IMG/VR virus record: IMGVR_UViG_3300021964_009396
Span: 1-30,068 of that record
Source of the DNA: a virus
Length of the DNA stretch: 30,068 bases
Direction: 5' to 3' (one strand)
Shown: positions 1-30,068 of the stretch, one piece after another
Layout of the letters: every line of letters begins with the position of its first letter
Numbering within the stretch: the first letter of the stretch is position 1
Made by a program: the position numbers and the translations under genes
The notes under the pieces: model-generated
Seen by the model: only the letters and a program-made list of their open reading frames with translations
Databases searched by the model: none
What the model was told of the DNA's origin: nothing

Positions 1-195
1 AACACCGTTACTGCTCATCCAAGCATCAGTGAATATCCCGCCATAATAAGGAAAGGTATGACCTAAAGAAACGTGGAAGGTGCCATCATCGACCCCCTCC
101 ATTACTTTGGTCATACCAGCTGGACTTAGCCAATCAGCATCCGCATAAGCGTTTATGCTGAATAAGGCTAATAATGTAAAGAGAACTTTTTTCAT
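1..195 (-). CDS. Secreted phage protein, partial (C-terminus beyond window start)
   Basis: The frame is open from the ATG at 195 down to base 1, so only the first 65 residues are present. It begins with a good signal peptide: MKK, then a hydrophobic stretch, then AYA before DADW (cleavage expected near residue 18). The mature part contains GHTFPYYGGIFTDAWMSSNG, a Gly/aromatic-rich pattern I associate with secreted or tail-associated beta-rich proteins of marine phages. Its ATG overlaps the TGA of the upstream minus-strand gene (ATGA), so the two are probably translationally coupled and share the promoter near 1208. The function is unknown. The reading frame and signal peptide are clear; the family assignment is only impressionistic. 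Confidence 0.75.
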   Translation of the reverse strand, partial: MKKVLFTLLALFSINAYADADWLSPAGMTKVMEGVDDGTFHVSLGHTFPYYGGIFTDAWMSSNGV

Positions 196-1160
196 CTAGG
201 TCTATTCGGCGATTCGGTTACCCGGCCTCGCTCAACATCTCTTTCTTTGATGCCGGGAATATCAGCAAGGTTTTCTTCCCATGCAACACCTGCTTCGTCA
301 CCTATCATACCTTCGTATGGGCAAGGAGTACCTGCCATTTTCATAGCTGTCCATACACGGTCATCTTGACACATGAGGGCTACAGCTGCTACACGCATTC
401 CCATGTCGTACATTGTTTTACTCAGTTTGATTCTTTCACAGTTGGTATCAGTAATTGATTTACCACCTGAAATACCAAATATCTGAGTTTGTACTGCACC
501 ACTTACACCTGTTGTACACAAGTCTTGCGAATACGAACTACCAATACTAGGAGCAATAGCAGAAGGAGGAGGCGACTCAATCTTTTGATTGATGTTCTGA
601 GTCTGGGTACTCTCGCTTACATTTCTGTTTTCGTTTACATTATTGTTAGTGTTAGTAGTGGTAGCTACACTTTCGCTTACACTCTCACTAATATTTGTAT
701 TCGTATTATTGCTTGTGGTATTGTTGGTATTGTTATTTGTGTTTACAGCAGTGCTAGTAGATTGTACTGTGTTATTGTTATTATTTGTATTAGTATTATT
801 GCTAGTAGAGGTACTAAAGTTATTATTTGTATTAGTATTATTGCTAGTAGAGGTACTAAAGTTATTGTTAGTGTTGGTGTTATTGCTGGTGCTAGTATTA
901 GTGTTAATATTGGTGTTGGTGTTGTTAGTACCACCAGACAATATATTATTGTTAGTGTTAGTATTATTAGAAGTGCTTGTGTTTGTGTTTACATTTGTGT
1001 TAGTATTAGTGTTATTAGAAGTTACATTAGATGTAGAAGTCGTGGTACCGTTGGTCTCCACATAAGTGGTGGAGTCAAAATTACCATCTGCATCATTAGC
1101 AACTTGGCTATATACTGTACTAGTCATCAGGAGCATAACGAAAGGAGCCAGGTATTTCAT
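192..1160 (-). CDS. Secreted Asn/Thr/Ser-repeat protein with a conserved Cys-containing C-terminal domain
   Basis: A 322-residue protein with an N-terminal signal peptide (MKYLAPFVMLLMTSTVYSQ). Residues about 35-185 are almost entirely Asn, Thr and Ser, built from units like STSTSNNTNTNNNF. Residues about 210-322 form a normal-composition domain with four Cys (motifs SQDLCTTGVSGAVQTQ, ISGGKSITDTNCERIKLS, MCQDDRVW and GTPCPYEG). I recall similar C-terminal domains in hypothetical proteins of marine T4-like phages. It is likely exported or virion-associated, with the repeat region as a flexible spacer or adhesive stalk. Its TGA overlaps the ATG of the next secreted gene. A TATAAATA late promoter lies about 40 bases upstream. 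Function is unknown. Confidence 0.8.
   Translation of the reverse strand: MKYLAPFVMLLMTSTVYSQVANDADGNFDSTTYVETNGTTTSTSNVTSNNTNTNTNVNTNTSTSNNTNTNNNILSGGTNNTNTNINTNTSTSNNTNTNNNFSTSTSNNTNTNNNFSTSTSNNTNTNNNNNTVQSTSTAVNTNNNTNNTTSNNTNTNISESVSESVATTTNTNNNVNENRNVSESTQTQNINQKIESPPPSAIAPSIGSSYSQDLCTTGVSGAVQTQIFGISGGKSITDTNCERIKLSKTMYDMGMRVAAVALMCQDDRVWTAMKMAGTPCPYEGMIGDEAGVAWEENLADIPGIKERDVERGRVTESPNRPR
778..861 (-). repeat. Two exact 42-bp tandem repeats inside the Asn/Thr/Ser-rich gene
   Basis: Bases 778-819 and 820-861 are identical 42-bp units. They encode two copies of the 14-residue unit STSTSNNTNTNNNF (circularly permuted). Degenerate versions flank them. The exact identity suggests recent expansion by slippage or recombination and likely copy-number variation between related phages. 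Confidence 0.85.
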
Positions 1161-1200
1161 ACTGTCCTCTCGTGGTGGGAGTGAATTAACTACTTCCGAC

Positions 1201-1208
1201 TATTTATA
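1201..1208 (-). promoter_or_regulatory. T4-type late promoter (TATAAATA) for the secreted-protein pair
   Basis: TATTTATA on the plus strand reads TATAAATA on the minus strand, the T4-family late promoter core. It sits about 40 bases upstream of the ATG at 1160 in an otherwise non-coding gap. Late expression would suit structural or secreted proteins. Confidence 0.6.
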
Positions 1209-1238
1209 AGTCTTTGATTTATATAGGCCAAATAATGC

Positions 1239-1267
1239 TTGACAATCCGGCATTTATCTGTCATAAT
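1239..1267 (+). promoter_or_regulatory. Sigma70-like promoter for the 17 kb rightward operon
   Basis: TTGACA (1239-1244), 17-base spacer, CATAAT (1262-1267). This is a near-consensus host-type promoter, placed 30 bases before the first gene of the long rightward block, whose RBS is GAGGA at 1285-1289. It implies early or middle transcription by unmodified host polymerase. The gap 1161-1296 is therefore a divergent control region. Confidence 0.7.
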
Positions 1268-1296
1268 ATGGGAGTATTGTAAATGAGGAATTGGCC

Positions 1297-1608
1297 ATGT
1301 TTTTAGATCTATCCGCAAATAACAAATATCGTCCACGCCGTAAACCTAAAAAATCAAAGGGTCCTGTACTTGAGAAATATACTCCGCCTCCGTTTCAGGC
1401 CTATACTCCGCCGCCCAATCCTAATTACCGTGAGACTCCTAACTATCCTAGCGTCACATCTAATAACGCTATAAATACCTCGAAACCTGAGAAAAAAGAG
1501 TACACAGGAACACTTGTCAAGGGTATTGCAACAATGCACAAATCTAATGCTGTTCCTATTATTAATGATGAGGAAGCAAAGGACATTTCGAGGATGAGGC
1601 GTGGCTAA
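1297..1608 (+). CDS. Conserved small T4-like phage protein, Pro/Lys-rich
   Basis: A 103-residue protein starting at ATG 1297, eight bases after GAGGA; the upstream in-frame TTG at 1291 has poorer spacing. The N-terminal half is basic and Pro-rich (RPRRKPKKSK, YTPPPFQAYTPPPNP) and probably disordered. The C-terminal part has the compact block YTGTLVKGIATMHKSNAVPI followed by a DISRMRR tail. That block is one I recognise from hypothetical proteins of marine T4-like phages. Its stop overlaps the GTG start of the glycosyltransferase-like gene, so it is the first cistron of the rightward operon. Function is unknown. A TATAAATA sequence at 1470-1477 inside it could act as a late promoter for the genes downstream. 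Confidence 0.8.
   Translation: MFLDLSANNKYRPRRKPKKSKGPVLEKYTPPPFQAYTPPPNPNYRETPNYPSVTSNNAINTSKPEKKEYTGTLVKGIATMHKSNAVPIINDEEAKDISRMRRG
1470..1477 (+). promoter_or_regulatory. Possible late promoter TATAAATA inside the first operon gene
   Basis: An exact T4-type late promoter octamer about 125 bases upstream of the glycosyltransferase-like gene. It lies within coding sequence of an AT-rich genome, where such octamers occur by chance, so this is tentative. Confidence 0.3.
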
Positions 1609-2377
1609 ATTTTTAGTTGGAATATTGACTACAAGAGATGCAGAAAAAGCAAAAAGATGTATAGACTCAATAGGATATAAAGATGTAGATATAGTTGTTT
1701 TTGTAAACTCCCCTGACCGAGATTATTTGAAAAAGGTTGAGGAGACCTGTGCTGGATATACTGTGATTGAAACAGAATGTAATGGTACACCCGGTAAAGG
1801 CAAAAATACTGTTTTAGATTATTTTATACAAAACCGATATGATTATCTACTACCTATAGACGGTGATGATTTTTACACTAAGGGTGCTGTAAAACAGATT
1901 GTTAGGTATGTCAAACTCTTAGAAGATGTAGATGTATTGGGACAGTTAGAAAATACAATGTCCTATCAGGGCAAAGAGACTGTTTGGAAAGAATTTTCTA
2001 AAAATATGGCCTCCGGTACATTTGCTGCTAAGTCAAGAGCTAATTGGAGAACTATACGTCAATTCAATCGTTTAACCGATGATGTTTTTCCTTTCAATAG
2101 AATTTTAGTGTTGTCTCAATATGCTGCGAAAAATTTCAGGTATAATGAAGAAATACTTGTTGCAGATGATTTGCTTGCAAACTTTGTGTTGTATGCTAAC
2201 CCCAATTTGAAATATTATTTGCTACAAAATAGAAATTGGTATTATTATGATTTAACTGATGGAGGTGTGTTACAAACATTTGCAACTAATGAATCTAACA
2301 GCGACAATATAAAACCTTTTTTCGATAAAATAAAAGAATTAGATTTTTCACTATCTAAGGCAACAATCGTAGAATGA
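1601..2377 (+). CDS. GT-A fold glycosyltransferase-like protein
   Basis: A 258-residue protein with a GTG start overlapping the upstream stop. The N-terminus reads like a family-2-type nucleotide-sugar binding fold: strand FLVGILTTRD (4-13), helix with RCIDSIGY, strand DIVVFVNSPD, then GTPGKGKNTVLDY (62-74) and YLLPIDGDDFYTKGA with the metal-binding DGDD at 87-90. The C-terminal half has VADDLLANFVLYANP, resembling the acceptor-side acidic region. It would transfer a sugar from a nucleotide donor to an unknown acceptor in the cytoplasm. It opens a block of modification enzymes with no intergenic space. Alternatives are a nucleotidyltransferase-like GT-A protein; the fold is fairly sure, the reaction is not. 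Confidence 0.7.
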   Translation: MAKFLVGILTTRDAEKAKRCIDSIGYKDVDIVVFVNSPDRDYLKKVEETCAGYTVIETECNGTPGKGKNTVLDYFIQNRYDYLLPIDGDDFYTKGAVKQIVRYVKLLEDVDVLGQLENTMSYQGKETVWKEFSKNMASGTFAAKSRANWRTIRQFNRLTDDVFPFNRILVLSQYAAKNFRYNEEILVADDLLANFVLYANPNLKYYLLQNRNWYYYDLTDGGVLQTFATNESNSDNIKPFFDKIKELDFSLSKATIVE

Positions 2378-2976
2378 TACCTTTTTATCTATTGACAAAC
2401 TGGATGAACTATATTAGAGAAAATCCAGATAACACACACCGATTTACTGAGTGTTTTTATTCTAGTCAGATGATTAGCAAAAAGCATGCTATGAGGATGA
2501 TAGGTGATACATTACAGCACAATGGTTCCGTGTATATTTTTGGTGGTTGGTACGGTGTGTTTGCTCAAATACTAAACGAAAACTATCCAAACAAATACTA
2601 CAATATAGATTTGGATCCTTCTTGTGAGGAAGTTTTTGAGAATATAAACTACAGTAGCTCAATTGCTCATATTACTGCTGATATGGCAGAGTTTGATTAT
2701 TTAGATAATCCTCTTTTGGTTATCAATACAAGTACAGAACACGTTTCACAAGAAACATATAATGTTTGGTGGAACAAGATACCAAAAGGCACAAAGTATT
2801 TCATACAAGGAAATAACTTTTATGAGTGCGATGAACACGTAAGGTGCTGTGATTCACTTGCTGAGTTTGTTACACTAAACCATGTTGAAAATTGTTTTGC
2901 AATGCAACAGGTTAAATGTGGTATGCGTCCTGATGGTTCGCCTTTCTATAGATACATGGCATTGGGAACTAGATGA
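2374..2976 (+). CDS. Class I SAM-dependent methyltransferase-like phage protein
   Basis: A 200-residue protein whose ATG overlaps the previous stop (ATGA). It shows a Rossmann pattern: SVYIFGGWYGVFAQIL with a glycine-rich motif I at about 57-61, YYNIDLDPSCEEVFENIN with the acidic end of strand 2 at 79-81, ITADMAEFDY as the motif II/III region, and LLVINTSTEHV (114-124) as the motif IV-like region. This layout is typical of small methyltransferase-like proteins in T4-like marine phage modification clusters. The substrate is not evident. Glycine-rich loop GGWYG departs from the classical GxGxG, so catalytic competence is inferred only. Confidence 0.6.
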   Translation: MIPFYLLTNWMNYIRENPDNTHRFTECFYSSQMISKKHAMRMIGDTLQHNGSVYIFGGWYGVFAQILNENYPNKYYNIDLDPSCEEVFENINYSSSIAHITADMAEFDYLDNPLLVINTSTEHVSQETYNVWWNKIPKGTKYFIQGNNFYECDEHVRCCDSLAEFVTLNHVENCFAMQQVKCGMRPDGSPFYRYMALGTR

Positions 2977-3812
2977 AGGCTATAATAGAATTTACTCACC
3001 CCAATACAGGTGAAGAGCATAGATTTTTTATAGAGTTATTTGATAACCCCTATGTTCGTCATGTTGTCGGGCTAGAGCGTAAATCAAAAAATTGGTCTTG
3101 TAGTCGTGTTAGGATACCTAGTGTGAAGAGGTACAGCAAAAAAACGGTTGATTGTTTGTGGAAGCAACTATTAGAACAATATAATTCTTTTTTGTCTATT
3201 TTTGATCTTCAAGATCAGTTTAATATACCTACAAATTTTGATCGCACTAACAAATACACAAATATTTTACATAGAGTTTTTACTGAATATGTCGAATATA
3301 AAACTTATAATAAAAAAAAGGTAAAAATAAGCAACCAAGCTATGCTTTATGCTGAGGAAATGAATGAGACAATACATGAATTAGAAAAATATATATCAAA
3401 CAAAACTAGAAAAAACTTTGAGTATGTTAATTGGATTGAGATACAGGCACAAACCAATCCTTCACTAATTTATAGATTTAGTGAAGAAGAAAAAAATAAT
3501 ATGGTTTCACAGGACTGTTCTGTTTATGGTGTTAAGCATATACTCGGCAAAGACTATATTATATCTTATTTAGATGAAGACAATCCAGATGAATGGGACA
3601 TACAAAATATGCACATAGGTTTTTGCGGTTTCTGTATTGATGCTAAAGGTGATCTAAGAAGGCAGTGGAAGGACAAAAAATTTGTAGAATATTTAAATCA
3701 AAATAAAGTAGGATATTATCCAATGGGTAATATGGCAGAAAAAGAGTTAAAAGAATTGTATAGTATAATGGAAGTCTGTTGGCCATTTGAGGTTAAGGTA
3801 AGGTATGAGTAA
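2973..3812 (+). CDS. Unknown protein X, distant paralogue of the protein at 7458-8534
   Basis: A 279-residue acidic/aromatic protein with no signal peptide, membrane segment or motif I can tie to an enzyme. ATGA overlap with the preceding gene. Several short patterns recur in the same order in the 358-residue protein at 7458: N-x-LH-x-x-F (TNILHRVF versus LNQLHHHF), A-x-YA followed by N-x-x-x-HEL (MNETIHELEK versus LNNLVHELQS), and a region with Y-x-L, a D-x-D/N pair and G-F-x-I (GFCGFCIDAK versus MSGEFNIWW). I infer a shared fold. Both flank the first radical SAM/SGNH genes, suggesting a common role in the pathway such as scaffold, carrier or substrate binding. Confidence 0.7.
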   Translation: MKAIIEFTHPNTGEEHRFFIELFDNPYVRHVVGLERKSKNWSCSRVRIPSVKRYSKKTVDCLWKQLLEQYNSFLSIFDLQDQFNIPTNFDRTNKYTNILHRVFTEYVEYKTYNKKKVKISNQAMLYAEEMNETIHELEKYISNKTRKNFEYVNWIEIQAQTNPSLIYRFSEEEKNNMVSQDCSVYGVKHILGKDYIISYLDEDNPDEWDIQNMHIGFCGFCIDAKGDLRRQWKDKKFVEYLNQNKVGYYPMGNMAEKELKELYSIMEVCWPFEVKVRYE

Positions 3813-4599
3813 ACTTTTTGTTTTAGGAGATTCATATGCTGCTCTACATGAAAACCACGTAGACAATACACTAATACCTGAGTCTACTCAATGGAGCTAT
3901 CTTCTTAGTCAAAAATTGAACATGGAGCTAGTTAATTATGGTGTAGGTGGTTCATCTGTAGAATACGCTATTAATAGATTTTATGAGAAAGTTTTACCTA
4001 ACATAAAAAAAGACGATGTGCTTATTTTTGTTAAGACTTTTTATCTGAGAAAATACTTAATAAAAGACAAACCTACATTCTCAATGCCTCCGATTGTAGA
4101 ATCACTTTATAACTCAGAAATAATTTCTTCCAAAGATTACGCTTTTTACATGAGATACTTTGCCGATATTGTGAGAACAGATGTTGAAGGATATCATTCT
4201 TTTAATTTTATAAATTCATTAGCATATTACGTTTATAAGTATGGTTTTAAGGTAGCGGTTGTCAATGCCTTCCCTACAACACCAGAAGAAAATAAGTTTG
4301 ATAATCCAAAAAACATTATAGTATCTAAAGGTTGTTTGTCTCATGTAACTAGATACGAATTTGTAGATTCTGAGATTTTTGATAAAAAAATTCCTGCAGA
4401 CATGATGGATCCTAGAAGAAACCACATGGATGTAAAGAATCATGCGATACTTGTAGATAAAATATATCATAGTATACAGAATGTAAATATTCCATTAGAC
4501 TTAGATATTGGTTTTGAGAAAAATTTATATACAGTAAAAGAACTATGTAAAAATGCACATAATAGAACCGAATGGAATAAAGCGAACCTAAAAAAATGA
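3805..4599 (+). CDS. SGNH/GDSL-type hydrolase-like protein
   Basis: A 264-residue protein. The N-terminus LFVLGDSYA carries the GDS motif with the nucleophile Ser at residue 10, followed by LVNYGVGGSSVEYAI (block II glycine, 46-51), DDVLIFVKTF as the block III region and, near the C-terminus, RRNHMDVKNHAILVDKIY with candidate catalytic His207 or His213 and Asp209. SGNH hydrolases remove or transfer acyl groups on sugars and lipids; in glycan clusters they often act as acetylesterases or acyltransferases. No signal peptide, so it probably acts in the cytoplasm. It sits directly before the first radical SAM gene with a 4-base overlap, supporting a shared pathway. Confidence 0.7.
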   Translation: MSKLFVLGDSYAALHENHVDNTLIPESTQWSYLLSQKLNMELVNYGVGGSSVEYAINRFYEKVLPNIKKDDVLIFVKTFYLRKYLIKDKPTFSMPPIVESLYNSEIISSKDYAFYMRYFADIVRTDVEGYHSFNFINSLAYYVYKYGFKVAVVNAFPTTPEENKFDNPKNIIVSKGCLSHVTRYEFVDSEIFDKKIPADMMDPRRNHMDVKNHAILVDKIYHSIQNVNIPLDLDIGFEKNLYTVKELCKNAHNRTEWNKANLKK

Positions 4600-6038
4600 G
4601 TAAATTTGAGACAGGAGGAACAAACAACCTCCAATACATGGATTCATTAGAAGAAAAAAGAAAGGCAATTAATTCAGTTAGCCCGTCTTTTTGTTCTGCT
4701 AAATGGTTACAAACTACATTGTATTTACAAACAGGATACAATCATTCTTGTCACCATCCTTCACCTCATAAAATACCAGAAGCAGAAGTAAAAGCAAATC
4801 CCGCTGCTCTACACAACAGCAAATTCAAAAAAGAGCAACGATCAAAAATGTTGAAGGGAGAGCGACCACAGGAGTGTAGTTATTGTTGGAATATTGAAGA
4901 CCTAGGTAAAGATTACTATTCAGACAGACAAACAAAGACTTCTGATTATTGGGCTTGGGATAGATTTGAAGAAATAGCAAACTCAGATCCCGATGCTGAT
5001 ATGTTTCCTTCTTACTTGGAAGTATCCTTTTCAAACAATTGTAACTTTGCCTGTGCTTACTGTTCGCCTGACGTAAGCTCTCAGTGGATGGCTGATATTA
5101 AAAAAAATGGCCCATATCCTGTTGAGTTTGGTTCACACGACCTAAATCATCTACGTGAAAGAGAACAATATCCATATGCACATGATGAATACAATCCTTA
5201 CGTAGAAGCATACAATAAATGGTTGCCCGAAGTTTTGCCTCACCTAAAAGTTTTTCGTTTTACAGGTGGCGAACCTACAATGAGTAAAGAGTTTTGGAAA
5301 ACACTTGACTATATTAGAGAAAACCCTCGTAAGGATTTAGAAATTAGTGTGAATACCAACATGGGTGTGAAACCTGAACTCATAGATAAACTTATAGAAT
5401 ATGGATCAGAGTTTGATACTACTTGTAAGGAGTTTGTTATCTTTACAAGCAATGAAAGTCATGGTGCTCAAGCAGAGTATGCCCGTGATGGTCTTGATTA
5501 TGACTATTGGATGAATAATCTGAAAAAAGTTTTAGACACCACCGAACTTAGAATTTGTATAATGACTACAATTAATATTTTGAGTTTGCCAAACTTTACA
5601 AAATTTTTGCAGGACATTATTGATTTAAGACAACAATACAACCGAGACGGTTATGCAAATAGAGTTATGGTGAGTTTTAATTATATGAGATTTCCACCTC
5701 ATTTGCAAGTTACCCTTTTAGATAAAGCTACAAGAGAAAAGTATGCAGATGAAATTGAAGAATATGCTATGAGATACCACAGAGATTTTAGTCCTACTAA
5801 AGAAGCTAGATTTTTGTTGGAAGAAATAGATCAAATAAAAAGATTCTGTGACTATATGAGAACTGACCAAACTTCAGGGCCAAAGTATAGGAATAACTTT
5901 GTACAATTCATAACAGCATATGATGAAAGAAGAAATAAAAACTTTACTAAGACTTTTCCGGAACTGTCTGACTTTTGGGAGATGTGTAAAGAAGAAGCAG
6001 AGGAGTTAAATTTGATACCGGTGAAACAAGTTGAGTGA
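4596..6038 (+). CDS. N-terminal twitch radical SAM enzyme A1
   Basis: A 480-residue radical SAM protein. The SAM/4Fe-4S motif CNFACAYC has Cys149, 153 and 156, followed by FRFTGGEP (GGEP at 224-227), the SAM-amino-group motif. Before the barrel is an auxiliary Cys domain: SFC (33), NHSCHHP (52) and ECSYCW (94, 97). This fits the twitch or half-SPASM domain known for a phage-rich family, here placed N-terminally. The auxiliary domain probably holds a second 4Fe-4S cluster that takes an electron or binds substrate. Closest relatives in the window are the genes at 6031 and 8537, which share the HHP/HKIP block. Start overlaps the SGNH stop (ATGA). Substrate unknown. Confidence 0.88.
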   Translation: MSKFETGGTNNLQYMDSLEEKRKAINSVSPSFCSAKWLQTTLYLQTGYNHSCHHPSPHKIPEAEVKANPAALHNSKFKKEQRSKMLKGERPQECSYCWNIEDLGKDYYSDRQTKTSDYWAWDRFEEIANSDPDADMFPSYLEVSFSNNCNFACAYCSPDVSSQWMADIKKNGPYPVEFGSHDLNHLREREQYPYAHDEYNPYVEAYNKWLPEVLPHLKVFRFTGGEPTMSKEFWKTLDYIRENPRKDLEISVNTNMGVKPELIDKLIEYGSEFDTTCKEFVIFTSNESHGAQAEYARDGLDYDYWMNNLKKVLDTTELRICIMTTINILSLPNFTKFLQDIIDLRQQYNRDGYANRVMVSFNYMRFPPHLQVTLLDKATREKYADEIEEYAMRYHRDFSPTKEARFLLEEIDQIKRFCDYMRTDQTSGPKYRNNFVQFITAYDERRNKNFTKTFPELSDFWEMCKEEAEELNLIPVKQVE

Positions 6039-7461
6039 TGAATTAATACAGTATAGAAAAAGAGTTTTAGATTCCAAGTCTCCTTCTTTTTGTGGTGCAA
6101 AGTGGTACAACGCTACTACTTGGTTGGGCAGTGGTACTACTGCTTCTTGCCATCATCCAACAGCGCACAAGATTCCTCTTGTTGAGTTGCGTGATGACTA
6201 TACTGCAATTCACAATACCAAACACAAGAAAGCTGCTCGTAAAATGATGCAAGAAGGCGAACGTCCTTTAGAATGCGAATACTGCTGGCGAATAGAAGAC
6301 ATGGGTAAAGATTCTGTATCTGACAGAGTTTTCAAATCTATTATTTACAGCGAAGAGGATTTACAAAAAGCACACGATACTAATTGGGAAGACAGTGTTA
6401 ATCTAAAAACATTTGAAATTGCTTTTGACAGAACTTGTAATCTTGCTTGCTCTTATTGCAATCCTTCTTTCTCTACTACTTGGGCAAAGGATATTAAAAA
6501 GTTTGGCCCGTATCAAAACTTGTTATCAGATGGTGCAGGAGCCTTTGAACAAGATGGTTCCTGGACTGAACCGTATCACCGAGACGAAGAAAATCCTTAC
6601 GTCACTGCTTTTTGGAAGTGGTGGGACAACGGATTGTCAGATAGTTTAGAAGAGCTACGTATCACAGGCGGTGAACCTCTTATGTCAGGTAACACGTGGA
6701 AACTTTTTGACTGGTTTGAGAAACAAAACAGTGAGATGCGTTTTGCAGTCAACAGCAACTTGATTGCTAAAGACGAGATCATTGACAAACTGATTGAAAA
6801 ATCGTATAATGTAAGAAACTTTGAATTATACACAAGTGCTGAATGTTTCGGTACCCATCAGGAATATCTGCGCGATGGATTCGATTGGGACATTTGGCAT
6901 AATAATATGACAAGGTTTGCTAAGGAAGGTAACTACAACAGCATAAACATTATGATGACCATTACAGGTCTTTCACTGTTTAGCACTACTGAATTTTTAG
7001 ATGAAGTCTATGAAATGAAAAAACATAGTAAGACTGGAAAGCATCCTGTTGTGAGTGTAAACATATTGAGATTTCCAAGTTTTCAAAACATACTTACACT
7101 ACCTAAAGAGATACGAGAACATTGTCGCCAAGATCTTCTATTGTGGTTTGAAGAAAATAAACACAAACCGAATTGGCTTGAATTTGAACTTGCGAGTATA
7201 GAACGCCTTTTAGAATATTTGGCTACTGATGAATCACCTCACAGAAAAGCTAGCAATAGAGATACATTGTGGCAGGATATGAAAGCATTCTACACACAAT
7301 ACGACCAAAGAAGAAATAAGAATATAAACGTATTTCCTAAAATATTTACTGATTGGTTTGGTACTATAAATAGTGGTTACAAAGAAAGCCAACTAAAATC
7401 TGGTGACAACACTATATTTTTAGATGATAATAGATTGATTGAGTTAAGAGATATCTTATGA
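6031..7461 (+). CDS. N-terminal twitch radical SAM enzyme A2
   Basis: A 476-residue paralogue of the preceding enzyme. Radical SAM motif CNLACSYC (Cys136, 140, 143), ITGGEPLMS as the GGEP motif, and auxiliary Cys at 21 (SFCGAKW), 40 (SCHHP) and 82/85 (ECEYCW). The start is a TTG at 6031 that overlaps the previous stop; the nearby ATG at 6038 is out of frame, so TTG is the best start. Base composition is a little less AT-rich at its 5' end than in the neighbours. The C-terminal tail DQRRNKNINVFPKIFTDW parallels DERRNKNFTKTFPELSDFW in A1, showing full-length homology. It likely acts on the same or a consecutive intermediate. Confidence 0.88.
   Translation: MSDELIQYRKRVLDSKSPSFCGAKWYNATTWLGSGTTASCHHPTAHKIPLVELRDDYTAIHNTKHKKAARKMMQEGERPLECEYCWRIEDMGKDSVSDRVFKSIIYSEEDLQKAHDTNWEDSVNLKTFEIAFDRTCNLACSYCNPSFSTTWAKDIKKFGPYQNLLSDGAGAFEQDGSWTEPYHRDEENPYVTAFWKWWDNGLSDSLEELRITGGEPLMSGNTWKLFDWFEKQNSEMRFAVNSNLIAKDEIIDKLIEKSYNVRNFELYTSAECFGTHQEYLRDGFDWDIWHNNMTRFAKEGNYNSINIMMTITGLSLFSTTEFLDEVYEMKKHSKTGKHPVVSVNILRFPSFQNILTLPKEIREHCRQDLLLWFEENKHKPNWLEFELASIERLLEYLATDESPHRKASNRDTLWQDMKAFYTQYDQRRNKNINVFPKIFTDWFGTINSGYKESQLKSGDNTIFLDDNRLIELRDIL
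7365..7372 (+). promoter_or_regulatory. Possible internal late promoter TATAAATA
   Basis: An exact octamer about 85 bases before the unknown gene at 7458, inside the end of the A2 radical SAM gene. Position is compatible with late re-initiation, but chance occurrence in AT-rich coding DNA is possible. Confidence 0.25.
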
Positions 7462-8534
7462 GTAAACATATTATATTGACATTACAGAATCCTTTAGATG
7501 AAACAGATACATTAGACATCAAATACAATGTTATGGACACCACTATAGGTAATCAGTGGTTTGACCATTGTGTTAGTAATGTAAAAAATGAACCTAGGAT
7601 AGAAAAAAACTTTTGTTGGTTAGGGTGGAGAGACCCTAACCGCGATGTTCCTTTTTTGGCTAAAAAATTAGACGAGTGTGTGGATACAATCAATGAGTTT
7701 GCTGAATCGTATACTCCTCCTGCACATTTAAAGTTTGCACCCAATGTATGGAAAGACTATCGTATTGAAAAGAATTGGGAAGACATCTCTAATGATGATG
7801 CACTTAACCAACTACATCATCATTTTGAATTGTTGATGGGACAGGTTTGGGATGTTGCTCCTTACATGAGAACAGCAAGTCCTAAGGCAGCATACGCTAT
7901 AAGGCAATTGAATAATCTTGTACATGAGTTACAGTCTAGACGGTTTGCTGACACCCACCCACAAACTGTCGGCATGACTGTTGTTAGTTATTTAAATCCT
8001 GTTAGAGAATTATTTGCAGATGAATATTATGATAGTTTCTCATTAAACAGAGACTTTGGTGATATATTCTTACACTATGCACAAACAGGAAAAACACCTA
8101 TTGAGGCTTTTGAGGATAATGATGATTATATCTTCAATAATAATATTAACGCCTTACGTTATATGTCGGGTGAATTTAATATTTGGTGGAGCGAGTCTTC
8201 TACAGAAGAAGAAATAACAAGTAGAAAAGAAGAGCTAAAAAAGTGGTTATTTGATCGAGATGTAATTTTGCAAGAACAAGATGAATTTTGTTATTATGTA
8301 GACCACAACGGCGACAAACAAGGAATAGGTTGGTTGACTGTTGCTAAGATTGAACATGATTTTCCTAGTGATGCAGATTTGAAAGCAGAAGTTGTAAATA
8401 AATTAAACATCTACAAGTTGGCTTGTTACGAAAATAATGAAAAGGTAAGCGAGGTTGTTTGGGATTACAAGTGGAGTGACCCTGACTACGTTGAAAATGA
8501 AATTGAATATTTAACTCCACTGTTTCCGAGGTAA
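7458..8534 (+). CDS. Unknown protein X', larger paralogue of the protein at 2973-3812
   Basis: A 358-residue soluble acidic protein, ATGA overlap with the previous gene. Recognisable blocks are LNQLHHHFELLMGQVWD, YAIRQLNNLVHELQ, FGDIFLHYAQTGKTPIEAFEDND and EFNIWWSES, plus a Gly/aromatic C-terminal segment GIGWLTVAKIEHD. I have a weak memory of similar hypothetical proteins in marine phages beside radical SAM genes. Order and spacing of the LH-x-x-F, HEL and D-N blocks match the 279-residue protein upstream, so both probably descend from one ancestor. It separates radical SAM A2 from A3. No catalytic motif is evident. Confidence 0.7.
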   Translation: MSKHIILTLQNPLDETDTLDIKYNVMDTTIGNQWFDHCVSNVKNEPRIEKNFCWLGWRDPNRDVPFLAKKLDECVDTINEFAESYTPPAHLKFAPNVWKDYRIEKNWEDISNDDALNQLHHHFELLMGQVWDVAPYMRTASPKAAYAIRQLNNLVHELQSRRFADTHPQTVGMTVVSYLNPVRELFADEYYDSFSLNRDFGDIFLHYAQTGKTPIEAFEDNDDYIFNNNINALRYMSGEFNIWWSESSTEEEITSRKEELKKWLFDRDVILQEQDEFCYYVDHNGDKQGIGWLTVAKIEHDFPSDADLKAEVVNKLNIYKLACYENNEKVSEVVWDYKWSDPDYVENEIEYLTPLFPR

Positions 8535-8536
8535 CT

Positions 8537-9931
8537 ATGCCACATTCGTATGACCTATTAGATGTTAAAAACATTACCAACAAACTAAATGAAGTTGGTC
8601 CCGGTTTTTGTATGGCAAAGTGGTATCATGTTAGTATGCACTTACATACAGGACAAAACCATAGCTGCTATCATCCTGCACCTCACAAAATACCATTAGA
8701 AGAGGCACAGAAGAATCCTAACGTACTACATAACAGTCCTTTTAAGAAATCAGTAAGGAAAGAAATGTTAGCAGGCGGCCGCCCTTCAGAGTGTACTTAT
8801 TGTTGGGACGTAGAAGACTTAGGCCCTGATTACATATCGGATAGAATGTTAAGATCCTCTGAACAATGGTCAGTTCCTTTAATTGAAGAAACATCAAAAC
8901 TGACAGGTGATGAAGATGTATATCCAAGATATTTAGAACTTAATTTTAGTAATCGTTGTCAGTTTAAATGCAGTTATTGTGCGCCAATGGCAAGCTCGAC
9001 CTGGGTAAATGAAACCGATAAGTATGGTGACTGGCCTTTAGAAAATGAAATTAATGTTAGACAATATCAGAATATATCTTTTCAAAACGAAGGCACAAAG
9101 CACGGTGAAGAAGACTGTAATCCTTATATTAAAGTTTTTTGGGACTGGTTCCCCGAGGCTTATCCTCACGTACACACATTACGTTTTACAGGCGGTGAAC
9201 CCTTACTAAGCCCTAACGTGTTTAAGGTACTCGATTATGTTGCCGAACATCCTAGACCCGAGCTTAGGTTTGCTGTGAATAGTAATATGTCAGTACCTAA
9301 AAGAAATATTGAGAGGTTTCTTACTGTCACTAACGACTTGGTTAAAAATGGTAAGATATCTGGTTACGGCGTCTTTACAAGTGTAGATACTTGGGGACCT
9401 CAAGCAGAATGGATTCGCAACGGACTAGATATTGAAAAATATGAAAGTAATTTACACTACTATCTACAAAATTCAGCAACACCTTATATTAGCTTTATGG
9501 TAACTTTTTGTTTATTAGCTATCCCACGCTTTACTGACTTTTTGGATAAGGTTTTAGAATTTAGAAAAATTTATAACGTAGATCAATCATATCAACGTAT
9601 TAGTTTTGATACCCCATACACTGTCGAGCCACCTCACTTAACAGCACGTATTGCAGACGATTGGTTTGTTGAAAGACTAGAGTATACTTGTGATTATTTG
9701 TTAGAACGGGTGGATGATAACGATATAAATGCTTTTTCTACAGCAGAATATGAAAAGTTAAGACGTGTACTTGATTGGGTTAAACGTAGTAGGTATGAAG
9801 GCGAAGAACTTGCAATGAATCGTAGAGACTTTGCTGCTTTTGTAGATGAACATGATCGTAGAAGAGATACTGACTTTCACGCTGCCTTCCCAGAACTAAA
9901 AGACTTTTATACAATGTGTAAGGAATCCTAA
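8537..9931 (+). CDS. N-terminal twitch radical SAM enzyme A3
   Basis: A 464-residue paralogue of A1 and A2. ATG follows GAGG five bases earlier. Radical SAM motif CQFKCSYC (Cys141, 145, 148), FTGGEPLLS, auxiliary Cys at 25 (GFCMAKW), 44 (SCYHP) and 86/89 (ECTYCW). HKIPLEE and FKKSVRKEMLAGGRPSEC align with A1 and A2. The C-terminus DEHDRRRDTDFHAAFPELKDF carries the same terminal block as the others. The gene ends in TAATG with the next radical SAM gene. Presence of three closely related copies suggests either sequential reactions on similar groups or specialised partners. Confidence 0.88.
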   Translation: MPHSYDLLDVKNITNKLNEVGPGFCMAKWYHVSMHLHTGQNHSCYHPAPHKIPLEEAQKNPNVLHNSPFKKSVRKEMLAGGRPSECTYCWDVEDLGPDYISDRMLRSSEQWSVPLIEETSKLTGDEDVYPRYLELNFSNRCQFKCSYCAPMASSTWVNETDKYGDWPLENEINVRQYQNISFQNEGTKHGEEDCNPYIKVFWDWFPEAYPHVHTLRFTGGEPLLSPNVFKVLDYVAEHPRPELRFAVNSNMSVPKRNIERFLTVTNDLVKNGKISGYGVFTSVDTWGPQAEWIRNGLDIEKYESNLHYYLQNSATPYISFMVTFCLLAIPRFTDFLDKVLEFRKIYNVDQSYQRISFDTPYTVEPPHLTARIADDWFVERLEYTCDYLLERVDDNDINAFSTAEYEKLRRVLDWVKRSRYEGEELAMNRRDFAAFVDEHDRRRDTDFHAAFPELKDFYTMCKES

Positions 9932-11232
9932 TGAAAGATAAGTGGAATAAGACCCTTGAAAAATATTCTGATGAAGTGCAAGAGTCTTTTTGTATTCTTC
10001 CCTTTGTACATACATTTTTAAATACAGAGGGGGATGTTTTTCCTTGTTGTATATCTTGGGATGCTGAAAGAGGCAATTTAGTAGGCTATGTGAAAGATGA
10101 GTCTTTAGAAGATCTTTTTAACTCACCTAAAATGAAACAATTGAGATTGGATTTCATAAACGGCAAAAGAAGGCCAGACGTATGTGTTCGCTGTTACAAT
10201 TCAGAAGACAATGGGTTTCCAGCAGGAAGACATGGTAATAACCATGACCTGCAACATATGATTGAAGATGTAATATCAGCAACACAAGAGGATGGTTACT
10301 TAGACCCAAAACTAAAAAGCTGGGATATTCGTTTCAGTAATTTGTGTAATTTAAAATGTAGATCATGTGGTGACATATACAGCACGACTTGGGCAAAAGA
10401 AGATGCTGACTTTGGTATCAACAGGGGACAACAAGAGTTTAAGGCGTATGAAGGTGAAGACCCATTAAAGAACCAGTATGATAACGTAGAGAAAATTTAT
10501 TTTGCAGGCGGCGAACCTCTCATTATGCCCGAGCATTACAATACCCTTACTCAAATCATAAAAAAAGGACGAGCAAAAAAAGTTAGATTGGTATACAACA
10601 CTAACATGACTAAATTAAATTACAACAATAATTATTTGGTCGATTATTGGAAAGAATTTAAACAAGTAACACTTGGTTTAAGTATTGATAACTTTGGTGA
10701 TAGAGCAAACTACATTAGACACGGATCTGTAAAATGGCATAAGATAGAAAATAATATTAAACAGTTGGCAGAGTATTCTAAACAACCGAACTCTAATATG
10801 GATTACTTTTTCTCTCCTACCGTTAGTATTTTAAACGCATATACTCTGACAGATTTACACAGGCATTTTTATGAAGATGGTATGATGACAGGAATAGATG
10901 ATTTGTTGTTCAACATATTGTATCACCCAGCAGAACTATCATTCAATATTCTACCGGATTATCTAAAACAAGAAATACAAGACAAAATAAAACTTCACAT
11001 TGAGTGGATAAAAGATAATGGGGGAACTAGTAGATCTATAGATCAGTTTAATAGTTTTTCTGACTGTTTGAATGAAAAGATTGATGATCCGGAAAAAAAT
11101 ATAAAACAGTTTATACGAAGAACAAAAGAACTTGATGCTAGAAGAAATGAAAGTTTCCCTGACACCTTTCCTGAGTATGCAGAATGGTGGAACACAATAA
11201 CAAAAAATACAATAGACGTGGTTAACTTATGA
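9931..11232 (+). CDS. N-terminal SPASM/twitch radical SAM enzyme B1
   Basis: A 433-residue protein of a second subgroup. The N-terminus is strikingly like a SPASM domain: SFCILPFVHTFLNTEGDVFPCC (Cys21, 39, 40), a GNLVGYVKDESLEDLFNSPKM block and CVRC (85, 88). SPASM domains normally lie after the barrel, so the architecture is swapped. The radical SAM motif is CNLKCRSC (139, 143, 146) and the GGEP motif is in YFAGGEPLIMP. The C-terminal DARRNESFPDTFPEYAEWW block is shared with the A enzymes. It probably performs radical chemistry on a sugar, peptide or cofactor; known SPASM/twitch enzymes modify peptides (sactipeptides) or oxidise aminocyclitols (BtrN). Substrate not determinable here. Confidence 0.88.
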   Translation: MKDKWNKTLEKYSDEVQESFCILPFVHTFLNTEGDVFPCCISWDAERGNLVGYVKDESLEDLFNSPKMKQLRLDFINGKRRPDVCVRCYNSEDNGFPAGRHGNNHDLQHMIEDVISATQEDGYLDPKLKSWDIRFSNLCNLKCRSCGDIYSTTWAKEDADFGINRGQQEFKAYEGEDPLKNQYDNVEKIYFAGGEPLIMPEHYNTLTQIIKKGRAKKVRLVYNTNMTKLNYNNNYLVDYWKEFKQVTLGLSIDNFGDRANYIRHGSVKWHKIENNIKQLAEYSKQPNSNMDYFFSPTVSILNAYTLTDLHRHFYEDGMMTGIDDLLFNILYHPAELSFNILPDYLKQEIQDKIKLHIEWIKDNGGTSRSIDQFNSFSDCLNEKIDDPEKNIKQFIRRTKELDARRNESFPDTFPEYAEWWNTITKNTIDVVNL

Positions 11233-12518
11233 GCAAAGAATTACCTAAAACAATTTGTCCTCATCCGTGGCAACATTTACATTCATGGCCTGACGGGAAA
11301 GCTATGCTTTGTTGTGTAGCACATGGCGGAGTCAAAGGAGGAGAGGTCGGGGATTTCTCAAAGAACTCCTATGTTGAGATAATGAACAGCGATAAGATGA
11401 AACAAATTCGTAGTGATTTTTTAGCGGGTAAAAAACCACCTGAATGCAAGGCTTGTTGGGAAGCTGAAGATCTAGGCAAGCAAAGTTTTAGAAGTAATAC
11501 TCCTATACATAAAGAAGTCAGACAGTTAATGGAAGAAACTGACGCTGACGGTACTATGAAAGAAACTAAAATGTTTTATATGGATTATCGTTTTAGCAAT
11601 CTTTGCAATTTAGGATGTCAAACGTGTGGTAGTCCTCTGAGTAGCACTATTGCAAATAATAGAGAAAATAATTCATATGAGACTGATTTTTTAAAAAGAA
11701 AAAAGGTTCTGTCTGAAAGAGGTACAGTTACGTCTTTTGTTTATGCCAGACCAAACTTTATGGAAGAAGATGTTTATCCTTATTTAGATGACTGCCGAGG
11801 ATTTTATTTTGCTGGTGGCGAACCTTTAATGCACCAAGAACATTTGGATATTCTAAATTACTTGAATGATAATAAACTATACGATAAAACTATCTCATAC
11901 AGCACAAACCTATCATTATTGAAATGGAAAGGAATAAATTTTTTAGATATATGGAAGAACTTTAACAATATTATGTTTTGGTGTAGTATAGATGGTCACG
12001 GCAAACAGTTAGAGTATATCCGAGAGTTTTCAAAACATGACAGAGTATTTAAGAACTTAGATACATTGTTGAAATTAAAAGAGTCTCCCAATCCTGACAA
12101 ACCGTTTCAAGGTCATCAGGTTCGTATATGTTATACTCACAGTTTGTATAACTGTTATTATGTCCGAGAGTTTGTAGACTTCTTGTATGAAAATGGATTC
12201 TTAGATCGACTAAGTGACATTGAATTGAACTATGCTTATGGCGATAGTAATTGTCCTTCGTCATTACCTAACTTCGCAAAAGAAGAATTGAAGGCCAAAC
12301 GAAAAGAAGATCGTGAGGCAGAATCAATGCAATATATATTTAAGAAGTTTCCTAAATTTAAGCAATACTATGACACAGTAGACACCTTACTTGATAGCAA
12401 AAGTAACAATTACAGTTTTGATTTACTATGTTCTAATAAGTTTGTTGCTGACAAAGATAAGATAAAAGAAGCACTCCCTTGGCTTGCAAGTGTTATTGAA
12501 AGGCATAGAATTATATGA
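11229..12518 (+). CDS. N-terminal SPASM/twitch radical SAM enzyme B2
   Basis: A 429-residue protein. N-terminal auxiliary domain TICPHPWQHLHSWPDGKAMLCC (Cys10, 28, 29) with CKAC at 73/76; radical SAM motif CNLGCQTC (126, 130, 133); GGEP within YFAGGEPLMHQEH. The PHPW pattern and following SWPDGK closely match the dG-x-x-x-CC turn of SPASM domains. ATGA overlap with B1. The C-terminus lacks the RRN/FPE block in clear form but has EDREAESMQYIFKKFPKFKQYYDT in a related position followed by a longer tail, a difference from its neighbours. It is probably a distinct step in the same pathway. Confidence 0.86.
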   Translation: MSKELPKTICPHPWQHLHSWPDGKAMLCCVAHGGVKGGEVGDFSKNSYVEIMNSDKMKQIRSDFLAGKKPPECKACWEAEDLGKQSFRSNTPIHKEVRQLMEETDADGTMKETKMFYMDYRFSNLCNLGCQTCGSPLSSTIANNRENNSYETDFLKRKKVLSERGTVTSFVYARPNFMEEDVYPYLDDCRGFYFAGGEPLMHQEHLDILNYLNDNKLYDKTISYSTNLSLLKWKGINFLDIWKNFNNIMFWCSIDGHGKQLEYIREFSKHDRVFKNLDTLLKLKESPNPDKPFQGHQVRICYTHSLYNCYYVREFVDFLYENGFLDRLSDIELNYAYGDSNCPSSLPNFAKEELKAKRKEDREAESMQYIFKKFPKFKQYYDTVDTLLDSKSNNYSFDLLCSNKFVADKDKIKEALPWLASVIERHRII

Positions 12519-13714
12519 CAAATTGTATTAATGTATATAAAGGATTACGTTACACCAACAGCGGTGAAGTTATGTTTTGCTGTAAGAGTGAAAACTGGCT
12601 AGACGATAAAGACGGTAATCGCTGTAAAATAGATACTCACACATTTGATGAAGCCTTAAACGGAAAACAGGCTACAGAGATACGTGACGCTTTAGAGAAA
12701 GGAATCAAACACAAAAACTGCCAAAAGTGCTGGGATGAAGAGGCTTCTGGTATTGCAAGTAAGCGTATGCTTGATAATGATAGAGCTCAAAGATACTGGG
12801 GTCTGGATTATCTGCGGGATACAACTGTGCAGGCAGAAATTGTTGAACTTAATTTAGGAACAGTTTGTAATCTAAAGTGTAGAATCTGTGGTCCTTGGTC
12901 AAGTAGTAAATGGGTGAAAGAACACTATGCAGTTTTAGCCAAAGGTGAACCTTTTGACAAATACATGGAAAGAATATATCAGTGGCAGGGAAACTGGGAA
13001 GAAGATAGTCCTGCATGGGAGAACATAGAAAACAATTTGCCTAATTTGAAACAAATTGACTTTTATGGAGGAGAACCTTTCCTTGTTGACAAGAACTGGG
13101 AAATTCTACAAAAAAGTGTAGACGAAGGTTATGCAAAAGATCAAATACTTCACTTTAATACAAATGCTACAACATACAAAGAAGAACATATAGAGACACT
13201 TAAAAAATTCAAAAGTGTTCTTATTAGTCTGTCTATAGACGATATTGGAGAAAGATTCGAGTTTCAAAGACATCCGGCAAAATGGGATGTGGTATCTGAA
13301 AACTTACAAAAATTTATCGAACTTAATAAATCTAATCCTCAAATAGATCTTTTGGTTTGTGTTACAGTTAATAATTTAAATGTATATTATATGACTGAGA
13401 TTATGCACTACTTTGAAAAACAAAAAGTACAATACTATGCAAACTATTTGCACTTTCCAGCATACTATAATATAAGAAATATGAAACAGGAATTGAAGTC
13501 AAAGGTTGCAGATAAATATGCTAGGACTAGGACAGGTTTGACCACGTACTCGCTTGAAAATTTAAAAAGAATTACCACTTACATGGAAAATCATATAAGC
13601 ACACAGGGTCCTTGGGAAGAATTTTTGAATATAACAAAAGCCAAAGATGATTACAGAAAAGAATCTTTTGCTGACACTTTCCCTGAGTGGTCAAAAATTA
13701 TAGAGGAAAACTAA
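12515..13714 (+). CDS. N-terminal SPASM/twitch radical SAM enzyme B3
   Basis: A 399-residue protein. Auxiliary Cys at 4 (TNCINVYKG), 22/23 (VMFCC) and 69/72 (NCQKCW); radical SAM motif CNLKCRIC (118, 122, 125); GGEP in DFYGGEPFLVD. The C-terminus KDDYRKESFADTFPEWSK is the family's terminal block. ATGA overlap upstream, TAATG overlap downstream with an oxygenase-like gene. The N-terminus is shorter than in B1/B2, beginning almost directly at the first auxiliary Cys, so the annotated start at 12515 is well constrained by the overlap. Confidence 0.86.
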   Translation: MTNCINVYKGLRYTNSGEVMFCCKSENWLDDKDGNRCKIDTHTFDEALNGKQATEIRDALEKGIKHKNCQKCWDEEASGIASKRMLDNDRAQRYWGLDYLRDTTVQAEIVELNLGTVCNLKCRICGPWSSSKWVKEHYAVLAKGEPFDKYMERIYQWQGNWEEDSPAWENIENNLPNLKQIDFYGGEPFLVDKNWEILQKSVDEGYAKDQILHFNTNATTYKEEHIETLKKFKSVLISLSIDDIGERFEFQRHPAKWDVVSENLQKFIELNKSNPQIDLLVCVTVNNLNVYYMTEIMHYFEKQKVQYYANYLHFPAYYNIRNMKQELKSKVADKYARTRTGLTTYSLENLKRITTYMENHISTQGPWEEFLNITKAKDDYRKESFADTFPEWSKIIEEN

Positions 13715-14334
13715 TGAATATTTCACAGCCGTTTAAAGGAGTTCCTTTGTGGGAATTTAGCGGTTTAGATATTCCCGATATAGATCCTTACAGTTACAAG
13801 ACAGTTTCTGCACAGGAAAGTAAACCTGTAATGTCAGATGAAATGTACAAAAAGAGAACTGTAATTGAATATTCCGATTTGAAAGATTGTGAAAATTATG
13901 CTAAGGTTCAGACGCAGATCGAAAAAGTAATTACTGCCATACAAAAACAATCTACTGAAATGATTTATATTGAAGATGGTGATTATAAAACTTTACTGCT
14001 TATGATAAACGCATGGAATATGCGTCACTATAAAAATACTGAGTTTGTTATAGACAAAAAGGGATTCAACATGGGTTATCATTTAGATAACCGGAATATA
14101 AAGTGTAATTTATTTTTAAACTTAAAAGATAATATATCTTCTACTGAGTTTATGATATTGAATCGACCTCTTCCTTGGACACATGAATCATTTGTATGTG
14201 ACAAAAAAGAATGGAAAGGTCCTTCTCAAAAAGGCTCAGGATATTTTTATTTCAATGAAGATAGACTTTGGCACAAAATTGAAGTAGAAGATGATGAGAG
14301 ATTAATCGCAATGATGGGAGTGACGATGGAATGA
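13714..14334 (+). CDS. Double-stranded beta-helix protein, possible 2-oxoglutarate/Fe(II) oxygenase
   Basis: I choose ATG 13714, which overlaps the previous stop and has GAGG nine bases upstream; an upstream in-frame ATG at 13687 would intrude into the radical SAM gene. The 206-residue product shows a jelly-roll pattern: YHLDNRNIKCNLFLNLKDN with His123-x-Asp125, FYFNEDRLWHKIEVEDDERLIAM with His187 and Arg196. HxD...H...R spacing is the iron and 2-oxoglutarate binding signature. If active it would hydroxylate the product of the cluster. A cupin-type metal protein without oxygenase activity is the main alternative. Confidence 0.55.
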   Translation: MNISQPFKGVPLWEFSGLDIPDIDPYSYKTVSAQESKPVMSDEMYKKRTVIEYSDLKDCENYAKVQTQIEKVITAIQKQSTEMIYIEDGDYKTLLLMINAWNMRHYKNTEFVIDKKGFNMGYHLDNRNIKCNLFLNLKDNISSTEFMILNRPLPWTHESFVCDKKEWKGPSQKGSGYFYFNEDRLWHKIEVEDDERLIAMMGVTME

Positions 14335-14990
14335 ATATTGTTATTGTTGGACCGGGTAGCGACCCAAAAAGATTTGGTACCTATTTTGTAAATAAAGCCG
14401 AAGAACAAGAACACAATGTAATAAAGTTTTCTTATAGATTAAATACAGAGTCTCCGGAAGAAATAGGTGACAGATTTGAAAGCGTTATTGAACCGCTTGA
14501 ACAAATAGACTTATTGTTGTATAATTCTATAGGAGGATTTTATCCGGGAGAGCCTTCTAATTACACTTCAACCCACGATGTAAAATTTTCAGATTGGCAA
14601 ACAGGAATACTTATCAATGCTGCATTGCCTCATATGTTTTCTGTAAAGTGTCTGAAAAAGATGAATGATAGGTCGGGTATTGTGTTTTTAACATCTTCTG
14701 CATCATACTTAATTAACAGAGATAATTTTATACAAATGGCTGGTTACTTTGGTACTAAGGGTGCTATGAATCAGCTGATGAGGGCTCTTGCAGAATACAA
14801 TGATAAAAATGCTACAGTTTGTTGTATGGCACCACACATACCATACGATCAACCTGATATGGCAGAGAAAATTATGGATAAATTGACCAAATATATTTTG
14901 AGAATTCATAAAGACGATACTGGAAAAATTCTACAGTGTTATCCGCCAGACGGCAATGTATTTTATCACACAGGAGGAGTAAATCCGTGA
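14331..14990 (+). CDS. Short-chain dehydrogenase/reductase (SDR)-like oxidoreductase
   Basis: A 219-residue Rossmann protein starting with MNIVIVGPGSDPKRFGTYFV (glycine-rich dinucleotide loop 7-16), LLLYNSIGGFYPGE in the NNAG position, VFLTSSASYLI with Ser122/123, and YFGTKGAMNQL with Tyr139 and Lys143 as the catalytic YxxxK pair. It would oxidise or reduce a hydroxyl or keto group using NAD(P). ATGA overlap with the oxygenase-like gene. The glycine loop deviates from the classical TGxxxGxG, so cofactor binding is inferred. Another SDR lies at 24383. Confidence 0.72.
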   Translation: MNIVIVGPGSDPKRFGTYFVNKAEEQEHNVIKFSYRLNTESPEEIGDRFESVIEPLEQIDLLLYNSIGGFYPGEPSNYTSTHDVKFSDWQTGILINAALPHMFSVKCLKKMNDRSGIVFLTSSASYLINRDNFIQMAGYFGTKGAMNQLMRALAEYNDKNATVCCMAPHIPYDQPDMAEKIMDKLTKYILRIHKDDTGKILQCYPPDGNVFYHTGGVNP

Positions 14991-15103
14991 ATAAAGAAAA
15001 ACAAGAAGAAACAGAGATTGAAGAAGAGGAATTAGAACTTGATCCGGAGATATTAGAAAAATTAGAAAAGTTAAAAGAAGCAGACCCCTTCATCTATGAC
15101 TAA
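14987..15103 (+). CDS. 38-residue very acidic peptide before a radical SAM gene
   Basis: GTG start at 14987 seven bases after AGGAGG-like GGAGGAGT (14972-14979), the strongest Shine-Dalgarno in the cluster. The reading frame overlaps the SDR stop by four bases and the next radical SAM gene by eight. The peptide is Glu/Lys-rich with the C-terminal segment LDPEILEKLEKLKEADPFIYD, predicted helix then a hydrophobic DPFIYD end. It has no Cys. A tiny gene placed immediately before a SPASM-type radical SAM gene could be a substrate peptide, a leader-like binding protein or a small subunit. None of these is shown by sequence; existence of the gene is supported by its RBS and overlaps. Confidence 0.65.
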   Translation: MNKEKQEETEIEEEELELDPEILEKLEKLKEADPFIYD

Positions 15104-16193
15104 AGAAGCTGACACCTTTTGTATTTTGCCTTGGGTGTCAGCTGTCTACGCACCTAATAAAATGAACTTGATTTGTTGTCGTGCATTTGAAGAGGTGACA
15201 GAATATACTTTGGATGCTGTTAATTCAAAGTCACATAAACATTTAAGAGAAACATTGGGTAAAGGTATTCAAGATCCAATATGTAAAAGATGTTGGTTTG
15301 ATGAAAAAGCCGGTATATCTAGTTATAGACAAGACTTTAATAATGTTTTTAAAAACATCATAACAACTGATGCTTACGATCCTCCTAAGCTTAGATTTTT
15401 AGAATACACACCCAACAATGTATGTAATCTTGCCTGTAGAATGTGTAACTCTTTGTACTCAACAAGAATATATGCTAGGGAAAAACAGCTAAAAGAAAAA
15501 ATATGGAGTAAAGATGCTCATTATACTGACTGGAGAGATTTAGACCTAACACACTTACAAGAGCTAAAATTAATGGGCGGCGAACCCATGTATTTAAAAG
15601 AACATTTAGAAATGTTAAAGTATTTAGATGACATAGGTGTCCTAAAAGATTTATGTCTCACTTTGATAACAAACTGCACACATTCTATGTCAGATGAATG
15701 GAAACGAGTATTAAATAAAATTAGAAAGTTACATTTGGTATTAAGTGTAGATGCTGTCGGTCCAGTAAACGATTATATCCGCCAATATTCTAATTGGAAG
15801 GAAGTTGATAAGAATGTCAACGAATTTATTCAATACAAAAAAGACCTACCAGTGGGTAAGGTACATATAACCTTTAACTGCACTGTTGGGTTATACAATG
15901 TTAATAAAACCAAAGAACTTGAATTATATTCAAACGACAAAAAAATTGACTGTTACTTCAATCCGTTGAAGTTCCCGGAGTATCAGTCATTGTTCTACAT
16001 AAGCGAAGAACATAAAAAAGTATTAATAGAAAATAAAGGTGTGACCGAAAAATTACATCATGTTCTATTAGAGCCTGAAAAAAATGTAGTGTCTAAACAA
16101 AACTTTGTAGAAATGACCGACAAGACAGATAAGTTTTATAATAAATATTTAAAAGACTATAACCAAGAGATATACGAGTTGTTCTATGATTAG
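15096..16193 (+). CDS. N-terminal SPASM/twitch radical SAM enzyme B4
   Basis: A 365-residue, smallest member of the array. N-terminal auxiliary domain TFCILPWVSAVYAPNKMNLICC (Cys9, 27, 28) with CKRC at 63/66; radical SAM motif CNLACRMC (110, 114, 117); GGEP in LMGGEPMYLKEH. The C-terminal block shared by the other members is replaced by MTDKTDKFYNKYLKDYNQEIYELF. It overlaps the acidic peptide gene upstream and the carbamoyltransferase downstream. It is the last radical SAM enzyme of the 17 kb block and is likely functionally paired with one of these neighbours. Confidence 0.86.
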   Translation: MTKEADTFCILPWVSAVYAPNKMNLICCRAFEEVTEYTLDAVNSKSHKHLRETLGKGIQDPICKRCWFDEKAGISSYRQDFNNVFKNIITTDAYDPPKLRFLEYTPNNVCNLACRMCNSLYSTRIYAREKQLKEKIWSKDAHYTDWRDLDLTHLQELKLMGGEPMYLKEHLEMLKYLDDIGVLKDLCLTLITNCTHSMSDEWKRVLNKIRKLHLVLSVDAVGPVNDYIRQYSNWKEVDKNVNEFIQYKKDLPVGKVHITFNCTVGLYNVNKTKELELYSNDKKIDCYFNPLKFPEYQSLFYISEEHKKVLIENKGVTEKLHHVLLEPEKNVVSKQNFVEMTDKTDKFYNKYLKDYNQEIYELFYD

Positions 16194-17625
16194 TTGGGGT
16201 GTTAGTGCAGGGTTCCATGATGCAGCGTTGACAGTTATTAGAGACGGTTGCATCGTCTTTGCCTCACATTCGGAAAGATATAGTAAAATTAAAAACGATA
16301 AAAATCTTTCACCCGGATTAGTAAGAGCAGCTTTAGAGTATGGACAACCTGATATAATATTTTGGTATGAGAATCCTTTACTCAAAGCAACCCGTAGAAT
16401 ATGGGCAGGGCAAAAGAATTGGTATAAAAATCCAAAAAAATATTTTACAGATGTAGGATACGATTTCAAATGTCCTATTGAATGGGGCAACCATCACAAG
16501 TCACATTGGGCTGCTGGGTACTATACAAGACCTAGTCACTTTGTTGACTGCGCCACACTTGTTGTTGACGCAATAGGGGAATGGACAACCACCTCAATAT
16601 GGAAAAATGAAAAAAAAGTTTGGTCGTCACGTTACCCAAAATCTTTAGGACTTTTTTACAGTGCCTTTACTGATAGGTTAGGCCTCAAGCCAAACGAAGA
16701 TGAATACATCCTCATGGGCATGGCTGCGTATGGTGACCCTAATAGATTCTTTGACGAAATAGAAAAACTGACACACGGCAAAAATTTACATAAAGGTGTA
16801 CGTTGGTGGAGACCTGAACTTACAAGCGAACAAGATAAGTTTGACATAGCGGCTGCTGTACAAAAAGTATTTGAATCATACTTACATGGCTTACTAAACA
16901 AGACGAAAGAACTCACAGGGCAGTCTAAACTTGTTTATATGGGCGGGTGTGCCTTGAACTGTCTTGCTAATAGACTGATACCACAATACTTCAAAGAACA
17001 TTGGATAATGCCTAACCCAGGTGATGCAGGATCATCACTTGGTGCTGTGCTTGCTGGAACTAAAGAACGTGTGAACTTTAGTACAGCTTATTTAGGACAT
17101 GAGATAAAAGGTGAATATCCGGTTGACAACCTACTACAAGAACTGTTACAATATGGGATAGTGGGAGTAGCAAATGGGCGAGCAGAGTTTGGTCCAAGAG
17201 CATTGGGCAATCGTAGCTTGTTAGCCGATCCACGTGGTGAAGAAATGAAAGATGCTGTAAACAAGATAAAACAGCGACAGGAGTTTAGACCGTTTGCTCC
17301 TGTTATAAGACAACATGATGTTGCTGACTTTTTTGAGGTTAGTAAGACTTTTCATTCACCTTATATGCAACAGGTTGTAAAGTGTAAACATAAACACTTG
17401 TTTCCTGCAATCGTACACAAAGATGAAACAAGTAGGGTACAAACAGTGACATACGCATCAAATCCGGGCCTATATGTATTATTAACACGCTGGTATGAAG
17501 AAACTGGGTGCCCTATGTTACTGAATACAAGTTTGAACATAAAAGGGCAACCTATTGTAAATACGTTGAATGACGCAAAGAAGTTTGAAGAATATTATGG
17601 AGTAAAAGTCTATGGATCTGAATGA
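16186..17625 (+). CDS. Carbamoyltransferase, NodU/CmcH/TobZ family
   Basis: A 479-residue protein with both family domains. The N-terminal Kae1-like ASKHA part has ISWGVSAGFHDAALTVIRDG (2-21), metal-binding NHHKSHWAAGYY (His103, 104, 107), VVDAIGEWTTTSIW, GLFYSAFT, LMGMAAYGDP, YMGGCALNC and PNPGDAGSSLGA. The C-terminal domain has GRAEFGPRALGNRSLLADPR, FRPFAPVI and LNTSLNIKGQPI. These enzymes use carbamoyl phosphate and ATP to carbamoylate a hydroxyl on sugars, antibiotics or Nod factors. Length is slightly below the roughly 550-600 residues of cellular members. ATG overlaps the preceding stop. It implies the pathway product carries an O-carbamoyl group. Confidence 0.93.
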   Translation: MISWGVSAGFHDAALTVIRDGCIVFASHSERYSKIKNDKNLSPGLVRAALEYGQPDIIFWYENPLLKATRRIWAGQKNWYKNPKKYFTDVGYDFKCPIEWGNHHKSHWAAGYYTRPSHFVDCATLVVDAIGEWTTTSIWKNEKKVWSSRYPKSLGLFYSAFTDRLGLKPNEDEYILMGMAAYGDPNRFFDEIEKLTHGKNLHKGVRWWRPELTSEQDKFDIAAAVQKVFESYLHGLLNKTKELTGQSKLVYMGGCALNCLANRLIPQYFKEHWIMPNPGDAGSSLGAVLAGTKERVNFSTAYLGHEIKGEYPVDNLLQELLQYGIVGVANGRAEFGPRALGNRSLLADPRGEEMKDAVNKIKQRQEFRPFAPVIRQHDVADFFEVSKTFHSPYMQQVVKCKHKHLFPAIVHKDETSRVQTVTYASNPGLYVLLTRWYEETGCPMLLNTSLNIKGQPIVNTLNDAKKFEEYYGVKVYGSE

Positions 17626-18553
17626 ATTTATGGACTATAGTTCTAAATCTACAGGGGGGAACTATAAAAGACTACACCTTAATATGAAAACAATTCATTG
17701 GGTAAAAGATGAACCAATACCTTTAGATGGTACAGGAGGTGTCTTTGGTTTTTGTTCAGACTTTCCATTAGATAAAACTGTAACAAACTATCACGTGCCT
17801 AACTATAACAAAAAATTAAATACATTTAAAGAAACCCTTAATGAACACCCTGACATGAATTCATTAGAGTATCCTTTAAATTTAGGAAAGATCGGAGGTG
17901 AGCTTTGGTTTGAAATTCCATCACTTCTAAATTCATTGAAGGAATATATGCAAGATGATTATAAGTTTAAAAATCCAATATCTTGTTATTGGTGTTTAGA
18001 GGATTCTCTTAATGGTGGTAAAGGGTTTTGGAAATGTCATCCAGGCACTACTAGATTGTTTATCGCCAAACTTTTTAGTGCAGAAAAAAATAACATTTCT
18101 TCTTGGTTATATTCTGAGGATGAAGCTGCACTTGAGGGATTGAATTTTGAACCTCTACCTACTTATAGAGATTTTTGGAATAAGGTAGTTGATGAGTGTG
18201 CAGATGCTGTAAACTACAGAAAAAGAAAGCCACTAATGAATTTAGTCTCAGTACAGATGTTAAATGCTAAGATTCAGCCGTATGGAAATTATCCTAATAT
18301 TGCTATAGGATTAGAACACGTTATGCACAAAGATATGATTAGTAGCTATAATTTGGCTAGATCTTTTTTTGAGGGGTGTGAGGTCATATTTAACGGTGAA
18401 GTGATACAAGAACCACTAAAAAAGAAAGTTAGAACTGTTAAGTGTGTATGTAAACAACCTAATGAAACCAAAAAGATTAAGGCTATTTTGTTAATGATGA
18501 TATGTCATAGATACAAGTGTCCCGAGGATCTTTTTTGGTTTACAAGTAAGTAA
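17612..18553 (+). CDS. Unknown protein, last gene of the modification block
   Basis: A 313-residue soluble protein; GGAG about nine bases before ATG 17612 supports the start, which overlaps the carbamoyltransferase. Notable patterns are YWCLEDSLNGGKGFWKCHPGTTRLFIAKLF, with the conserved-looking HPGTTR, a Cys-rich tail KCVCKQPNETKK and an N-terminal GTGGVFGFCSDFPLDK. I do not recognise the family. The HPG-x-x-R element looks like a phosphate- or nucleotide-binding loop, but this is a guess. Position at the end of the operon suggests use of the final product, for example transfer onto its target. Confidence 0.7.
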   Translation: MDLNEFMDYSSKSTGGNYKRLHLNMKTIHWVKDEPIPLDGTGGVFGFCSDFPLDKTVTNYHVPNYNKKLNTFKETLNEHPDMNSLEYPLNLGKIGGELWFEIPSLLNSLKEYMQDDYKFKNPISCYWCLEDSLNGGKGFWKCHPGTTRLFIAKLFSAEKNNISSWLYSEDEAALEGLNFEPLPTYRDFWNKVVDECADAVNYRKRKPLMNLVSVQMLNAKIQPYGNYPNIAIGLEHVMHKDMISSYNLARSFFEGCEVIFNGEVIQEPLKKKVRTVKCVCKQPNETKKIKAILLMMICHRYKCPEDLFWFTSK

Positions 18554-18556
18554 AGA

Positions 18557-18564
18557 TATAAATA
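18557..18564 (+). promoter_or_regulatory. T4-type late promoter TATAAATA
   Basis: An exact octamer in the 17-base gap just after the modification block and directly upstream of ATG 18571. With initiation about 12 bases downstream the transcript would start at or near the start codon of that gene, so it may mainly serve the later cistrones up to PhoH. Confidence 0.5.
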
Positions 18565-18570
18565 TCTGTT

Positions 18571-18861
18571 ATGGGACAAGTAATACCTTTTAAAAGAATA
18601 CCCAAAACACCTGAAGCTAAAGTAGTAGGTCATAGACTATCATTTTATACGGATGAGGAGATAGACATAGCACTTTTAGCTCTCAATATGTATGGGTTCG
18701 ACAAACTGAGATATACAGTAGATACTATGAAATCTCTGGATCCTTTGTATATCAGAGCCTGTTTATATGAACTGAAAAATAGTGATCTCATATCCTCTCT
18801 TGGCAGGAGAGTTATAAATATGATTATTGATAACATGGAGGAAATACGTGATGCCAACTAA
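18571..18861 (+). CDS. Small unknown phage protein
   Basis: A 96-residue protein beginning MGQVIPFKRIPKTPEAKVVG with a basic N-terminus, followed by helical segments (EIDIALLALNMYGFDKLRYT, DPLYIRACLYELKNSD, RRVINMIIDNMEEIRDAN). No Cys cluster or signal peptide. It overlaps the next small gene by 11 bases. Such all-helical small proteins are common between structural and metabolic modules in T4-like phages; I cannot assign a function. Confidence 0.65.
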   Translation: MGQVIPFKRIPKTPEAKVVGHRLSFYTDEEIDIALLALNMYGFDKLRYTVDTMKSLDPLYIRACLYELKNSDLISSLGRRVINMIIDNMEEIRDAN

Positions 18862-19057
18862 GTTTAAACCATCTGTCGTAATTGCTGAAAAACAAAGCAA
18901 TGGCACTGTTAAGAAAAGAAACCAACACTTTTATATGAAGAATACTTCTACAAAGAATATTGTGGAAATGTATGAAAAGTCTAATACTTTACCAAAAATT
19001 AAAGATAAGTTGAAGAAAGAACTTGTCAGACGAGGTGCGTTGGATGCCAGTATATAG
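18851..19057 (+). CDS. Small conserved basic T4-like phage protein
   Basis: ATG 18851, preceded by GGAGGAAATAC, is preferred over an upstream in-frame ATG at 18827 that lies inside the previous gene. The 68-residue product MPTKFKPSVVIAEKQ...QHFYMKNTSTK...LKKELVRRG matches my memory of a conserved hypothetical protein of T4-like cyanophages and pelagiphages located just before the FmdB-like gene and PhoH. It is basic, soluble, of unknown function. Confidence 0.75.
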   Translation: MPTKFKPSVVIAEKQSNGTVKKRNQHFYMKNTSTKNIVEMYEKSNTLPKIKDKLKKELVRRGALDASI

Positions 19058-19355
19058 TTTTCGCAATAACGAAACCGGTGAAGAATATGACAGGATTATG
19101 AGTTGGGATGCTAAAGTTGAATACCTGGAAGAAAACCCCAATATAGAATCAATTATTACTGGTGCCCCTGGCCTTGTAAGTAACACAGGTGATCGCACTA
19201 AACCCCCATCCGGCTTCAAAGAAGTATTATCTAAAATTGCTGATGCAAACCCTAACAGCAAACTTGCAAACGACTATGGTAAGAAAGATCATAAGTCTGT
19301 TAAGATTAGGGAGACTGTCCAAAAACAAACTGGTAAACTATTAGGAGACGATTAA
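19044..19355 (+). CDS. FmdB-like small phage protein lacking the zinc-ribbon cysteines
   Basis: Start ATG 19044 follows GAGG by nine bases; an in-frame TTG at 19023 is less likely. The 103-residue product begins MPVYSFRNNETGEEYDRIMSW, the N-terminal pattern of FmdB-type putative regulators, then AKVEYLEENPNIESIITGAPGLVSN and GFKEVLSKIADANPNS. No Cys occurs, so the zinc ribbon typical of bacterial FmdB is gone. Marine T4-like phages carry such versions near PhoH. Role unknown. Confidence 0.72.
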   Translation: MPVYSFRNNETGEEYDRIMSWDAKVEYLEENPNIESIITGAPGLVSNTGDRTKPPSGFKEVLSKIADANPNSKLANDYGKKDHKSVKIRETVQKQTGKLLGDD

Positions 19356-19401
19356 ATTTTGTTATGATTCTTTAACCAATAACCCACAGATAGGAAGTAA
19401 T

Positions 19402-20145
19402 ATGGCAAAGAAGAATCTTCAGCTTGTACAAAACGAAGGACTACCTGTAAACAATAGTTTGAAAATGAGGATAGAAGACCTCAGAACTATTCAAGCCAAA
19501 ACCGAAACCCAAGGCCAGTTTATGTCGCAGTATGACTATAAACCGGCCTTTTTGCTACACGGTTGTGCTGGTACAGGCAAAACCTTCATTGCACTTTATA
19601 GAGCTCTGGAAGAAGTAATGATGAAAGGAGGAACTAGGGATCGAGTAATTATTGTTAGGTCTGCTGTACCTTCCCGTGAGATTGGACACTTACCCGGAGA
19701 TCAAGATGAGAAGACTGAGGTGTATAGCGCACCGTATCAATCAATGTGCCAAGAACTTTTTCCAAACAAGCCACAAGCATATCACCGTTTGGTAGAACAA
19801 AAGTATCTGGAGTTTATGTGTACTTCATTTGTCAGAGGTATCACATTAGATCACGCTATTGTTATTGTTGATGAATGTCAAAATATGAATGACATGGAAA
19901 TCAATTCTTTAATGACAAGAGTAGGAGTCAATACAAAGATTATATTTTGTGGAGACTTTAGGCAGACCGACCTTTACAAGAGGAATGACTTGTCTGGCCT
20001 GAAGCAGTTTATGGTAACCGTTGAAAATATGCCATCCTTCTGTTCTGTCGAATTCGGGCCAGAAGATATAGTTAGATCTGCCCTGGTCCGGGAGTATATT
20101 GAGGCCAGAATGAAGTATGAGGACTCAAATTACCTAAGTGCTTGA
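19402..20145 (+). CDS. phoH: PhoH-like P-loop ATPase
   Basis: A 247-residue PhoH-family protein. Walker A GCAGTGKT at 54-61, RVIIVRSAVPSREIGHLPGD (81-100) is the PhoH signature, Walker B IVIVDECQN (153-161), and KIIFCGDFRQTD the sensor/arginine region. RBS AGGAAG lies upstream of ATG 19402. PhoH is widespread in marine phages; proposed roles are in RNA metabolism or phosphate-stress response, none proven. Following the gene is a complex repeat region with a promoter. Confidence 0.93.
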   Translation: MAKKNLQLVQNEGLPVNNSLKMRIEDLRTIQAKTETQGQFMSQYDYKPAFLLHGCAGTGKTFIALYRALEEVMMKGGTRDRVIIVRSAVPSREIGHLPGDQDEKTEVYSAPYQSMCQELFPNKPQAYHRLVEQKYLEFMCTSFVRGITLDHAIVIVDECQNMNDMEINSLMTRVGVNTKIIFCGDFRQTDLYKRNDLSGLKQFMVTVENMPSFCSVEFGPEDIVRSALVREYIEARMKYEDSNYLSA

Positions 20146-20187
20146 TTTATAAGCGCTTTTAATTTCTCCAACAAAATCAAGCACTTA
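20135..20187. repeat. 14-bp inverted repeat at the end of phoH
   Basis: TAAGTGCTTGATTT (20135-20148) is exactly complementary to 20174-20187, with a 25-base loop containing AAGCGCTT. The left arm overlaps the last phoH codons. No U-run follows, so it is not a classic terminator; it may be an RNA-stability hairpin or part of an operator array. Confidence 0.7.
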
Positions 20188-20197
20188 CGTCAGAAAT

Positions 20198-20224
20198 GGC
20201 CTAAGTGCTTGTTTTCCTTAGGCC
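20198..20224. repeat. 8-bp inverted repeat containing an AAGTGCTTG element
   Basis: GGCCTAAG (20198-20205) pairs exactly with CTTAGGCC (20217-20224), loop 11 bases. It lies between the larger inverted repeat and the promoter at 20234. Confidence 0.6.
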
Positions 20225-20233
20225 AAAAAGTGC

Positions 20234-20261
20234 TTGACTTTTCCTAAAATTACTGTATAAT
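20234..20261 (+). promoter_or_regulatory. Sigma70-like promoter overlapped by an AAGTGCTTG repeat
   Basis: TTGACT (20234-20239), 16-base spacer, TATAAT (20256-20261). It faces the small-gene group starting at 20303. The -35 hexamer is overlapped by the last of the repeated AAGTGCTTG elements (20228-20236), so a protein binding that repeat could control it. Confidence 0.65.
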
Positions 20262-20302
20262 AAGCATTATAAACTGATAAATTAACTTGTGAGGAGATGT
20301 TT

Positions 20303-20530
20303 ATGAGTAGTAATATAGCAAAAACAGCAGAGCTTATTGTAAGTTTTCATAACGCAGTCAATAGTCTTGAGAACCTAGACGATCGTGGTCGTATTAACTG
20401 GAACTATGTGGATGCTGATATTCACCTGGATGCAAGTGATGCGGGCAAAGTAGTACCCGAGGAGTGGTACGAGGTATTCAACGATCTCGCTGATGAAATT
20501 GAATTGAATCAACTGCAGGAGTCTGTATAA
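20303..20530 (+). CDS. Small acidic unknown phage protein
   Basis: ATG 20303 is six bases after GAGGAG, better spaced than the in-frame ATG at 20297. The 75-residue product MSSNIAKTAELIVSFHNAVN...WYEVFNDLADEIELNQ is acidic and helical. It is first behind the promoter at 20234, with TAATG overlap to the next gene. GC content is higher here than in the modification block. No recognised domain. Confidence 0.68.
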   Translation: MSSNIAKTAELIVSFHNAVNSLENLDDRGRINWNYVDADIHLDASDAGKVVPEEWYEVFNDLADEIELNQLQESV

Positions 20531-20760
20531 TGTGGAACTTAGAAGGTATGCGTGTTAAAGGTCTTTATCTTAGCGGTGACCAGCCCGTCAGCGGCACAGT
20601 AACCCATAGCCGTGTTGAATACGGCGGTAACGTATCTCACCACGTCAAAATAGACGATGGCTTTCAGTGGAAAAATTCTGCTGGTAAGGTTGTTATCAGT
20701 CGTGAGGCTGGTGAGGTTGTTATTGTTGACCACAAGTATATCACGGAGGTGCGCGACTAA
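20530..20760 (+). CDS. Small beta-rich unknown phage protein
   Basis: A 76-residue protein, MWNLEGMRVKGLYLSGDQPVSG then GTVTHSRVEYGGNVSHHVKIDDGF and VVISREAGEVVIVDHKYITEVRD. Alternating hydrophobic and polar residues suggest a small beta barrel (SH3/OB-like). Marine T4-like phages carry many similar small proteins. Overlaps the neighbours by one base on each side (TAATG). Function unknown. Confidence 0.68.
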   Translation: MWNLEGMRVKGLYLSGDQPVSGTVTHSRVEYGGNVSHHVKIDDGFQWKNSAGKVVISREAGEVVIVDHKYITEVRD

Positions 20761-20900
20761 TGTTGATTGTATCTAACGGTTATTCCGATCAGATTTTTTC
20801 TTGTCACCAGGAAGTCATTGACTTCTTTGGTCAGGATACCTTCACGGCATTAATGGAAGGCATTCATTCTCAATTCACGCTGAGGTTTAGCGATGTCTAA
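20760..20900 (+). CDS. 46-residue unknown protein
   Basis: ATG overlaps the previous TAA (TAATG) with GGAGGT upstream at 20745-20750, and the frame runs to a TAA overlapping the next ATG. Product MLIVSNGYSDQIFSCHQEV...FFGQDTFTALMEGIHSQFTLRFSDV. Too short for family recognition, but overlaps on both sides, a clear RBS and matching composition argue that it is translated. Confidence 0.55.
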   Translation: MLIVSNGYSDQIFSCHQEVIDFFGQDTFTALMEGIHSQFTLRFSDV

Positions 20901-21201
20901 AGAAGATTATTACAAGTTCCCTAATCCTACAAATCCAACGGCCGAATTGATTAAGCGCCGTCGGATACAGGTACTTGTCCACTCTTGCATCTATTATGCT
21001 TTAGATGACAACATTGTGCCTGACCACGTTTTTGATGCCTGGGCAAAAGAACTTGAGCAGCTAATGAAAGATCACCCTGATGCTTACAGTGACAGGTTTG
21101 ATTACGCTTTTAAGAACTGGGATAGCTCATCTGGTTATAACTTACCACACCGTGATCCTTGGATTCTAAATAAAGCGCAGTATTTGCTTAAAAACAGATA
21201 A
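20893..21201 (+). CDS. LigA-related small protein (NAD-dependent ligase domain Ia-like)
   Basis: A 102-residue protein: KRRRIQVLVHSCIYYALDDNIVPDHVFDAWAKELEQLMKDHPDAYSDRF. The pattern of Tyr-Tyr, D-x-x-V/I-x-D, and L-x-x-L-x-x-x-HP is that of the N-terminal Ia domain of bacterial NAD-dependent DNA ligase, which binds NMN. No adenylation domain is present. Stand-alone versions are known in phages, role undetermined. It ends directly against the tRNA gene. NAD binding is inference. Confidence 0.6.
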   Translation: MSKEDYYKFPNPTNPTAELIKRRRIQVLVHSCIYYALDDNIVPDHVFDAWAKELEQLMKDHPDAYSDRFDYAFKNWDSSSGYNLPHRDPWILNKAQYLLKNR

Positions 21202-21278
21202 GCACCCTTAGCTCAATCGGATAGAGCAACGGCCTTCTAAGCCGTAGGTTGCAGGTTCGATTCCTGCAGGGTGTACCA
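21202..21278 (+). tRNA. tRNA-Arg (anticodon TCT)
   Basis: A full cloverleaf: acceptor GCACCCT (21202-21208) with AGGGTGT, D-arm AGCTCAATCGGATAGAGC, anticodon stem ACGGC/GCCGT with loop CTTCTAA (anticodon TCT, reads AGA/AGG), T-arm with TTCGATT loop, and encoded CCA (21276-21278). The first acceptor pair is G-U. AGA is used heavily by the surrounding phage genes, so the tRNA probably supports phage translation. Confidence 0.95.
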
Positions 21279-21292
21279 ATATAAGTAGTAAT

Positions 21293-21952
21293 ATGTTTAA
21301 AAGAATAGAAATAGATTTAAAAATACCTGAAGCAGAAACTACCGAACACGGTAGATTCTATCGTACACCTGAAGGAAACTTATATCCTTCAGTAACCACC
21401 GTTATGTCTCATGCGTCAAAAGAGTCTATCAAGGCTTGGCGTGAACGTGTCGGTGAAGAAGAAGCAAACAAAATCAGTAATCAGGCAGCAACAAGAGGTA
21501 CAAAGATACATGACTTGTGCGAAAACGTGTTGCTGAATAATGATATTGATACAAGCAATCTCAGTTTGTTGGACAAACAGATGTGGGATCGCTTCCGTCC
21601 TGAACTCGACAGGATAGACAACATTCACGCAATCGAAGACCCACTATACAGTAATCATTTACGTATGGCAGGCCGGGTTGATTGTATTGCTGAATGGGAT
21701 GGGAAATTATCAGTCATTGACTTTAAGACCTCACGCAAGCCTAAAAGAAAAGAATGGATTGATAATTACTTTATGCAATGTACTTCATACGCAATTATGT
21801 TTGAAGAAATGACCGGTATACCGGTACCGCAAATCGTTGTTGCTATTACTGTCGAAGGAGAACAACCTCAAGTCTTTGTTGAAAAACGAGATAATTACGC
21901 AGAGCAGCTATTGGACTTACGTTTAGATTATGAGCGCAATTTAAAATTATGA
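21293..21952 (+). CDS. PD-(D/E)XK exonuclease (RecB/MGME1-like)
   Basis: A 219-residue protein with the nuclease core: RGTKIHDLCENVLL (68-81, helix with the conserved H-x-x-x-E), AGRVDCIAEWDGKLSVIDFKTS with Asp130, Asp143 and Lys145 as the D...DxK catalytic set, then DNYFMQCTSYAIMF (the Q-x-x-x-Y helix). Such enzymes are common in marine T4-like phages near DNA-replication genes and probably process DNA ends during replication or recombination. Its stop overlaps the next ATG. Confidence 0.88.
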   Translation: MFKRIEIDLKIPEAETTEHGRFYRTPEGNLYPSVTTVMSHASKESIKAWRERVGEEEANKISNQAATRGTKIHDLCENVLLNNDIDTSNLSLLDKQMWDRFRPELDRIDNIHAIEDPLYSNHLRMAGRVDCIAEWDGKLSVIDFKTSRKPKRKEWIDNYFMQCTSYAIMFEEMTGIPVPQIVVAITVEGEQPQVFVEKRDNYAEQLLDLRLDYERNLKL

Positions 21953-23256
21953 ATATAAGCAATCTGCTGATAACAGCTGCTACAAATTATCCAGATCGCC
22001 CTGCAATATCATTTAATAATATAACCTATACTTGGAGCGAGGTATGTGAACGCACAAGAAAACTTGCAACCAAATTAAGTAATATCGGAGTAGTAAAAAA
22101 TGATAATGTAGCATTTACAGGACACAATTCTAACACACAAGTAGAACTCTTTTATGCTTGTTCTATGTTAGGTGCTACTTTTGTTCCTATAAGTTATCGT
22201 TATTCAAAGAAAGAAATTGATGAGGTACTAAGGGATTGTAATCCTAAAGTTTATTTAGATGAGTCTAGTGTCTCAATTACTGATGAAAAACTATACGAAA
22301 ATGTAGTAGACGGTAATGATTATTATGCTATTACATACACCGGAGGCACTTCAGGCAAACCAAAAGGTGTGCCTCTCAGTCATACTAGACAATATTTAAA
22401 TGCTCTTACAAGTGCAAGTGTCTTTAATTTATCAACTGATGATGTTAGTTTATTGTGTGGACCAATATATCATTTAGGTCCTCAGAATAGAATTTTTGCA
22501 TCTACCATGATGGCTTCTCATCTTGTCATACAAGACAAATTTGTACCAGCACAATTTGTAGAAATTGTGCAAAAATATAAGGTGACTAATATTACACTGG
22601 CACCCACAATGTTACAAATGTTGTTAGATGCGCCTGAGTTTGATTACGAAAAAATTAAGAGTATAAAAAACATACAGACCGCAGGATCAACTATGCCTAC
22701 TGCTCTGTTAAACAGAGCAAGAACAATCTTTGTTGACGCAGAATTTAATGATTCATATGGCATTACAGAAATGGGAGGAGTAGTTCTTGCAAATAATAAG
22801 CCTGTTCCTCATGTTGCTGTAAGAATTGTAGATGATGAACTGTGGGTGAATGGGCCTACACTTATGGATGCTTATGTCAATAGGACTCCTGATTTTAAGG
22901 ATGGTTGGTATCAGACTGGTGACATGGTAAAACTTGTTGACGAAAAATATTATATTGTCGGAAGAAAAGATGATATGTTTGTTTCTGGTGCAGTTAATAT
23001 TCATCCAAGTGAAATAGAAACCGTTATAGATTCACATCCGAAAGTAAAACAGTCTGCGGTGATAGGAGTAGATGATGAACTATGGGGGCAAGTGCCCCGG
23101 GCCTTTGTTGTAGGTGAGGTATCAGAAAATGATTTGATAAGTCATTGTAAGGATAATATGGCCAACTACAAGTGTCCGAAACAATTTGTATTTGTTGACG
23201 ATATACCGAAAACAGGTGCAGGAAAGGTTGACAAGCAGGCATTAAAACTGTTATAA
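21949..23256 (+). CDS. AMP-forming acyl-adenylate ligase (acyl-CoA synthetase-like)
   Basis: A 435-residue member of the ANL superfamily. Motifs in order: YTGGTSGKPKG (130-140, phosphate loop), GSTMP, DSYGITEMGG (motif A5), GWYQTGDMV, YYIVGRKDDMFVSGAVNIHPSEIE (hinge region), and C-terminal PKTGAGKVDKQAL with catalytic Lys426. It should activate a carboxylate as an acyl-AMP and pass it to CoA or another thiol or amine. At 435 residues it is shorter than typical acyl-CoA synthetases, mostly through a compact N-terminus. No carrier protein is next to it. ATGA overlap with the nuclease gene. Its last codons contain the tmRNA promoter. Confidence 0.9.
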   Translation: MNISNLLITAATNYPDRPAISFNNITYTWSEVCERTRKLATKLSNIGVVKNDNVAFTGHNSNTQVELFYACSMLGATFVPISYRYSKKEIDEVLRDCNPKVYLDESSVSITDEKLYENVVDGNDYYAITYTGGTSGKPKGVPLSHTRQYLNALTSASVFNLSTDDVSLLCGPIYHLGPQNRIFASTMMASHLVIQDKFVPAQFVEIVQKYKVTNITLAPTMLQMLLDAPEFDYEKIKSIKNIQTAGSTMPTALLNRARTIFVDAEFNDSYGITEMGGVVLANNKPVPHVAVRIVDDELWVNGPTLMDAYVNRTPDFKDGWYQTGDMVKLVDEKYYIVGRKDDMFVSGAVNIHPSEIETVIDSHPKVKQSAVIGVDDELWGQVPRAFVVGEVSENDLISHCKDNMANYKCPKQFVFVDDIPKTGAGKVDKQALKLL

Positions 23257-23257
23257 T
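23228..23257 (+). promoter_or_regulatory. Consensus sigma70 promoter for the tmRNA
   Basis: TTGACA (23228-23233), 18-base spacer, TATAAT (23252-23257): both hexamers are perfect. The -10 box covers the TAA stop of the adenylate ligase. Expected start near 23264, just before the acceptor piece of the tmRNA. It is the best host-type promoter in the window. Confidence 0.8.
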
Positions 23258-23264
23258 ATAAATA
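23257..23264 (+). promoter_or_regulatory. Late promoter TATAAATA overlapping the tmRNA start region
   Basis: TATAAATA shares its first base with the TATAAT box. If used, late transcription would start near 23276, which could cut into the acceptor-piece 5' helix, so it might instead serve the endolysin downstream. Confidence 0.45.
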
Positions 23265-23330
23265 TATTACCCGTTGACGTTTGAAGTAAAACGAGTTTGG
23301 ACGGGGGTGCAAATCCCCCCGCCTCCACCA
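23265..23330 (+). ncRNA. ssrA: Permuted tmRNA, acceptor (3') piece
   Basis: This piece lies upstream of the tag-coding piece, the circularly permuted order. T-stem GGGGG (23303-23307) and CCCCC (23315-23319) enclose loop TGCAAAT. The acceptor strand CGCCTCC (23320-23326), discriminator A and CCA (23328-23330) follow, exactly parallel to the 3' end of bacterial tmRNAs. TGACG (23275-23279) can pair with CGTCA (23390-23394) and CGAGTTTG (23292-23299) with CAAATCG as helix P2. The exact 5' end is uncertain. Confidence 0.88.
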
Positions 23331-23342
23331 ATAAAAGACAAG

Positions 23343-23465
23343 GGGGGCGTTTTAGATTCGACAGACGAGAGAATAGGCAAATCGAGGGTCGTCAGAGTAG
23401 ACGCTAAAACTACCTTAAAATAAACGCTAACGATGACGTTTACGCCTTAGCTGCATAGGCTAAGT
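23343..23465 (+). ncRNA. ssrA: Permuted tmRNA, coding (5') piece
   Basis: GGGGGCG (23343-23349) pairs with the acceptor strand 23320-23326 in seven pairs, with G3-U wobble (23345-23324), the identity element for alanine charging. It is followed by TTTTAGATTCGAC, the conserved tmRNA D-region. GTAG/CTAC (23397-23400/23410-23413) is a likely PK1 stem and CTTAGC/GCTAAG (23446-23451/23459-23464) the P5 helix around the tag stop. Only 12 bases (23331-23342) separate the two pieces. The 3' end is approximate. It rescues stalled ribosomes and tags proteins for proteolysis. Confidence 0.9.
23426..23458 (+). other. tmRNA tag reading frame (ANDDVYALAA, stop TAG)
   Basis: Resume codon GCT, then codons for ANDDVYALAA and TAG. 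The E. coli tag is AANDENYALAA, so this is a canonical degron ending in ALAA recognised by ClpXP/ClpAP. The upstream TTAAAATAAAC is in the place of the element that sets the resume codon. Confidence 0.92.
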
Positions 23466-23517
23466 GAGGTATGGGCACCGCCTTATAATCCAATGGGCCC
23501 ATTTACTAGGAGATTGT

Positions 23518-24075
23518 ATGAATAAGTTTCTTATTTCTACAGCATTACTAGCAGCGTTTTTACTAGCTGTAAAAGTTTTATTAATAAATGATAAACCTGT
23601 AAAAGAAAATATTCCAATTGTTATTGATATTGACATTAGCGCAGGAATAAGTTATAATGAAGTAGAATGTTTAGCACAGAACATTTACTTTGAGGCTCGT
23701 GGTGAGCCTATGACAGGACAAATAGCTGTTGCCTATGTTGCACTCAATAGAAAACATGACGAAAGATATCCGAATACTTTGTGTGAGGTTATTAAACAAG
23801 GCCCTATTTCTGTTTGGTTTCTTACAGAACAAAACAAGATAGTTCCTCTTAGACACAAGTGTCAGTTTAGTTGGTGGTGCGACGGAAGAAGTGACAGCCC
23901 AAAAGATATGTGGGCATGGGGTCTTGCAATGGACGTAGCTGTAGGTGTTATAAATGATAAGTATGATGACCCTACTTATGGGGCTTTATGGTATCATAAC
24001 ACAGATGTAGATCCATCTTGGAATAGACAACTTGCCTACACTACACAAATAAATAAACATTTATTTTATAAATGA
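23518..24075 (+). CDS. SleB-type cell wall hydrolase (endolysin) with signal anchor
   Basis: ATG 23518 follows AGGAG by seven bases; a longer in-frame start at 23464 would lie in the tmRNA and is rejected. The 185-residue protein begins with [23 protein letters not shown], an N-terminal membrane segment or signal anchor. The catalytic Hydrolase_2 domain follows: [29 protein letters not shown] with Glu59, [21 protein letters not shown], and [14 protein letters not shown]. It degrades peptidoglycan at lysis. A signal-anchor (SAR-like) endolysin could be exported by the host Sec system without a large-pore holin. No holin gene is visible nearby. Confidence 0.88.
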
Positions 24076-24086
24076 TGGAGTAGTAG

Positions 24087-24386
24087 GTGAACTTAGAAGT
24101 AATTAGTGACCAATTTATGGCTGAAGCACAAAAACCAACAGATACATTTCTTATCACAAAAAAGTTTAGGTCTCCTAGTGAGTTTTCTCAATACATTGAG
24201 CAAACAGCATTTCATACAAGACAATCTTGTATGGACGTTTTGTTAGACTACTGTTTAAGAAATGAAATTGAAGCAGAAAGTATTAATAAAATTATTAATA
24301 ACAGTCTCCGTACCAAACTAGAATCTGAAGCTAACGATTTAAACTTACTCAAAGTAAAATCAAAAATAGGAAAGTTACCGTTTTGA
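24087..24386 (+). CDS. 33: gp33-like late transcription coactivator
   Basis: GTG start at 24087 preceded by GGAG. The 99-residue product aligns by eye with T4 gp33: SEFSQYIEQTAFHTRQSCMDVLLDYCLRNEIEAESINKII and LRTKLESEANDLNLL correspond to the gp33 IEKMVEEFGMSYLEA... and AIDENLL segments. gp33 bridges RNA polymerase and the sliding clamp at T4 late promoters. T4 gp33 is 112 residues. A C-terminal hydrophobic clamp-binding tail like T4's LDFLL is not obvious here; KIGKLPF may replace it. Position before gp59 and gp32 agrees with T4 synteny. Confidence 0.72.
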   Translation: MNLEVISDQFMAEAQKPTDTFLITKKFRSPSEFSQYIEQTAFHTRQSCMDVLLDYCLRNEIEAESINKIINNSLRTKLESEANDLNLLKVKSKIGKLPF

Positions 24387-24979
24387 TTATTGCAATTACA
24401 GGCACCTCTAGCGGTGTTGGTAAAGAACTATATAATGTTTTGTCTAAAGAATATCAGGTTATTGGACTAACACGAAAAGATATAGATCTAGATTACCCTG
24501 ATAAAATTGATAAACTTGATCAAGTAGACATACTGATAAATTGTGCTGGACATGACTTAGGTGGTAAGGTAAAATTCACAGAACACAAGTTTGAATATTG
24601 GCACAAGATTATGAATACTAATCTTATTAGTGTTATGAGGCTAACTCAATTAGCATTACAAAATAATCCTAAAGTAAAGATAGTCAATGTTACTAGCACA
24701 AACAACGACCATTTTTATCCTGGGGATTTAGTATATAGCCTGTCTAAAAAAGCATTACAAGAATTTGGCAGAATGATTCAGATAGAATTTCCTGAGGCCA
24801 CTATTAAAGAAGTTAGATTGGGGCTTACTAAAACTAATTTTAATCAGAACAGACATAGGTTAAAACACAAACCTATAGATAATTTGTATGACATAGAACA
24901 TCTCAAACCAAAAGATGTTGCAAGACAAATAGCAGATTTTATTTTTGACCGAGATCTTTTTACTAGAATAGCCCCATGA
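24383..24979 (+). CDS. Short-chain dehydrogenase/reductase
   Basis: A 198-residue classical SDR: TGTSSGVG (6-13), INCAGHDLGG (52-61, the NAG motif), VNVTSTN with Ser105, and YSLSKKAL with Tyr118 and Lys122. The start is TTG at 24383, overlapping the gp33 stop; no ATG is available nearby. It is followed by a radical SAM enzyme with a 4-base overlap. NAD(P)-linked oxidation or reduction of an unknown substrate. It interrupts the gp33-gp59 replication/transcription module. Confidence 0.85.
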   Translation: MIIAITGTSSGVGKELYNVLSKEYQVIGLTRKDIDLDYPDKIDKLDQVDILINCAGHDLGGKVKFTEHKFEYWHKIMNTNLISVMRLTQLALQNNPKVKIVNVTSTNNDHFYPGDLVYSLSKKALQEFGRMIQIEFPEATIKEVRLGLTKTNFNQNRHRLKHKPIDNLYDIEHLKPKDVARQIADFIFDRDLFTRIAP

Positions 24980-26061
24980 AAAATGATTATGGGTGGCAGT
25001 TATATCACTGGCACATTGAAATCAGCGCAAAGTGTACACTAAAATGTCCACGATGTCCTCGTACTGAAATGCCCAAAACCTCTTGGACTAACAAAGAGTT
25101 TACCCTTGAGGAATTTCAACAGGCGTTTACTGAGGACTTTATCCAACAGAACGTCAAAAGATTTACTATGTGCGGTGACATAGGAGATCCTATCTACTGT
25201 AAAGACTTTTTGAAAATTTGTAGTTATATCAAACAAGTCAAACCTACTTGTCACATTTTTATCATCACCAATGGCAGCTACAAAAAAGCAGAATGGTGGG
25301 AAGAACTAGCTGTTATCCTAAATGAATATGATACTGTAAACTTCAGTGTTGATGGTTACAATCACGACACCAACAATATGTATAGAGTGAACAGTGATTG
25401 GGAAAGTATCATGCTCGGAATGTCTATCATGGGTCACAAATCTAAAGCGTTTGTTGTTTGGGCTACAATATACTTTAGTTTCAATGAAAATAATTTAGAT
25501 GAAATAGTAAAACTTGCTAGACAAAACAATTGTGATACTGTACAATGGACTAAGAGTACAAAGTTTGGGAGTAAGTATGAAACATATGGCCCTTACGATC
25601 ATTTAGAACCGAGTGAACAATACATAGCCAGCACACACCGGTATGAAAGAAGCGTCACAAGATTATCAGATCGTATTCAACCTATTGATGAATACATGGA
25701 AACAAACATAGAAAAATATAACACGACCCCTGCACACGGAAATATATTGCCTTTGTGTTTAGTAGGTAATCGAGGAATGTATTTAAGTGCCGACGGAACT
25801 TTACACCCATGCTCTTGGACAAGTTTTCCATACACTGAAATGAGTGACGGTAAAAAGAAAATTAGATATGAAGATAGCTTTTTTGCCATGTATCGAGATC
25901 AGCTATCAGTGAAAACAAATAGTATGGAAAATGTTTTGAACCATGAGCTTTGGAAGAAACTATTTTCTAGTTGGAAAAATAGTCCTTGGGTTGAGTGTAG
26001 TCTCAAATGTAAGAAGGACTATGTTGATTATAATTATGCTGTGGGATACGAAACAAACTAA
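24976..26061 (+). CDS. Radical SAM enzyme with C-terminal SPASM-like domain
   Basis: A 361-residue protein with the radical SAM motif CTLKCPRC at the N-terminus (Cys20, 24, 27) and Cys in a C-terminal auxiliary domain: LPLCLVGNRGMYLSADGTLHPCSWTSF and VECSLKC (Cys341, 345). This is the usual domain order, unlike the seven enzymes at 4596-16193, which carry the auxiliary domain first. Overlaps the SDR upstream (ATGA) and gp59 downstream (TAATG). SPASM enzymes often modify peptides. Pairing with the SDR suggests a two-step reaction. Confidence 0.87.
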   Translation: MKNDYGWQLYHWHIEISAKCTLKCPRCPRTEMPKTSWTNKEFTLEEFQQAFTEDFIQQNVKRFTMCGDIGDPIYCKDFLKICSYIKQVKPTCHIFIITNGSYKKAEWWEELAVILNEYDTVNFSVDGYNHDTNNMYRVNSDWESIMLGMSIMGHKSKAFVVWATIYFSFNENNLDEIVKLARQNNCDTVQWTKSTKFGSKYETYGPYDHLEPSEQYIASTHRYERSVTRLSDRIQPIDEYMETNIEKYNTTPAHGNILPLCLVGNRGMYLSADGTLHPCSWTSFPYTEMSDGKKKIRYEDSFFAMYRDQLSVKTNSMENVLNHELWKKLFSSWKNSPWVECSLKCKKDYVDYNYAVGYETN

Positions 26062-26645
26062 TGACCTCTTATGATGTCTACAAATTGTATGCGGCCTTAA
26101 GGTTGCACTTTACCGATCCTAAGTACGATATTACTGTGACAAAAGGACGTATGAGGAATCTCCGTCAGTCTTTTGAGAAAAGAAAAGACACACAGTATAT
26201 GTACAAGCTAGCTAACGAATACAAGCGCTCAGAGGTTATTGATATTCTTGTAGCCAACTTTGTAGCTGGCAGTGATACGGCAAATATCTACACAGGAAAT
26301 TTTATAGAAAACTATAAAAAATACTTGACAAGACGTAAAAGAATGTTATATAATTTAGATGTAGACTTAGATAATATCTTATTTAGGATAGAAAAAGAAG
26401 GATCTAAGTCAGCAATGGAAGGCACACACCCACTAATCTTCAGAATGTACATGGGTGGGGATATACAAATTGAAACACTTGTTATTATGGAAAAGTTATA
26501 TCCTTATGTTGAAGATTATGCTAGTGACTTTGTATTGGAACACATTTGTTTACTAGTAAAGAAGTACAAACCCTTTGTTCGTTTTGACAAAGATAATGTT
26601 AAACAGAGATTTGCAGGTAAGATTGCACAATGTCTAAATCAGTAA
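26061..26645 (+). CDS. 59: gp59-like helicase loader
   Basis: A 194-residue protein resembling T4 gp59 (217 residues) over its length: YDVYKLYAALRLHFTDPKYD then RMRNLRQSFEKRKD, YKLANEYKRSEVIDILVANFVAG, FIENYKKYLTRRKRMLYNLD and HPLIFRMYMGGDIQIETLVIMEKL, all with the T4 pattern. It binds fork DNA and gp32 and loads the replicative helicase. It lies one small gene upstream of gp32, as expected. Confidence 0.85.
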   Translation: MTSYDVYKLYAALRLHFTDPKYDITVTKGRMRNLRQSFEKRKDTQYMYKLANEYKRSEVIDILVANFVAGSDTANIYTGNFIENYKKYLTRRKRMLYNLDVDLDNILFRIEKEGSKSAMEGTHPLIFRMYMGGDIQIETLVIMEKLYPYVEDYASDFVLEHICLLVKKYKPFVRFDKDNVKQRFAGKIAQCLNQ

Positions 26646-26806
26646 AAAGAAAACCCGAAGAAAAAAGAATTCATAGGGTTGGAAAAGAACATCCTGAAAG
26701 AGCAATCGATCAGGAACTAAGACGTATAAATAGTATTGAGGATCTAGAGAATATAGATCTAGATGAAGTCCTTGACACATACGAATATACAAGAAGCATA
26801 AATTAA
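26630..26806 (+). CDS. 58-residue charged protein between gp59 and gp32
   Basis: ATG 26630 overlaps the gp59 stop by 16 bases. The product MSKSVKRKPEEKRIHRVGKE...LEN(I)DLDEVLDTYEYTRSIN has a basic N-terminal half and an acidic C-terminal half. It is not gp33, which is the gene at 24087. Overlap and position in the replication operon support translation, although the RBS (AGGTAAG) is weak. Role unknown. Confidence 0.55.
   Translation: MSKSVKRKPEEKRIHRVGKEHPERAIDQELRRINSIEDLENIDLDEVLDTYEYTRSIN
26725..26732 (+). promoter_or_regulatory. Candidate late promoter TATAAATA upstream of gp32
   Basis: Exact octamer about 115 bases before the gp32 ATG, inside the small gene. It would give late boosting of gp32. 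Chance occurrence cannot be excluded. Confidence 0.4.
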
Positions 26807-26845
26807 ACATACAACGCACATATATCGCATATACGGAGAAATAAT

Positions 26846-27757
26846 ATGGCTTTTAATTCCCTTTCAGACCTTCGCAAGGCTCGTGGCAACTTTGATACAT
26901 TGATGAAGGAAGTCGAAAAACTTGACGCCCCTCAGCAAAACAATCGAGATGATTCAAACGAGTGGAAACCCACAGTAGATCAAGCAGGCAACGGATACGC
27001 TGTTATTCGTTTTCTTCCAGCACCTCAGGGTGAAGATATGCCATGGGTACAGCTATGGAATCATGGCTTCCAAGGTCCAACAGGTAAGTGGTACATTGAA
27101 AACTCACTTACAACCCTCAAGCAGACAGACCCTGTATCAGAACTCAACTCAGAGCTTTGGAACAGTGGTGTAGAAGCAAACAAGGAAATTGCTCGTAAAC
27201 AGAAGCGTCGTCTTTCTTATTACGCTAACATCCTTGTTGTTGAGGATTCAGGCAACCCTTCTAACAACGGTAAAGTATTCCTTTACAAGTTTGGTAAGAA
27301 GATCTTTGACAAGATCAAGGATGCAATGCAGCCTGAGTTCCAAGACGAAGCACCAATGAATCCCTTTGACTTTTGGGATGGTGCTAACTTCAAACTTAAG
27401 ATTCGTCAGGTAGAAGGTTACAGAAACTATGACAAGTCTGAGTTTGCGGCTCCAAGTGCTGTATCAGATGATGATGCTGCTATTGAAGCTATTTGGACAC
27501 AACAGCATTCACTTGCTAAAATTGTAGACCCTAGCAACTTCAAGTCATATGACGAATTGAAGAAGAAGTTAGACTTTGTATTGGGTAACAGTGCCAAGGT
27601 AGGCACAGCAGAAAGTATTTCTAGTCAGACCGGAGATGCTGCTGATGACAACTACATGGAAAAGGTAACACAGATGTCAAAGGCTGAGACTACTGTTTCA
27701 GAGGATGACGAAGATGATACACTGTCTTACTTTGCTAAACTTGCTAATGATGACTAA
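26846..27757 (+). CDS. 32: gp32-like single-stranded DNA-binding protein, zinc site lost
   Basis: A 303-residue protein (T4 gp32: 301). The N-terminal cooperativity region is DLRKARGNFDTLMKEVEKL. The OB-fold core follows T4 closely: DQAGNGYAVIRFLPAPQGED, WVQLWNHGFQGPTGKWYIEN, LSYYANILVVEDSGNPSNNGKVFLYKFGKKIFDKI, WDGANFKLKIRQVEGYRNYDKSEF. The acidic C-terminal tail SEDDEDDTLSYFAKLANDD binds partner proteins. The T4 zinc ligands (one His, three Cys) are absent: no Cys is found in the region, so the core is stabilised differently. It covers ssDNA at replication forks. RBS GGAGA precedes ATG 26846. A terminator follows. Confidence 0.95.
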   Translation: MAFNSLSDLRKARGNFDTLMKEVEKLDAPQQNNRDDSNEWKPTVDQAGNGYAVIRFLPAPQGEDMPWVQLWNHGFQGPTGKWYIENSLTTLKQTDPVSELNSELWNSGVEANKEIARKQKRRLSYYANILVVEDSGNPSNNGKVFLYKFGKKIFDKIKDAMQPEFQDEAPMNPFDFWDGANFKLKIRQVEGYRNYDKSEFAAPSAVSDDDAAIEAIWTQQHSLAKIVDPSNFKSYDELKKKLDFVLGNSAKVGTAESISSQTGDAADDNYMEKVTQMSKAETTVSEDDEDDTLSYFAKLANDD

Positions 27758-27771
27758 CAACTAGTCAGACG

Positions 27772-27797
27772 AAAAAGGGGGCCTAGCCCCCTTTTTT
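27772..27797. terminator. Bidirectional rho-independent terminator between gp32 and gp29
   Basis: AAAAAGGGGGC (27772-27782) pairs with GCCCCCTTTTT (27786-27796) around a 3-base loop. The T-run serves the plus strand and the A-run the minus strand. It separates the convergent replication and tail transcription units and overlaps the gp29 stop codon. Confidence 0.93.
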
Positions 27798-29601
27798 ATC
27801 CCATAAAGACTCTATCGTTATACCTACTCAAAGAACTACCTTGATTACGAACATTAGATGCAAAAACATTAGTAGGACTACTGTTACTGCTATTGTTATT
27901 ATTGTTTGTTACATATTGTATATTAGGCGCTGCTCCTCCTCCACTACTATCTGAGGCATCTATTGTGACATTATCTACTGCCATTGCTGTTGGTACAGTA
28001 GAAGTAGCAACAGTATCAGCTCCCATAGGAGTTAATCCTTCTATATTTGCCATGGCAGGAGTAGCAGCCTGTATTTCTGCTATTCTGTTTTCTAACATTC
28101 TTTGTTGAGGCACTGACAACTCACCTGTGTCTACTATTTCTTGTAACTGGGCCGCGTCGTTTACTTCTGACAATCTTTCTTGGTTGATAGTTTGTCCTGT
28201 TACTCTACCTCTTCGATTGGTAGTATCTTCTACAATACCATCTTCTCTTGCTTTATTGATTATAGCCTCTGGAGTATTTTCTGCTAGTTGTTCATCAGCA
28301 TTGAAATTATCCCAAGCTTTCTTCATTTCTGTTATGGTCAAGTCACCTATCGCTGCTAGCCTTTCCATACCACCGTCTGGATCATCTTCAGGTGCAACTC
28401 CGTATACTTCTTTGTAAATTTCTCTAGCTATGTCAGCTGCACCTAATGTTATTGCAGACAACGGACCAGCTACACCACTGCCAGCTGATAGTGCTGCACC
28501 CACTAAATCACCTTTTACTGCTCGAAAAAGCCCTTGCCCTAAACCTATTAAAGCTCCGGCAAAAGGTATTGATTTTCCTATTATTCCTGGCATTGCCTTT
28601 GTTATTTTACTAGTAATTAGCTTACTTATTGTTTTAGCAGCTGTAGTATCTCCAGCTTCTAAAATTGCAACACCTGCTCTTGTTGGCATAGTATTTAAAG
28701 CTGCTGTTCCTGCTTTAGACATTAGGTTTCCTGCGGCACGGGCTCCACCTCTACCAGCTGCCTCTAAGCCTTCTCTTCCTATCGTTGCTCTAGCTAGGCT
28801 TGTGCCAGCTCTGACTGCTAGTGTTTCATCAACGCCCGTGTTATCTAAAACATTTTCTTCTAACTGTACTGATGTTCCATCGGGGGTTGTTACAGTAGTC
28901 CCACCTTCAGTAGTTTGATCTACTTGTAAAGGATCTCCAATTGTATTGAATTGGCCATCGTCTCTTTCTCCTCCACCGCCCGGTAAAAAATTTGAAAGAA
29001 ATTTTAACCCCATTAGTGTAGTTGCAACATTGCCTAGTGTTTCAAGCAAACCTCCACCTGAACCCATGCTTTCAGTATTTTCAGATATTTGTTTGAGCAG
29101 TTTGTTGTTTTCTTCTAGTATGTTGACTGTGGGGTCTTCAGTATCTAATCCTTTTCCTAATGTAGACTCAATTTGACTTCTTTCTCTAAGGCCCTTTAAT
29201 CCGGAACTCTTTTTACTTAATACTCCTCTAGTAAAAGCACTAGCTCTACTTCCAACCATACTTTGTTTTATTTCATCAAAGCCTAGAGCAAGGCGACTAT
29301 CAGCGTTTTTAATTTTTTCCATTTGATCTGCAATTTCTTTTAACGCAGATATTTGTTTCTCTCCAGTCTTATTCATGTTTTCTGTAAACATACTGGTCAA
29401 TTTTTTAAATTCTATTCTAGTCTCATCACTTGAAGCATCTAATATTTTTTGTAGACTTTCTGAATTGTTGCTAAGGTTAGAAGAAAACGCAGCTGCACCT
29501 CTACTGATTGCAGTAGAGCCTGTTCCCTTGGAAAGCCCAGACATAGGGGATGTTTTTCTTACTAAGTTAGCAAGGACTGACGAGTTTTTGTTAGTTTCCA
29601 T
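27796..29601 (-). CDS. 29: Tape measure protein, gp29-like
   Basis: A 601-residue protein, near the T4 gp29 length (590). The N-terminal third is helical (LQKILDASSDETRIEFKKLT, EKQISALKEIADQMEKI), followed by a Gly-rich linker, a hydrophobic segment IIGKSIPFAGALIGLGQGLF (about 340-360) with LVGAALSAGSG, and a low-complexity C-terminus with NIQYVTNNNNNSSNSS, like the Asn-rich end of gp29. It begins directly at the stop of the gp51-like frame (TAAATG). Placement right after the frameshifted tail-assembly chaperone pair is the hallmark of tape measure genes. It sets tail length during assembly. Sequence similarity to gp29 is limited; the call relies on length, composition and position. Confidence 0.7.
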   Translation of the reverse strand: METNKNSSVLANLVRKTSPMSGLSKGTGSTAISRGAAAFSSNLSNNSESLQKILDASSDETRIEFKKLTSMFTENMNKTGEKQISALKEIADQMEKIKNADSRLALGFDEIKQSMVGSRASAFTRGVLSKKSSGLKGLRERSQIESTLGKGLDTEDPTVNILEENNKLLKQISENTESMGSGGGLLETLGNVATTLMGLKFLSNFLPGGGGERDDGQFNTIGDPLQVDQTTEGGTTVTTPDGTSVQLEENVLDNTGVDETLAVRAGTSLARATIGREGLEAAGRGGARAAGNLMSKAGTAALNTMPTRAGVAILEAGDTTAAKTISKLITSKITKAMPGIIGKSIPFAGALIGLGQGLFRAVKGDLVGAALSAGSGVAGPLSAITLGAADIAREIYKEVYGVAPEDDPDGGMERLAAIGDLTITEMKKAWDNFNADEQLAENTPEAIINKAREDGIVEDTTNRRGRVTGQTINQERLSEVNDAAQLQEIVDTGELSVPQQRMLENRIAEIQAATPAMANIEGLTPMGADTVATSTVPTAMAVDNVTIDASDSSGGGAAPNIQYVTNNNNNSSNSSPTNVFASNVRNQGSSLSRYNDRVFMG

Positions 29602-29784
29602 TTACCGTTGCTCTTTTTGTTTGTCCGCTTTCTTTTTCAAGTGTTGTACTAGCATTGCTATATACACTTCTCTTTCCCAGGGCATCATTTCTTCTATTTC
29701 TGTTAAACTCCAATGATGTTCTTGTAGTAGTAAAAAATTCGTCTTATAATAATTCTCTAACGAATCCTGGGAAAGAGTTAAACG
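29602..29784 (-). CDS. 51: gp51-like tail-assembly frame, reached by -1 frameshift from gp26
   Basis: The frame has no ATG, GTG or TTG before the Met-Met in the middle, so it is probably made by frameshifting. After T-TTT-TTC (29790-29784) in gp26, a -1 slip gives 60 residues: RLTLSQDSLENYYKTNFLLL, then QEHHWSLTEIEEMMPWEREV, then YIAMLVQHLKKKADKQKEQR. The core WSLTEIEEMMPWEREVYIAML is a pattern I associate with gp51-like baseplate hub proteins of marine T4-like phages. An internal restart at MM would give only a short peptide. Confidence 0.7.
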   Translation of the reverse strand, partial: RLTLSQDSLENYYKTNFLLLQEHHWSLTEIEEMMPWEREVYIAMLVQHLKKKADKQKEQR

Positions 29785-30068
29785 AAAAAATGCTCGTACC
29801 CATTAATTCCTACAACATTATTGGTATTACATTCATTACAAGTATATTCTACCTTATGCCCCAATGCAGGTATGTTCTCAAAAAAGCTTCCTATTTTTTC
29901 TGTTATGTTCATAGGAAGTTCATCTAACCAGTCTATCAATTCTTGTTTTGTAATATCCTCAGGTCTAGTTACTTCTTCTGAATCGTATATGTAATCAATG
30001 CAACCATATACCACTTCTTCATCTTCTATATTGCCGCTATTTGCTTGTACTGTTGCACTCGGGTATTT
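29778..30068 (-). CDS. 26: gp26-like baseplate hub / tail-assembly protein, partial (N-terminus beyond window end)
   Basis: The minus-strand frame is open from base 30068 to the TAA at 29778, giving 96 residues of the C-terminus. The visible sequence includes YGCIDYIYDSEEV, EDITKQELIDWLDELPMNITEKIGSFFENIPALGH and a two-Cys turn CNECNTNNVVGINGYEHFFV. The last block (P-x-L-x-H then polar loop then G-x-x-x-FF) is the pattern at the C-terminus of T4-family baseplate proteins related to gp26. A GTG at 30014 is an internal Val, not the true start. It overlaps the frameshifted gp51-like sequence. Confidence 0.8.
   Translation of the reverse strand, partial: KYPSATVQANSGNIEDEEVVYGCIDYIYDSEEVTRPEDITKQELIDWLDELPMNITEKIGSFFENIPALGHKVEYTCNECNTNNVVGINGYEHFFV
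29784..29790 (-). promoter_or_regulatory. -1 ribosomal frameshift slippery heptamer T TTT TTC
   Basis: Read on the minus strand in the gp26 frame as CAT TTT TTC GTT TAA. Both tRNAs can re-pair one base upstream as TTT TTT, the classical X XXY YYZ form. The zero-frame stop follows one codon later, and the -1 frame continues into the gp51-like sequence. Confidence 0.75.

Follow-up and report, generated by a model that had tools for sequence, protein, structure and literature searches.

What does a virus do with seven non-identical radical SAM enzymes encoded in a single operon? The question is raised by IMG/VR record IMGVR_UViG_3300021964_009396, analysed here over its whole 30,068 nucleotides (the window), which come from a marine T4-like phage; the viral records used in this study are metagenome fragments, and the host is known only by inference. 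Working from the letters alone, an earlier note had described seven proteins at 4596-16193 with a C-x3-C-x2-C motif, GGEP and a Cys domain placed before the barrel. Our analysis bears this out. All seven pass the curated cut-off of the NF033640 (N_Twi_rSAM) family, 170 bits, scoring 228-373 bits over nearly their full length, and each combines CxxxCxxC and GGEP with four upstream Cys. CxxxCxxC occurs in exactly eight of the 36 called ORFs of the window, namely these seven and a conventional radical SAM protein at 24976-26061. The array, entirely on the plus strand, comprises A1 (4596-6038; 480 aa, 338 bits, auxiliary Cys 33/52/94/97, radical SAM Cys 149/153/156, GGEP at 224), A2 (6031-7461; 476 aa, TTG start as listed, 286 bits), A3 (8537-9931; 464 aa, 303 bits), B1 (9931-11232; 433 aa, 373 bits), B2 (11229-12518; 429 aa, 291 bits), B3 (12515-13714; 399 aa, 312 bits) and B4 (15096-16193; 365 aa, 228 bits), the last matching proteins of cultured KVP40-like Vibrio phages. 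A further match to B4, in Vibrio phage QD01, which grows on V. natriegens Vmax, is only 21% identical. To say that these genes alternate with other enzymes, as had been proposed, is loose: only 7458-8534 and the pair 13714-14334/14331-14990 interrupt the series. The genes overlap or abut throughout, with the sole exception of a 105-base gap before B4, and the operon reaches at least the carbamoyltransferase gene at 16186-17625. Compared with their closest orthologues, the radical SAM genes are under purifying selection (dN/dS about 0.05-0.2, synonymous sites near saturation).

Membership of the radical SAM superfamily follows from the CxxxCxxC and GGE motifs and from an AlphaFold model of A1 (pLDDT 90.2, pTM 0.89), whose best matches are radical SAM structures. 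No PDB entry matches the fold of the model over its whole chain; the closest, the RiPP maturase SkfB, reaches a TMq of 0.33. The compact Cys domain lies ahead of the barrel, and Pfam SPASM matches it at residues 21-89 of B1 and 10-77 of B2. Of the earlier description of this domain as SPASM/twitch-like, the twitch half stands. A full SPASM domain is defined by seven Cys, CX9-15GX4CgapCX2CX5CX3CgapC (PMC6231123), but only four are conserved here outside the radical motif, spaced C-x18-C-x41-C-x2-C in A-type proteins and patterned as C-x17-CC at the start and CxxC at the end in B-type proteins. Residues 6-79 of the B1-family profile align with residues 162-238 of BtrN (E 7.5e-6) with the four cluster Cys in register, and a common four-Cys column alignment links the A group to the same twitch Cys. 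Judged by sequence, then, the pre-barrel domain and the twitch at the C-terminus of BtrN are homologues, which means that the module has moved to the other side of the barrel: it is C-terminal in BtrN and N-terminal in all seven array proteins. BtrN belongs to the butirosin pathway and is a dehydrogenase of an amino-cyclitol, a sugar-like substrate; its auxiliary cluster is ligated by the four Cys and is the proposed electron acceptor (PMC9012708). A four-Cys cluster by itself is no proof of oxidation, and this weighs on the glycan assignment discussed below.

Loss of catalytic Cys in most homologues, which by the earlier note's own account would have refuted its reading, is not what we found: the seven Cys are conserved across 240 non-redundant phage homologues, with one position present in 239 of the 240. 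No Cys is conserved beyond these seven. The family therefore lacks, as a general trait, a Cys that could donate hydrogen as in EpeE, and Cys-dependent epimerase chemistry was rejected for the family as a whole. The C-terminal block reported as RR-x(2)-F-x-FPE is indeed present in five of the seven proteins (A1-A3, B1 and B3), in the slightly looser form D-x-[RY]-R-x(3..9)-[F/I]P[E/K].

Do the seven enzymes belong to one pathway? The two subgroups discerned earlier correspond to a real phylogenetic split, with the A proteins (genes starting at 4596, 6031 and 8537) and the B proteins (9931, 11229, 12515 and 15096) in separate clades. The A2 clade holds 47 leaves from 47 loci (support 0.995), and the A3 clade contains 17 of the 20 bacterial A-type sequences. 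The subfamilies are old, each being represented by one copy per locus with its Cys intact. Two short patterns retrieved 472 A-type relatives from aquatic viruses, with up to 21 copies within one 518-kb viral record; taken jointly, the seven proteins were too divergent for a pattern with which to scan viral contigs. We compared 56 non-redundant IMG/VR loci, gathered with the A-type pattern, so that the presence of A is conditioned. An A1-type gene is directly followed by A2 in 34 of 36 loci, where shuffling gives 8.5 on average, and all A genes precede all B genes in 41 of 43. The pathway has a constant front end and a variable back end, since B members and accessory enzymes differ between phage loci. 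This variation, along with the swapping of whole radical SAM clusters between CP220 and CPt10 (PMC2853527), is what one would expect if radical enzymes had been gained independently and had piled up in a hypervariable region with no shared pathway. However, such an origin, improbable in our estimation and already disfavoured, is at odds with the fixed A order, with the single copy per subfamily and with consecutive pairs that lie on the same strand in 176 of 176 cases at a median gap of -3. Thus, the multi-step pathway envisaged earlier survives as a one-strand, multi-enzyme set with fixed partners in the A block, while the B set and the accessory enzymes vary.

The genes around and within the array indicate what the pathway might act on. 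Upstream, on the same strand, lie a family 2 glycosyltransferase (1601-2377; PF00535, 6.7e-6, above the cut-off), a methyltransferase-like protein, F0a, found upstream of the A block in the window's phage group (2374-2976; weak Pfam match to PF00891 at 0.039, function tentative), a protein with no family match in the same gene run (2973-3812) and a putative SGNH/GDSL-type hydrolase, recognised by inspection from a GDSY motif near its N-terminus and without a Pfam hit (3805-4599). Between A2 and A3 lies F13 (7458-8534), a conserved partner of unknown fold; related proteins are encoded in phage arrays and by Bdellovibrionota, in some cases next to N_Twi radical SAM genes. Its model (pLDDT 89.9) returned nothing from the PDB at E<=0.001, and PDB profile searches with F13 and with F0b, a second upstream family, gave no credible match. 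The gene at 13714-14334 encodes a probable 2-oxoglutarate/Fe(II) oxygenase (H123-x-D125...H187...R196); its HxD...H...R residues are invariant among nine family members, and Pfam gave no hit for 13717-14331 or for the homologue in locus L009. Its start is more probably at 13714 than at the GTG at 13687. It is followed by a short-chain dehydrogenase/reductase (SDR; 14331-14990; PF00106, 3.8e-9). The gene at 16186-17625 encodes an O-carbamoyltransferase of the NodU/TobZ family (PF16861, 6.2e-53; PF02543, 7.6e-36; phrog_1601, 2.5e-98). Since TobZ-like phage carbamoyltransferases can carbamoylate 5-hydroxymethylcytosine (PMC8670742), and a QueC-like gene adjoins the KVP40 array, the operon could conceivably serve DNA or RNA hypermodification. 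We consider this very improbable: the DNA-modifying carbamoyltransferases occur with thymidylate-synthase homologues and others beside glycosyltransferases (PMC8670742), and neither the window nor its four closest records, all fragments, contain a thymidylate synthase.

The earlier note named no substrate; gene context points to glycans. A glycosyltransferase, UDP-sugar dehydrogenase or carbamoyltransferase gene is present in 49 of the 56 loci, a count to which the window's own glycosyltransferase was added by hand. The gene before the first A gene is F0 in 31 of the 56 loci, a GT7 glycosyltransferase in nine and a UDP-sugar dehydrogenase in five. The F0 count takes in both glycosyltransferase-like F0b and methyltransferase-like F0a, the type seen in the window, which single linkage had merged through fusion proteins and which closer comparison separated into two distinct upstream families. 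Motif reading and weak or absent profile hits suggest that F0b and another family, F2, are glycosyltransferase-like. F0a homologues lie directly 5' of radical SAM A genes in many loci, and the methyltransferase-like character of the window's own F0a runs counter to a glycan substrate. When 80 loci were picked by F0b alone, 54 had an N_Twi-like radical SAM gene within 8 kb, usually directly downstream. RpiB-like and nucleotidyltransferase-like genes also adjoin arrays, as do ferredoxin genes in three loci.

Other neighbours might suggest that the enzymes synthesise or modify a small molecule or a lipid, such as an acyl chain or an amino-cyclitol-like compound, and not a surface glycan. Desaturase-like (by inspection), Asp/Asn-hydroxylase and GNAT genes adjoin sister arrays, an amidinotransferase occurs in Campylobacter radical SAM clusters and, by inspection, in a Bdellovibrionota array, and the window encodes an acyl-CoA synthetase (21949-23256). 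The latter, however, lies outside the array, glycosyltransferases are the most widely recurring company, and we noticed neither carrier-protein nor exporter genes among the phage loci, which makes this alternative rather unlikely.

Counterparts in bacteria extend the association with glycan genes. The NF033640 cut-off is passed in 64 of 192 Bdellovibrionota genomes. In Bacteriovoracia, an A-type radical SAM gene adjoins a TobZ-family carbamoyltransferase (2e-39 to TobZ), a glycosyltransferase and a Wzm-type O-antigen exporter permease (3.5e-15), and the window's carbamoyltransferase is 32% identical to that of these loci. In five Bdellovibrionota genomes, an N_Twi radical SAM gene of one bacterial subfamily adjoins a gene for PqqD, a peptide-chaperone family, an observation that does not favour a glycan substrate. 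It fits better with enzymes that modify a protein in the manner of RiPP maturases, introducing a cyclophane, thioether, epimer or dehydrogenation into side chains of a tail fibre or adhesin. The top fold match to SkfB agrees with this, as do the many loci in which putative tail-fibre/baseplate genes (F10-F4-F3) immediately precede the radical SAM block, the S74 (endosialidase-chaperone) protein upstream in another lineage and the S74-domain small proteins in some Bdellovibrionota loci. On the other hand, a PqqD/RRE partner is absent from all 23 viral records searched for it, and the bacterial PqqD loci also hold carbamoyltransferase, glycosyltransferase and O-antigen exporter genes. Only 34 small ORFs lie near radical SAM genes over the 56 loci, with no family in more than three loci and hence no conserved precursor peptide. 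The window array does not adjoin tail fibres; neither a tail fibre nor an O-antigen locus is found within the 30 kb of the window, an absence that also speaks against the surface-glycan reading. Taken together, this leaves protein modification a minority possibility, though the most plausible of the alternatives. The Gly-Tyr-Ser repeats of the putative fibre F4 were considered as a Tyr substrate and rejected, being present in only three of 98 members.

How do these arrays compare with known systems? NF033640 denotes a sequence family only; the division into A and B subfamilies, their fixed order and their partners come from the present analysis. Our literature search found no paper linking the N_Twi_rSAM name with phages and no product reported for the family. 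In this sense the pathway is uncharacterised, as had been claimed, although phages with many radical SAM genes have been reported. As in the window, such genes abound in uncultured marine T4-like phages: contig TARA_ERS488813_N000010 has 12 (PMC5332604), and pelagimyophages carry cassettes of them with glycosyltransferases in the host-recognition region (PMC7029224). Domain order, subfamilies, partner genes and bacterial counterparts are not resolved in the relevant passages of these two reports. Campylobacter phages have 11-12 radical SAM genes, and CP220/CPt10 an exchangeable cluster of five with an amidinotransferase and two nucleotide-sugar transferases (PMC2853527), but in these proteins the radical motif comes first and the extra Cys after, and none of them scores above 24.5 bits against the N_Twi profile. 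The Undecim cluster protein UC3 of phage WO joins glycosyltransferase, radical SAM and twitch domains in one polypeptide, tying radical SAM and twitch to glycosylation (PMC9203015); unlike the window array, it is a single copy with the twitch in the conventional C-terminal place. A tblastn search with A1 against isolated phages gave almost nothing, which leaves KVP40-like Vibrio phages as the only cultured ones available for comparison. Their N-terminal-twitch proteins, three in KVP40 and four in K566, are distant from those of the window (about 20-26% identity; 127-189 bits to the family profile, with only two of the four K566 proteins passing the cut-off). In K566, they accompany a WaaI-like LPS galactosyltransferase, with PagP annotated nearby, and in KVP40 one lies one gene away from a GT1 glycosyltransferase. 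Many-radical-SAM phages are therefore already known, but an ordered permuted-twitch set common to phages and predatory bacteria appears to be unreported.

Because related sets adjoin sugar-transfer genes in hundreds of uncultured aquatic phages and in predatory Bdellovibrio-type bacteria, the probable role of the operon is to make an uncommon surface sugar. In full, a phage-encoded radical SAM pathway for tailoring surface glycans is the explanation that we prefer, at about an even chance of being right. It draws on the glycosyltransferase context in independent lineages, Bacteriovoracia, K566/KVP40, WO UC3, the homology to BtrN and the fixed order. The substrate, reaction type and biological role that we infer would be as follows. 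The radical SAM enzymes, with their forward-moved BtrN-type four-Cys twitch, would act one after another, in a set sequence, on a sugar or a glycan under construction, the glycosyltransferase, oxygenase, SDR and O-carbamoyltransferase performing the remaining steps. The likeliest chemistry would be stepwise: the 5'-deoxyadenosyl radical would abstract hydrogen, a two-electron oxidation would follow, and the auxiliary cluster, being fully ligated, would accept the electron in the way suggested for BtrN. The likeliest product would be a modified glycan of the LPS/O-antigen type, carried by the infected cell, where it would change how phages adsorb and prevent superinfection; alternatively, the glycan might decorate the virion's own fibres.

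More speculatively, tailed phages and predatory Bdellovibrionota, both of which attach to bacterial prey, might share a dedicated, previously unrecognised toolkit of ordered permuted-twitch radical SAM enzymes, carbamoyltransferase and glycosyltransferases for making novel C-H-functionalised surface sugars. Radical SAM enzymes that act on sugars are known chiefly from a few pathways of antibiotic synthesis. If glycan tailoring is indeed the function, radical sugar chemistry would be widespread in aquatic viruses and predatory bacteria, and the abundance of radical SAM genes that has been on record for marine T4-like phages since 2017 would be explained. The arrays would then provide new sugar-modifying enzymes, a whole family of them, within reach of experiment, and the permuted twitch arrangement offers a means of probing the working of the auxiliary cluster.

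All seven radical SAM enzymes (rSAMs) encoded at 4596-16193 match NF033640, the NCBI model of twitch domain-containing radical SAM proteins, in a profile search, with 338, 286, 303, 373, 291, 312 and 228 bits in gene order (A1-A3, then B1-B4) against a cut-off of 170 bits. Their cysteine spacing is regular, with residues at 33/52/94/97 and then 149/153/156 in A1, and at 21/39-40/85/88 and then 139/143/146 in B1. Among the 36 called ORFs, CxxxCxxC occurs in only eight, namely these seven and an rSAM of conventional order at 24976-26061 (+), which has the radical motif first and a weak C-terminal SPASM domain. This eighth enzyme may be part of the array's pathway, since 10 array loci contain relatives of it and proteins resembling it recur, by inspection, in Bdellovibrionota arrays. 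The array genes abut or overlap, except for a 105-base gap ahead of B4, and the run stops within or beyond a carbamoyltransferase gene (16186-17625). The protein encoded at 13714-14334 carries the HxD...H...R signature characteristic of 2OG/Fe(II) oxygenases, which does not vary across nine members. Neighbouring genes place the 30,068-base virus contig among T4-like marine phages, its gp32 being 57% identical to that of Prochlorococcus phage P-SSM2 and 56% to that of Pelagibacter phage HTVC008M.

A profile built from 26 B1-type proteins matched the structure of BtrN in the PDB (E 7.5e-6). The match pairs the N-terminal profile positions 6-79 with BtrN residues 162-238, the C-terminal twitch domain, and all four cysteines are in register. 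Judged from this alignment, the auxiliary domain is a permuted twitch domain of the BtrN type. In BtrN, which catalyses a two-electron oxidation, the auxiliary cluster has four cysteine ligands and is the proposed electron acceptor (PMC9012708). AlphaFold modelled A1 with confidence (pLDDT 90.2, pTM 0.89); the model's fold matches in the PDB (SkfB, BlsE, NifB, viperin, EpeE) include none over the whole chain, TMq being at most 0.33. Among predicted viral structures, the match to uncultured phage proteins spans the whole chain (TMq 0.75); for KVP40/phi-pp2 proteins TMq is 0.53. UC3 of Wolbachia phage WO also has both modules, but in the usual order (family profile matches to the barrel at 431-633 and the twitch at 713-771) and fused to a glycosyltransferase, as described in PMC9203015.

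A pattern search of viral contigs yielded 472 A-type relatives, of which 80 were kept; 293 non-redundant proteins from these and bacterial loci were aligned. In the resulting tree, A is a clade (support 1.0), and four subfamilies occur essentially once per locus: A1 (22 leaves, 22 loci, 0.999), A2 (47 leaves, 47 loci, 0.995), B1 (39 leaves, 38 loci, 0.96) and B3 (22 leaves, 21 loci, 0.85). In 56 non-redundant loci, A2 directly follows an A1-type gene in 34 of 36 cases (mean 8.5, maximum 17 in 2000 shuffles), all A genes precede all B genes in 41 of 43, and each of the 176 consecutive pairs lies on a single strand, with a median gap of -3. Because loci were collected by the A-type pattern, the presence of A is conditioned; order and the presence of B are free of this. 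The array paralogues are old and ordered. Comparison with the nearest orthologues gives a dN/dS of about 0.05-0.2, synonymous sites being nearly saturated. The independent gain and loss that would have spoken against the multi-step pathway suggested in the earlier note is not seen for the A block, but the B set and accessory genes differ between loci. Catalytic cysteines have likewise not been lost: all seven are kept across 240 phage proteins, apart from one position that is kept in 239.

The first A gene is preceded by a gene of family F0 in 31 of the 56 loci, by a GT7 glycosyltransferase in nine and by a UDP-sugar dehydrogenase in five. F0 comprises two families: most loci have F0b, which is glycosyltransferase-like, and the group to which the window belongs has F0a, which is methyltransferase-like. 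When loci were picked by F0b alone, 54 of 80 had an N-terminal-twitch-like rSAM no more than 8 kb away, in most cases directly downstream. Upstream, putative tail-fibre and GT8-like genes were present in nearly all loci. The putative fibre (F4) and putative glycosyltransferase (F2) lack a profile match; F2 and F0b are putative glycosyltransferases by their motifs. A glycosyltransferase, UDP-sugar dehydrogenase or carbamoyltransferase gene is present in 49 of the 56 loci. Carbamoyltransferases could also point to DNA modification; however, the phage enzymes that act on DNA accompany thymidylate-synthase homologues, whereas others accompany glycosyltransferases (PMC8670742), and neither the window nor its closest records, themselves fragments, yielded a thymidylate synthase. 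DNA modification is therefore disfavoured. Small ORFs beside arrays include two RpiB-like and one nucleotidyltransferase-like. In three loci an FdxA-like ferredoxin gene lies just upstream of the rSAM block (L027, 4015-4350; L079, 8979-9311; L080, 3356-3688), a plausible candidate for a dedicated electron donor. Three jumbo-phage-sized records (L048, L053 and L055; 424-524 kb) hold 4-21 N-terminal-twitch rSAMs each. In the cultured Vibrio phage K566, the lipid A enzyme PagP is encoded close to the rSAMs.

A single scan of genome contigs found A-type relatives in 18 bacterial loci, nearly all labelled Bdellovibrionota, and 64 of 192 Bdellovibrionota genomes have a match over the cut-off. One genome (G051) has 33 matches (E<=0.001), 13 of them over the cut-off at 745-775 kb of one contig. 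This array (contig C1, 738-778 kb, L145-L146), with its 13 enzymes in 30 kb, exceeds any single phage block seen and also holds 2OG-type oxygenases and amidinotransferase-like and aminotransferase-like ORFs; G049 carries a near-identical island. F0b adjoins an N-terminal-twitch rSAM in G051, G049, G060 and G053. In Bacteriovoracia, A-type rSAMs occur together with a glycosyltransferase, a TobZ-family carbamoyltransferase (2e-39 to TobZ; 32% identical to that of the window) and a permease resembling O-antigen exporters (3.5e-15), as well as PqqD, S74-domain and pilin-like proteins. One such locus (L270-L275) combines PqqD, a small S74-domain protein, the rSAM, the TobZ-type carbamoyltransferase and an O-antigen-type ABC exporter with a pilin-like protein bearing fibre-like repeats, and may be an adhesin glycosylation system. 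The adjacency of PqqD to one bacterial subfamily keeps alive the idea that these enzymes modify a protein, although PqqD is absent from the 23 viral records examined and no precursor-like ORF recurs in the 56 loci.

Elsewhere in the window, a permuted tmRNA gene (23238-23549, +; RF04321 match at 23269-23458, 106.5 bits; tag ANDDVYALAA) sits just upstream of, and partly overlaps, the ORF listed at 23464-24075. Two-piece tmRNAs are typical of alphaproteobacteria, so a SAR11-type host would fit as a candidate. A tRNA-Arg (tct) gene (21202-21278, +) is followed by a PD-(D/E)XK nuclease-like ORF (21293-21952, +) and an acyl-CoA synthetase-like ORF (21949-23256, +). Two adjacent ORFs with signal-peptide-like starts (1-1160, minus strand), one very rich in Asn/Thr repeats, possibly represent a curli-like region as described for pelagimyophages; their families, F9 and F11, are conserved beside arrays in 14-15 loci.

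Phages with many rSAMs are already known (PMC5332604, PMC7029224 and PMC2853527), and the N-terminal-twitch family already has its NCBI model; no paper on N-terminal twitch/SPASM enzymes was found in the literature searched, mostly outside subscription journals. Three things appear to be new: the BtrN-type module in permuted position, the division into ordered subfamilies and a toolkit common to phages and predatory bacteria. A sugar-tailoring route consistent with the observed family, permuted domain, intact ligands, order and context would have each rSAM cleave SAM at the radical cluster and abstract hydrogen from a sugar carbon, with the four-cysteine auxiliary cluster taking the second electron. 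The resulting keto- or dehydro-sugars would be finished by the SDR, oxygenase and O-carbamoyltransferase. For pelagimyophages, glycosyltransferases of this kind have been suggested to alter the host O-chain against co-infection (PMC7029224). Acting during infection, the pathway may similarly change an LPS-type glycan of the host, or it may decorate the virion.

Follow-up and report, generated by a model that had tools for sequence, protein, structure and literature searches.

The DNA analysed here, hereafter the window, comprises positions 1-30,068 (30,068 nucleotides) of the virus record IMGVR_UViG_3300021964_009396, and its gp26 locus lies on the minus strand. The features of this locus are as follows:

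29778..30068, minus strand: gp26, the putative short chaperone (TAC-N); PF12322 E 1e-20, PHROG 150 E 8e-20
29784..29790, minus strand: slippery heptamer T_TTT_TTC, phased with gp26; from direct reading and conservation in relatives
29778..29780, minus strand: gp26 zero-frame stop TAA, one codon past the heptamer (T_TTT_TTC, GTT, TAA)
29602..29787, minus strand: -1 frame extension (gp51-like, putative TAC-C), 61 codons and a TAA (29604-29602); PHROG 634 E 1.5e-26
29734..29768, minus strand: predicted stem-loop with a 10-bp stem and a 15-nt loop; pairing starts at the 16th base past the heptamer
27796..29601, minus strand: 601-aa ORF, probable tape measure; from position, size and fast, length-variable evolution

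Within the window gp26 is represented by its 3' 96 codons and stop, the 5' end lying beyond the window end. The complete protein of 230 aa was obtained from an overlapping contig (L002) that is 99.97% identical to the window over 2,964 bp, and this full-length copy matches PF12322 with an E-value of 2e-50. The original prediction, made from the sequence of the window, placed a slippery heptamer one codon ahead of the gp26 stop, and this is the arrangement found, with T_TTT_TTC at 29790-29784 and TAA at 29780-29778. The nearest -1 frame stop upstream lies five codons 5' of the second slippery codon, and from there the frame stays open through to its TAA. It was also predicted to lack a start codon across its first half; the earliest ATG (29688-29686) is indeed codon 34 of the 61, and GTG and TTG are likewise absent from the 33 codons before it. 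The further proposal that this frame encodes a conserved gp51-type domain is upheld by the match to PHROG 634, a family named 'baseplate hub assembly catalyst', by alignment to T4 gp51 and by purifying selection (both below).

The 601-aa ORF begins at 29601, abutting the -1 frame stop. The tape measure had been predicted to follow the -1 frame immediately; an ORF does adjoin at this point, while its label rests on position, size and fast evolution and not on homology, as BLASTP matched it neither to T4 gp29 nor to three proteins in the tape measure position, one of them annotated as such. This ORF diverges quickly among relatives and differs in length, as tape measures do. A tail tube is annotated just upstream of gp26 in ValKK3, phiM12, P10VF, RHph_Y68, RHph_I1_18 and K571; the window ends inside gp26.

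Two other features of the window were recorded. Eight proteins encoded on the plus strand match Pfam Radical_SAM, seven of them within 4596-16193 and one at 24976-26061; four of the seven fall below the family cut-off, one of these four having a SPASM match above its own. Beside these genes lie a carbamoyltransferase (16186-17625) and an AMP-binding ligase (21949-23256), and the group may represent a modification or biosynthesis cluster, which would be unusual for a phage. On the minus strand, a 322-aa ORF at positions 192-1160 begins much like a signal peptide and contains a long low-complexity repeat rich in Asn and Thr.

Conservation of the heptamer and of the -1 frame

Related loci were gathered as the 80 nearest to the -1 frame of the window (set A, best 80 of 476 relatives), of S-PM2 (set B, best 80 of 596) and of Cr30 (set C, best 80 of 168), together with the two loci nearest ValKK3 (set V) and eight named phages, giving 250 loci. 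In sets A to C, 192 of the 240 loci are distinct over 300 bases (49, 79 and 64 respectively), and counts over loci, here and below, take no account of relatedness. An in-phase T_TTT_TTN is present at this site in 250 of the 250 loci (best 80 each of 476, 596 and 168, plus set V and the named phages). Its last base is C throughout set A (80 loci, best 80 of 476), C in 79 and A in 1 of set B (best 80 of 596), T in 55, C in 23 and A in 2 of set C (best 80 of 168), C in both loci of set V, and C in four, T in three and G in one of the named phages. Elsewhere in gp26 the same in-phase pattern occurs at just 29 of 45,263 codon positions. A scripted scan of five further named phages found the heptamer in four; in RHph_I1_18 a T_TTT_TTA lies beyond the scanned stretch and was read by eye from the printed context.

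The codons around the slip are similarly constrained. The codon preceding the first Phe codon varies in meaning and yet ends in T in 192 of the 192 distinct loci of sets A to C (best 80 each), for which log10 P under gp26 codon usage is -8.5, -13.5 and -13.4 with relatedness ignored. The first Phe codon of the slip is TTT in all 192 distinct loci (best 80 each of 476, 596 and 168). The second is TTC in all 49 distinct loci of set A (best 80 of 476), although elsewhere in gp26 80% of the Phe codons are TTT; this fixation would be expected if the -1 frame needs the CGN arginine that follows. The spacing from heptamer to gp26 stop is also identical in these 49 (best 80 of 476). Conservation of the slippery site had been put forward as a check on the prediction, and none of the 80 closest relatives (best 80 of 476) has lost it. 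Given this, the invariant T-ending codon and the low background within gp26, the heptamer is not there by chance.

A run of T residues might also change the frame through slippage of RNA polymerase. A homopolymer run is present in all loci and reaches 7-8 T in 39 of the 64 distinct loci of set C (best 80 of 168), but it is exactly 6 T in 49/49 distinct loci of set A and 79/79 of set B (best 80 each), which is short for transcriptional slippage. With a fixed codon phase and selection for a downstream stem as further evidence, we regard polymerase slippage as scarcely credible.

Evidence that the -1 frame is translated from its beginning comes from its pattern of substitution. Among the 49 distinct loci of set A (best 80 of 476) pN/pS is 0.12 in -1 frame codons 4-19 and 0.16 in codons 21-49, and exceeds 1 in the other two frames (in which 7 and 45 sequences are open). 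Purifying selection acts on this frame from the shift site onward. In the same set 43 of the 49 distinct loci (best 80 of 476) have no ATG, GTG or TTG before residue 9 of the -1 frame; the corresponding figures are 48/79 in set B (best 80 of 596) and 25/64 in set C (best 80 of 168). The absence of starts that had been expected of relatives therefore largely holds for the clade of the window, but not generally for set C. Neither of the two outcomes named beforehand as fatal to the prediction, independently started gp51-like frames and loss of the heptamer, turned up in the clade of the window. Because the early -1 codons are under selection and early starts are mostly absent, a change of frame is the simplest reading of the sequence data in the window clade. 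The signal, its conservation and the selection on the -1 frame are established by these observations.

It could be argued instead that gp51 is a separate short protein with its own start, translationally coupled to the gp26 stop. An ATG overlaps or adjoins this stop in ValKK3, Cr30, P10VF, phiM12, RHph_Y68, K571 and parts of sets B and C, and the records of these six phages give gp51 as a gene of its own that starts at or close to the gp26 stop. In the window such a start is excluded for the first 33 codons, which are conserved, and in the 43 loci of set A (of 49 distinct, best 80 of 476) for the stretch before residue 9; it also leaves the fixed heptamer, the stem and the gp26-like fusion in T4 gp51 without explanation. 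The positions of -1 frame starts differ among relatives and are not conserved, and some records leave the domain unannotated altogether. In Aeromonas phage P19 (L265, 1510-1678), for example, an unannotated gp51 domain occupies the -1 frame, T_TTT_TTC is present, and the earliest start in that frame is 30 codons past the gp26 stop. We therefore consider a wholly separate gp51 very improbable; in parts of sets B and C it is possible that a coupled gp51 start near the gp26 stop exists beside the frameshift. In practical terms, public records, including a 2025-era accession, mis-start or omit the extension. A 2010 comparison (PMC3037559) reported gp51 as missing from Aeromonas phage Aeh1.

The predicted downstream stem-loop

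The RNA of extension codons 2-18 (counted from 0) was folded and compared with shuffles that keep the protein and the codon usage of each locus, extension codons 20-31 serving as the control stretch; in these counts L002 represents the window, their extensions being identical. The fold was more stable than the shuffles (p<0.05) in 18/49 distinct loci of set A (control 0/49; best 80 of 476), 57/79 of set B (control 3/79; best 80 of 596) and 31/64 of set C (control 2/64; best 80 of 168). When loci were grouped into clusters at 75% identity, the median p was below 0.05 in 1/4, 13/22 and 16/28 clusters of sets A, B and C respectively (best 80 each) and in none of the controls. Set C contains 46 loci (of 64; best 80 of 168) that are unlike any set B locus over the folded stretch, and the stem was found in 18 of these 46, with 2 in the control. 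The significant stems of set B mostly begin 2-7 nt past the heptamer (best 80 of 596). In bacterial -1 sites the stimulatory stem usually lies nearer to the heptamer than it does in the window. The window's own stem has a p of 0.067 against synonymous shuffles and so falls short of significance alone. These results suggest that a 3' stem-loop in many relatives exceeds what coding would explain, and the stem of the window is supported as a member of this class.

The signal is visible only when each sequence is compared with its own synonymous shuffles. A gap-free RNAalifold consensus gave 0 kcal/mol in all three sets (A to C) and a scan of the same sets for a stem in fixed register found no dominant helix; these tests fail because the stem registers differ between clusters. 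Within the window clade, pairs in a 12-pair helix were counted on 39 sequences (37 distinct rows) chosen by hand among the 49 distinct loci. In this helix 78.4% of cells are paired, the highest value among all slides and one reached by 0/500 shuffles, and 15 cells have changed on both sides. A count of 3 pairs changed on both sides was reached by 232/500 shuffles, and one of 7 further pair types by 495/500. Covariation support for the window-clade helix is therefore mixed.

Two other candidate elements were rejected. The dnaX frameshift has a Shine-Dalgarno-like stimulator upstream of its slippery site, and a GGAGGG in S-PM2, Cr30 and S-H34 prompted a search for the same here. The longest Shine-Dalgarno match in the 21 nt considered was hardly better than in synonymous shuffles (3.20 against 3.13 in set A, 3.99 against 3.93 in set B and 4.28 against 4.02 in set C). 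Pairing of a conserved CTCTTT with an AAAGAG near the end of gp51 was dropped, being available in just 14/49 loci of set A (best 80 of 476). As a separate observation, the leucine at extension codon 5 (L002-L081) is CTT in 48 of the 49 distinct loci, as against 28 of 330 leucine codons further down, and in sets B and C CTC is the commonest codon at this position. The stem-loop accounts only partly for this fixed CTT/CTC leucine.

The chaperone reading and T4 as a natural control

The locus is, with high probability, a tail assembly chaperone pair of the lambda G/GT type in a marine T4-like myovirus, in which the short and long forms would be produced by -1 frameshifting. Most ribosomes would end at the gp26 stop to give the 230-aa gp26 (TAC-N), and a minority would slip one base back on T_TTT_TTC, bypass this stop and add the 61-residue gp51-like domain to give gp26-51 (TAC-NC). 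If the analogy with lambda G/GT holds, the tape measure protein would be coated by many short and a few long copies, with the gp51-like extension recruiting tail-tube subunits. We infer that the shift occurs, and likewise its rate, partners and function. A signal predicted to give two product sizes is seen in all of the tandem gp26/gp51 relatives examined.

Of 998 PDB chains aligned to a structural model of gp26 (mean pLDDT 91.2, built from 66 sequences), 2ob9, the tail assembly chaperone of HK97, scored best, with a Z of 7.7 that falls under the tool's caution level of 8; the next-best score is 2.6. The match covers model residues 1-85 (83 residues aligned, rmsd 3.9, 7% identity). Foldseek alone placed 2ob9 16th with an E-value of 1.8, and the gp26 profile gave no match below E 0.1 among PDB sequences. 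The model is thus in moderate agreement with a chaperone-like fold.

The names of T4 gp26 and gp51 refer to hub assembly, and some work places gp26 in the hub itself (cited in PMC3004832), so the frameshift could be real and its products be parts or catalysts of the baseplate hub rather than chaperones of the tape measure. The HK97 match of gp26 stands against this, as does the position of the short/long pair ahead of a long, fast-evolving ORF. The same review moreover lists both proteins as hub assembly chaperones, with gp51 essential and absent from the final particle. We judge a hub role in place of a chaperone role to be unlikely, and retain the chaperone pair as the preferred reading; the original proposal that gp26 and gp26-51 are tail assembly chaperones gains support from the HK97 match and from the fused gp51 gene of T4.

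In T4 itself (NC_000866) gene 26 and gene 51 lie on opposite strands. Residues 7-203 of T4 gp51 align to T4 gp26 (probability 98.5, E 1.8e-15) and residues 12-202 to the frameshifting gp26 family (probability 98.3, E 1.2e-14), while residues 200-249 align to the -1 extension (hhalign probability 95.9, E 5.8e-9). Pfam likewise places both T4 gp26 and T4 gp51 (1-201) in PF12322. By these alignments T4 gp51, a paralogous fused gene, is the in-frame equivalent of the predicted gp26-51 fusion, joined at the same junction. The T4 gp26 ends in EFF encoded by GAG TTC TTT, which is not slippery, and the four T4-like contigs found with an EFF end have GAG or GAA TTC TTT. A separate full-length gp51 gene is intact in 11 of the 12 other T4-type records examined; in one T4-type record (L100, 2001 onward) the gp51 frame ends after 120 codons through mutation or sequencing error. 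The stem control used 11 of 13 T4-type gp51 genes, that of L100 being left out for its early stop and that of GAP161 because the junction pattern was not found, and the stem was present in 0/11. No T_TTT_TTN was found at the junction of these 11 genes, three of which carry TTTAAAN in some frame.

Since ValKK3 and Aeromonas phage P19, also Straboviridae, keep the heptamer, its loss on the branch of T4 looks derived. T4 appears to follow the short/long rule through separate genes, with no frameshift at this point. The original proposal had brought the T4 hub genes under the frameshift rule for long tails; what stands of this is the pair of short and long chaperones, and what does not is the frameshift in T4, where gp51 is a gene of its own. 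On balance we favour a reading in which, outside the relatives of T4, the T4 superfamily frameshifts by the conserved T_TTT_TTN and a downstream stem that is kept while its pairs and register drift, and in which on the branch of T4 gp26 was duplicated, one copy was fused to the extension, and heptamer and stem were lost together. If true, this would explain the short marine gp51 noted in 2010 and the role of the essential gp51 of T4. T4 and its marine cousins would then form a natural experiment, in that neither slippery site nor stem occurs where a separate gene encodes the long form.

Comparison with known systems

Several parts of this picture have precedents. The lambda gpG/gpGT chaperone frameshift (Xu, Hendrix and Duda 2004, as described in PMC5009743) is said to be conserved in long-tailed phages except T4 (PMC5009743). 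Chaperone genes of T4-like phages were identified in print by Vladimirov et al. 2022 (via PMC10885494 and PMC12846349), who are cited for the presence in some T4-like phages of a short gene beside a long fusion gene (PMC10885494) and for frameshift signals of the poly-T kind in the TAC-N genes of such phages (PMC12846349). Cyanophage gp51 has been described as about 20% of the usual length, marine copies being without the first ~200 residues (PMC3037559). A literature search, with most subscription papers outside it, found nothing closer on a cyanophage frameshift, the hub catalyst or a stem-loop; the parts most likely to be new are the stem-loop and the joint absence of heptamer and stem in T4.

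The likeness to lambda G/GT lies in a short protein paired with a long form extended in the -1 frame where the short gene ends, a slippery heptamer, a location before the ORF at the tape measure position, and an extension without its own start (in the window clade, not generally in set C). The window gp26 differs in being longer, with an extra beta-rich, cysteine-containing region past its chaperone-like first 85 residues, and its heptamer is T_TTT_TTC. The HK97 chaperone 2ob9 similarly covers only the N-terminal part of gp26. With T4 gp26 and gp51 the locus shares membership of PF12322 and the match between the gp51 C-terminus and the -1 extension, but in T4 the two genes lie on opposite strands, slippery site and stem are absent and the long form is in frame, whereas the window has one locus with overlapping frames. 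According to the Adele paper (PMC12846349), the TAC-N genes of Vandenendeviridae and Andersonviridae likewise carry at their 3' ends a conserved slippery motif of poly-T, and the -1 frame is open, although these form another phage group and the motif is given there as GTTTTT.

The closest counterparts are the gp26/short gp51 loci of S-PM2, ValKK3, Cr30, phiM12 and P10VF, which share gene order, the phase of T_TTT_TTN and the extension domain with the window. Several of these cyanophage, vibriophage and rhizobiophage loci differ in having an ATG near the gp26 stop, and the cyanophage-type loci as a set have a stem-loop stronger and closer to the heptamer than that of the window. This reading would account for the old puzzle of why cyanophage and vibriophage gp51 lacks the first ~200 residues of its T4 namesake, and would bring abundant marine T4-like phages under the lambda rule, in which a tail of set length is built with one short and one long chaperone.
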